Part shown: piece by piece, positions 1 through 64,000 of the stretch
Layout of the letters: the number at the start of each line of letters is the position of its first letter
How positions within the stretch are numbered: position 1 is the first letter of the stretch
DNA from: Sphaerolaimus hirsutus
Taxonomy: Eukaryota; Nematoda; Chromadorea; Monhysterida; Sphaerolaimidae
Reading direction: 5' to 3'
Assembly: GCA_964036195.1 (NCBI GenBank)
Contig: OZ038459.1
Coordinates: forward strand, 9,421,206 to 9,485,205
Length of the DNA stretch: 64,000 nucleotides
Program-made: the position numbers and the translations under genes
The notes under the pieces: model-generated
What the model was told of the DNA's origin: nothing
The model's database searches: none
Seen by the model: only the letters and a program-made list of their open reading frames with translations

Positions 1-287
1 CGTCGAAAATGCAACAAAAATCGCCATTTATAAGACTCTAAAGACTTGTATAAGTGTGTAGACGTATAATCATTGTTCTCACATAACAGAGTCATCGTTT
101 TTAACGTGTGTTTTGCATTACCCAGATGACAAACCGCAGCCTTTGTCATTTACGTTCTCTATACACTAAATTTGGGGGGGGTATTTTGAGGGGGGGGTTT
201 ATAAGTTCATAGTGTCCATTTTGAGGGGGGGTATTTCGAGGGGGGGGGTATTTCGAGGGGGGGGGGGTATTTCGAGGAAATACGGTA
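1..287. repeat. TACCGTATT-family MITE, cut by window edge
   Basis: This is the right part of a terminal-inverted-repeat element ending in GGAAATACGGTA. It is nearly the same sequence as the complete copy at 4677-5194, so its left end lies outside the window. The interior has several runs of 7-12 G separated by TATTTCGA. No coding function is seen; open frames here come from the G runs. Confidence 0.8.
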
Positions 288-479
288 TATAGATAAAAAT
301 CACATAAATACACGGTCAAATTGCATAAAATTTTTGCAATTACATAATCAGCAAATGTACAACAGAATGGAATGACACAAAAGTCTGGTGGACTTCCCCA
401 TAACAGCCACCCACAATTCCAGCTATGCGTAGACCCGGTTACATTGAAGAATGCACAGGAATGCACCGAGCACCCACAA

Positions 480-729
480 CTAATACAACATAACTACTTA
501 ACAGCTTCAAAAAGCTCTTAATTCAATATTTTTCCAAAAAATTCAAAAAGTATGTTAAAAAAATTCGAAAATTAAACCTAAAAATTCGAAAATTGCCCAA
601 AAAGATTTAAAAAATTCGAAAATTTGAAAATTAAATATGAAAATTCATTTGAGGAAAAATTCGAAAATTCATTTTGGAAAAAACACTTAAAAATTTAAAT
701 ACTTTTTTTTGGAGGGTTTGCCATCATTA
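480..729. repeat. AT-rich TTCGAAAATT repeat, partial hAT-MITE relative
   Basis: This stretch is dominated by AAAATTCGAAAATT motifs and ends in GGGTTTGCCATCATTA, resembling the right end of the complete element at 6754-7190. The matching left end is not evident, so it is probably truncated. Confidence 0.55.
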
Positions 730-737
730 GTCGGGAC

Positions 738-1746
738 CAGGGTTGGCAAAATCTCAGAAAAGAATAAAAATAAAATTAAAATAAAATGGAAAATTGAAGA
801 ATAAAATAAAATAAAATGGAAAATTTCAAAATAAAAATAAAAATGGTATAAAAATTCCAATTTTTGTAAAAAATTTGTAAAATTGTATACAAATTCATAT
901 TTTTGTAAAAATTGTATAAAAATTCATATTTTTTGTAAAAAAAATTCTGTTGTTTATATTTCAGCCTGTTCATTCGCGGAGCTGGGGCAGTCCCAAGCCA
1001 TGTAAAGTGTCAAAATGTCATATGTAATGGAATGGAAAGTGTCAATTTTCATGAAAATGTTAAGTAAAGTGTCAATTGTCATGACAAATATAAATTAAAG
1101 TGGAAACTGTAAAGCAAATTGTATCCAAATCTTATCTTTTGTATCCAAATCTGGTTGTTTTTGTAACCAAATCTTCTGTGAACATTTGGATACAAAAACA
1201 TAAGATTTGGATACCAAAATATAAGGTTTGGATACCAAGACATAAGATTCGGATACACAATTTACACTCTGCACAACATTTGTCATGACAATTATACTTT
1301 GCTTGACATTTGAGATGCCAATTGACTCTTTACTACATTAGTCATGACAATTGACACTTCACATGATGTTTTACAAATGCGCCCAGCACACTCCAGTAAT
1401 CCTTCTACTGAAAATGCAAACCATTCTTATCGATAATTGTAACGTAACACTTGCAACTAGCTAACAATACCTACTGCATGCAACTTTTGCAAAGTAATGG
1501 AAAAATTTGTCACACGTTTTTCATGTTTAGGTCTAATTATCACATTTTTCTGACCTTGCATGCAAGATTCTGATTTTTTGTAAAATTTCTGTAAATTTTT
1601 TTTGTAAAATCGTCCATTTTATTATTTTATTATTATTTTGGAATAAAATAAAATAAAATGAAACAAGAATAAAATTAAAATAAAATTCATTTTTATACAA
1701 TTTTTATACAATTTGTATACACATGATTTTTATAAAACCAACCCTG
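738..1746. mobile_element. hAT-type MITE with 8-bp TSD
   Basis: The ends are CAGGGTTGG and CCAACCCTG, flanked by a perfect 8-bp direct repeat GTCGGGAC (730-737 and 1747-1754). An 8-bp duplication with a CAGGG terminus fits hAT transposons. The interior is AT-rich (AAATAAAAT motifs) and holds a nested, diverged copy of the CAGTCCCAAG element near 988-1386. No transposase is seen, so it is non-autonomous. Confidence 0.85.
988..1386. mobile_element. Diverged class-A introner-like element, nested
   Basis: It begins CAGTCCCAAGCCATGTAAAG and contains the AAAGTGTCAA/TTGTCATGACAA motifs shared with better copies at 15544, 28079, 35626 and 57810. The centre is an inverted repeat around AAATCTTA and GGATACAAAAAC motifs. 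The right end is degraded, so the boundary is approximate. Confidence 0.5.
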
Positions 1747-1875
1747 GTCGGGACCGGGTCTGGCTTTTTTCAATTGTCGGGACCGGGACTGGGGGGTCGG
1801 GACCGGGACTGGGGGGTCGGGACCGGGACTGGGATTTGCCGAACCATGTACCGGCACCGCAGTCTTGTTTGAATC
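1747..1875. repeat. GTCGGGACCGGGACTGG tandem repeat
   Basis: Three to four tandem copies of a 17-20 bp unit GTCGGGACCGGGACTGGGG are followed by GAACCATGTACCGG. The same unit returns at 3383-3554, including the trailing sequence, so both are pieces of one repeat family. Confidence 0.7.
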
Positions 1876-1912
1876 TTAGTGGTACGTAATATCCAGCCAA
1901 TGTTGTTTCACA

Positions 1913-2319
1913 CAGGGACGCATCCAGGATTTTTGAGCGGGGGGGGGGCTGCTTGTTTACGGAGGCCGGCGAACAGGGCGGGGGGCTCAGCCACCCCCCC
2001 TAAAATTTTAGCTACAGAGCGGCGGAATGGCGCCATAGCGCTGGCGCCATTAGTAGGCGCCACGCCATTGTGCCATTGGCGTTGGCGCCAGCGCCATGGA
2101 ACGCTGCATATGTATGTAAATATACAAACAAAAAAAGCCAAAAGCACAACATAGAGTGTATTTAGAACAATTTGCGGCCACATGGAGCGAATCTGATGAT
2201 AATACCATAGTGGGGTGAAAAATGCGCGCATGCGCGCAAAAATTTTTACGTTGACACCAAAAAAGTCACATTTTCCGGTCACTTCCTGGCTGCAGCCCCC
2301 CCCCCTGGATACGGCCCTG
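1913..2319. mobile_element. hAT-type MITE
   Basis: The termini CAGGGACGCATCCAGG and CCTGGATACGGCCCTG are imperfect inverted repeats. The flanks GTTTCACA (1905-1912) and GTTCCACA (2320-2327) are an 8-bp duplication with one mismatch. The interior is rich in the palindrome GGCGCCATGGCGC. There is no transposase. Confidence 0.75.
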
Positions 2320-2457
2320 GTTCCACACACCTCCACTGTGTGAAGAACCACGCTTAATGTATTAGCCTTTTCTTATAACATTATTCAAGCACCATTTCAT
2401 TGCCATCTTCACTCAACTGTATACAGAGCCTGGCGAAGGGGGAGGGGGCGGCGCCCC

Positions 2458-3079
2458 TAGGGTTCAAACGATATGACTTTTCGATATCGATATTCGATAT
2501 TTTTTTCTGAAACTCGATATTTGATATCGATACGATATGGAACCTCGATATCGATATTCGATATTAACAAATGGTCATATTCGATATTTCGATATTCGAT
2601 ATTGCAATTTGCTTTTGGTATAGCAAGGCATATTTCAAGTGACATATTGTATTTTCATGTGGTTGCATGCATGGTTAGTCATCTCTTTAGTTAAATGTGA
2701 ATGGTACAAGTGATTTTAACAAGGTTTACATCACTCAAAAGTAGAACATGTAGAAAAAAAACATGATGAATCAATGTGTATCAGACAAATAACAATTGGT
2801 AGATATTACAGTTTATACTGATAACCTGATTGCTAAGGGCATGTTGCAAAAAATAGAATATCAGCATTTTCTGGCTTCAAATATCTCAAAATGAAAATGA
2901 TAACTTTTTTTTGGGACACAATATAGGTTCGATATATTGAAAAAATGGTCGATATTCGATATTTTTTCAAAATTTTCGACATCGATATTCGATATTTTTT
3001 CAAAATTTTCAATATCGATATTCGATATTAAAAAATGGTCGATATCCGATATTCGATACGATATATCGTTTGAACCCTA
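2458..3079. mobile_element. hAT-type MITE filled with GATATCGA repeats
   Basis: The termini are TAGGGTTCAAACGATAT and ATATCGTTTGAACCCTA. They are flanked by a perfect 8-bp duplication GGCGCCCC (2450-2457 and 3080-3087). The two ends of the interior are arrays of ATATCGATATTCGATA; the centre is unrelated AT-rich sequence. A relative with GTCCCAACCCTA ends lies at 15705-16514. Confidence 0.88.
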
Positions 3080-3382
3080 GGCGCCCCCCCCCTAAATTTT
3101 GGCCCTATAGTTAAGAAATAGAGCCATGGCGCTGGCGCCATTTGTAGGCGCCAACGTCTACTATCTAGGTTTCTTTATATACCTATATTTCGTACTAGAA
3201 TCATGTTGGGGACCTTTCTAACGCTGCTGTTACATTACAGAAAAATACATAGTAATCATTGGGTGGGTATTGGCGCGCTCGCGCGCAAATTTTTTTTATA
3301 TGTGCCCACATAGTCCTTAGAAAATTGCCATTTCTGGCAAAAATATTTGAAAAGGTAATTGAAAATTACGTTTTTTCCATCC

Positions 3383-3554
3383 CTTGTCGGGACCGCTCTA
3401 AAATTCCGGGACCGGGACCGGGACTGGGTGGTCGGGACCAGGACTGGCTTTTTTAATTGTCGGGACCGGGACTGGGGTGTCGGGACCGGGACTGCCCCAG
3501 TCCCGACTTTTTGCCGAACCATGTACCGGGACCGCGGTCCCGTTTGAACCCTAG
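3383..3554. repeat. GTCGGGACCGGGACTGG repeat, second block
   Basis: About six imperfect copies of GTCGGGACCGGGACTGG are followed by GCCGAACCATGTACCGG and a GTTTGAACCCTAGG end, which resembles a hAT-MITE right terminus. Frames open through it are repeat artefacts. Confidence 0.65.
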
Positions 3555-3618
3555 GTGGACCCCCAGCCTCCCATTTCTCTATGGTGAAAAGTCTCAACTA
3601 TTCTGGCCGCTAGTGTAT

Positions 3619-4306
3619 TTACCTCACAAAAGGTCTCCAAGCCAATTCCAACTGTTCCGCAGTTTCAAAGTGCACCTTCATGTGTTTTTTCAAATTGGTT
3701 TTCAACCTGGTCTGCTTGTCACAAATTGGACATTTCCACGCGTTAAGTCCGGAATGCACGGAACGGTGTTCGTACAGATTGGGTTTGTAACGGAAGCCCT
3801 TGCCGCATATGGTGCAGATGTAGGGCTTGGAGCCCGTGTGCTGCACCTGGTGCTGCAACAGACCTGAAATGGGTGAGAGAAAAATTGAATGTGATAAGTT
3901 CGCGTGGTCTAAAAGGTAGGGAGGGTACCTCGAAAGCCGCCTGTGGTCTTTCTACGTTAAATCCCTCCTAACTGTGCATTTCGAGCTTAAACTTTCAGCT
4001 ACTACCCTAACCTACAAAACAAATGATTGCGGGTTCCACCAGTACTGTGTTTTCGGTTTCGAAATCAGGTTTCCTTGATCAAACTTACCCTTGTAGGTCA
4101 TAAAAATTTTGTCGCATATTCCACACTGGTGCACCTTCGCCGGATGGAAAGCTTCGTCGGACAGAAAATACTCCACCGACGTACCGGCAAGCTGAAAAAT
4201 CAAAGCACATGGCACTGTGCCAAGATTAGATACAAGCGAAAATAAGCACCTTAGGATCATCGGAATCCGCCACGATGATCGTAGCAGCCACTTCGTTCAC
4301 ATCCAT
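3619..4306 (-). CDS. C2H2 zinc-finger protein (three fingers)
   Basis: This is a small gene with coding exons 4250-4306, 4089-4191 and 3619-3863. Junctions are canonical (donors GTGCTT and GTAAGT, acceptors TTTTTCAG and ATTTCAG) and the phases agree. It predicts about 134 residues with three C2H2 fingers: CGICDKIF...HQVQH (split by the last intron), CTICGKGF...HRSVH and CPICDKQT...HMKVH, each C-x2-C-x12-H-x3-H. Such fingers bind nucleic acid, so a nuclear regulator is likely, but the target is unknown. The start is the ATG just after acceptor TTATAG; upstream non-coding or coding exons may exist. Oddity: the final AGGTAA is both an in-frame stop and a good donor (GAG|GTAAAT), so the protein may continue. 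No downstream exon was found before base 1. Confidence 0.75.
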
Positions 4307-4307
4307 C

Positions 4308-4676
4308 CTATAAGAAAGCTAAATAATACTCTGTTCCCTGTTAGAAATGCCGCGAAACAAGCAGATTACGGCAAAAGCCCAGTTGAAACGTTTCTTTTTC
4401 GGCCAGCGATAATTTTTGGATACAGTTGAAGTTATTGCTGTGTACGCCATCAGGGTTCATTCAAAAAGTGATGTATGCACGTGTTACAGGAAGTTTCCGT
4501 TTCCCGTTTCTGGTTTTCGAAGCGAAACTTTGTTTTCTGTTTCTCTTCATAATTTCACGCCTTCGTCCTCCTTTCTTTTCATTTGATTTCTCATTTCTCG
4601 TTTTCCGACCCAACATTACTTTTTTTTTCTTCTGTATCATCCTCCATTCTCTCGCTTTATTTTTTGTTTCTCAACC
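4308..4676. other. No gene seen; T-rich stretch
   Basis: This T-rich sequence (CTTTTTCTTTT-like) lies upstream of the zinc-finger gene's first identified coding exon. It could hold its 5' UTR or promoter, but no specific signal was recognised. Confidence 0.3.
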
Positions 4677-5194
4677 TACCGTATTTCCTCGAAATACCCC
4701 CGGGGGGGTTATTTTTTCAGAGTGAGAATTTTGAGGGGGGGTTAAACGAGGGGGGGGGTATTTCGAGGGGGGGTTTATTATTTTGCCAGAAATTTTTTGA
4801 AATCCCAGTACTAAAATGTCGTCTGAAACGTACGCAGACGTCGAAAAATGCAACAAAAATCGCCATTTATAAGACGCTTAAGACATTTATAAGTGTGTAG
4901 ACGTACAAACACTGTTCTAACATAACAGAGTCATCGTTTTTAACGTATGTTCTGCATTGCCGGGATGACAAACCGCAGCCTTTGTCATTTACGTTCTCTA
5001 TACACTAAATTTGGGGGGGGGGGTATTTCGAGGGGGGGGTTTATAAGTTCATAGTGTCCATTTTGAGGGGGGGTATTTCGAGGGGGGGGGTATTTCGAGG
5101 GGGGGGTTTATAAGTTCATAGTGTCCATTTTGAGGGGGGGTATTTCGAGGGGGGGGTATTTCGAGGGGGGGGGGTATTTCGAGGAAATACGGTA
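4677..5194. mobile_element. TACCGTATT-family MITE, complete copy
   Basis: Inverted ends TACCGTATTTCCTCGAAATA and TATTTCGAGGAAATACGGTA enclose G runs at both margins and a unique centre containing AAATGCAACAAAAATCGCC and CTGCATTGCCGGGATGAC. It is the best complete copy of the family in the window and matches the fragment at 1-287. Most copies are flanked by TA-rich sequence, but a target duplication is not certain. There is no transposase. Confidence 0.85.
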
Positions 5195-6012
5195 TATTTT
5201 CACTTTTTCCGCAAACAGTGTTCCGCACACTCTACTACTTATAGGTATGGCATACAGTGTGCGCAGAAATTCCTGTGCGTATTGGCACCGACCCAAGTGC
5301 CACTGTTACTCCGCGCACTCGCGCCAGCCTACATCTTAAAACTGCACGCGCATTTTGGCCCGGCCGCGCGCCCTGTTTTCCCTACACAAACTTGTGATTT
5401 TTACGAACTTTTTGAGGCCCACCACGCGCTTGAAAATGGGAATTGTGGGTCGAGCGTACACACAGAGGGCTAAAATTATGTGCGTTCTCTGTCAAATGTA
5501 AAAAATCGTAGAAATTTAACTGTCGTTATTGAGCTCACACACAAAAAAAGGTGAGCCTGACCGAACGTTCGTGATTTTTGGGGTTAGCGCTAGTGGGCAT
5601 TTACACGAAAGTGGGCGGAGCTTACGCTGACCGCCGCATGCAAAGCAAAAAAACTGCGCGCACTGTAGACTCTTTTGACTTCCATATACAGTGCGCAGAA
5701 ATTTTTTATTATTTTTTTTTTGGCTGCGTAAACAACTAAAAAAATACCTAGAAGTATTTCCCAGTTACATTTTTGTTTCTGTGCGGCTTCGGAGTATCGT
5801 GTCTTTATGATATCTTGGCCCACGTCCAAGTTACCGGTTGTATATTGTATGAACGAGTGAACCGTCACCGCTAATGGCCCCATCCCTATTTTGACTATTT
5901 TCAAGCTATTTTTATAGCGATATCGAAATTTTTGGCTGATTGCCAAGATATCATGAGATGCATAGTAATTTAGACGAAGAATTTGTTGTGTCGATTTGTT
6001 GTTTTTTAAGAA
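5195..6012. other. No gene recognised
   Basis: This is moderately GC-rich sequence with a repeated AGTGTGCGCAGAAATT(C/T) motif (near 5248 and 5691). Open frames up to about 150 codons run through it, but none has recognisable domains or splice signals. It is probably degenerate repeat. Confidence 0.3.
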
Positions 6013-6302
6013 ATCGTATTTCCTCGAATTACCCCCCTCGAAATACACCCCCCTTGAAATAACCTCTCAAAAAATGGGCACTATGAATTAATAACCCCCC
6101 TCGAAATACCCCCCCCCCCAATTGAGTGTAAATATAACTTTACATGACAAAAGGTACGTTTTGTGGTCTGGCTATACATAACACAGGTTAAAAAGAATGA
6201 CTGCGTTACGTTATAACATGGTTTATATTATACCATCTACATACTTATTTAAGTCTGTAGACTCTTATACATGGTGGTTTTTCTACGTCTGCGTACATTA
6301 TT
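6013..6302. repeat. TACCGTATT-family MITE, truncated
   Basis: It begins CGTATTTCCTCGAATTACCCC and continues with CTCGAAATACCCCCC and the family's inner ACGTCTGCGTACATTA. The opposite terminus is missing. Confidence 0.65.
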
Positions 6303-6753
6303 AGTATACCCAATCCTATCAATTGTTTCAAATGATGCTAAATAAAGACTGTTAAGTGTACCCTATAAAGTGTTGGCTGAACTTGAAAAATGTTTGAAAA
6401 GCTGGTGAAAAAAAACAGAAGGGCGGGCGGTCTCCAATAGACAATAGAAAGGTGTCTCCAAGACGGGTAAAAAGGTGATGAAAAAACGGTAGTCCGTCCT
6501 TTAATTAGGTAATCATGTCCGAAACTAAGCGCGAGTTTCTCCGGAGATATCAGTCAGTTTTGTCCGGAGATATAAATTTTTCAATGATTTTACGTTGAAA
6601 TTGAAGATGACGTAACATAAAATTTCGATGTAAAATCATTAAAACATTGATATCTCCTGAAACGATGAACCATGCATGTTGAGTTTTAGACACGATTTAG
6701 AAATGGATTAATACTAGGTATGTCCATAACAAGTTGGAGACTTGCATCACCAC

Positions 6754-7190
6754 TAACGATGGCAAACAAATATTCGAAAATTCGAAAACGTTCTCGAATT
6801 TTCGAATTTTTTAGGACTTTTCGAATTTTTGATCACGCGGTGAAAAAAATGCATAAAAATCGTTTTTTTTCGATCGAATCTTCACATAATTTTTTTGTAG
6901 CGGCAGAAGCAAAATACTTATGCGGTAACAGCGGTAAGTCTGTAAAACATAAAGATGTACTAAAAGTGAGACCAAAAATTTGGCAATGCAATAATTTGAT
7001 GCAAAAAAATTGGAAAAATAACAAAAAGATTTGAAAATTCGAAAAGTAATGAAAAGATTCGAAAATTTGTAAACTGAATTCGAAAATACGAAAACTATTT
7101 TCGGAAAAAAATTCGGAAATTCGAAAAGTCGTTTCGAAAAAAAATACTAAAAAATTTAAATACTTTTTTCGAGAGGGTTTGCCATCGTTA
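6754..7190. mobile_element. hAT-type MITE filled with TTCGAAAA motifs
   Basis: The ends are TAACGATGGCAAAC and GTTTGCCATCGTTA, with a perfect 8-bp duplication ATCACCAC (6746-6753 and 7191-7198). The interior is AAATTCGAAAA repeats in inverted arrangement with a short unique centre. It is non-autonomous. Confidence 0.88.
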
Positions 7191-7547
7191 ATCACCACCC
7201 ACTTTTATGTAATTAAGTTAACACTGACATTTTAAACTTGAATTTTACATCGACCTGTTATTGGCCCATCATTGCAAACAGCAGCAACTTCCAAAACTCG
7301 TCTTAATGGTTTTACACACACTAGTTTTCACTACGACGTTTGCGTGAAAACTGTATTTATAGTCTCATCATATTTAGTATTTAGAAATGCTTTTATTTTT
7401 ACAGTGCATGATTTAGAGTAATTGCGTTTTTGAGATGCCAGTCCATGCACACCCACACAAAATCTGTGTAGCCACCTGCAGTATACTCAGCAATACTGTA
7501 CGTGGATAGGTTTTAATTAATTTTACCTTATGTACATATTTACATAC

Positions 7548-7922
7548 TACCGTAAATCCTCGAATAAGTCCCCCCTCTCGAATAACTCCCCCCTGTTAGC
7601 TGGCTGAGGAAAAAATAACTCCCCCCTCGATTAACTCCCCCCTACTTTATGGGTGGGAACGACGTACATGCATAAACACGCTTTAAATTTTTGTGTACAT
7701 TAAAATAAACGCATTCTTTTGCAGCTGATGTTCACCAGCATTGATTTTATTGCATTAAAAATGGCTTCATGCATGAATTTAACCCCATTCATACAATTTA
7801 TTGATCATGCAATGTACTTAATATTCTGACAAAAAAATAACTCATCCCCTCGAATAAGTCCCACGTCAAAAACTTCTGACGAAAAAATAACTCCCCCAGG
7901 GACTTATTCGCGGTTTACGGTA
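7548..7922. mobile_element. TACCGTAAA variant of the TACCGTATT MITE family
   Basis: The ends are TACCGTAAATCCTCGAATAA and TTATTCGCGGTTTACGGTA. Inside, CTCGAATAACTCCCCCCT replaces the usual CTCGAAATACCCCC motif. It is a sister subfamily with the same plan of inverted C/G-run margins and a unique core. Confidence 0.75.
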
Positions 7923-7940
7923 CATGCATAACTTCTTATG

Positions 7941-8203
7941 TACCGTATTTCCTCGGAATACCCCCCGGGGGTTTATTTTTTCAGAAAGGAAATTTTGAGA
8001 GAAAAACGTGAAAAATGCAACAATAACCACCATTTATAAGTTTTTACAGCCTTATATAAGGATGTAGATGGTATAAACGATGTTCTAACGTAACACAGTA
8101 AGTGTTTTGAACGTCTGTTATGAATTTCCCAGACCACAAATACATAGTGCCTATTTTGAGGGGGGTATTTCGAGGGGGGGGGGTATTTCGAGGAAATACG
8201 GTA
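7941..8203. mobile_element. TACCGTATT-family MITE
   Basis: The ends are TACCGTATTTCCTCGGAATA and TATTTCGAGGAAATACGGTA with G/C-run margins. It is shorter than the full copy at 4677 and lies beside the next copy, which starts at 8210. Confidence 0.8.
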
Positions 8204-8209
8204 TGCACA

Positions 8210-9003
8210 TACCGTATTACCTTGAAGGCTTGAAATACCCCCATCGGGGTTTATTATTTTGCCAGCAAAATTTGAGGGGAGGGTTAATTCGAGCGGGGCT
8301 TATTTGAGGTTTTTTTATTTCGTCAGTAATAAATACATCATGTACATGGTGTACATCATTCCGGGGGGGGGGGGGTATTTCGAGGGGGGTTTATTACATC
8401 CCCAGCCCATTTTGAGGGGGGTTAATTCTAGGTCAGGGGTCTCCTAGGGGGGGGGGGCTGGGGGGGGGCTGCCCCCCCCCAAATCGGCCAGCTATCTATC
8501 TATCCCGAAGGCCGCTCAGCTATCTATCTATCCCGAGGCAAAATTTTTGGCTACTACCCCCAAAGACCCCCCCCCCAAATCGCTCAGCTATCTATCTATC
8601 TGGAGTGGTTTTTGAGAAATTTTGCCCCAATTTTCGCTCAAAATCACAAATTTTCGCACCTTTTTATAGTTTTTCACCTTCAAAATCGTGCTTTCCAGTT
8701 ATATACATGGTTATATACCTATTTTGAGCCATTTTATACCTACTTTTGGCTACTTTTAACTGATTATTAGCGATTTTTTCTCCTTTCTGCCTTCTTAACC
8801 TTCAAAAAGCCTATATATTGTGCCCCCGCCAGCCCCCCCCCAAGCCCCCCCCAGCCCCCCCCCCCCCCAGAAAAATTTTCCAGCTATCTATCCCTCCGGA
8901 GGAGCGATTTGCTATCTATCCAGCCCCCGCGAGGGCCAAAATCCTGGAGACCCCTGTTCTAGGGGGTGTTTTTCAAGGGGGGATATTTCGAGGTAACACA
9001 GTA
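8210..9003. mobile_element. TACCGTATT-family MITE interrupted by a hAT MITE
   Basis: It starts TACCGTATTACCTTGAAGG and ends near ATTTCGAGGTAACACAGTAA. The hAT-type element at 8434-8955 is inserted in its right margin, so the hAT copy is the younger of the two. Confidence 0.65.
8434..8955. mobile_element. hAT-type MITE with CTATCTATC repeats
   Basis: The ends are CAGGGGTCTCCTAGG and CCTGGAGACCCCTG. The flanks TTCTAGGT (8426-8433) and TTCTAGGG (8956-8963) are an 8-bp duplication with one mismatch. It carries AGCTATCTATCTATC microsatellite blocks and runs of C. Related sequence recurs near 35000-35480 and 43080-43250. Confidence 0.8.
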
Positions 9004-9607
9004 ACTTATGTTGTTTAGTCCTACTAAAATCATGTGCCTTCAAGGTACAGTCACTTTGATGAAAAAACTCAAAAAACATTTCTGTATTTTCTGTGTTCTC
9101 CAAAAAAACTCGTTTGAGTTTTTAGTTTTTCCAAATTTGTGGGTTTCCGTGTTTCTGTGTAAAACAAAAACACAGAAACTCAATGAGTTTCTGTGTTCAA
9201 TTTCTGTTTTTTTTCATCGTTGACTGTAAAAATTTACTGAACATGTCTGTAAAAATTTACTTCACACTTACAAAGTTTTTTTCGACGTCTTACACCGTGC
9301 CGGAAGCCCAATGGGAACCTAAAATCACAAAAGTATCGAACGAGTATTTTATCTTTCCGTTTCCATCACTAGCTAAAATATATCTTGCATCAAGTTAAAT
9401 TGTTTTTGTTTCACTTCAGAATATACACGACAAATATTCCCCATTAAAAATTACATCGACAAAATGGAGGTTAGCGCACTGAGTACAATCGGAAAGCGCT
9501 TACGCCAAATTACCCAGCAAGAGTATCAAAAATGCCGTGAGCAAAACTCTAATGTCCCTGGCAGAAAAGATACGGTTTGCAATTTAGACGGCTGACTGGA
9601 CACCAGG
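9004..9607. other. No convincing gene
   Basis: This holds a TTTCTGTGTT-rich repeat (9060-9225) and a 43-codon frame at 9464-9595 with more even codon use but no recognisable domain. It is not called as a gene. Confidence 0.3.
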
Positions 9608-9822
9608 TGCTACTCCTGGACCCTGTAAAATGCCCTGTGATATTTTAAGTTGTGCGAAGTCCTCATGTGAAATGCCCTGCAAAATGGCAAACTTCGTTTG
9701 TCAACTAACGAACAAACAAACAAATGAAGTTTGTCATTTTTCAGGGAATTTTACGTGACATTTGACACATTGCATAACATTTGACATTTCACAGGGCATT
9801 TTACAGGGTCTGGGAGTGGCGC
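9608..9822. mobile_element. Class-A introner-like element (intergenic)
   Basis: The ends are CTCCTGGACCCTGTAAAATG and TTTTACAGGGTCTGGGAGTGG, with inner inverted AAAATG(C/T)CCTG motifs around AACGAACAAACAAACAAATG. It belongs to the family that forms or occupies introns at 28079, 35626, 37638 and 57810. No gene was recognised around it. Confidence 0.8.
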
Positions 9823-10267
9823 TGGCTGATAGCCATTGAGCGGCCAGTGATGCAGGATTTCGTTTCGCTTTTTATTCGCTTTCAGCTTATTGGTGTGCGG
9901 CACAATTTCCGATTTTGAAAGTTGATTACCTTTTTAAGGACTTTGGAAACCGCCTATACTCTGCTTACTTTACACCTTGCACGCGTGGTTCCAGCTGGAA
10001 GTGTGCCAACGATGGTTAACGCGTGCGAGTTTCATAAAAAGATGACAAAATTGATTGTTGTTATATGTTATTCATTAACATATACACATCGATGAATTTT
10101 TTTCATCTTTTTACGGAAGTCGCATGATTTAATGATCATTGGCACGCTTCCAACACGAGACATAAATCAGTGCGAGGGCAGAGTATCATGTACGCCGAGT
10201 ATACAAGATATTTAATAATCGAACATTACAAAATCATTACTGAATATGTAGACGCTTATAATTTTTA

Positions 10268-10433
10268 TACCGTATTTCCTCGAAATACCCCCTCAAAATG
10301 ACCACTATGACTAAATTGACCCCCCTCGAAATACCCCCCAAATTGAGTGTAAACAGAACGTAAATGACAGAAGTTGCGGTTTGTTATCCAGGCAATGCAG
10401 AATTGACGTTAAAAACAATGACTGTGTACAATA
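10268..10433. repeat. TACCGTATT-family MITE, left part
   Basis: It begins TACCGTATTTCCTCGAAATA and runs into family core sequence. A probable right part occurs at about 12656-12800, which would mean that the repeats at 10437-10933 and 10995-12655 inserted into one original copy. Confidence 0.6.
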
Positions 10434-10436
10434 GAG

Positions 10437-10933
10437 CAGAGTTGGAAAAACGTATTTACGTTTACCCAAAATACCCGGTTATTTGGGTATTTATATTTAC
10501 GTTTACATTTACGTTTTCCAAAAATACCATTACGTTTTGTTACGTTTTCCTGGCACAATTACCCGGGTACCAGAGAAAACGTAAAAAACGTATGGAAAAT
10601 GCACAAAAACGGTGCATTTTTGAACTTTTTTCTGATACAATAAGTACAATTTATATTTTTGGCCAATTAGCTGCTTAATTGTTTGAAAAAAAACATAGTT
10701 AAGCAAAAATGTGATCGTATTAGCTGAGAAATGCTTGAAATAGGAAAACAAAGGTGTTTTTAAATGCATCTGATCACGGGTTGTGCACTTCAAAGAAATT
10801 TTTACGTTTACGTTTTTTTTTACGTTTACCCGTGTATTTTAAAAGTTTTTTACGTTTTCAGTATTAATACTCACAATCTAGAAAAGGTATTTACGTTTAC
10901 GTTTTCCGAAAATACCAGTATTTGTACAACTCT
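10437..10933. repeat. ACGTAAACG-motif TIR element
   Basis: The ends are GCAGAGTTGGAAAAACGTAT and ATACCAGTATTTGTACAACTCTGC, bounding inverted blocks of TTTACGTTTACGTTTTCC with CCCGGGTA motifs. The core is unique. Other members: 25405-25832, 34083-34881, 40603-40785, 54112-54272 and 61787-62295. Confidence 0.7.
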
Positions 10934-10994
10934 GCAATAGAGGACCCTATAGAGGTGGGCAGGTGCTTACTTTAAATGTCTATAGACGCTTATA

Positions 10995-12655
10995 AACACC
11001 TGCCCGATCAAGTCCGGCCGCCTATTTTTTTTTCACTTCGCAGGCCATATCTCCGGTTGTGGTATGGGTGGAAAACTAAAACTTGGGTGGTATATAGGCG
11101 CAACCCCCACTACCCCTCATGAATAAATGGGGAAGCGGCGATTCACTATAGTGGGGGGCGCCGTATATGTGAAAAAACTTTACCGCATTTTCACTGTCCC
11201 ACACAGGTCCGGCCCCCACTTGATTTCTTACACTTCGGGTGCCATATCTCCAGCTGTGGGAGGGGTATAAATCTAAAATTTTTGGGGCTGTGTCGCCAAC
11301 ACCCCTCCCCTACTATACACTGGCCAGGCAGTTTTTGGCAACTCACCACAGTGTGGGGCACAGCGCTAAAAGTTTGTTAAAACATTACGGTCCCACACAA
11401 GTCCAGCACCTAATTGGATTTCAAAAAATGAAGACTTTTGTGTTGTTTTAACACTTAAGTGTTTGATAATGCGACATAAATATGAAATATCCTCTAAAAA
11501 TATCTTATCCCACCCAAAACAGCCCACCACATGAACCCCTCCCACCAGGTGGCTGACAAAAAATCACTTTTTACAACTTTTTTATTAGACACTTGAATGG
11601 CTGGTTTACAATAATTTATAGGGGAGGGTTAAAGGTCTTAAGTTGGGTAAAAAATCTTACCTCAAAAATGCCTTCATAAGAAAATTTGCTGGGGGTGAAT
11701 TTAAAATTGTAAAAATGACATCATTGCAGGAACAAAAATAGGCAAAATTCACAATTGTCAATTTACCTCCAGCAAATTTTCTTATGAATGCATTTTTGAG
11801 GTAAGGTTTTTTACACATTTGAAACCTTAAACCCTCCCCTATAAATTATTGTAAACCAGCATTTCAAGTGTCTAATAAAACAAGTTGTAAAAAGTGATTT
11901 TTTTGTCACCCACTTGGGGGAGGGGTTCATGTGGTGGGCAGTTTTAGGTTGGATATGATTTTTAGAGGATATTTCATGCTTATTTCAAATTGTCAACCAC
12001 ATTAGTGTTAAAACAACACAAAAGTGTCCATTTTTTGAAATTCAATTGGATGCTGGACTTGTGTGTGGCACAGGAACATTTTAATAAATTTTAAACGTTG
12101 CACCCCACACTGTAATGAGTTGCCAAAGACCGCCTGGCCAGTGTATAGTAGGGGAGGGGTGTTGGCGACACATCCCCAAAATTTTAGATTGATACCCCTC
12201 CCACAGCTAGAGGTACGGCACCTGCTGTGTAAGAAATCAGTTGGGGCCAGACCTGTGTGGGACAGTGAAAACGCGGTAAAGTTTTTTCACATATACGGCG
12301 CCCCCCCCCCCACTATAGTGAATCGCCGCTTCCACATTTATTCATGAGGGGTAGTGGGGGTTGCGCCTATATACCACCCAAGTTTTAGTTTTCCACCCCT
12401 ACCACAACCGGAGATATGGCCTGCGAAGTGAAAAACACCCTGCTGTGCTGCTGAAAAACAAAAAGCTGCAAAATTTTTTTGCACTCGGCGACCCACCCAG
12501 TAGGGGGTCGCTGCGACCCCTTCAATTCATGCGAAGTAGAGGGGAGTTGCGCCAATATCTACCCCCAGTTTCAGCTTCTGGCGCGTCCTAGAACTGTAGA
12601 TAGGACATCAGAAGTAAAATAAAAAATTGAGGCCGGACTTGATCGGGCAGGTGTT
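10995..12655. mobile_element. Foldback element with ~750-bp inverted arms
   Basis: The left arm starts AACACCTGCCCGATCAAGTC and the right arm ends with its reverse complement. Similarity continues inward through CCACTACCCCTCATGAATAA and TACTATACACTGGCCAGGC to a centre near 11740. The arms have small differences. Frames within them lack any domain and are not called. Confidence 0.8.
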
Positions 12656-12800
12656 TACATGTCAGATATTGTAGCAGTTTTCTACGTCTGCATACGTTAC
12701 AAACGACGAATTAGTACTGGGAGTTCAAAAATGTTCTGGAGAAATAATAAACCCCTCTCGAAATCACCCCTCAAAATGTCCACTATGGAAAAAATAACCT
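12656..12800. repeat. TACCGTATT-family MITE, probable right part
   Basis: It contains the family core ACGTCTGCATACGTTACAAA and the C-rich margin CTCTCGAAATCACCCCTC. The terminal AATACGGTA is missing. It pairs with 10268-10433. Confidence 0.5.
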
Positions 12801-13706
12801 GGCGCACTCCTCGCTGCCGAAGGAGGGCGCAAGCGACCCGCCTATATTTACGCCAGACAGCAAAATGCGCAAATTTAAACTCAAAAAACTCCAGAACGCC
12901 ATCAGCTATTAGAAAACCGCTTACACCGTTAGAAAGCCCATTTTGGAGAGGGCTGAGACATAGTACACATCTAAACGCATTACACATCTAGACCCGTCAC
13001 CCGAGGGTGTAGCGGCCGTAAAGTAAACCTGGCCGTAAAGTATACCCAGTCGTAAAGTACACCTACCCGGCCATAATGTAAACCCGTCTGTAAAGTAGGG
13101 GGTGCTACTTTACTGCCGGGCACCATTACGGCTGGGTTTACTTTACGGCCGAGTTTACTTTACAGCCAGGCAGGTGATAAGTTGTGAGCCGCGCACCGGT
13201 TCTGTGTGAGCCAACCGGCGCGGTGCGGCAATCGTCTTTTGCTTTTGTATAGCCAGGTACCCGGGTATCGGTCCCCAATGCTAGTGATTCATGTTACACA
13301 TTGTGCAACAACAATGACTATCGTTGGGCACCGATACCCGGGTACCAGGGCACCAGTACCTGGGATTGTTGTTGAGAATTTGTCAAGTGATTTGTCACTT
13401 GACTTCTGAAAAAAAAGAATTTTTTTGGCGTTCATTATTAATATTTACACTTGACAAATGTAAATATTTATTTGTTGGGCACTAGTGTTGGGCACTGTTA
13501 CCCAGTATTCAATACAGAAAAATAAGAATAAACGATAAAGGCACCTTACTCTACAAGAATTCATCCTATGTATATACCTATGCAGGTCACACGTTAGCTG
13601 TGGAGACATTGAATTTTTTGTTCCCGATCAGGAGGCTAAAAGCAATTTTCCAGGTGTGTATTTATGATGAACTAGCAGGATTCTCTCCGACCTTCGGTCG
13701 GGTTTT

Positions 13707-14269
13707 GTGGTTCTCTACAATTAATACCACAAGGATTTACAAACACAAAAAGAACAGCAAAACATAAACATAACCAATTAAGATTGCAACAAAGTTTGAC
13801 ACCTTGCATAAACCACACTATCATATCACAAAACCCTATACCACACAGAATGAACACTGCACACCATCATACCAAATTGCAAACTGTCCACATTTTTCCA
13901 TCGAGTTTCATGCCCAACCATTTTAAGGAACTATACAAAAATAGGCATGTGCTAGGCATGTGTTTTGAAATGCAGTATGTAATGTACCAACAATAACAAG
14001 ACCAATACCAAAGATGCAATGTTTTGGAATGGATTTTTGTAAACTTCCGTAAAATGGTTGGGCATGAAACTCGGTAGTAAAATGTGGACAGTTTGCAATT
14101 TGGTATGACGGTGTGCATTGTGAATTCTGTGTGGTATAGGTTTTGTGATATGATAGTGTGGTTTATGCAAGGTGTCAAACTTTGTTGTAATCTTAAATTG
14201 GTTACATTTGTGCTTTGCTGTTCTTTTTGTGTTTGTAAATCCTTGAGGTATTAATTGTAGAGAACCACA
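13707..14269. repeat. Near-perfect palindrome, ~280-bp arms
   Basis: GTGGTTCTCTACAATTAATA at the left returns as TATTAATTGTAGAGAACCAC at the right. The arms match inward through GCAACAAAGTTTGACACC and CCACACTATCATATCACAAA to a centre near 13990. It would fold into a long hairpin. Confidence 0.85.
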
Positions 14270-14289
14270 CTACCCACTACTCAGAGGCT

Positions 14290-14921
14290 TGCAAAAACTG
14301 ACACCCCAGTGGGGACCCCCCTCCAAATGGCAACCCCCCCCCCGGGGAACCCCCCAAAAATGGCACCCCCTGGAACTGCCCAAAAATGGGACCCCCTAGA
14401 GACCCCACAGAAATGGCACCCCCAAGAACCACCAAAAACTGACACCCCAGTGGGGACCCCCCTCCAAATGGCACCCCCCACGGAACCCCCCAAAAATGGC
14501 ACCCCCTGGGAACTTCCCAGAAATGGGACCCACTTGAGACCCCACAGAAATGGCACCCCTGAGGACCACCAAAAACTGACACCCCAGTGGGGACCCCCCT
14601 CCAAATGGCACCCCCTAGGGACCCCCCAAAAATGGCACCCCCTAGTGACCCCCCCAAAAATGGCACCCCCCTGGGGACCCCCCAAACATGGCACCCCCTC
14701 GGAACCCCCACAAAAATAGCACCCCCTGGGTACCCACCCAAAGATAGCTCCCCTGGGGACTCTCCAAAAATGGCACCCCACTGGGGACCCCCCCAAAATA
14801 GCACCCCCCTGAGGACCACCAATAAAAGGCACCCGTGGGGACCACCCAAAAAATGGCATCCCATGGGGACCCCCTTGAAATGGCACCCCCATATGTACCT
14901 CCAAAAAATGGCACCCCCTGG
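14290..14921. repeat. Tandem array CCCCAAAAATGGCACCCC(C)TGGGGAC
   Basis: About 24 degenerate copies of a roughly 26-bp unit (AAAATGGCACCCCCTGGGGACC), some in higher-order blocks of about 130 bp. It resumes at 16974-17025 on the other side of the hAT insertion 14922-16973. The unit length allows long open frames on both strands (for example GVPFLGG repeats on the minus strand), which are artefacts. Confidence 0.9.
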
Positions 14922-15543
14922 TAGGGTTGGGAATTACAAAATTATCGGTTCCGGTTATCGGTTCTCGGTTCCAAAAGATTTCGGTTCGGGTATCGGTTCT
15001 CGGTTCCTGAAAATTTTCGGTTCCGGTTCTCGGTTCGGTTCTTAAACTCGGTTCCGGTTCGGTTCTTTCGGTTCTAAAATGATCAAAATTCTCGGTTCCG
15101 GGTAATAAAATAACCGGGTATCTGGTAATAATCTGCTGAACAACAGAAAAACAATATACCCAAGTTTACTTATGTGTAAGTACATTGGTTGGATATTTCA
15201 TACTACAGGAGCATATCACAGCTTATTATTTCATGGTAGAATGCAGAAATCAGAGTTGTTATAATGCTACTGGTATTTAAAAAAGTGGAAAAAACAAACA
15301 TATACGTTTTCTGTACTCGCATACTTTCAAAAGTACATGAGTAAATGAGTACTGGTATTTTTTTCTGGAGGAAACGTAAATGTATTTATGTAGTACGCGA
15401 GTGAGTATGCGTATTATTTTGAGTACAAACATAAATAACTTTTGCCAACTACGGTTAAAACTGCCACAGAACCAATGAAAACTACTACCAGTGACAATGT
15501 GTATACTGCAGCGACATTACACCTTACAATGAAATCTACCATG

Positions 15544-16527
15544 TGGCAGTCCCAAGCCCTGTAAAGTGTCAAATGCAAAGTAAACTGTCAATTGTCATGC
15601 AAAGTTCAGTAATAAAATCTTTTTTTGTTTGTTCTGATTGACACTTAACTTTGCATTTGACTTAATATTTGACACTTTACTTTACACTTTACAGGGCTTG
15701 GGACTTGGGTTGGGACAATATATCGTATCGAATATCGGATATCGACCATTTTTTCATATCGAATATCGAATATCGATATCGAAAATTTTGAAAAATTATC
15801 GAATATCGATATCGAATATCGACCATTTTTTCGATATTTTTCGATATTCTGGTATTCTTTTTGAGGTATTTGTGATCCCATAAAAAATGGCTGAAGCCAA
15901 CAAAAAGTGGATGCTGCAGCCAAACATGTATGCTTATGAGTGCACAAAGTAATATATCATATATAAATGCCATGTTATTTTCATATTGAGCTATCAAAAG
16001 TAGGGTATCAAGGGTAATGTATACACATCCTTACAAAATATATGATATTAACACAGCAAACTGCTTCACAAGGAAACCATTTCACCAAACCTTTGCATGG
16101 CAGCATGCCTCAAAAATTTGGCTGTTTATTTTAAAATACCAACCTTTTAAAAATGTAAAAAGCCAGCCACCCCTAGTCACAAGTATGACCTGAAGTGTTT
16201 GCTTAATAATTTTTCATATTATATAATTTGATTCATCCTGTTTTTCTTTCATTACCTCATTTCAACTGTTGTGAGCCTCATTTAAAAAGATTATCAACCA
16301 TGTTTTTGTCCAAATGGAAATACAATATGCCCCGCTGTACTAAAATATCGAAATATCGAAAATATCGAAATATCGATATCGAATATCGAGCATATTTTCA
16401 TATCGAATATCGATATCGAATATCGAGGGTCCATATCGTATCGATATCGAGTATCGACTTTCATAAAAAATATATCGAATATCGATATCGAAAAGTCATA
16501 TCGTCCCAACCCTACTTGGGACTGCCC
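15544..16527. mobile_element. Class-A introner-like element split by a hAT MITE
   Basis: It begins TGGCAGTCCCAAGCCCTGTA, reaches TTTACAGGGCTTGGGAC at 15689-15704, and after the insertion 15705-16514 finishes with CTTGGGACTGCCC. The flanks ACCATG and CCATAT suggest a short duplication inside an inverted sequence that also occurs at 16621-16670. Without the insertion the element is about 170 bp. Confidence 0.75.
15705..16514. mobile_element. hAT-type MITE filled with ATATCGATATCG
   Basis: The ends are TTGGGTTGGGAC and GTCCCAACCCTA, flanked by a perfect 8-bp duplication CTTGGGAC (15697-15704 and 16515-16522). Margins are ATATCGAATATCGATATCG arrays, as in the element at 2458-3079. Confidence 0.88.
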
Positions 16528-17025
16528 CCATATCCCATCTGAATAAACGAACATACATAAAAATTTCATCATATTTATCAAAGCAAATTTGATAAATATG
16601 ATGACATTTTTTTATGTTTGTTCTTTTATTTAGGTGGGATATGGTAGATTTCATTGTAAGGTGTAATGTTACTGGAGTATATGTGAAATTACACGCTCCA
16701 GCGCAATCATTTTGCAACTAGATGAATTTTGCAATTCTGAACACGCACCAAGATGTTCAGCTGCTGTTGAAAGGCTTAGATGTAGGTTTTGAAAAAACGC
16801 TGTTTAAAAACTTTAACATTCCTAGAAAATTTCGGTTCTTTCGGGTATTTACTTCGGTTCCGGGTATAAGTGCCGGTTCTCGGTTCCGGTTCGGTTCTCA
16901 AGCTCGGTTCCGGTTCTCGGTTCTCGGTTCCAAAATAGTGCTCGGTTCGGGTCGGTTCGGTTCCTCAACCCTACCCCCTGGAGACCCCCAAAAATGGCAC
17001 CCCATGGGGACCCCCTCTAAATCCT

Positions 17026-18150
17026 GTAAATGCAGCCCCTAGTTTGGAAACTCCTGTAAACTCAGCCCCTAATTTGGAAACTCCTGTAAACTCAGCCCCT
17101 AATTTGGAAACTCCCGTAAACTCAGCCCCTAATTTGGAAACTCCTGTTAACTCAACCCATAATTTGGAAACTGCTGTAAACTCAGCCCCTAATTTGGAAA
17201 CTCCCATAAACTCAGCCCCTAATTTGGAAACTTCTGTAAACTCAGCCCCTAATTTGGAAACCCCTGTAAACTCAGCCCCTAACTTGTAAGCTCCCGCAAA
17301 CTCAGCCTCCAATTTGAAAACTCCCATAAACTCAGCCCCTAATTTGGAAACTCCCATAAACACAGCCCCTAATTTGGAAACTCCTGTAAACTCAGCCCCT
17401 AATTTGGAAACTTCTGTAAACTCAGCCCCTAATTTGGAAACCCCTGTAAACTCAGCCCCTAACTTGCAAACTCCCGCAAACTCAGCACCTTATTTGTAAG
17501 CTCCCATAAACTCAGCCTCCAATTTGAAAACTCCCATAAACTCAGCCCCTAATTTGGAAACTCCCATAAACACAGCCCCTAATTTGGAAACTCCTGTAAA
17601 CTCAGACCCTAATTTGGAAACTTCTGTAAACTCAGCCCCTAATTTGGAAACCCCTGTAAACTCAGCCCCTACTTGCAAACTCCCGTAAACTCAGCCACTA
17701 ACTTGCAAACTCCCGTAAACTCAGCCCCTGATTTGTAAGCTCCCATAAACTCAACCTTTAATTTGAAAACTCCCATAAACTCAGCCCCTAATTTGGAAAC
17801 TCCCGTAAACTCAGCCCCTAATTTAGAAACTCCTGTAAACTCAGCCCCTAATTTGGAAACTCCCGTAAACTCAACCCATAATTTGAAAACTCCCATAAAC
17901 TCAGCCCAATTTGGAAACTCCCATAAACTCAACCCATAATTTGAAAACTGCTGTAAACTCAGCCCCTAATTTGGAAACTCCCATAAACTCAGCCCCTTAT
18001 TTAGAAACTCCCATAAATTCACCCCCTAATTTGGAAACTCCCTTAACCTCAGCCCCTAATTTGGAAACTCCCATAAACTCAGCCCCTAATTTGGAAACTC
18101 CCATAAACTCAGTCCCTAATTTGGAAACCCCTGTAAACTCATTTTCAGGT
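17026..18150. repeat. 30-bp satellite array
   Basis: About 37 copies of a 30-bp unit, CTCCTGTAAACTCAGCCCCT followed by AATTTGGAAA, with point changes and an apparent higher-order period of about 210 bp. A degenerate tail appears at 19110-19300. Because 30 is divisible by three the array is open in several frames on both strands (ETPVNSAPNL and its antisense), but there are no gene signals. Confidence 0.93.
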
Positions 18151-19110
18151 TTATGGTAATGTAGTGTCAAAATGGAATGAATATTTCAAATCATCGCTAT
18201 CATCAATCCACAAATGCATCAATTCACAATTTTCAATTTTTTAGCCTGGGGTTAGACTTAAAGGTTATGGCAATGTAGAGTAAAAATGGAGTGCACATCT
18301 CAAATCACTGCAATAAAAAACCCACAAATGCATCATTTCACAAATTGAAAGTTTTTGGGCCCAGGGGTTCATTATCAGGGTTTTAGTAATGTGGTGTCAA
18401 AATGGAGTGCATATTTGAAATTGCTACAATCAGAAACCCACAAATGCATCATTTTATGATTTGAAAATTTTTGGCCCTGGAGGTTCATTTTCAGGGTTAT
18501 GGTAATGTAAGTGGTGTCAAATGGTTATGGTGTCAAAATGAAGTGCATATTTCAAATCAAGGCAATCAAAAAGCCACAAATGCATCATTTCACAATTTCT
18601 AATTTATTAGCCCCAGGGGTTCAATTTAAGGCTTACAGTAATGTAGAGTTGAAATTGAGTTATTTCAAATCAGTGCAATTAGAATCACGCAAAATGCATC
18701 ATTTCACAATTTGAAATTTTTGGGTCTAGGGGTTCAATTTCAGGGTTTTAGTAAAGTAGTGTCAAAATGGAGTGCATATTTGAAATCGCTACAATCAGAA
18801 ACCCACAAATGCATCATTTTATGATTTGAAAGTTTTTGGCCCAGGGGGTTCATTTTTAGGGTTATGGTAATGTAGTGGCAAAATGGAGTGCATATTTTAG
18901 ATGAGTGCAATCAGAAACCCGAAAATGCATCATTTCACAATTTGAAAGTTTTGGCCCCAGGGGTTCAATTTCAGGGTTATGGTAATGTACTGTCAGAATG
19001 GAGTGCATATGTCAAATCATTGTAATCAGTAACCCACAAATGCATCATATCACAATTTATATTTTTAGCCCCGGCGGCCTCACATAAGGGTTATGGTAAT
19101 GTTATTGTCA
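18151..19110. repeat. ~110-bp satellite array
   Basis: Eight to nine copies of a roughly 110-bp unit: AGGGTTATGGTAATGTAGTG, TCAAAATGGAGTGCATATTT, then CCCACAAATGCATCATTTC and GGCCCAGGGGTTCA. It directly follows the 30-bp array. Confidence 0.9.
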
Positions 19111-20559
19111 ACTCCCATAAACTCAGCCCCTAATTTGGCAAACACCCATCAACTCAACTCCCATAAACTCAGCCTCTAATTTGTTAACTTGTCAACAGCC
19201 CCTTATTTTAAACTTCTGTCAACTCAAACTAATTTATAAACACCCATCAACTCAACCCTGAATTGTAAACTCAGCCCCTAAAAACTCAAGTCAACCCCCT
19301 ATACATGTGCAATTGCATTCTTGGGAAGCAACTTTGCCATCTACTAACCCTGTTTGTCAAGATTGTAAGGGATCGTGTATGTAAAGGACATTTTGTACTA
19401 ATAAAAAATGTCCACATTGTGTGTAAAAACACACACAAATTGGGTAGAGTCAGTGACGTCCTATTGTTTACGATGGAGCATACTGTCCACACGAATAAAT
19501 AGTGGCGTTATAATTGGTTAGACGAGATAAAGACGATTGCCGCACCCGCCGGTTCGCTCACACAGAACCGGCGCGTGGCTCACAACTTATCCCCTGCCCG
19601 GCCGTAAAGTAAACCCAGCCGTAATTATGCCTGGCCGTAAAGTAAACCCGGCCGTAATGGGCCTCCACACGCTAGTTGACATCGCATTTCAGAGTCAACT
19701 CAGAGTCAACTAGTGTTTCAGTTGACGCAATCACTCACCACTTGACTTTTTTAAAAGAGCATACGCGTTAACCCATATTTTTGGCATTTAGCTCATGTAT
19801 TTCATTGAAAAAGTCAACTGGAAAAATCCATTCTCAGAAACGAGTTGACCCTGCTTTCTACGATGCAGTTTGTGTGATTTAAAGAGTGTTATGTGATAGA
19901 CCATAATTAATCTGATTTTTTGACACCTAATTATCATATATTGTGTGAAGCATAACCAAATGAAAAATTATTTGCATGTTCCATATTCAAAATTTTTTTA
20001 TTGTTTACATGTGTGAATGCTTGTTAATTAGATAGTTGTTTCATGTACTATAAATGTCTGTGAATTTTTCTGTACTAATTCTCATTCGTAATAAATTTTT
20101 TTGAAAGAATAAAAAATCTTTTTCTTTAAACGGAAATTTATTTTTCATCGCGCAACACGGAATCACATCATAATGCCAACATAACCAAATGAAAGGCAAA
20201 ATAAACGCGAACACAGCAGTATTTTTTTTGAAAGAATCACATAACACAAAAGAAAGATATGAATTTTTCAATATTTCAAACTTCAATAATTTTAAAAAGT
20301 TTTCCTGGCAAGTTATGACAGCACTGAATGTGAAATTTGATATACTAAAACTATTGAAGCAAGTAACACAAGAAATTTCAAAAAACGGCAGCTTTTTCAA
20401 TTTTTAACACCTAAATATCTAACTCTGAAAAAAATTGATGAGTTGACACTGACAGTTTACGAAAATATGTCAACTGATTCATTTCACCTAGAAATGGATC
20501 AGTTGACATAACGTTTAAATCTGACTCATTAACTCAGAAATCTTACCAGTATACAGTAT

Positions 20560-21010
20560 TTTTTTGTATAAAAAAAACATAATTAATTAACATAAAAAAT
20601 TAAATTAAATAAGGAAAATTTAATTGAAATATAAATAAAAAAGTTATAAAAATAGGAAGAAAAAAATAAAAATAAAAATGAAAAAATTCATAAATAAAAA
20701 GTAATTATAATATGAAATAATAATAATAAAAATTATAAAATTCAAGTAAAAATATAAAAAAATTAGTAAAAATTAAAATGAAAACAATAAAATTTATAAA
20801 AAAATAAAAATGATTGAAAAATAAAAAATAGATAAAATACCCATGAAAATAAATATAATAAAACTTTAAGAAAAAAAAATTTAAAAAATGGACATTAAAA
20901 TATAAGTAAAAACATTTAAACAAATAAAAACATAAAATTTAAATAAAAATAAAAATAATTTTAAAAAAATAATAATAATATAGCAAAAAATATAAGTGTA
21001 AAAATAAATT
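20560..21010. repeat. AT-rich low-complexity block
   Basis: About 450 bp of A-rich AAATAAAAAT sequence inside the 3.4-kb TIR element. There is no gene. Confidence 0.8.
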
Positions 21011-22189
21011 TAAGGATGCACATACTGCACACACAAATCAGCACTTGCAGAAATGAACAGAATCACCAAGTAGTGTCCCTTGTGATAGTAATATCTGGTG
21101 CAGCTGCCTCTGCATCAACAAAATCAGAACATTAATATTGAAAAGCATTGTTTACTGAACACATGAAGTGTAGAAAAAAATTTGAAGTTGACAAAATGTC
21201 TATGTAGCTTATGTCAATATGTGTATGCACTCATAGTATACAAAAAACGCGATGTCAACTGACTTGGAAATTTTGAACAAAAAAAATTCTCACACTTTTT
21301 TGAACTGTTCCTTTGCAAAAAGTTCTTCTATGAAAGATGCGCATTATTTTTCTTTATGTGTACCTAAAATTTCGTATAAATAGAATGTAAATTGGATAAA
21401 TAAAGTTACTTTTGGAAAGTCGGCGAGCGCTGAGTCAACTGCCGGAAATACACACTTTTGCATACGTTTTTTGATGTTTTCATACGATTTTGGGTACTTG
21501 ACATTGTACGCACAACACTTGTGTCAACTGAAATGAAAAAAACGTATACTAGCGTACGCAGCGTACACTTTCAGCTCAGTTGACATTTTCGATCATGATT
21601 TTCACTTTTATTGAAACTTTTGAAACAGCCAAAAAGTCAATTCAATGAACACTGTAAATGAAAATGTCAACTGCAAATGTAAACACAGATACGTTGACAT
21701 TTATGGTTGCATGTTGTCATTTATGTTGCTTATAGTTATTGAAAAAAGGGCCCACACAGGCTAGTTGACATTGACACCAAATGTAAAGTCCCAAACCAAA
21801 CTGATCTCCATTCAAAGCTTGCTTTCAGGATTTGAAAAGCAAGCTTTGGATTGGGACAGGAAACAGTTGACATTTTCTGTCGTTGTCAAGTAGCCTGTGT
21901 GGGGCATAGTAGTAAAGTAAACAATATATAAGTTGACATTTTATAGACTAATCCATTCTTAACTCTATTGATACTTTCAGGAGAGTGGCAGCAGGGGGCG
22001 GTGTCCGAAGTGAAATGGCTTGAATGTTTTCTGGAATTAGTGGTTTTGTTTGGTATTTCGCAATGATTTTTGAGTATTTTTGAATTTTTGGAAAGATTTG
22101 AATGTGCTTGTTTTTATAATAATTTGGAAACTTTTTGTTTTGTTGTTAATAGTAAATAGATAGCAGATATGAATTCTTTGTTAGACACA

Positions 22190-22780
22190 AAAGTGCAACT
22201 TTTAAAGAAAAACTAAATTTTGAATTTTTTTTTACCTTGAATTTTCAAAATAAAAATTTCAAAAAGTTGTGTCAAAAGCTGTAAATTTTTTTTGAAAATA
22301 TATGCAAAAATGCAACAATTAAAGTTTTCATGTTTGCTATTTTCAATCTCCAAATTGTTCAAGTTTAAAATGAATCTCCTCTGTTTGTTTTTCTTAAAAA
22401 AATTTGATATGTAAAGATTATCTGGTTCAAAATTTTTAAACTTGTCAGTCAACCCAAGTATTCTGTTGTTTTAGTTGCTTAAAATACTTTGGTTTTTTTT
22501 GCTGTCTTGTTACTCACTTTGCGTGATTTGTTGGCAGAATGTAATTGTAATAGTAACTATACATGAAATCATTTGAGCTTGTGATTTTTCAATTTATTAC
22601 ATTAAATAAAGTAGTTAAATGAAAATGTAAATCAAAAAGAAATTAAATTTTTATTTTATACAAATTGTGTCTGGAAACAACAGTAAATTACATGAAATAA
22701 AAAGCAACTTTTAAAAGGCAACAATACATCACTATCACATGAAAAAATACATCACTATCACTACTTTCATCATTAACCTT
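22190..22780. other. No gene seen; AT-rich interior of TIR element
   Basis: This AT-rich sequence follows GGAGAGTGGCAGCAGGGGGC (about 21981). No domain or splice pattern is recognised. It is followed by TACGCGTATGC repeats at 22815-22935. Confidence 0.4.
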
Positions 22781-23591
22781 TCAAGTTATCCAATTTTGGC
22801 AATTCAAAATGAATAAATTGTGTACGCGTATGCAAGAAATTGTATAAGTATGCAAAATCTCATACGCGTACGTTTTTTTGCGTTCGCGTATGCCAAAAAA
22901 ACATACGCGTACGCAAAAAAACATACGCGTATGCTTTAGTTGACTCGGCCAGTGACACAAATATCTGTACTGCCCAAATTTACTAGTTGACATTATCAAT
23001 TTGTGTACGCGGTCAACTGGAGTCAACTGAAAAAATTTTCAGTTGACTCTGAGTTGACATTTTACATGCGAAAAATGCGATGTCAACTAGCGTGTGGAGG
23101 CCCAATGATGCCCGGCCGTAAAGTAGCACCCCCTACTTTACAGATGGGTTTACATTACGGCCGGGTAGGCGTACTTTACGACTGGGTATACTTTACGGTC
23201 GGGTTTACTTTACGGCCGAGATCTCACCAAATTTTTTTAGTCAGGACTCGTGAATTGTCTCGCTACAACGTACGTGTTTTTTATTGTACATAGACTGCAG
23301 CTCCCCTATACACAACTTAGCGACGACTCAAAATACCTAAACACGACGTACTACATTCGTTACACTTAGATCCTAGCATTTAGGCCCCGAGTACTCGCTT
23401 TTATGCGATGGCCAACAATTCCGTTTTTCAACCATTTTTGGGAAGGAAGTTTGCCATGTGACGCCCCAGCGATCACGCTGCGATCAGAGGAATAACATCG
23501 CGCTTCATAGATAAAGTTATCTTGCCCTGGGAAACGGGGCTGATCAAGACCGAGACATAACATGAGTCAAATGTTCAAGGATGGCGAACAG

Positions 23592-23755
23592 GGGCCAGTT
23601 CCGAAAATTGAGAAGTGAAATGGCAAAAGCGAAGTAAATTGGCAAAGGCGAAGTGAAATGGCAAGTAAATTAGCAAATGCGAAGAAAATAAAAAAAGAGT
23701 AATTTCTCTTCACTTTGACGTTTTACTTCTCACTTCTCAATTTGCGGAACTGGCA
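23592..23755. mobile_element. Class-B introner-like element
   Basis: The ends are GGCCAGTTCCGAAAATTGAG and CTCAATTTGCGGAACTGGCA with inverted GAAGTGAAATGGCAAA margins. The terminal TGCCAGTTCC (minus sense) resembles TGCCAGTCCC of class A. It is intergenic. A second copy lies in an IVNS1ABP intron at 43864-44016. Confidence 0.7.
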
Positions 23756-24070
23756 CCTGGTGTTTGAAAACTCGAATAGGGAGTCCGGCTGGTTGAGGGA
23801 GACATCAAGTGGGTTGACATTTTTATGCCTTTAGGTAAATATATTGACACTGTCTTCGGGTGCAAAGCGAAGCAGTTTTTTGATTCATGATGGTGAATAT
23901 AAGTATGGCAAAACACATGATTAAACTTCAATATTTATATTCCCCCCAAAAGAATAAGGTAATAGAATTTACCGTGCAAAAGAAAGATGAATTATAAATA
24001 TTATAGCATATAATCATATTCCGCAGACAGGTATGTATTTTCAAATGTACATATATACCTGTATATAAAT

Positions 24071-24711
24071 GAGGCGTCCAATTCTAAAAGTCGACAAGTC
24101 CAAAATATGAAAATTTCGAGTGATGCCCGGAAACGTCATCTGGGGCTACTTCCGCACATTTTTCATCATTTTTCATAAATTTTTTGACCTCACATGCCCA
24201 TATGGCATGGTGCCAAATTTGAAATTTTTTGGGAAAAATGCAAAAAATTTGGGCAAGAAGTCGACAAGTCCACTTAGTTTTTGGCTTAAAGTCGACAAGT
24301 CCATCCTCCGCATCCTTTTTTCTGGGGAAAAAACGCAAGAAATGTGATAAGTCCACTATGGGCACTATGATTTCTAAAAGTCGACAAGTGCATAAATTTC
24401 CCATAAGATGGGACCAACGCGGGCGGTAAAAATGTTCTCGCGTGCAAGAAGGCGACAAGTCCATTTCCCTCCCCAAAACAGTTTTGCTCTGACCGAATGG
24501 AATTTTATGGACACCCCATTTTTCACATATAGGTTGAGATTAGGGGCTGAAAATTTGACACTTTATTGTCAACATATGGAACTTAATGGAAAGCATGAGA
24601 GAGCCAAATTGGACACGCACCTAGGGCCTGGAATTGGGTTTGAAGCTTAAAATGCGATTTACTCAAAATCGCAATTTGTCAGACTTGTGGACTTTTAGAA
24701 TTAGACGCCTC
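24071..24711. mobile_element. TIR element, GAGGCGTCCAATTCTAAAAG ends
   Basis: GAGGCGTCCAATTCTAAAAG at the left matches the reverse complement of CTTTTAGAATTAGACGCCTC at the right. The flank is TAAAT/AAATA. The internal motif GTCGACAAGTCCA is repeated five times. Open frames within lack domains. Confidence 0.75.
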
Positions 24712-24739
24712 AAATATTTATGCACTATTTATCACCAGA

Positions 24740-24900
24740 GATTCCTGCGTTCAGAACATCACAAGCAAATACCCATCGGTCAACTGCACGAGAGCTGCCG
24801 CGCAGCGCGGTCAACTGTGCACGGCACGTGGTCCACCGCGGCGCCCAACGTCAACGGCGAGCCGAAGCCGTGCGCCGCCACCACCTGAAGCGGGTGTGAA
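24740..24900. other. GC-rich island, possible exon or pseudogene
   Basis: This GC-rich block lies between AT-rich repeats and is open on the plus strand to a TGA at about 24886. No family is recognised and no paired exon was found. It may be a fragment of a gene carried here. It is not called as a CDS. Confidence 0.25.
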
Positions 24901-25100
24901 GTTTAAATGTGCTGTACTCGGACATAAATATATATTATATTTAAAAATATCATTAAAAAATTATTTTTCTATTTATGTTTTTCCATGATTTTTCAGAGAG
25001 ATTTAGATTTCCCACAGAGTTTTAGAATGCTATGTCAACTGTCCGTCAAACAATCTAATATTATAGCTAAGTATCGAGCAAAATCTATCCAAAATCAACA

Positions 25101-28100
25101 TTAGCACACCTCCTTAAACCTCTCCTCGCTGTAGCTGACGGGCCAGAACAAGAATCTCTCATCGTGCACCGCTGGCACCCCCAGCTGATAAGCGATCATT
25201 GCCAGGAATATGTCATCGTACGGGTAATAATCCATGTATCTGGCTGCGACGGCGAAGCTTCTCGCCGTGTGGCCGTTCATCAAAATCGCACCAGCCGTTA
25301 TGTATGGCGGGTATGCGTCGAATGGGTAGTCGGCTGTAAAGGTGTTTTCTGTATACTGCGGGCCATCTAATATTTCTATATACGTTTCTGCAACATCATA
25401 GTTGTTCAAACGTATTTACGTTTACCCGAAAAATACGCATACCTGAGTACTGAGTAAAGACGTCTGTTTCCTCTGAAAAAGTTCCTGAACTCGCGTTTAC
25501 TTTTTGAAAGTATTTGAGTGCAGAAAACGTATTTCAAATTTCAGCTTTTCAAGGCATAGAAGGGAGAAGAAGGCTTAAAAAAATCAAAAAAGGGTCTGTA
25601 AACAAAAATAGCTAAAAATGGGCTAAAAGCGTATGAAAAAGTGAATTTGAAGGCAAAATGTGCAAAAAGGAATGAAATGTAGTGAAAATTCGGGCAAAAA
25701 TTACCAAAATTGCCACCTTTTACGTTTTCCGTGCGAAAAGTACGTTTTCTGTACTCAAGGGGTGAGTAAAAACACTTTACGTTTTCATATACTTTTAAAA
25801 AGTTTGGTACTTCTAACAACTCTGGTGCAAACACCGCCAAACGGTACTTTGTCATTGATTTTTTAATTCTTTTTTTAATTTTTTGTTGATGTTAAATTTC
25901 AAACTGACCCAGAGACACATAGTGCTTGTGCCAACGCAGGCGGAATGGACTAGTATCGAAGCGATATCCAGTATACACGTATTGTTTTGCATTTCGATTA
26001 GCTTCATATTTAGTAATTAGCCGTAACAAATTGGCAAAGTTTAGGAAGAAATCATCATCAATTAGCAAAAGATAATCGAAGTCTACACAGGACTCGATGA
26101 AGAGATCCAACCAGTGGAAAAGACTCAGCACCTGGAGCGATAAATTTTTAAAAAAATTGTAAAAACAGTATTCACAGTGGGCGCCACTAATTTCGTACAT
26201 TTCACCAGATCGGTTAGGAAAGGATGCGTGGAGAAAAGTTATGTCTCACCTGGTGCCGGTTCCGCAAGTGGACAAGTTAAGAGTTAAAAGTTAAGAGTTG
26301 AGTAAAAAGACAAATGGCGAGTTAAGAGTAAAGTTAAAGTTTAAGAGAAAAGTTAAAGTTTAAGAGAAAAGTTAAAATTTAAGAGAAAAGTTAAAAGTTG
26401 AGTTAAGAGTTAAAAGTTGAGTTGAGAGTTAAGAGACAAGTGGAAAATGATGGTAAAAAAATATAAAAAAATAAAAATATGAAATTGGTATCGATACGGC
26501 TGTTCGCTGGCATGATGCCAATGTTGTATGCACGTCATTTGAAAATAACGTATCCAAAAAAATTATCGCTAAAAAAAGAAAAAATCGCCGAACGTTGTTT
26601 CGAAATGGCCGTGCGGGGACAAAATATGATTGAAGATCAGCGTATCGCGCTTCTGCAACGAATGACCCATTTGTCTTTTAAATCAACTTTTAACTCATCT
26701 TTTAACCTTTAACTCAACTCTTAACATTTAACTCAACTTTTGACTCAACTTTTAACCTTTAACTCAACTCTTAACTTTTAACTCAACTTTTGACTCAACT
26801 TTTAACCTTTAACTCAACTCTTAACTTTTAACTCAACTTTTGACTCAACTTTTAACCTTTAACTCAACTCTTAACTTTTAACTCTTAACTTGTCTACTTG
26901 CGGAACTGGCCCCAGTATTTCCCCTGTACATATCCAGATGTGAATTTTTTTGATCAAATGCTGTGCCCCTGTTAATTGATGTGCCTTATTGCCCATTTTC
27001 AACTATTTTTAGGAATATAAATATATTTTAACTAGCGATTTTTCTCGTTTTTCTGCCTTCTACACCATGAAAAACATTATACATTGACGCCCGCTAATAC
27101 CCTCGACTAGTGATGTGAAAGAGCAATGGCGCTGGCGGCTGCCGTCTGGAGCTAGCGCCAAAGCAAAAGGCGCCATGGCGCTTGGCGCCATTTTGCTCTG
27201 GCGCCATTGGCGCTTGGCGCTAGGGGTCGGAAAAGCGCCATGGCGCTTGGCGCCAAAGTTCTGACGCTTTTCACATCACTACACCCGACCACCCAAGAAA
27301 AAGGTGCAGCTACTTATAAATACCAAATCTATTAGACCCCTGGTGAGAATGACCCAGTGCCTGAACTCATTTAAACACACTAGTCATCTGCGACCCCGTG
27401 TGCACGCGCATTGCTTTTCTCAGTCTTTTGATGACACTGCTCAAAACAAAATTGAAAAACTGATAAATCAGTCACTATATGTAAATATTTGAGTTTTTAA
27501 ATGTTTCTTTTAGCGGTGTCATAAATACAGTGACAAAAACAATGAACAATGGTGCTGATCATGTAAACCTGCTGCAGCCCCATGCCGTGCTAATTGACCC
27601 CGCTAGTCATCTACCCCCCCCCCCCCAATTAAGAGCATAGATGACTAGCGGGTCTAGATGGGTAGTAGGTAGGAATACATGGCTGGTGGGTCTAGATGAC
27701 TAGTAGGCCTAATCCGTGAGGAGTCTGGTAGGGGCTTAATCAGACACGCACAACAACGAAAACAACCGCACCAACTACGGAATATATTTTACGAGTGTTT
27801 TCATACCAATTAATGTCCACAAACCTTCAGCGTATTGTTGCGGTAGTTATCCCGAATATCCACCCACAGCACATCACCAAAAGTTTTTGATTCCAAAGCC
27901 AGCTGAACTCGATCGTCCACATTGGCAGGATTAGCGACGGCGAAATTGAGGTAGACACCAAATCGCTTGCCATCCAATGTGGCCATGAAATGGCTGCCGG
28001 CTCGACCCCAAGAATCGCGAATGGCAGCGCGCTGATGAGAGTTGCCGGCAGCCGACTTGACCATCACTCGCAACCAGGGGGCACTCCCAGACCCTGTAAA

Positions 28101-29232
28101 AGACCCTGTAAAGTGTAAAAGCCCTGTAAAATGTCATGTGTCATGTAAAAGACCCTGTAAAATGTCATGTGTCATGTAAAGACCTTTTAAAGTGACAAAT
28201 GTCACGTAAAGGACCCTTTTATGTGTCATGTGTATCCGAATAATATTTTATTGTATCAAAATCTTATGGTTTTGTATCCAAATATAATGTCAAAAAGTAA
28301 GATTTGGATACAAAAACATAATATTTGAATACGATAAAATAAGATTAGGATAAACATGACACTACAGGTTTTTTTTACATAACACATGACATTTTACAGG
28401 GTCTTTTACATGACACATGACATTTTACAGGGTTTTTTACATGACACATGACATTTTACAGGGTCTTTTACATGACAACTGACATTTTACAGGGTTTTTA
28501 CACTTTTCGGAGTCTTTTACAGGATCTGGGAGTGACACCAGGTCATAGTGCCATCCTTGGGTGGGCCGGTGCCGCGCTTCCGACACGCGGTCATGGTTTT
28601 GGGCTCGTGCAGCCATGTGAAGGAGTGTGGCTGCAGATGCACCGTTCCGTTGACGTTTACGGTGGATAGTTCACGCTCTACCTGGAAATTTGAATGTATC
28701 TTACTGAGATATTGAATGAAGCACGTTTGAGGTCATGGCCAACGTTTGAAACCAACATTTTCACATGTTAATCAACAACACCATTCTTTTTCACTAGAAT
28801 TAATTCTTTCTAGGATATGTAGGTAAACAGTCTCCGACTTGTATTGTCGAATATATTTTCGGTAATATTTATTTGTGCCAGCAGATATGCATGCATGCAC
28901 ACATGTCACACTGAGAAGCAGCACCCAGTCTTTTTAACATGCCCATCAATTTTTCAAGTATAGTTCAATCAAGTTACGAAAGTCGGGAGAGTGACCACCA
29001 GTCTTTTACCACAGAAAACCCCCCCGCAACAACCAAAAAAGCCACCCACCAAACTCTTCACATCCACAAAAGGCGGCCACTGAAACTTCCTAAAGGGCAC
29101 CTCGACCAGGTGGTCGACCACCCCATTAAAGTACAGCAAGCAGAGAAGGACGCACAGCGACACGATCTGCAACGGCCAGCCAGCGGACTTGAGCCAGCGC
29201 GATACACCGTGCATGGGTCTTAGTATATGCAT
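25101..29232 (-). CDS. brn: Brainiac-type beta-1,3-N-acetylglucosaminyltransferase
   Basis: Type II Golgi glycosyltransferase (GT31 family). In flies brainiac adds GlcNAc beta-1,3 to mannose of glycosphingolipids. Coding exons: 29050-29232, 28537-28681, 27825-28093, 25909-26131, 25101-25333; summed length 1053, about 350 residues (fly protein 325). A short cytoplasmic tail and membrane anchor (IVSLCVLLCLLYF) lie in exon 1. Catalytic features follow in order: VMVKSAAGN, IRDSWG, FGDVLWVDIRDNYRNNT, the metal-binding DDD of LLLIDDDFF, YVSL-DYPFDAYPPYITAGA and YPYDDIFLAMIA. All junctions agree in phase. Start: the ATG giving MHILRPMHGV; the downstream ATG (MHGV) is an alternative. Oddity: the intron 28094-28536 is a transposon copy inserted into coding sequence, adding WSGSAPW before WLRV. 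If it is not spliced as proposed, the gene is disrupted. Confidence 0.85.
25405..25832. repeat. ACGTAAACG-motif TIR element in brn intron
   Basis: The ends are GTTGTTCAAACGTATTTACG and ACTTCTAACAACTCTGG, with inverted AACGTAAAATAC-like margins. It fills most of the last intron of the brn gene (25334-25908). Confidence 0.65.
26254..26912. mobile_element. Class-C introner-like element with AGTTAAGAGTTAAA array
   Basis: The ends are TGCCGGTTCCGCAAGTGGAC and TACTTGCGGAACTGGCC, similar to the class-B ends GGCCAGTTCCG and TGCCAGCTCCGCAA. Margins are inverted arrays of AAGTTAAGAGTTAAAAGTTG. The core is about 170 bp and unique. It lies in the brn intron 26132-27824. Confidence 0.7.
27108..27281. mobile_element. 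hAT-type MITE with GGCGCCATGGCGC palindromes
   Basis: The ends are TAGTGATGTGAAA and TTTTCACATCACTA. The flanks CCCTCGAC and CACCCGAC fit an aged 8-bp duplication. It lies in the brn intron 26132-27824. A sister copy with a perfect duplication is at 29488-29776. Confidence 0.75.
28079..28536 (-). mobile_element. Class-A introner in brn coding sequence
   Basis: On the coding strand the element runs from GTCACTCCCAGATCCTGTAA to TTACAGGGTCTGGGAGTGCC and is flanked by a perfect 6-bp duplication CCTGGT (28537-28542 and 28073-28078). The brn frame on either side continues as TMTW|LRVMVKSA if the element and one duplicate are removed, so it entered an exon. Splicing that keeps the frame uses a donor exactly at the element edge (TGGT|GTCACT) and an acceptor 15 bp inside the other end (TTTTACAG|GG). 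The interior is inverted ACATGACACATGACATTTTA motifs. Confidence 0.88.
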
Positions 29233-29487
29233 AGATGTGAGTACCTCGGCTAGAGTGCGTCGCCAGTTTGAAGGGTCATAGTCCGGGCCTTCGTGGACGT
29301 GTTGAGCGTGTATGAGCGTCGCATTTTTGTCGCCGCCTTGTTTTTTTGTGCCGCCGGGGAAAGCGACGGCTGTGTACTACGACGTTTTCAGGGTGTCAAG
29401 TTTTCTTTTGTTGTTTGTGATGTGGTATCGAATGGCCAGAAAACACGGCTGTTGGATAGGTGCAACGCGGTGTGCGTATACCAGGGG
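29233..29487. promoter_or_regulatory. Probable 5' region of brn
   Basis: About 250 bp lie between the brn start codon and the hAT MITE at 29488. This is the likely 5' UTR or promoter position, but no TATA box or initiator was convincing. Confidence 0.3.
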
Positions 29488-29776
29488 TAGTGATATAAGA
29501 GCGCCATGCCGCTGGCGCCAAAGCAAAAATCGCCATGGCGCTCTTGGCGCTTAGCGCTACCATGCTGTAGCGCCACGCCCTTGAAAAGCGCCATGGTGGT
29601 ATTGGCGCTTGGCGCTATTTTCGTCTGGCACCGGGAACAAAATGCCTGGCGCTGGCGCCATGGCGCTTCTGGCACTTAGCGCCATTTTGCTCTGGCGCCA
29701 TGGGCGCTGGGGGTCGCAAAACCGCCACGGCGCTTTTGGCGCTTGGCGCCAAAGTCCGGCGCTATTCACATCACTA
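29488..29776. mobile_element. hAT-type MITE with GGCGCCATGGCGC palindromes
   Basis: The ends are TAGTGATATAAGAGCGCC and GGCGCTATTCACATCACTA, with a perfect 8-bp duplication ACCAGGGG (29480-29487 and 29777-29784). The interior is almost wholly GGCGCCA palindromes. Confidence 0.88.
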
Positions 29777-29784
29777 ACCAGGGG

Positions 29785-32700
29785 TCAGGCAGTTTCGGCT
29801 TTGGTCAACATTCCTAAGCTGATAGATCTATTTTATACACATTTGAGCTTTGTTTTAGACATCGGAAAAAGGGGCCCGTCAATTAGTGTTGATGCAGATC
29901 AAAGATGACGTTTTCTAAATAGATTTATCAGTCTCAGAAATTTCGGTTGTCAACTAGTTAGTGTGCGCAGGTACATCGCCCCTATCCGGCAACCAAAACG
30001 AAATACTTTACATTGGTCAGTATTTACTTGCGTTGGCTGCATGCTAACTGCATGTCCTCGCTTTACAGCAGTATTTCGCACATTGTCATCAGTGAATGCA
30101 TAAAAATAAATAATACTCCACTGGATTGTTCGATATTATAGTGTAGCCTTGACGCTATCTGAGTGTAAATATTGACTTACACTGATAAGAAATGACTGTT
30201 CATTGTAGCGGACACAAACTCAGAAATCATCTTCATTTGGGACAATGTCCGCCGATTTTTGTGAAGTAGGCGGACATTTTTTATGAAGGACACAAGACAC
30301 AACAGATGGGTGTAGAAAAGAACGTTGAGGAAATAGACAACGCGACTCCCGGTGAAATAACCACCGGTCACCTATGAAAGGAAAGAATAAGAAAATAGTT
30401 GTAAAAATCCGAAGAGCGATTGTCATCAATGAATTTTCTACAACCGAGGCACATTAAAATACTCAGAATCATATTTACATAAATAGCTCATGATAATGCG
30501 ATATAAATGTGGGTAAACCATCCTATAAACGGAAAAGTAGTCTCCTAGACAGTTCAATATTTATACTCGCTCAGTGAAAATTCGTAGAGGTTTGACATGA
30601 CAAAAACTTTATGACAAAAATTACGGGTAAAGAAAAGCCTAATTTTTTTCTTCAAAAAATGCCCCATTGTGTAGCGACACCAATAAAATTTTCAATCTCC
30701 CATAACAAAGACGTACGCGGGGGAGGGGGGGCGGCCACCTCCCTCTTCTAGGACCAAACAAAAGATAGCCGAAAATGGCGATTTTGAAGACAGCTATCAA
30801 AATTTTTGCGCGCAAGCACCCATTTCGCCACCCCCACGAAAGATGCTTGTATTTACATATTCATGTTTTATGAGTATAAACAAAACTACAAATGTACTCT
30901 AAGTTGTGCTCAGTACAATAAATTTAAGCATAAACTCATATACATAGTAGACCTTGGCGTTAGCACCTGCGCCAATGCGACCATGGCGTGGCGCCAACAA
31001 TTGGCGCCAGAGCCATGACTCCGTCCCTTATTATAGAAATATAAATTTTATGGAAGGTGGCGTTCGCCGAGCCCGTATAACACCCCCCCCCCCGCTCGAA
31101 AATCCTGCGTACATCTCTGCCCCAAAAATAATAGAGTTTGATAGTTTCTCAAGAGAAGAAATCACATCGGATGGGCTACATGCATTGCGCGGATAAATAT
31201 TTACCTAAATGATAAGTCAGACACTTGCCGATTTGCTCGAAAATTATCACGGAGAATTCTTCTTTCGGCACAAATATTTTCTAGCAGAGAACTTTTCAAG
31301 GGGGGGGGTAATTATTTGGTCAAGGGAAACTATTCAAGGGGAAATTTTCAAGCATTTTCTATCAACTCATTTCACGAGATATCCACAATGAGTGAAAGGG
31401 TAAAATCGATAGTGAAAGATATATGCCGACCGCATTTCATCTTTTGTAAAGTCAATTAGCTTCCAGTCATTTTTATTCCATTTCCCGATACTTTTGTCGG
31501 ATTTAAACAGCTTGCTAAAGAACCACAAAATCAGGTGACCAAAAATTTTAGATTAAAAAACGGACCGGCGGAGCTAATTTACTCAATGTGCTTATTACCT
31601 TAGGAGCGAATCAACCCACAAAAAGCTGATCAAATAAATAAATTTATGATACATGCGCATATCGTATTTAAATATTAAAATTGGAAAGCGTATGCCGTTC
31701 GCATTGAACACCGCTATCGACAGTTACGGGGACATGTATTACCATAAAACCTTGAACAGAACATTGAAAACCAATGCCTTCAATTTAACACAGATAAACG
31801 AATATCTTCCCGACAAAATAACAATGAATTTGTATAAAAATACTAAATATTTACGCTGAAAAGCTGAACGGTGCAATATGCAACTGATTTGGATAAACAA
31901 AACACTCGAAATGGGTACTCAAAATGAAAATCACCACCAAAAAATGCGAACTCTAGAAACGTTTCTAAAAGACTAAATACTACGATTTGATCCAACGATA
32001 AATATCACCAAATGCACCAAAACTTCCAGATATTGATAAAAAAGTAAAAGTTGTGCACAGAAACTTGACTCGGCTCAACTTGAAATTGTTCTCAACAAAT
32101 ACTTCTTTCACTTTGAAGGTAATTGGTCCCATTTCAATTTGAAACTTGAACAAAATTCATCTATAAAAGAGCCTTCGGATGAACCTTCAACAGAAAAAAA
32201 TCACACTGTAAACCCTGGATTAGTTCCCCCTGTCAGATAGATGCCGAAAGAAATATCCCTCGAATAGCCCCCCCCCCCCCCCCCCCGATTTCGATAGCGA
32301 TCGGTGTGAAAGATACTGTACGACTTGAAATTTAGCTGAGCTAAACACTACAAAAAAAGCAGTAGACAAAACGAGAAAAGCTACATCGCAATATGTAGTC
32401 TGATTCACTGAATTCTGTGCAATGATATTTAGAATGGAAAGTCCTCTTTTTACAGCTGGGTGTATGTTTATTGTGTATCCACATATTTAGGTACCTATTT
32501 TGTTTTCTGGGTCCGCAATTTTCACTTTAAGTGTCTTGGCATTTCCCCAAATGCTTTTACTTAGTCTTACTCGCCGTTAAAATTCCAGTTGGCTTTACTT
32601 AAATCGAAAAAATATCTCATATGTAGAAAGATTGGTCGAGAGCTCGGAAAAAATCACTCGCCAATCAGACGCAGTCAAATATTCGGGTTTTTTAATCAAC

Positions 32701-32848
32701 GAAATAATTCAAAGAATCGATTTGCGGCGCATCAGAAACCGCAGGTCAACGAATAAAATCGAAAACGAGTGCGAAAGTCGCGCGCAGCTCATCTGCTGTG
32801 TCTGAGTCGCTGGATAAACTCGTAAAATATCGTGCCACATATTCCATT
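29785..32848. other. Intergenic, repeat-rich; no gene recognised
   Basis: This contains degenerate GGCGCCA palindrome repeats (near 30955-31015), G/C-run fragments related to the TACCGTATT MITEs (31080-31330 and 32230-32290) and AT-rich sequence. The open frames at 30177-30429 and 31653-31859 have no identifiable domain or splice partners. Confidence 0.5.
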
Positions 32849-33261
32849 TACCGTATTACCTCGAAATACCTCCATGGGGGTTTATTATTTCGCCAGCAAA
32901 ATTTGAGGGGGAGTTAATGCGGGGGGGGGGGGCTTATTCGAGGGGGGGGGAGTATTATTTCGTCAGAAATTTTCGTAAGGATCGTAGTAAATAGTAGGTA
33001 TTTGCATATCCAAAACAGGTAATAAATGTGTCCAGACAGGATATATTTGGACATAAAATCGCAGATAGCTACACAAACTATTCTATGCTGCAATGCAAAT
33101 TAGCAGTAATAAATACATCATGTACATTGCATACATGATTTACATCATTTCGGAGGGGGTGTATTTCGAGGGGGTTATTATTTTCCCAGCCTATTTTGAG
33201 GGAGGGGGGTTAATTCGAGGGGGGGGGGGTTAATTCAAGGGGGCAATTCGAGGTAATACGG
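32849..33261. mobile_element. TACCGTATT-family MITE
   Basis: The ends are TACCGTATTACCTCGAAATA and AATTCGAGGTAATACGG with G-run margins. It is close to the 8210 copy in its ATTACCT variant end. Confidence 0.75.
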
Positions 33262-33944
33262 CACCTATTTCATGCATAGGTAAGATGTTAGTCACTGTAT
33301 CTATCAATCAAATACATTCGAAATCACAGGCTGACGCCGCTTTTTCGGTGTAGCGAAATAACGCGCACAGAGCACGCCAAAGTGTGAGAAATCACTAAAA
33401 ACTGGTTCGGTGACTAATTGCGATTTGCCAATCGACAAATGCAAACGTACAAACGTTTGGTGCAAAAACGCTGGACGAACAGAGTTAGACAAATGCTGTG
33501 TATTCACGCGGACAAACACACTTAAAGTACTTAAATGAAGGTATTTACGTACTACGTAATGCGCACACGATAGTACCTATGCATTGTTTGTCCAGCGCAT
33601 TCACGAGAGCCAAACAAGTGCAAGTGTCACGCAGTTGCCACGAACGACCTGGGCACTGGGCGCGGCCGCGCGCACACACATCTCACTTTTATATTCAAAT
33701 AGCGCGGATGAACAGAAATTCACTTTCATCGTGTTATGCAGCGACGACAGAAGGGAATACGGTGAAAAAATGATCAAAAAGTTTTTTTAAAGAAGTTCAA
33801 TTGATGTACAAAAAGTCCGTAACCTGCATAAGAGCGACAGACAGAAACACACGAGTGACGACAAAAAATCTTCACCAAAAGTACCGTAATCGCGCAGAGT
33901 ACCGTAATCCGCAGTAGGCCGATAACACTCTACCGAATCCGTGG
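33262..33944. other. 3' flank of IVNS1ABP gene
   Basis: This region lies downstream of the last IVNS1ABP exon and may hold its 3' UTR. No gene was recognised; the frames at 33304-33790 lack domains. Confidence 0.35.
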
Positions 33945-36900
33945 TCATGACGCAACGAAAACGTCGCTGTTATCCGCATTATCGTCGTGCGGCGCGGCGG
34001 CGGCATTAGCGGTCGACGGCGACACCCAGCTGCACCACTCGCCCCACACTGAAATTGAACGTGCGCGTGGAGAACGGGCCCAGAGTTGTTCAAATACCGG
34101 TATTTTTGGAAAACGTAAACGTAAACGTAAATACCTTTTCCAAATTTAAAGTATAAATACTAAAACGTAAGGTATTTTTAAAATACCAAGGAATACGTAA
34201 AAGAAAACGTAAACGTAAAAATTTCAAGAAGTACCCCATATGAGCAGAGCTTCTGAAAAGACCATTGTTGTGACATTTTCAACAATGTATTCATGTTTCC
34301 ATCCACATTTTTCACTTGCATTTCATAGCAAAGAAAACATCTTTTTTGAAATGTTTACCTTTGTAAATGAATGTTGGTGCTGATGGCCTCGCAGTTTAGC
34401 AAGCTCTTGGATTAGAACACTTCTTCATCAAACATTACATTTCTGCTAAACATCAGCACGATGTCAGCAGAGTCTAATGCACAATACTCCCATAAATACA
34501 CACATTCCATTTTCTGCATGTATTTAAAGCTATTAATATATTCATTCACCACACTGTTCACATTCAACAATTGACACATTGATTACATTTAAAATTGCTT
34601 GATTACATTTATTGAGAATATTTGCACTGTCAAAACGACAATTACACAACACCATTGGCATTATGTCCAATTGGTATAACTTTTCACACAAAATCAATAT
34701 GTGACTGTGTAGTAATAGAGCACATTTGGCAGACGCGTGGTTGGATTTTTACGTTTTCTCTGGTACCCGGGTAATTGTGCCAGGAAAACGTAACAAAACG
34801 TAATGGTATTTTTGGAAAACGTAAACGTAAGTATAACCGGGTATTTCGGGTAAACGTAAATACGTTTTTCCAACTCTGAGAACGGCACACAAAGTAGGGG
34901 GTTTCCGGGATTTTGACCCTCGCGGGGGGCAGCATTAGTTGATCGCTCGGGGGTTGGGGGCTGCCCCATTGGAGAGCTAAAGGGCCCTTCAATATATAGG
35001 TTTTTTCCAGGGTGTAGAAGGAAGAAAGGGTGAAAAAAATCGCTGAAAATAGCTAAACATAGGTTTATAAGCACATATACCTAGTACAAAAATAGCTGAA
35101 AATAGGCAATCAAACACACGAACTAGCGATTTTGAAGGTGAAAATCGATTAAAAGTATGAAAATTAGCGATTTTGAGCAAAAATTGGGGTATAATTTTTC
35201 AAAAATCGCTCAAGATAAAGTTAGGAAAATAGCTGGCCGATGGTGGGCGGTGTTCAGGGGATAGTATTCAAAAACTTTGCCTCCGGGATAAGTAGATAGC
35301 TGAGCGGTTGGGGGGGCGGGGGTAACCCCCCCTCCCCAGTGGAGATGCCTACCCGAGACATAGCTGGCCGATGGGGTGGGGTGTTCAGGGGATAGTATTC
35401 AAAAACTTTGCCTCCGGGATAAGTAGATATCTGAGCGGTTTGGGAAGGGGGCGGGGGTAACCCCCCCCCCGTGGAGATGCCTACCCGAGACAATCACCAT
35501 CACGCCAACCCGATAAACCCACCAGGAGAAAACATTTCAATCGTATTCAAGAACTGCTTTCCATTGAACCCGCCAACCGCCACAATTCTATCAGCGAGCA
35601 CGACTGCAGCGACATTGGCCCTGGGGAGCAGTCCCAGACCCTGTCAAAAACCTGTAAAATGTCAAATATCACGCAAAGTGTCAAAAGTCATGTATAATGC
35701 CCTGCAAAATGGCAACTCAGTTTCCATGACTCATTTTCCATGACTTTTGACACTTTGCGTGACACTTGACATTTTACAGGGCACTTTACGGGGTCCGGGA
35801 CTGGCACCTGGGCACAGTGAGCGAGGGCGCCGACGACCAACAGGGAGCGTCGGGCCGCTCGAGCACCTCGACCGTGGCTAGGGACTGCTGCCCGTCGCTG
35901 CCGCCGATCGCGTACAGCTTGTCTGCGGTTTGAGCGCTGATTGGGTGATTTGCAGCTGGGATTTGTAAAATTGGGATTTGTGGAAATAACCTACTGGATT
36001 GAAACGAGTTCACCGAAAAAACGGGTACCGTATTGGCTTGTTTTGAACCCCGGGCACTGTATTTTTTCACAACGTCCTTACAGTGGCACTCAATTCGAGC
36101 ATGGCACTCTATTCGAGCATGGTACTGTATTATTTCATAAGGCAGTTCAATTCCATTATAGATATCGATACACATATTTTGGTACGTATATCGATTCCAG
36201 CTGCGTAATTATGATGTAATTGCAACAGCTGCGTCAAATAGATGCAACAACGCATACGACTAGACATTTTTTACCAACAGAAGCGACAGAACAGAAGCCA
36301 CTCGTCGCATGCAGTAACGTTTTTAAACGTACTGCGTTTCCCGCGTCATGTTTGCTTCTATTACTTAGGTGTGGGGGGCACTCAATTCAAGCATGGCACT
36401 GTATTGTTTCATAAGACGGTTACCCTGGCACTGTATTCAAGCATGGCACTCAAATCAAGCATGGCACTCAAAACAAGCCAATACGGTATATTAGCTTTTA
36501 AAGGCGATACAGAGCAGTTGACAGCCGGTCAACTGGAACGTCTGTTTTAAGATAACGTTCAGCTCATGGAAATGTTCCATTGTGGCTTTGTGAATGGCAC
36601 AGACAAAATCTTACATCCCGCGAACTGAAAAATGTTTCAGTTATTTTTTCGTTTCTTTTCCTGTCAAAATCAGTTTCACATAACAAACTTGTTAAATAGC
36701 TGTACGTATAATAATCTGCGCATAGAAAAAAAGCCCAGCACCCAGCTAAAACTTCAGCGAACACCTGAATACCCCCCCCCCCAACACACCCCTGAAAACC
36801 ACCAGCGCGCAACCCCTCCTGGGCGTGGAGAGGGGCGGCAGCGACGCCCAAGCGTTCTGCCTGGGATCGTAGCATTCGACCGCGGCGGTGCAGTTCCACT

Positions 36901-39900
36901 GGTCGCAGCCGCCCGCTGCCAAAATGCGGCCCTGCCACGCGCAGCAGCCGGATTGGTAGCGCGCTGGTGAAATGGGGGTGACGTTTTAGTCGACGTTATA
37001 TTAGAATTCATGGGTAACTTAAAAGAAGAGAAACGTTTGGACTGGACCAGTCAATGAGAGCAAAAAAATTCGAAGACTACTACACAAATACGGTAATCAG
37101 TTTTAAAATCCGTTTTAAATAATTTTTTTCCGTTTTCGTTTCCGGCAAGTGCAAATTTTTTCCGTTTTCCGGCCGCTGAATTTTTTTCCCGTAAAAATTT
37201 TTTTTACACCCTAGTCATAGTGTCCACAACCCAAACAGCCCCCCCTCACCCATATTCAAAGGCGCAATGGGACTCCAAGTACCCATCCCAGGATCATAGA
37301 CCTCGCAATCCCTGCACACCACCTGGCCATTGTACCCAGCCACGCAGTAGATCTTTCCATCCAGTTCGGCGCACGAATTGTGGCTGCGCGGCACGTTCAA
37401 AGGGGATAGCTGTTGCCACTTTGGGCAGTCGGAGGTGCCCGGCTGCAGGCACTCGACCGAGGACAAGTCCGCGTGCCCGTTGCTGCCGCCCACCGCGTAC
37501 ACCTAAGGGAGTGGTTGGGCAGTGCGAATTGTGGATTGGTGAAGATAATATAGCCAGCGCTACAATTAGTGTAAAAAAGAAGGCAATTGATAAATAATAG
37601 CCTAGTTAGCTAACTGTTTTGTTGAAAGTCAACCACGGGGCAGTCCCAGACCCTGTAAAGTGTCAAATGTTATGTAAAATGTCAATCAAAAAAGACAAAG
37701 ATTTTTTACTGAATATTACATGAAAATTGACACTTTGCATGACATTTTACAAGACATTTGACACTTTACACTTTACAGGGTCTGGGATTAACACCAGCGG
37801 TCAAATGAAAACGTGTTTCGATTAACAGGAAGTAAACGAAATAAAATAAAATATAAAAAATAAGTAATGATTTTTTGCATAGCGGTGCAAAAAGGGATGC
37901 ACTCAAGCCAACGTCTCTCTCATAAACCTTGAACAACCGCCAACAACCACCAACACAAACATTCCAAAGCCTCAAAACCAACAGTGCCTCGAGCCTGAAC
38001 CACTGCGGCGCCCAATCTGCCCCGTTCGGTGGTCATGTCGGCGGCGGGCCACCAAGCGTTCCGCGCCAACGAGAAACACTCCACCGAGCTCATGCACTCG
38101 CCCCTGTCGTAGCCGCCTGAGTGGCATGGGGGGTTATTGGGGGGTTGTTTGGGGGGTTGGCACATTTTGGAGGGGGAGGATTGGCACATTGTTCAAATTT
38201 TGTTTGAGTAAAAATAAGACGGGGACATTTTCAATTACACCCCTTGCTGTTGGCATTGCAAATGCTGTTCCGGGCATATTTTGTGCGATGTTCTGTTGAT
38301 TTGACTTCCCTGTCATTTTTTTTACGTCTAGCCGTGGGCGTATTTACGCATTATACTTGGGTAACTGGATATTTACGTCATTCTACACATTTGAATAGAA
38401 GTTTGCAGACTCGACAGCAAAACAGCTGCTGAATACCAGTGTATGAACATTCATCATTAATCGCACTTTAGTTCAACACGTTCGAATGTTCACATTCACA
38501 TCACAACTGTCGAAATATATACATACACACAGACAGTAGCGACCGACCCCGCCCTGACTATTCCAACATTCATTCAGATTTCAGATCGGATCAGAAAGAC
38601 ATATCAGTTAAAAACTGCCAAAAGTTTGCGACAAAAACGAAAATGAATCTTCATTGCAATTCATTGAAAAAAACGGCAGTTGCAAAAATATCCGTAGATT
38701 ACGGATCGTGCGCATTGCATTCATATTTTTCGACTATATTAAAAGTTTTTCACGCCCCCACCAGAAATTCAAAGTCACAAGGTCGACGGTTGACTATTTT
38801 TTTTACAAACGCTGTCCTTGAAGTATTATCCAAGCTCTGTGCAACAAAATGGGCCACGTGACGGGACATATCATGAACCACGTGAAAAATGTTTTACCGT
38901 GCAAACGCAAATACGGTCCAGTACAAATTCCAAGGTTGCAACATTTTTCGCTAAACTTCAGTCGACAGCCAAAAATAGACGAATTATAAAGTGGAAAAAC
39001 GAGTTCCAGACAAAATAGTTTGGATGTTTTTACAAAAGGACACCATTTCCGCTAAGTACTATTTGCACGCAAACAAGGCAATCTAGTTTGGAAAGCGGTT
39101 TTACATTAGGAGATAAAGTCAAAGTGGAATTAAAATAGGTAAATAATGCACAAAGCTGTTCACTTTCGACGCAGCGTGAGAGACAACAGTCACTGAGTAA
39201 ACAACTTCGCAAGACGATTAGCAACCGTCTACCTATTTTTGGTTGTTCCCCAAATAAAAAAGAAATGCCAATATTCACAAATTCCTTGCGCTGCGGCAGC
39301 AAAAAAAAACAAAGAAAAAAATAACGCTCATTAAACTAAGTTTCACCACTCCCAGCACGCACGCACTTAGTTAGTAGGGTGCGGATTTTGGGGCCTAAAT
39401 GACCATCTACGCGCAGAAAAACTATTTCGGTTTGCCCCTATATTATGAGCTGTTCATCAGCTGTAATATCGGAAAAGCCATCAGTAGGGTGTCAAAAAAT
39501 TTTTTACTGAGAACGGAAAGGTAAATAAATTTCTTTGGAAAACGGAAAGTTGACAACCTAGCCGTATCCACAACCCCTGCACTCACCCATCACATAAAGC
39601 ACATCGTCCAGCACAACGGCGCCCACTGAACATCTACTCCTTTGCATCTGCGCCAGCGGCAGCCTGCCCAGCCCGTCCTGCAGACATCTGTGGATCATGT
39701 TTTGCCGTTCCGACTGCACAGTGCCGCAGTCGGAGCCGAGCGAGTTTGTCGCCGCCGCGGTGCATGTTGGTGAATCGACTGCCGCTTGAGTGGGCGCTGC
39801 CGTGTGCGTGGGGTCGGATGGGGGTTGGCTGGCTACGGGAGAGACTTGACCCTGCGACGGTTTGCACAAGTGATGGACGAGTTTGAAATTTTGGAAGCGC

Positions 39901-42900
39901 GCCAATTATGTCAAGTCACCAACTTGCAACAAATGATTGTTGTGCGAAATCGAATTGGCGGGCATCAACTGCACGCTGATGACGGTCAGTAGCTTGCGAA
40001 CCACGGCCAACGTGATGAAATTGCTGTCTGTGATTACGACGGTTTATTGAAACATATACCGAGTGCAGCGCAGTATCCTACCATAATTAAATGAATAAAA
40101 TGTTGTGATAAATTTCGTAATTAACTATTCCATAGTAAAAACGAAACAATATGATGAAAAACCTGTATAATTTTTGGTTCATTATTGAGAGGGGTTATGG
40201 TAGGTTTCCATGCAAAGTGTGATTTCCGCAGAGTATACGCAAAAATACACCGCATCAAATCACTAAAACAAAAGACCGACCAGACAACTTGGCGATGGCG
40301 ATGACCTTCCACGCGATCTCGTCGCTACCAGCGCCGCTGGGGCCCGACGCTATGGAGTTGATACTGTCGCGCGACAGCATCGAGTACAGGTTGCCTGACA
40401 AGTTTGACCGCATGCCGGCGCTCGCGCCGCTCTCGGTGGTGGCGGCCCCGCCTTCCAGCGTGTCCCCGGTCGACTGGCGCTCCGACTGTGAGTGGTGGGG
40501 TAATTAACGCGTTGGTCGCGATTGAGATAAAAATAAAATTAAAATAAATAAAATGAAAAAATTAGCCAATAAAATGTGTCAATAAAATTGACAGCAATGC
40601 AGAGTTGCGAAAACATTTTTACCGTTACCTGAAATACCCGGGTATTTATTTATACTTGCGTTTACGTTTACGTTTTCCATAAATACCATTACGTTTTGTC
40701 ACGATTTCCTTATAAAATAATCTTACGTTTACATTCACGCTTTCCTAAAGTACCATAATTTTACAACCCTACAGCAACGAAACACCAAACCTACCAATCC
40801 ATTAGCAGTCGACTGCGACTTGCGTCTAAACTGGAGCAGGGGGTTGGCCCTGGCCTGGTCCTTCTTGTAGTCCTGCACCATGTCGCAGCTGCCGATGGAG
40901 GACCGGTCGTCCATGTCGACGCAGTCCTGCAGCGACAGGTCGCTGTCCAGGTACAGCAGGTGCGTCTGTAAGTGCATGTGGGGGGTAGTGAATTGGGGGT
41001 TTACTAAGCGTAATTTTATGCAATTAATAAGCCTCTCAGGCCCTCGATATTTTCAGTTACCGTATTTCCTCGATATAATCCCAGGGGGTTTACTTTTTCA
41101 GAGAGCAAATTTTTAGGGAGAACGGGGTTTTTGGGGGAGGTCTAGTTCCAGGGGGGTAATAATTTCGCCATAAATTTTCATGAAGGATCGTAGTAAATAC
41201 CCAAAATTACATACCCAAAACGTAATAAATGTGACCAAATAAATAGGATATATTTTGAACGTTAGATCGTTGCACAAACAAGTCTATGTGTAGCTGCTTT
41301 GTAAATTCGCAGCAAAAAATACTTTATGTTCATTGCATATTTAAATGTTGTATTTACCTTATTACATTCGGGGGTATTTCGAGGGGGGGGTAATTCAAGC
41401 AGGTATTTGGAGGAAATACGGTATCTATGCTGCACACATCCAGATTTTATGTCACATTCTCCTATAAGCCAACCTTATCAGTGAGCACCAACTCCCTGCC
41501 GTCGGTGAGCTCCTGCTGCTTGCACCAGTGCACCACCTTGTCGGCCAGCACGCGCAGGTCGTCCGCACTGCGCACCGCGTTGTCGCTAGGCACGCCGATC
41601 ACGCGCACCTGGGGAAGGGGGGGTGTGATTTGGATACATTGGACACTAGAAGAAGATACTACAAGTGGTAACGTGACAAGAGAAGTGATTAAGTGTTACA
41701 GAAATGTGTATATGGTAAGTACAGAAGATAAGTAGTGACTGTGAACGAACATACTGGCCATATGACCTATTTGTATTTCTATTATTTTCTCACTTGACTT
41801 ATAACTTATAACTTTTAAAAGTTATTACCACATCACTTTGATAGTAACTTGACCACTTAAGTACAAAATTTACATCAGCACTTGTCGCAAAAAGCCAACT
41901 TGAATGCAAGGCAGCGAGGAGAATTCATTGCTGGCCTGCGCGATGGTCTGAATGTTCGCCTGGATGTAGGCGTCCACTTGAGCCGCCAGCAGCGAGTCGT
42001 TGTGCTTGTTGGCCGACTTGCGCACGCCTGCGTTGACATTGGCATGTGTTTGATTGACATTTTGGGACTGGGATCGGGATTTTGAATTTCAGGGATTTGG
42101 ATCGGGATTGGGGTCACGGGATCGGGATTGGTTTTTGAGTTTTCGGGATTGGGATCGGGATTGGAGTTACGGGGTCGGGATTTTGGCCAAAGTTCTGCTG
42201 TAGAGGGCTTTTCTTTAATTTACAACATAAAAAGGTCTAAAAACACACTTTAATTCCAGAGAAGTGGCATAAAGGGCACAATGGATTCGGGATCGGGATT
42301 CCGTTTGAACCCTACATGTGCGTTTGGTCAAAATTGAATTATCAGTAAAATAGACATCCAATTACGATAACACGATATCCAATTACGATAACACGACATC
42401 CAACTACGATAAGATAAATAAATGTATACCCGAATAGAAATCCCCCACCCCACCCACCGATACAATTGAATGGCCTCAAATTCTGCACCAAATAATCGGC
42501 CGCAATTCTAGCGCAACTGTGCACTTTGAGCGCGGCGGCCAATTTGTACAACTTGGGCACCTTGCTGGCGACGATGCTCAGCCGCGACGTGTAGCCGTAG
42601 TTCACCAGCGACTCGAAGCAGTCGAAATCGCAGTCGGGAAATTCAACGTACAGCGTGTCGCCGGAGTGCCGGCGGGGTCCTGGGTGCGTGGAAGGGAAAA
42701 TTGAAGGTAAGTTGACAATGAAAATCACATGCCAGAGACTGCAGTTTATTTAGCAACACATAAATACAAAGACACGCATTGTCACATGTGAGTGTAATAT
42801 TTACATTTGAAAATTGAGTGACGTGTAGAAAGAAACCATATTCCAACTGCACTCATATTCCAGTCCGTGTTGCATTGCAGTTGATACGAGGAAAAAGCAC

Positions 42901-44577
42901 CAATGCATGATACACGTAAGAATCACCCAACTGAAGGCTCGGACGGGTCTGGACTATTCCGCATGTAAACCCATCCCGCATGTTGACCAGGAACACATTT
43001 ATTTTTACCCGACATGCTGAAAATAGACAATAAAACACATGACCTGCTGATTTTGAAGGTGAAAATGTATAAAATTTTACGATTTGGGTGAAAATTTGAG
43101 TAAGATTGCTCAAAAGCGCTGCAGATAGCTAGGCAATTTGCGGGGGAGGGGTGTTCAGGGGAAAGTAGCCAAAAAAAATTGCCCCAGGGATAGATAAATA
43201 GCCGGGCATTTTGGGGTGGGGGTTACCCTCCCCCTTTCTTACCCCTGCCGGTATAATGTGTCTATAATGGGTCTACATGCGTGATGAGTTTACATGCGTA
43301 ATAGGTTTACCCGGCTCGAATACCGACCCGACCCGACCTATCAGCGCAACATTCATCAAACGGTACGATTTACGCCAATGTAAAAAAATACGGATCAACC
43401 AGACAAAAGATAAAGCCCATGGTGTGCAAATCACTCGATTCAATTGCCCGCAATAGCCCCCAAAAACAACCAACGTTCACTCTCCCCATTAGCCGCAGGC
43501 GTAGTAGCATCCAGGTGATCAACCCCACCATGATCCTGCTCAACCCGGGGCGGAGTAGTTTCCTGCCCATGATGTCCATTGGCCGTCGCATTGGCGGCCA
43601 TATTGTTCAACCTGCCGCCGGTGGGCACTATGAACTGGTCGTAGAAGGCGGGCGACATGGCCGCCAGCACGCAGCGGTGCGCGAAGATTTCGCGCCCGGC
43701 TACCAGGAGGACTACGTCGCACAGGTCGCGGCCCCGGCGCAGGGTGTCCAGACGGTGGAGGAGGGTGTCCTGCGGGTGTGTGGGGTTACGGTTGCGGACC
43801 GAAGGGCCATTTTTAAGTTGCAATGAGTTGTATTTACGCCATACAGACAAGCCAAATAACTGGTGCCAGCTCCGCAAATTGAGAAGTGTTAAGTAAAATG
43901 GCAAAAGCGACGTAAAACGGGAGAAGTACCGTTTTACTTCTCAATTCACTTCGCTTTTGCTATTTCACTTCGTATTTGCCATTTTACTTCTTACTTCTCA
44001 ATTAGCGGAACAGGCCCCAGATCTCATCTGTTTTTATGATCAAATTATTATTTTAGTTGGCGTGAATTTTCAAGACTTGGCTGAAAATTTAATTGGTATG
44101 AAATTTTCTACCGTAGAGACTTTAAACTTTGTTCACAACTTAAAGAAAATGTCATAAACGTGCCTTAACAATCTGCACTTAGCTAAGTCTTCAACAGCTA
44201 GAAGTTTTCTTAAAATTTCTATCAAGCACATTCTAGCCGACAACAGAGCACAAGAAAAACTCCAAGGCCTGCAAAATTTGGAACAATGCAATGCACCACT
44301 TAAAATGTGAAATCACACCTCCATAAATCAATCCACAAAGCCCTCAATTGGAAGAGACCCCGCATATTCAACCAACCTTGAATTCAGGGTCCACACAGCT
44401 GAGCGTGACGGAATCGCTGTCATTATATTCAGCCGCCAGCACATACTCAACTTCATCCCCGCCGATGGACACATCCCTTCTACAGGATACCGGCCGCAAA
44501 AGGGGCACCTTTTGGCCGGTCTTTAGCGCGGCCAGAACCGATCTTTCCGGTCTACTTGATGGAGTTGAAATTGGCAT
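33945..44577 (-). CDS. IVNS1ABP: IVNS1ABP-type BTB-BACK-kelch protein
   Basis: Fifteen coding exons, all phase-matched: 44377-44577, 43475-43769, 42458-42679, 41882-42027, 41474-41608, 40795-40965, 40281-40485, 39924-40027, 39587-39851, 37983-38116, 37250-37502, 36790-36963, 35808-35922, 35523-35620, 33945-34048. The sum is 2622 nt, about 873 residues (human protein 642). Order: novel N-tail, BTB (LCDVVLLVAGREIFAHRCVLA... LVNYGYTSRLSI) with a Gly/Asn/Thr-rich insert, BACK (LLAAQVDAYIQ), Ser-rich linker with SDEIAWKVIA, then six kelch blades (GGYDRGECMSSVEC, VYAVGGSNGHADL, IYCVAGYNG, AAGGCDQWNC, YAIGGSDG, VAVGGFNGKQFLNTIE). Blade sequences match IVNS1ABP best (GGSNGHSD, SWNCLNTVE, GGFDGNEFLNTVE). 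The vertebrate protein binds actin and is linked to cullin-3 ligases and splicing. One intron (35621-35807) is a transposon. Confidence 0.9.
34083..34881. repeat. ACGTAAACG-motif TIR element in IVNS1ABP intron
   Basis: The ends are CAGAGTTGTTCAAATACCGG and TACGTTTTTCCAACTCTG, with margins of AAACGTAAACGTAAA. The unique core of about 500 bp lies in the last intron (34049-35522). Confidence 0.7.
35000..35490. repeat. Tandem GGGATAAGTAGATAGCTGAGCGG repeats
   Basis: Two near-identical units of about 127 bp (35236-35362 and 35363-35490) contain ATAGCTGGCCGATGG, TTGCCTCCGGGATAAGTAG and a C run. Related sequence occurs at 8434-8955 and 43080-43250. It is intronic in the IVNS1ABP gene. Confidence 0.65.
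35626..35806 (-). mobile_element. Class-A introner forming an exact intron
   Basis: The element runs, on the coding strand, from TGCCAGTCCCGGACCCCGTA to TGACAGGGTCTGGGACTGCTC. A perfect 6-bp duplication CCCAGG flanks it (35807-35812 and 35620-35625). The intron 35621-35807 is GTGCCAGT...CTCCCCAG. The donor G comes from one duplicate plus the element's TG, and the acceptor CCCAG is the other duplicate. The joined exons read SLTVPRANVAAVV, which matches the family without gain or loss of a residue (human TSPRSNAGIATV). This is the signature expected of an intron born by transposition. Confidence 0.93.
36026..36488. mobile_element. TACCGTATT-ended element with GCATGGCACT motifs
   Basis: The ends TACCGTATTGGCTTGTTTTG and CAAAACAAGCCAATACGGTA are perfect inverted repeats. 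Margins repeat CACTCAATTCGAGCATGG. It shares the outer TACCGTATT with the G-run MITEs but has a different interior. It lies in an IVNS1ABP intron (35923-36789). Confidence 0.8.
37638..37792 (-). mobile_element. Class-A introner-like element within an intron
   Basis: The ends, in plus sense, are GGCAGTCCCAGACCCTGTAA and TTACAGGGTCTGGGATTAAC, with short flanking ACCA repeats. It is about 155 bp and lies in the IVNS1ABP intron 37503-37982. The intron extends beyond the element on both sides, so this copy probably entered an existing intron. Confidence 0.8.
38117..39586. other. Large IVNS1ABP intron, no element defined
   Basis: This 1.47-kb intron lies between exons 9 and 10 and contains unique AT-rich sequence and short degenerate repeats. 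Plus-strand frames at 38643-39018 have no domains. Confidence 0.5.
40603..40785. repeat. ACGTAAACG-motif element in IVNS1ABP intron
   Basis: It begins CAGAGTTGCGAAAACATTTT and ends ATAATTTTACAACCCT, with TTTACGTTTACGTTTTCC margins and a CCCGGGTA motif. It lies in the intron 40486-40794. Confidence 0.65.
41058..41423. mobile_element. TACCGTATT-family MITE in IVNS1ABP intron
   Basis: The ends are TACCGTATTTCCTCGATATA and ATTTGGAGGAAATACGGTA. It lies in the intron 41609-40966 (between exons 5 and 6) and makes up most of it. Confidence 0.75.
43080..43260. repeat. Fragment of the AGATAAATAGCCGGGCA repeat
   Basis: TTGCCCCAGGGATAGATAAA and TTCAGGGGAAAGTAGCC match the repeats at 35236-35490. It is intronic in the IVNS1ABP gene. 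Confidence 0.5.
43864..44016 (-). mobile_element. Class-B introner-like element in IVNS1ABP intron 1
   Basis: Its ends are TGCCAGCTCCGCAAATTGAG and CTCAATTAGCGGAACAGGCC, with inverted GAAGTAAAATGGCAAA margins. It shares the terminal logic of class A (TGCCAG(T/C)(C/T)CC flanked by CTGG/CCAG). It lies inside the intron 43770-44376. Confidence 0.75.
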
Positions 44578-45480
44578 CTTGCCAGGTCTTGGTGTTAGTG
44601 CGTTGACGTCAGTTGACAGTTAGATGTAAAATTATACGATATAGATCTTGAAATGAGAAGCCAGTCAACCGGTGAAACCCGCAGCGAGTTAGAGGCCTGG
44701 GGCCGCAGCCTGAGGGGGTGCGCGGACGCAAATGGACTGCCGCCGTTTCAGACAAATGACATTTATAGACGGAAAAACAACGGGCGGCGTAAAACAATCA
44801 CTAAATAGCGCGGCAAAACACCCGGGGGGGCCGGCGACATGTCTAGCGAGTCTCTATGGGGTGCCGCCCGCGTCGCGGCACCTTGTCCGCACACACTACA
44901 TAAAAAGTAAACACGCATGCAGCGATTCAAATATGTCAACGGGAGGCGCCCAAGTTAATTTGCAGAAAGCAACAACACAATACACACATTTGGCAAGCCT
45001 CCGCGTGTACGCAAGACGGAAATTTAACTCAAATCTACCAACCGCACTCATTCAAAACGGCGCGGCTGCACGGAATCACATGCGCCAAGGCATGTGACCG
45101 CCGCCGCGCCGCCGCTGCAACCCCACCGAGCCAAATACTCACCGAGGATCTAATTTTTACTACAACTGCAATATGCGTATATAGCTGGCGCGGACTCTGA
45201 CGGGGCGGGTCCGATCGATAGGCAACAGCGGCACTTGGCGCGCGTCCAGCAGCTGTGCACAAACGTAATGGTGAAACGTAAACCGGGCACTTCAGTGTGA
45301 CGCGCGGCGCCTGCGAGCGTGGTCGACAGGTTCCAAAGGCCTATTTTGGAAGTTTATTGCGATGAAAATTCAATCTCAAAATGCGCGCGCCTGGTCAACG
45401 GCGGGTGAAATGTCGCGAAACATACCCCGTGCGCGGAACGTTAACCCGCGACACAGACGTTTCGGGCGGAGAAATTTCAG
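44578..45480 (-). promoter_or_regulatory. CpG-rich region, likely IVNS1ABP promoter/5' UTR
   Basis: This CpG-dense stretch (GCGCGCGGCGCC-like motifs, strongest at 44690-45120 and 45230-45480) lies directly upstream of the IVNS1ABP start codon, in otherwise AT-rich DNA. That placement suggests a promoter or 5' exons. No TATA box was convincing, and the frames through it have no domain. Confidence 0.4.
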
Positions 45481-47602
45481 TTTTCTATACAAAAAAGTTT
45501 TCGTCACTGTTGTCTTTTTCATTTTCATCGCGGGCCGAAATGAAAGCGTTAACGCCGCCTTTTCCTGTCTTTTACCTAAAAAAGAAATGAAATTTAATTT
45601 TATGTGAAAGTGGACTGATTTTCGGCGCGGGTAAACAGTAAACGTGACTGTGTTTGTCACCCTTACCCGCCGCTGCGAAATTTCTACGAGCAAAATCTGG
45701 CGCTCCAGCGAGGGGGCGTCGCAGACATTAATAACATCAAAGTGGTGTAACAATATTTCATTGATTGTAGATCAGTGTGATTGTAAAGTGTATCGCATTG
45801 TGTTTGCAGGAGTTATCACCGCTGTATGTGATGGTTGTGTAGAAACCGCACCGCCACTTGAAACATACCTAAGAATATTTTGAGTGCCGAGGGAACATAA
45901 AAGTTTATTTAAATATATAATCCACATATTGCATTGTTTCTGCTTCATTACCTCGAACAACTCCCCCAGAAGTCATTTTTTCTATCAAATAAATTGTTTT
46001 AGACTGCAGAGTCATAAAGTAGAATTCTCGTCATGAGAATTTTCTCACGACATGGTATGAACTTTAGCATTCCATATTTTATACATATTTTACCATACTT
46101 TTGAAATAGGTAGAAGTGCACGTAAATACAATAGAGGGCCCTACAACAAAAAGACACAATAAATATGGTAAAAATATTGACAAAAACATGATTTACATAT
46201 AAATGATTTTAGTGGAAGTAGAGTACGATAAGCCATATGAAAGCTTCTGCTCAGTGTGCTGTGTCACTTTATTTTTTGCTGTTTTTGTTTTGTGTGGACT
46301 GTGATGTGATGCCAATCCCATCATTGCATGATTGGGGAGCTATTTAAGGGAGGGGGATTTTTCATTAGTTGGCTGAAATTTGGAGGGTAGTCAGCAAACG
46401 ATGAATTCTTATGAGGCCAACATTATGAGTTGTGCACAAGTGTAAATTGTACAAATTATGTCTACATTTCCTGGTACCACTACAGCATCTTGTTTGAAAC
46501 GGTTAAAATTGTACAGTGGATGCGGTGAAATCGACCAAGTGCATTCGCAGGAGTGTAACAAACGCGGTATAAACGAGAAACACTTGAAAACTTCATGTGA
46601 ATTCCACGTGAACATATTTTCTTTGGTGGTCGTTATTGCGTAATGAATATAGGTAGGTAGGTAAAGGTGAAATTTAAATGTTTTTGGATAGATAACGAGA
46701 CATTTGTACAATATGATTATTTACCATCAGGGATCGGAATCACAATCGTGGAATGTTTTCATTGAATTTTGTGTTCTGTTGTAATGTACAAAATTGTTTG
46801 AGATTCGAAAATATATTAGGTAGGTACCTACCATGACAGACATTTTCCACTTTTGTGTCAATATTACCAGCCAAATTTTCGTCAAAAGATTGGCTACATT
46901 TTTGTTCATTCATATTTTTGACTAGGTATTTATGTATTCCATAATGTATTTATTTGATTGTGTTCAAAGTCTATTGTTTGTTACTTTTTGGCCTAAATAC
47001 TACACGCCGCAATCAGAAAAGTGATTGTTACTATTTAGGTAAATGTAAAATCAGTTTGAGGTTACAAAATAAAATTTTAAATTGCTTTCGAACGAATTCA
47101 GTGGGCTGATGTTTGTAAAAAAGGCTGCTCAAAATCAGCGCCTGAAAATCTGTTTACCTTTTTTTTAAATCACAACAACTATTTTAAATATAAAACGGAC
47201 ACTGTAATGGATACCTGTCGTGTAATACGTATTTTTTAGGTATACTGTTGTTATACGTAGGTATTTTTCTCTGGATTTGTGATGCACGAAGCCGGCTACT
47301 CAGTTACTGGGTAATCGGTATTTTATTTAATACATAGGTAATGAAGTGTTGCCTAGCAACAGCTTAAGTTATATGAATTATCTTTTTTAGGCTTGGTTGA
47401 TTTCTCACGACGCCTTTGGGGGGTCGCTTTGATTGATAACCATAATAAATAAGATAGGTATTTGCCGAGATTATCTTATGTGCCTCATATCATTGAAGGC
47501 TAATCCTTCCCCGTGTGAGCAGCTTGGGAAAAAAAACTGTGTGAGATGAATGCGTAAGTCTTGCACAAATATGTCTCTGGTGTAAAAATTTAACAATGTA
47601 TT
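45481..47602. other. AT-rich intergenic DNA, no gene seen
   Basis: This is mostly unique AT-rich sequence with few recognisable repeats. The frames at 46409-46711 and 46727-46909 are short, AT-driven and without domains. Confidence 0.5.
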
Positions 47603-47835
47603 TACCGTATTTCTTCTAATAGAAGGGCTGGTTTCCAATAGAAGGGCGTCTCCAATAGAAGGTACACTTTTTCGACTTTATTTGGGCCACGAAATCAATA
47701 GAAGGGCGGTCTCCAATAGAAGGGCGGTCTCCAATAGAAGGGCGGTCTCCAATAGAGGGGCGTCTCCAATAGAAGGGCGGGTAGAAATGTTGACGAAAAA
47801 ATAGAAGGGCTGTTTCTATTAGAAGATATACGGTA
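47603..47835. mobile_element. TACCGTATT-ended MITE with AATAGAAGGGCG repeats
   Basis: The ends are TACCGTATTTCTTCTAATAG and CTATTAGAAGATATACGGTA. The interior is a tandem AATAGAAGGGCGGTCTCC array. A sister copy is at 50822-51001. Confidence 0.8.
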
Positions 47836-48053
47836 TTATACCTTACATAAGTAACTGAGCAAATGGATGCAACTTCACCCAGACTTAGTTTTTGAAAGGC
47901 ATTCAACATATATTTACCCAACAGTTCATCTATGAAAATTGTAGAAAGCTGTTTAACTGCTAAGTGAACGTTTTATGCAAAATGTTCCCCTTGAATAACC
48001 CCCCCCCAAAAAAAAAAGACACCCTTCACTCTGCATGACGAAATACCTAATGT

Positions 48054-48272
48054 GGCTGCACACACTAGTTTACTAACACAAGTAAACTCAATTTGGGTGC
48101 CCATAGATCAGCTTTGAGCGTATTTGAGTTTACCAGAATACGTTTTTTTAGACCCTCGTCAACTGTAGTTTACAGATACCTCATTTTGGTAAACTCAAAT
48201 GTTTTCAAAGGTGATTTATGAGCACCCAAAATCAGTTTACTTCTGTTATTTTAGTAAACTAGTGTGTGCAGC
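48054..48272. mobile_element. Short TIR element, GCTGCACACACTAGTTTACT ends
   Basis: GGCTGCACACACTAGTTTAC at the left matches the reverse complement of AGTAAACTAGTGTGTGCAGC at the right, with internal inverted TTGGGTGCCC(A/T) motifs. The ends resemble those of the 21750-21905 element. Confidence 0.7.
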
Positions 48273-48453
48273 GCCAATAACCATCCGTGAGTTCTTGTCG
48301 AGAATATACGGTAGTGGACTATCAATAAACCCACTCACTCCAAATTCCATCTTCATTTTAGATCACTGACCATTAGCGCACTTTCCAGCACATAGCTAGA
48401 CCCGCAAAGCTTTCACAGCTGCACAAATAAACTCAGGTCATTTTTACTTTCAT

Positions 48454-51400
48454 TTACACTTCACCGTCAAACAGCTGATCGCCTTCAATCTCATACTCAT
48501 CTTCATAGTCGTCATTCTCAGCTACCTCCTCGATGTGGCTGCCTGAGTTGAGTAATTTGAGTAGACGGTGCTCACTAGATGCTCGTTGACTGCTCAATGA
48601 ATGAGTAATTGTTACCTATATAGTCTAGGGATCTATTTCGAAAGTGCTCACCTTTACACGTTATTATTGAAAGTACGCGAGGGGTTTTAACAAAAAATCA
48701 ATGGGGAGCGTAAAAAGAAAAAAACAACTCAAATGAATTGAAACGGTTATGAAAATGGCAGTATAAATGATCAAAGTTACGATGAATTGGTAAAGTGACT
48801 ACTCTCACTTTTACTTGAACCGCCCCTTGTTTTCCTGGGTACAAAATAAAAAAATTCGCTTTTACCCAAAGTAAACATATGGGTAGTTATGTTTACCCAC
48901 ATACCCACAATTTACGCTGTGTAAAAATAAAAAATTCTACTTTACATTTTCTATACTCAGGAATGAGTAAAAAATACTTAACGTTTACATTTACTTTCAG
49001 AACTACAGTAAATACTTTTACCAAGCCTGCCCAACCACCTGCGAGCACCCTGGCACCGCTGTCACCAGAAGAAACATCGGCATCGATCTGAGCCAAGTGC
49101 GCCTTGGTGAAATCGCCGTGCTTGCTGTGATCGGGCAAAAGGTTGCCCACGGGAATAGCTGTCGGGTTGCGCTGGAAGCCAAAACGGCACGCTGCAGGGC
49201 ATCTGGACATTTGAAGTGTTGAAGGGCATGATGGACAGGGCCTGTAGAACAGTGGAATGCCATGCAAACCTGAGCACGGCAACGGCGGACAGTGCAGAGC
49301 GATCGCTGCCCAGTGGGCCTACTCGCTGCCAGCTTTTGGTGATGGTGTCATAACGTTCAACCTGCATGATCAAAACAATAACAGGTGCGCAATCAATTAC
49401 CTAATTAAGCATGTACACATCAAAGACAACATACCGCGGTCATTGTATTGGCGCCGTCGTAGCCGCCGATTGCGTACACCCTGCCATCCATAGCAGCGGC
49501 GGCAAAGTTGCTTCGGCGGTCGTGCATAGATGGACAATTTTGCCACACGTCCACTGGCACCCTGGATTGCGATGAGTTGTTTACAGTATTTGCTTGAATG
49601 AATCTACCGGGAATTATTCATTTCGTCAGACTGCTTTGAGGAGCGAACTATTCGAGGGGGAATTATTCAAAGGAGGGGAATTATTATTTCAGCAAAATTT
49701 TCAAGCATGTTTCTATCAACCCTTTTTCCAAAAGATTCTTTAAAATTGGACGTAACAAGTTGATCATATGCCTTAAAGGGGGGACTATTCAAGGGGGTTA
49801 TTATTTGTCCTCACTCAACATTTAGGGGGAATTATTCAAGAGGGAGAATTATTTAAGGCGGAATATAAGCAAAAACAGTATGCGATAAATATCAAAACGA
49901 GAACACAAATTTGCGCATTGCCCCATTTACCTGCTGTCAGTAGTGCAGTGTCCCGGGTTGAGACTCTCCATACTGGACAAGCGCAGCTGGCCATCATAAC
50001 CCCCAATAGCCAGCACCAACATCCCACTCTTGTTCTCAGCGCGCCCGTGTAGCATGTCGCCTTCACATCTGGGCGCCGCGGCGGCATTGCTCGACTGCAG
50101 CGGCTGCCACGAGAGCCAGGGACGGCCGCCGTCGTGGGGCACACAGGTGAGAGACAGGCCGGACCTGGGTGGGGTGGGGTATGTTTGTTGGAAGTTGGAA
50201 GTATCTAATGTGTGGGGTTTTTGGATTCTGGCCCATGGTATCAAACAGTACAGGCACGGCAGTTTGTTTTTTGAAAATGCCATACAATCAGGTGACTCGG
50301 ATAGTTTTTGTATTCAGCGTTCCCGTTTTCGGATCTGCAGATCGCCGGTATAATTTGAACGATATACTGCTATAATTTTTGAAAATCTCAGAAAATGTCT
50401 CAAAAATGATGTAAATCTAATAAAACCTGTCTGGAAAATCTTTGCAAAATATCAATTTAAAAATCTTAACTTTCTAACATAAATTTCCACAGCATTTTCA
50501 ATGCCAACCTGGGATTGGTCATGGGCGCGAGCATGGTCCACACGTTGGTGTCCGGGTTGTACAGTTCGACGGAGCGGAGCACGTCGCGGCCGTCGAAGCC
50601 GCCGGCGGCGATCAAACGGCCGCCCACCGCGCACAGCCCCAAGTCGGAGCGCTCGTGGCGCATCGGCTGACGAATGGAAGAGATTAATATAACGCATTTG
50701 AGGGAATTACCTACATTCGGGTCCGGAATTGACGTTTCGTCATCTTTTTCAACAGCATGACCGTCGCAAAAAACTGCAAAAAAATTATCTTTTTTGCGTT
50801 AGTTAATTAAAAAAAATATAGTACCGTATTTTTTCTAATTGTATGGCATACCTCCAATACAACGGCACCTCCAATAGAAAGGCATTTCTTGACACGTTTT
50901 TGCACCCACGAAAAAATAGAACGGCATCCTCCAATAGAACGGCATGTAAAAAAGTTTACAAAAAGAAGGGCGCTCTTCTATTACAAGATATTTATACGGT
51001 ATCTAGATTTATATAGCTTCTGCGATTCAGAACTACAGCACACCAGAAAACAGTCACTAAAATCTCAACATTTCCAACGGCGCATTGTGGTTGTGGCCCA
51101 TCCAACCTACCTGCACCTCGATCCACATGTTCGTGTCGGGCTCGTACACCTCGCAGGTTCGCAGCCTCCTCCTGCCGTTGTAGCCGCCGCAAGCGTACAG
51201 TTTGCCGTTGAGCGTCGCCGCGGCCACGTAGCACCGGGCCTCGTGCATGGGCGCCCGCATGACCCATTGAGGCTGCCGCCGACGCAGGTCTAGGGCGTGG
51301 GTAGTGCTGGGGGGGAGGGGGTTGTACAGAATTTGTTAGAATGACTGAACTTTTTTAAAAGTATATTTAAACGTAAAGTATTTATTTTTTGCTCACCACA

Positions 51401-54400
51401 AAGTATCGAAAACGTAAAATACTTATTTTTTACTCGTACGCACGCGTATATGAGAGTACAAAATTTTTTTTCCCATTAAAATGCAAAAGCGAGCACTTTT
51501 CTTCATAAAATATGTAGAACTGGGTACGTTTTTGAAATACAACCCTCAAAACCCTACGAATTAAATAATTTCCCCCCTGTCGAAAGCCCCCCCCCAAATT
51601 GAACGTAAATGGAATGTAAATATTAAAACCTTCAGTTTCACCTGCATTTCACAGAACACATGTTTAAACAATGACCAAGTCACATTAGAACAGAGTATAT
51701 ACCATCTATATTTACATACATATATATGTAAGTCAATAAAATCACTCTTATACATGGAGCTTGTTGTTGCATTGTTCTACCTCAGCGTATGTTACAAAGA
51801 ACGAATTAGTGCTGAGAGTTCTGAAAAATTCTGGCGAAATAAAAAAACCCTCGAAATACCCGCCCTTGTTTAACTCCCCTCAAAATTTTCACTATAAACC
51901 ATTCACTCCCAGGGGTATTTCGAGGAAATATAGTAAATTGCAGCGTAGTCGTCACCTTATAAATATGTGCCAAATTGAATTCACAGAAATACATTTTCTT
52001 TACGCGTATGCCTCAAAAATGTACGCGTACATGTGAGTACGTTACTTTAAAAAAAAGTATATGTAAACGTATTTACCGCGTACTCGCGTACGCGTATTTC
52101 TCGAGTAAACGTACGTACCTTTTAACAACTCTGGGGTTGTAGAGTGGATAGATTTGGTGTTACATGCAGAGCCTGTAAAATGCCCTGTAAAATGTTAAAT
52201 GTCGTGCAAAATGTCAAACTATCAATGAAAATATATAGTATAAATTTGACATTTTACAGGGAATTTTACATGAATTTTGACACTTTGCATGACATTTGAC
52301 ATTTTAAATGGTATCGGACACTGGGAGTGTCCTCTGCACTCACGACAAGGAAATGGAGAGAATCTGGAACACTTTCTAAATGCATTCTATTTATACTGGA
52401 CGTTCATCTTCACACTTAAGATAATGGATTGACACGGATAATAAGAACGATCACCTGTAGTAGTGGATACCGTCGGAGCCGCCCACGGAGTATATCACAT
52501 TGTTGAGCAGGGCGCAAGCGTGGTAGGCCCTGCCGGTGGGCTCGCTGTACACCGCCGGCGACAGGCTGTACCAGGTGTTTGTCTGCGACGTTTGCTATAG
52601 GTCGGTTTTGAAGCGCAATTACCGTATTTTTTCCAATTTGATGCCGATACTTTTTCATTGTGTTTGAATGACTGATTAGAATGTGTTCGGTATGTTAAAA
52701 CAGTGCATTAGTCCACTAGGTATATATAGGAATGTGGTCAACAGAGGAATGCACGTTTTTTATTGAATTTACTTTATGTGAATGATTCCAGAATTACCCA
52801 TGCGTTCATAGTACCAAAACAGATTCCGCGTTGACTTCTTTCCCATTTGTCAACTAATCAAGTACACGCCGCGTTAATTAACCAACGCATCGGTCAAACG
52901 TCTCCACGACAGCGGTGGGCGCGCCGTTGGACCAGCCGCCCACTGCGAACAGCACGTCGACGGGCGAGCGCGGCCGCTGCGCGTACTTCTGCGAGACACC
53001 GTGCATTTTACTTCCAGTCAGGACGATGAAGACATATTTCGAGGAGTGTAGCTGGTAGACAAACCAGCAAAGAGCAGACGGGCTGGCGCCAGTGTTGCGC
53101 TGCAGTCACGCTACCAGCTTCCCGTGCACAGCGAGATGTCTGCGCATCGCGAAACCTTGTTACCTTCCGAAAATTTTTTTGTTTTAATCAAAACTGCACA
53201 TTTAAACCTTATCACACGCACCCTATTAGCCAAGTGCGGCTCAGCCAACAGCCTCAACTCTTTCACCACCTCTGCCCTGCCGCCAGCACCACCAAAACTG
53301 GCATGGCTGTCAGCAGCGCCAGCAACACTACCAATCAGATTGGTGACGTGTTTGCGCCAGTAGGAGCTGTCGCAGAGGCCAGACCGGACGCAGTGCACCA
53401 GCGCGGAACAGTGCGCCAGGTGCTGTGGCTTGTGCATTAGCTGCGGTGCGGTTTTTAGGGGTTCAGGTGTGTGTGGGAAAGTAGATGCTCAACTTATTGT
53501 TAAATAAGTATTTAATTTGCTAGCTACTTATTGAACTAACTTGCCAGTTTCTCAACTTATCAATTGACGACAAAGGTTGGTAAGTTACACGTAAACTGAC
53601 GTGTTTACTGGTAAGTAACAAATAAAGTAACAAGTGTATTTTCACTTGTATTAAAGTATTTTCATCACTATAGCAATGAAAAGTATTTTCATTACTGTAG
53701 CATTTATTCAATAATTATTCGAGTAAATACGGTAATTTCGGTATATTCCCATCTTGCGTGAAGACTCAAAAGCCGTGAACAAAAGCCTCACCCATCTGCA
53801 GACGACCCTAAGGACATCATGTTCATGCTCCACATACAAGTCGTCGCTTCTCAGCACCGCCTGAAGTTCGTCCACATCCAGTTCAAGTAGCGAATTGACG
53901 GCTTCACTTCTGCACACGTTTTTCGGACATGCCAGCACTTCTCCTAGTGACAGCCGCCTGGCACAGTGGTGCAGCAGGTGACGCGCCGCCGCCCGGTACA
54001 GACGGCCGCACAGCATTGATTGAGAATTTCTGCGTTTGGGTGAAATGTGATCAGAATGACACGTTTCTCCGGTAGCGCGATTCATTGCATTTTTAATCTT
54101 GCCTATGGAATGAAAAAATTTTACGCTTTCCCTGTACCTGGGTATTTCGGTTAGGAAAACGTAACAAAGCGTACGTGTATTTTATGAAAGCGGAAGCGTA
54201 AGCGTAAATATTTGTACCCATATACCCGGGTACCTGCGGTAAGCGTAAATACGCTTTCGCAACTCTGCACACAATACACTGACAAAAACTGGACAAATCA
54301 ACCGAATGAAACACCTGAACCAGTAGACAGCGTTGTGGTCCGTTACGGTAGGCACCAACGCCTCAGCGATGTAATGCACAGCGGCCAGCGCGTTCCACTC

Positions 54401-56300
54401 GTTCGACAAGTGCAGCAACTCATTTAGTTGTGGCAAGGCTGAAAAGTTGATTTTGGCACAGTTTTTAAATTGGAGTGGAATTTAGGAAAAAGTGAAAATA
54501 AAGATCAAACATATAGTAGTGTGTGGACCATCGCTGACGTGTGCCTGGAGGATGTTTTCCAGCGGCCTGCGCTCTCCATAGATAAACTGCACCAGAGCGT
54601 TCAGATTCGCATAGCACGCCTGGGTGAACTGCGCTCATTACCTACGCTTCTTTTGTACAATCAAATACCTTTCAAAATCAACACAAACGTTCGTTTTCAA
54701 CGTTCTCTCAGCCGCGCCGACGTTGCCCAATGCAAGATGCCCAGCGGCATCGTTCTGCACTTTGTCGCCGCTGCGGGCGGTGCGCACCGATCGACCGCTG
54801 CACTGTGCCCCGTCCACTATGATCGTGTCGCTGTCGTTGTCCGCCTGCGTCAGCGAGCTGCCCGACCAGCACAGGTGCGCTTCGGAGACCATCGCGTCGC
54901 CGGCGCCCGTGCACAGGCTGCGAATCAATGGACGTGTTACGGCCATGACACGAGAGAAAAATCTTCAGCACGATTAAAAATATGTCACCAATTTGTAGAA
55001 AAAATTCCTTTCCGAAAAACGAGACTGATAACTTTAAAATCGACGAAATAATCATCAGATAAGAAACGTTTATTTGTCAATTTAATGCTTATTTTGAAAA
55101 CAACCTTAAACACAGATTTCGATTCAGTATTTACGACGGACATTGTTTTCCCGACTTCAGTGGAACTCACATACACGGCTCTTTGTGCGCGCCCACGTCG
55201 ACGGCACAGCACTTTTTACGTTCGCCTTTGGCGACAATGGTAGCCGCGCTGCTCTGCGTCAGGCTCGCGTCGCCGCTGCTGCCCGGCATGGCGTCGCTGC
55301 TGCTGGTGCTCGTGGTGGTGTTCGAGCTGGATGGCGTGGTGGCGCTGGTGCACGTGCAGGACACCACCGCGCTGGCTGCCGTCGGTGAGAAGGCGGTTAG
55401 ACTGGTGGAACACGCGCAGCTGATAGTGTTGTTGGCGTCGCGCCAAACGCTCACCGCCGTGCAGCTGGGCGGTGCTGAACTGCAGCCGGTATCGCTACTG
55501 CGGTGCGACATAAGTGTTTAGGTACCGTATTTCCTTCAATAATTTCCCATCCTCTTGAATAATTCGCCCTGTTAGACGAGTGAGTAAAAATAATTTCCCC
55601 CTCGAATAATATCCTTTTGCGGCATATGATAAATACCCCTTGAATTCCCCCTTGAATAATTCCCGTCTCGAATACTCCCTCCTAAAAAGTCTTGACGAAA
55701 AAATAATTCCCCGGCGGAATAATTCGAGTAAATACGGTAGTTATACTTACGGGAGTATATTTTTATTTTCAATAGCATAGCATTTTGATTTCATAACAGA
55801 CGGGGTTTGCGTGGCCTCTGAACGAGCCGCATGCGCGGTCGCCGCGCTGTGACAGGCAAACGTGCTGGTACTCGGCTGCTGCTCACAGCGCTGGTGGTCG
55901 TTGCCGCCCGACTGGGTCTTTGGCTCGGGCGCGTGCAACAGACGGGTGCCCAGGTTGGTCGCGTTGCACAGCACGGTCAAGTGCGCCGACAAACTGCAGA
56001 ATTGTTACGAATATTGGAAGCGAAAGGTAACCACTGTACCAGGTGCCGAAAACTGACACTTCTCCGCCGCTGGCGACCAATTTCACATCGCAGAAGAGCC
56101 CATCCGGCCTCAGAATATCATCCCTTCTGGCGGGCCAGTCGCGATTTGCGTCTCCATCAACGGAACACGAAGTGGACGGTTGGCAATTTGAATTTGCGTC
56201 CAAGCCGCCCACCGTGTGCGGCTGCCGCGTGTTGCTCGGCCGCGCCAACGGGTTGTAGCGCCACTGGCGCGACCGTTTGGCGCAACTCTGGCGCTACGAG
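48454..56300 (-). CDS. KLHL-type BTB-BACK-kelch protein with BTB insert
   Basis: Exons, phase-matched: about 56040-56296 (start not found), 55751-55993, 55171-55497, 54722-54917, 54529-54619, 54315-54438, 53792-54029, 53222-53440, 52887-52988, 52455-52594, 51111-51306, 50509-50666, 49931-50164, 49435-49561, 49270-49361, 49039-49202, 48454-48542. It predicts roughly 1000 residues. Order: BTB first half (LFCDVKLVASGGEVS... LSAHLTVLCNATNL), a Ser/Thr-rich insert of about 235 residues, BTB second half (LNALVQFIYGERRPLENILQ), BACK (AAARHLLHHC... LDVDELQAVLRSDDL... VVCRWV), then kelch blades (FAVGGWSNG, YSVGGSDG, YACGGYNGRRRL, IAAGGFDGRD, LAIGGYDGQL, YAIGGYDG) and an acidic tail NDDYEDEYEIEG. BTB-kelch proteins commonly link substrates to cullin-3 ubiquitin ligases. 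The 5' end and the first junction are uncertain: the first exon has an in-frame TAG near 56299 and no ATG, so an upstream exon is missing. Confidence 0.82.
49600..49870. repeat. TACCGTATT-family MITE, degenerate, in KLHL intron
   Basis: GAATTATTCAAGGGGG and GGGGAATTATT motifs mark the GAATAATTCCCC subfamily also seen at 55523 and 59356. The terminal inverted repeats are poor. It lies in the intron 49562-49930. Confidence 0.5.
50822..51001. mobile_element. TACCGTATT-ended MITE with CCAATAGAACGGCA repeats
   Basis: The ends are TACCGTATTTTTTCTAATTG and CTTCTATTACAAGATATTTATACGG (outer part ATACGGTA). It contains CCAATAGAACGGCATCC repeats. It lies in the KLHL intron 50667-51110. Confidence 0.75.
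51553..51935. repeat. TACCGTATT-family MITE, one end lost, in KLHL intron
   Basis: Family core (GCGTATGTTACAAAGAACGA) and right end GTATTTCGAGGAAATATAGTA are present; the left terminus is degraded to AATAATTTCCCCCC. It lies in the intron 51307-52454. Confidence 0.6.
52157..52336. mobile_element. Class-A introner-like element, left end degraded
   Basis: GAGCCTGTAAAATGCCCTGT and the right end CACTGGGAGTGTCC with inner ACATTTTACAGGG motifs mark the family. It lies within the KLHL intron 51307-52454, which also holds another MITE. Confidence 0.6.
54112..54272. repeat. GCGTAAACGC-motif TIR element in KLHL intron
   Basis: A GC-shifted variant of the ACGTAAACG family, with TTTTACGCTTTCCCTGTACC at the left and GTAAATACGCTTTCGCAACTCTGC at the right (outer CAACTCTGC) plus CCCGGGTA motifs. 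It lies in the intron 54030-54314. Confidence 0.65.
55523..55739. mobile_element. TACCGTATT-family MITE, GAATAATT subfamily
   Basis: The ends are TACCGTATTTCCTTCAATAA and AATTCGAGTAAATACGGTA, with CTTGAATAATTCCC margins. It lies in the KLHL intron 55498-55750. Confidence 0.8.
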
Positions 56301-56947
56301 TTGTTTTCATTCTGGTTTTAGTCGGCGGACCGCAAAGTAATTATGTGCAGAATCCCAATAGTTTACTGAATAATAGTCAGAACGAAATACCTAAGATGAT
56401 GAAAAACTGTATAGCTTTTGGTTCATTATTCAGATAAGGTAGGTTTCCATACTAGGTAAGTGAGATTTTCACTAAGTATTCTACCTAATTTCATTGGCAA
56501 CTTGTAATTTGAATTTTTTTGTCACCTGAATACTCCTCATTGGCGCCATAACTTCTCGCTCTAGCCGTTTGTTTATTTCGATTTTACAGACACCGAACTT
56601 CTTTGTTACAGATAATTTTACAATTCACAAAAGAGTTTTTTTTGCAAACACGAGTAAACGATATCGCTGGTGACTGCGCTGCGCGGCGGCCGTCGGAATT
56701 GCAGCTTTTCGAAGAGGTTTTCCTTTAGAAAAGTGATTACACTGTTGATGCGGATCGCCGTTCGCGTGTCATTTTAAGGCAAGTTGGCAACGTTGGAAAT
56801 GGAAGCGCGTTACAGTCAAAAAATGATTTTAAAGCTGATTAGTTTATTGTTCACTGTTCACAGGGACGTTGTATAAGCGGATGGATGTATTTAAAGCACG
56901 ATCTGGCAGTCGATAACGATAAGCGAATAGTTCAAGTTCAATGCAAG
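56301..56947. other. Region between KLHL and NSP genes
   Basis: This should hold the missing 5' exon or promoter of the KLHL gene and the 3' end of the NSP gene. No exon was recognised. A GCGCTGCGCGGCGGCCG block lies at about 56680. Confidence 0.35.
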
Positions 56948-57367
56948 TACCGTATTTCCTCGAAATACCCGCCCTCGAAATACCCCCGTCTCGAAATACC
57001 CCCCCCTCAAAATGGACACTATGAAATAATTACCTACCCCCTCGAAAGACCTTCCAAATTGAGTGTACAGAGTACGTACATAACAAAACTGCGGTTTGTG
57101 ATTCGGGCGGTGCAAAACACACGTCAAAAACAATGAATTGTTACGTTAGAACTTTGTTACACACTTAAATAAGTCAATAGAATCTTATATATAGCAGTTA
57201 TTGTTCCATTTTTCTACGTCTGCGTACGTTACAGACGGCAATTTAGTACTGGAATTTCAAACAATTTCTGGCGAAATAATAAGCCCCCCTCGAAATACCC
57301 CCCTCGTTTAACACCCCCTCACTCTGAAAAAATCACCCCCCGGGGGGTATTTCGAGGAAATACGGTA
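56948..57367. mobile_element. TACCGTATT-family MITE, complete
   Basis: The ends are TACCGTATTTCCTCGAAATA and TATTTCGAGGAAATACGGTA with C/G-run margins and the family core CGTCTGCGTACGTTACAGAC. Confidence 0.85.
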
Positions 57368-57618
57368 CTCAAATGACTGTTAGTAAACTGGACAGACAGA
57401 TCGCCTTACAATGAATGATACCATACTTTGATGAAAAAGGTAACATGAAAAACTTCACCAAATTCACCCAAAGTAGAAGCAATTTGATAAATATAAGGAT
57501 AGAAAAAATGTTTGTTATTTTATTCAGATGGGATATGGTAGATTTCATTGTAAGGCGTAATGTCGCTGGATTATAAGCCAATTGACTAAAAATAACTGCT
57601 GCCCCGGGACACGGAAAT

Positions 57619-60600
57619 TCAAAGGCCAAATGCTCTTTCGCCAATACAATCAATCAATTTATCCATTATCTTGTATCGACGAATTGCTTCGCAACTGGCA
57701 CCTTTGCTGCCCCACAAAATGAGCTTTTGCAATTCCAGATTGCTGTGTAATTCCCGCACTATTGTTCTGGATGTCTGCATTCAATAATAAGTTTTTAAAC
57801 TGTCTCCTGGGGGTAGTCCCAGACCCTGTAAAGTGTAAAGTAAAGTGCAAATGCCGTGTAAAACCTCAATCAAAACAAAAAAAGAAAATACTTTATCACT
57901 AAAATTTGCATGACAATCGACACTCTACTTTTCATTTATCATGACAATTGACACTTTGCATGACATTTTACATAACATTTGACACTTTACTTTACACTTT
58001 ACAGGGTCTGGAAGTGGCACCTGATGAAAAATTTCAACTAGAGATAATTAAACATTCAAAAGGACCTCATCAGCGACTTCACATCGTGTCAGCGACGATG
58101 GGTGCCCTACGGGAATGTCATAATCAGACGGTTCAGAATCAGAATGAAGCGAGCAACGTTTTTGGACCTGCAGAGGCAAAAGTAAGAGATTATTTTACAG
58201 TGGTGAATAATCAGTCATGATATTTTAGCCACCGTTGGTAGATACACTCACATTTTTATCAGCTAATGCTGTAGCCAAGGGATTCAAGCTGAACCCCTCG
58301 CGGCAAAGTTCCGAATTAGACATCGAATAAACCTGGTGCAGTTTTGTCACAGTTGCCAAGGAAGTGCACTTCAATAGCATCGCTTGTATGAAATAGACCA
58401 GAGTTTTGTAGCTGTAACGTGGTTTTAAAATAGAGTTTAGAAAATTCCAAAAGGAACAAAACGGTTTACTACAAAACCTGGCAGACAACAAACTTATGTC
58501 GCGATGTGTCTTGCGCATTAAAAGTTTGTTGTGCAGGTAGTGATGGAATGGCGACATAGTGCTGGCACCATTTGAGGGCACCAGCAATATGGCGCAATTC
58601 CATCACCAGCGGTGTCTCCTACACAACAAACTTTTGTTGCACAAACAGCGTCACCACACAACAAAGGTTAGTAGTGCAAAATGGCTCCATGGCACAGCAC
58701 CTTTTTGGCGCCCTCAAATGGCGCCAGTGCCATGGCGCCATTCCATCAATACCTGCACAACAAACTTTTGTTGTGCAAGCAACATAGCGACAAAAGTTCA
58801 TTGTCCGCCAGGTTTTGTAACGACTCGGAAAAAACACGGACCTCTCATTCAACGGCGACCGCTTCGCACCCACCATCCAACCCTGCACAGCGTGAGTGAC
58901 CAATTTAGCCAATTGCGCGCAATCATCACACAGCTTCACTATTTTCTCCGCACATCGATTCAAAATGACGTCATCCAAAGGTGGCACTTGATCCAAATTT
59001 CCGCCAATGACTTCATGCCAGGCATTTTCTTGTGCCTGCGCGGCGCCGCGAGACTGCAGTAAGTGTTGGTGTTCGTCGGCGATGTCGGCCACGCAGCCGC
59101 TGTCCCGTAGGACTGAGCTGGGGTCGTCGTAGTCGGGCGAGTTGCTGCCGTCGGATTTTGACCTTGCGCATGGTCGATCTCGGGTTAGAGTGTTTCGTTG
59201 GATGGTTGATGGCTGGTGGTCTGGGTTATTTTTTTTGATTCGTTGGTGCAGGTCGGGCACTTTGAAGAAACAATTTGTGGTGGAAAACTGGGCGCTAGTA
59301 CATTATCACCGTGCATGCCATAAAAGACTATAAGTTTGAAGTTGAAAAACAGCGATACCGTATTTCCTCGAATAATCCCCTGGGGAATTATTTTTTCGTC
59401 AGACGTTTTTGAGAGGGGGATCATTCGAGGTCAGGCGGGATTATTCAAGGGGGAATTAATTTTTACTCACTCGTCTAACAGGCCTTATCGTTCAATGGGA
59501 ATTTTTTTAAGAGGGGGAATTTTTCGCGTAAACATGGTACAAACGATTTTGCAAATTTGGATAAGTGTCTGCTATTTATGGTGGGCATGTAAATGTATTG
59601 ACTAATGTGTGTTTAAGCGGCGTTTACACGGTTTCGTGTGCCGACAAAAAAACGAGTGAAAAAGTTCCATAATTCCGGAATAAAGTTCCATATCTGCAAG
59701 GTAAGACACTGAAGTATACTCACTAGTTCAGTGTACACACATGCCAATTTGTAGATAATTTGCGTGTGTCGTTCAAGAGTTAAAAGCAAATTACACTTGT
59801 CGGTTCGGTTTCAAAACGAAAACCGAACCGACAAATGTAATTTCTTTTTAAGTCGTGAACGACATGCCCGAATTATCTGCAAATTGGCATGTGTGTACAC
59901 TCAACTAGTGAGTATACTTCACTGCTTTGTCTTGCAGATATGGAACTTTATTGTGGAATTATGAAACTTTTTGTCTTCTTTTTTTGTCGGCACAAAATGC
60001 AGTGTAAACGCCGCTTAACCAATTCTCGGCCGACTATTCACTCACCATTGGCGCAAAATTCTAGGACGGACTGACGCTCGCCGCTGCTGCAGCTGTTGCT
60101 CGAGTGCGACGTGAACGATGTACGGCAGCTATTGGCTCGTTCGGCCCGGGCTGCGGCACCGTGCATTTGCGAGTAGTCCACTTCGGAATACTGCATTTGA
60201 GCGATGGAAGATTAGTCTTGATTGAATTTTTTTACAAACAGTGAAATTCATAAAAAACTACTATCAATCAATCGAATTGACAAATTCACATAATTACAAA
60301 CAGTTCACTGAACTTAAGGTTAAATAAGAGTGATCGAATCAGCCAAACCAACATCATCAGCATCCAGCTCAGGTTGGCAAGCATCCAAAACAACTGCCTG
60401 CAGGGCATTTGCAGGTGAGCGCCATTTTAGGTATTCAGTGCCCTCTGAGGAGGAAAGTCGAGCCATCGATAAAGCAGATGTAAGCCCATGATCTCTAGGC
60501 TTTGGCATCCTTTTTGGTGATAACAGCACTGATAGTTGTCCCATACTCCGACAGAGGACCTATGCAAAATGACATAAGTATAATGTGAAAAAGCAGAAAA

Positions 60601-63399
60601 GATACCCTCAAATAAAGGAGCCACCTTGCTTTTCAGGGAAAATTCATTTGCATCATTCCCACTGATAGATGGAACATTGTAGTCATAATCACTGGACTCT
60701 TGTTTAACTACATCTCTTCTGGACCCACTCTGCTTAACTCTATTGAGTGAAACATTTGAACATGATGCAACCATCCCATTTTCACCATTGAGAAGATTCA
60801 GCAATTTTGATTTTGAGCCATTTTCTCGGTGGCCGTGACCCTTAGCACTCAAAGCAGACAGGTTGTTTTCACTGGCAAAAGCCATCAATCTCCTAGCAGT
60901 TGCACATTCACTAGACCCTTCAGCTGCACTTGGCGCCTTGCCAACTTGGTGCAATGGTGAGTTCAACTTTGCTCGATTGAGCACGGCCTGTCTACTCAGC
61001 GACATGGTGCTGAAGTTCCTGTGTGGCTGTGACATCGACACTTCTGACGCGCTGGCATCCAGGGTGGGTAGTGCGGGCAACGGTCGGTCTGTGTTTGGCA
61101 GTGCGGTCACTTAAATGTGACTAAGAAATGTGCACTCATTGAAAACTGCATTGGTGCTGCATAGTGAGCATTGAAAAAGATCGCCGTGAGATTCAGATTT
61201 ATAAAATATCAGAAAAAAATAAGAAAATGTGAGATTTTTATATTTATTTTTTTCCAGGATTTTCAAGTAATATTTAATTATCTTCTGTGTTTTTTTGGGG
61301 AGATTTTCTGAGATTTTTTGGGAAAAATATCAGAAAATATAAAAAATATCTTATTTGTTGAATATATTTAATATTTATTTATATTTTTATGACTCTTAGA
61401 CAGATTTAATTGGGTATATATTTATTTTGATGGATTATTTGACGTTATATTTAATTATATTTTCCTAAAATCCAATGCTAATCACGATTAACCATGATTT
61501 AGCAGGCCACCACATGTAACTACATTCACACTCAAACTTTCAAAATGTGCCAAAAATGGCTGCAAAAAATGTACATCCCCAACCGAGTGCACCAATGGAA
61601 AATGACATTTCAAGTGATTTTTGTAGTTGGGGGCAGATTTGTTAAAAGAAATGAACTTTTTTGAAAGTAAACGTAAATGTAAAGTATTTTTTTACTCACA
61701 TTTGAGTACAGAAAATGTAAATTACATTACATGATTGAAGCAGCATGTGTGTGCATTTCATTTGATTGTTTCATTGCAGAGTTGTTAAAAGTGCTGAACG
61801 TTTTCAAAAGTAAATGTAACATAAAGTATTTATTTTTTACTCACAGGTGAGTACAGAAAATGTAAAGTATTTATTTTTTACTTTTACTCATGGGTAAATG
61901 TGAGTAAATTAATTTTTGTCCCCAGAAAATGTAAAAGTAAATATTTTTGGGAAATTTTGCCCCTATTTTGGTGCAAAATCACTAATTTTTGAACTTTTTC
62001 ACCATAAAATTAACTAGTTAATGTATTTTTGCCTATTTTTGTGCTATTTTGGATACTTTGTCCCTATTTTTAGTTTTTCGATCCTTTTGTTTCCTTTATG
62101 CCTTGAAAAAGCCTGATAAAAAGCCTGTTTGAAACACGTTTTCTGTACTCATGTACTTTCAAAAAGTATGTGAATAAGTGAGTACAGGTATTTTTTCGGG
62201 AGGAAATGTAAACTTACAACTTACTTACTTGGAAATGCAGTACTTGAGTATCCATATTTATCGAGTAAATGTAAATACATTTTAACAACTATAGTTGGGG
62301 GCAGGGTCAAATATTCACACCTTTAACAGCAGCAGGTCGAATACTAGAACTAATGGCTGTATGACTGAGCAATTGTTTAGGAGCAGAGTCCCTGAACAGC
62401 AATGCATAATTGGCTTCCAATTCATAAGCAGCAGTGGATGGTGGATTGTACGCATTTTCTGAGGACACCACGGGTCTCATAAGAATGCAACCACTCTGTC
62501 GAGTTACCTGAAAACAATTTAATGTTAAAATGGTTTGAATTTGCATTCGAATAACCACCATGAACAATGGAAAATGTCCGTTTTTTCTACTTATATGAAA
62601 ATATTTTCTACTTATAAAACAGGTGGTCAAAAGATATTTACCAAAGCTACCTTCAGTGGGATGGGCGAAACCTCTGCGAGGTAATTCTGTTCACGTAAAT
62701 TACAATTTTTGAGTATAAATATTATCCCAAACTGCAGTTGGGGTTTAAATGTCAAAAAGTTTTTCTTCAAATAATTTAATTCATATTTCTTAACAAACGA
62801 CATGACTCTTCCCACCCCATGCCAGCAAAGTGTCCACTTCTCCATAAAATTTTGAATTTTTTCATAAACCGAGGGTCCACAATGCCCACGATGTTAAAAG
62901 GTATAAAAAAACTCACCGCGCGTTTGTGACTAGCATAAAATTGGACCAGTGCCAATGGACTGCAAAACTGCTCCGCCTCCAGCTGGTACATAAACTTCAA
63001 TCCACCCTGACTACTCTCAGTTTCGTCCAACGGGCAACGTACGCAATTGATCTGAAAGTGCATCGGCCTCCCACGCCAATGAGTTGTTAGCACGAAGTTG
63101 GCTGGCTGGCTGAGACAGTCGCGCAACTGCGAGTGGAAGGAAAACTTTTGAATTTAAATATTTCAGAAATTCCACAGACAGACAAAAAAACGCACCAAAT
63201 AATCACCGTCAATTTTCACCAGACTTTCGGCGTGTAACCGACTGATTTTACCATGATACCATTTCACATGTTCCATGGATTCGCTGGCGCTTGTGTCACC
63301 GCGGCTACTTTCAGCCCGACTGTCCGAAAATGATAATAGATTGCCATTTCTAGGGCAGACCTGTGAGCCAACAGGCGTGTCGTAGTCGCTCCCAGGCAT
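57619..63399 (-). CDS. BCAR3: NSP-family SH2 adaptor (BCAR3/SH2D3-like)
   Basis: Likely exons: 63196-63399, 62917-63126, 62321-62507, 60606-61109 (or an earlier donor AAG|GTGGCT), 60395-60559, 60046-60190, 58882-59178, 58252-58411, 58066-58167, 57619-57774. Exons 1-3 encode an SH2 domain: WYHGKISRLHAESLVK, DGDYL|LRDC (phosphotyrosine-binding Arg), FVLTTHWRGRPMHFQIN, FCSPLALVQFYASHKRA, TRQSGCILMRPV. This best matches NSP proteins, which couple receptors and p130Cas to adhesion and migration. A Ser-rich middle with YDTP/YDIP-like tyrosine motifs follows. The last exon, KLILWGSKGAS...RRYKIMDKLI, resembles the end of the NSP GEF-like domain. The middle of that domain was not recognised. The 58882/58411 junction does not match in phase, so an exon is missing or misplaced. 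Start: the ATG after an upstream acceptor (TTTCGCAG at 63425). Confidence 0.75.
57810..58019 (-). mobile_element. Class-A introner-like element in NSP intron
   Basis: In plus sense the ends are GGGTAGTCCCAGACCCTGTA and TTTACAGGGTCTGGAAGTGGCA, flanked by CCTG on both sides (57806-57809 and 58020-58023). On the coding strand the left edge reads CATCAGGTGCCACTTCC and the right edge CTACCCCCAGGAG, again placing AG|GTGCC and CCCAG|G at the borders. The proposed intron 57775-58065 is about 80 bp longer than the element. Confidence 0.8.
58537..58760. repeat. Palindromic GGCGCCATT repeat with ACAACAAACTTTTGTTG arms
   Basis: GGTAGTGATGGAATGGCG at the left and CGCCATTCCATCAATACC at the right are inverted, inside wider inverted CAACAAACTTTTGTTGTG sequences. 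It lies in the NSP region between candidate exons and may have disturbed exon recognition there. Confidence 0.6.
59356..59540. mobile_element. TACCGTATT-family MITE, GAATAATCCCC subfamily
   Basis: The left end is TACCGTATTTCCTCGAATAA and the right end AATTTTTCGCGTAAACATGGTA. It lies in the NSP intron 59179-60045. Confidence 0.7.
59617..60014. mobile_element. TTAA-flanked MITE (piggyBac-like)
   Basis: GCGGCGTTTACAC and GTGTAAACGCCGC are perfect inverted ends flanked by TTAA on both sides (59613-59616 and 60015-60018). Inner inverted blocks include TGCCAATTTGTAGATAATT and ACCGAACCGACAA. There is no transposase. It lies in the NSP intron. Confidence 0.8.
61110..62320. other. NSP intron 3, AT-rich with TIR repeat
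   Basis: This AT-rich intron contains the ACGTAAATG-motif TIR element at about 61787-62295 (GCAGAGTTGTTAAAAGTG to ACATTTTAACAACTATAG) and a shorter related block at 61650-61730. No exon was seen. Confidence 0.55.
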
Positions 63400-63424
63400 G
63401 ATTTAAATTGTTTGAGCTGGGAGG

Positions 63425-64000
63425 CTGCGAAACATAAAGTTTGTTAAATTTTTCAGGAAACCGTCAAATATTCCCAAAAGTGTGTGGCACTGCTGAGATT
63501 TTAGGCACACGTGATTCAGAGTGTAAGCAAATAATACGCCGGGGAGACGCTTTACAATAAAAGATGTGCAGCCGGCACATTTCAGCGCAAACTATCAACG
63601 TACAGCGATAAAATTGCAAAGTATTTGCACCTGTACAACGCCATGACTCGAAATGCATCATCTTATCAAACCAGACACAACATACATAGCTGACTCGCAA
63701 GTCGCAACCGACAAAACATTCCTTATTCCATTTACGCAACCAATAAACACTGTTTATTTGCACACGCAGCGTGAAGCCTCATTTTGGGGCCATTTTTCGA
63801 CTCCAAAATTGCACGCACATATTTAGCACTGGACAAAGGCAAGTGGGCGCACATGCGTACAGCAGGTGGCAGCGATGCGTCAAGGTCGCTTTGTATTTAA
63901 CGAGCGATTTATCGCCGCCTTAATCAAAGGAGTCATGCTGTTAGAACTGTTCGGGCTGAAGATATACAACGACCTTTTTTCAACAGGAATGTACATTGCA
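63425..64000. other. 5' side of NSP gene
   Basis: This region lies upstream of the acceptor TTTCGCAG that precedes the NSP start codon, so it is an intron and/or 5' UTR whose first exon lies here or beyond the window. No coding exon was recognised. Confidence 0.4.

Follow-up and report, generated by a model that had tools for sequence, protein, structure and literature searches.

Is the intron predicted between two kelch-coding exons of an IVNS1ABP-like gene a mobile element that has become an intron? The question comes from a 64-kb window (the whole stretch of nematode DNA analyzed here), where an intron on the minus strand had been described as consisting of a terminal-inverted-repeat (TIR) element plus one copy of the hexamer CCCAGG. 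This composition was verified in the sequence, with the intron measuring 187 bp and the core of the element 181 bp (Table 1). We consider it likely that a short non-autonomous TIR element (MITE-like) entered the coding sequence of this gene at CCAGG and that splicing now takes it out as an intron.

The host gene and the predicted splice joint

The host gene combines BTB exons with a kelch domain nearest to that of IVNS1ABP, as befits an orthologue. Pfam searches of the minus-strand ORFs recovered BTB and Kelch domains, each in two exon ORFs. A protein search with the 301-aa spliced model of the kelch part, in which scoring was limited to the 8000 candidates with most words in common, returned 328 matches (120 listed). 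The best 30 of these show 41–47% identity, and six of the 30 bear the name "influenza virus NS1A-binding protein", the others being mostly unnamed; P0050 among the matches is the Mytilus IVNS1ABP. A 73-aa piece compared with PDB sequences did not single out IVNS1ABP, with KLHL12 and designed kelch proteins ranking higher.

If the element is left in, the coding frame from either side meets stops inside it. If it is removed, the frame reads ...SSAPSLTVPR|ANVAAVVLADRIVAVGGFNGKQFLNTIEMFSPG, joining the two halves of one IVNS1ABP kelch repeat. The further claim that removal would restore the repeat without gain or loss of a residue is borne out by an alignment of the window gene with 19 of the 120 listed matches (20 rows), wherein 18 of the 19 homologues have an unchanged number of residues across the joint SLTVPR|ANVAAVV; the exceptions noted around it are P0037, with 12 extra residues at that point, and P0035, with four extra about ten residues downstream. 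The Arg with the split codon is invariant in all 20 rows, and hence one AGG would have come from the gene itself and the other copy would have arrived with the insertion, which argues for a true duplication at this locus.

Table 1. Features of the 64-kb window discussed in the text (families A and B are the two related groups of element copies).
Feature	Positions	Strand	Remarks
Coding exon K (kelch)	35808..35922	-	gene model and alignment; 3' end ...ACT GTG CCC AG at 35808
Predicted intron K-L	35621..35807	-	187 bp, GT...AG, phase 2 (AG|G); donor first base 35807, acceptor last base 35621
Coding exon L (kelch)	35523..35620	-	starts G GCC AAT at 35620; own donor CTG|GTGGGT predicted by eye
Left CCCAGG	35807..35812	-	last G is first base of predicted intron
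TIR element core	35626..35806	-	181 bp, hairpin; TG end on 5' (donor) side
Right CCCAGG	35620..35625	-	closes predicted intron (CCCAG|G)
Galactosyltransferase exon ahead of element	28539..28681	-	contains Cys88 (alignment numbering), invariant
Family A copy	28075..28538	-	splits beta-1,3-galactosyltransferase gene; CCTGG at both ends; predicted splice ends ambiguous
Galactosyltransferase exon behind element	27825..28074	-	LRVMVKS...
Family A copy	984..1375		right end eroded; not in annotated coding sequence
Family A copy	9603..9824	+	ends TG / CG; outside annotated coding sequence
Family A copy	15540..15705		one end lost against another repeat
Family A copy	37633..37798	-	within longer IVNS1ABP intron H-I (37982-37503), not flush
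Family A copy	52155..52333		degraded ends; between kelch matches of second kelch gene
Family A copy	57806..58024	-	outside annotated coding sequence
Family B copy	23589..23759	-	
Family B copy	26250..26915	+	within galactosyltransferase intron 3-4 (27824-26132), not flush
Family B copy	43860..44020	+	just 5' of first BTB exon of IVNS1ABP-like gene
C2H2 zinc-finger exon	3619..3951	-	
Tandem array	14292..14921		periods 28, 82, 137; open as Pro/Thr-rich repeats
Tandem array	17022..18141		30-bp unit, 37 copies; one frame open as repeated peptide (NLETPVNSAP-like)
Tandem array	18151..19111		AT-rich, period about 115
Second BTB/BACK/kelch gene	49275..56300	-	KLHL-like; exons by Pfam and tblastn
SH2-domain exon	63163..63402	-	

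The element core is near-palindromic, with inverted arms at 35651–35699 and 35732–35780 (49 nt, 92% complementary) and a mismatch of the outermost three TIR bases (TGC vs GAG). The proposed history would begin with insertion of the element at a CCAGG site in the kelch coding sequence, with CCCAGG at both edges. In the left repeat, the final G would combine with the TG end of the element to make the donor AG|GTG, the right repeat would supply the acceptor CCCCAG|G, and the element would then be spliced out, making the intron younger than the gene. With TG at one end and GG at the other, the element would give a working intron in one orientation only.

A second copy in a galactosyltransferase gene

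A copy of the same family splits a gene for a beta-1,3-galactosyltransferase, the spliced model of which matches Pfam Galactosyl_T with an E-value of 9e-29. Of nine homologues, seven come from named nematodes, one bears no species name, and one comes from a mollusc, which makes a nematode host probable. This copy is flush with the coding sequence, the tblastn match of P0122 beginning with LRVMVKS at 28073, directly after the right CCTGG; it shares the orientation of the copy in the IVNS1ABP-like gene and presents the same end at the donor. Its removal exactly at the edges would require a TG acceptor. The site offers 11 in-frame GT-AG combinations, among which the one nearest to the edge (28538/28084) retains nine bases of the element, while those with a donor in the preceding exon lose a Cys that all 10 aligned rows share, the stretch around it being otherwise poorly conserved. 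Judged by its sequence, this predicted intron derives from the element, with splice ends that are themselves predictions and ambiguous. The copy is also larger than its short counterpart in the kelch gene, owing to a tandem unit of 31 bp and a second, inner palindrome at 28371–28525.

Terminal repeats and splice sites of the modelled introns

The control set comprised 13 modelled introns of the IVNS1ABP-like and galactosyltransferase genes, with the IVNS1ABP introns A-B, F-G, and L-M left out because their ends are not fixed. When the first and last 70 bases of each intron were compared for terminal inverted repeats, the two element introns scored 34 and 42 and the other 11 scored 5–8; in the IVNS1ABP copy the best ungapped part of the repeat begins 27 bases inside, and the portion outside it can be aligned by allowing a gap of one base. 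Introns alike to near both splice boundaries, the hallmark by which introners are recognized in PMC9860276, thus amount to two of the 13, the ends of the second being ambiguous.

On a matrix of the 11 ordinary donors, which themselves score 0.5–10.4 (leave-one-out), the IVNS1ABP donor CAG|GTGCCA scores –2.3 and the edge donor of the galactosyltransferase copy –0.9, although host boundaries picked by eye flatter the host set. The +5 position is G in all 11 ordinary donors and C in both element donors (GTGCCA, GTGTCA). The IVNS1ABP acceptor is ordinary, scoring 6.2 against 3.1–13.4 for the host acceptors. The splice sites originally predicted, viz., a donor made of AG|G and the TG end and an acceptor CCCAG|G, agree with the anatomy and the frame, but the donor falls below all 11 ordinary ones. 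There are 11 in-frame GT-AG combinations at this site too, and 35807/35621 alone leaves the conserved stretch from Trp to Arg intact with no residues inserted. Three in-frame combinations score above this exact one, all with donors in exon K; these donors were rejected, as their use would remove conserved residues including the invariant Arg. Pairings of the edge donor with upstream AGs of the copy were rejected as out of frame.

The RNA strand of 35616–35812 gives a fold of –111.4 kcal/mol (z –12.3), a stability equaled by none of 200 shuffles, and a hairpin this strong could mask both splice sites. Together with the weak donor of both in-gene copies, it raises the alternative that the element struck an exon and is spliced poorly or not at all, so that the allele would be disrupted, or the gene broken in the individual sequenced. 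The intact frame would then reflect only an insertion into coding sequence that duplicated its target, since every clean insertion of that kind restores the frame. Such an exon hit would, however, have had to occur in two different genes within 64 kb, in identical orientation and with the exons otherwise intact, and the copies are well diverged (about 70–84% identity in the longer BLAST matches), contrary to very recent insertions. We regard it as unlikely and retain the reading of a spliced element.

The element family and its terminal motif

Profile and BLAST scans and a search for paired termini bring the window total to 11 copies or relatives, i.e., the IVNS1ABP copy and 10 others. Terminal inverted repeats and several copies, as seen here, are the marks of a TIR DNA transposon or MITE. 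Five copies went into the family A profile and so match it by construction; the copies at 984, 15540, and 52155 are not among the five. The paired-termini search yielded eight pairs in the window, of which six belong to the 11 copies, as against 0, 0, 1, 0, and 0 pairs in five Markov-shuffled windows; the hits at 24207/25719 and 50289/51644 look like chance and were not counted as copies. Family B has the TIR TGCCAGTTCCGCAAATTGAG and an interior unlike that of family A, but its terminal pattern is alike (CWGG, with TG at one end and GG at the other). The family-end patterns had no matches in either the viral-contig or the genome-contig collection.

Of the 11 copies, those at 28k and 35k sit flush against coding exons, those at 37.6k and 26.3k lie within longer modelled introns, the one at 52k is situated between kelch matches, and six are outside annotated coding sequence (including 43.9k). 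The pair inside longer introns (37633–37798, 26250–26915) indicates that landing in introns happens, and the IVNS1ABP copy could accordingly mark an old intron position in which an element landed, the remaining intron sequence then being lost and the element alone left. We find this quite improbable, given that the fit is exact to the base on either side, with CCCAGG at each edge, and that a similar flush copy occurs in the second gene. The richness of the window in repeats likewise brings to mind an assembly error or a haplotype artefact, but clean direct repeats with frames on either side, found at two loci, make this a very remote prospect. Insertion into coding sequence followed by recruitment as an intron remains our preferred reading.

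Both ends are readable in eight copies (9.6k, 28k, 35k, 37k, 57k, and the three of family B). In seven of the eight, one end is TG and the other GG, the exception being 9.6k with CG as its second end, and CWGG stands directly outside 14 of the 16 readable ends. The central base of CWGG is the same at both ends in three copies (28k, 35k, 57k), differs in four (9.6k and the three of family B), and is unreadable in one (37k). The original prediction had taken CCCAGG for a 6-bp target duplication. The hexamer is indeed present at both edges of the element, but since CWGG flanks most ends family-wide it is only partly a target duplication, and a secure 6-bp duplication was rejected as a rule for the family. 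In view of the disagreement at the central base, the safe wording is that CCWGG is a palindromic motif of the target or of the termini, not a plain duplication. Among the papers listed in our literature search on target duplications of the form CWGG or CCWGG, none had the motif, and we therefore leave the transposase superfamily unnamed.

A gene-destroying element should be rarer in coding sequence. The window contains 108 CCWGG sites, 14 of which fall in the annotated coding sequence of the two genes (2919 bp; these 14 include one repeat from each of the two insertion sites); set against this proportion, the two of 11 copies in that coding sequence give no sign of exon exclusion, with numbers too small to carry weight.

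Intron gain by an introner is thus partly upheld. In its favor are the exact anatomy, the frame with its residue-neutral joint, the TIRs in just two of 13 introns, and a multi-copy family with a second flush copy in the same orientation, its TG end at the donor, all as an introner family would predict. Counting against it are the weak predicted donor without a +5 G, the three better-scoring combinations, the CWGG disagreement in four of the eight wider-family copies, and the need for a TG acceptor in the galactosyltransferase gene. More speculatively, the TG/GG polarity and the CCWGG preference of an introner family might make any correctly oriented exonic insertion a ready intron at AG|G, and the half-matching CWGG might reflect a recombinase that exchanges a short core with its target instead of a duplicating DDE transposase; we offer this doubtful scheme only tentatively.

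Relation to known systems

MITEs are short, multi-copy, near-palindromic elements with inverted repeats. The window family resembles them in all these respects and departs from them in that its target duplication is not secure. Among animals, Henriet et al. are said to have described, in 2019, MITE-derived introns in Fritillaria borealis that are largely non-canonical. The two cases would have in common animal introns thought to derive from TIR elements, whereas at the IVNS1ABP locus GT...AG splicing is predicted.

A closer parallel is furnished by the TIR introners with duplicates presented in the main text of PMC9860276 (Gozashti et al. 2022), in which splice sites are shared between element and duplicate and some introners add codons. 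Here, too, a TIR element would equal the intron, with splice sites split between the element and the repeat at its insertion site; mRNA length would be unchanged at the IVNS1ABP locus, and GT-AG splicing of the second copy would add codons. Unlike in those introners, the flanks are a palindromic CWGG whose central base often disagrees, and the case consists of two element-introns from 64 kb versus a genome-wide set. Intron gain in nematodes is treated in PMC9169325, passages of which name introners as known from other groups. Among the matches listed in our literature search, the coverage of which is without most subscription papers, there was no nematode introner family.

Intron gain in animals is poorly documented, and the survey of PMC9860276 places introners in only two animal groups, its main text being without any word starting "nematod". 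The window probably harbors a nematode family of introner-like elements that provides, in 64 kb, two predicted element-introns, one with precise ends and the other imprecise, which suggests that mobile DNA has been creating new introns in this nematode. If true, a nematode family with two element-introns in 64 kb would be an animal system in which intron gain could be dated and perhaps traced between populations.
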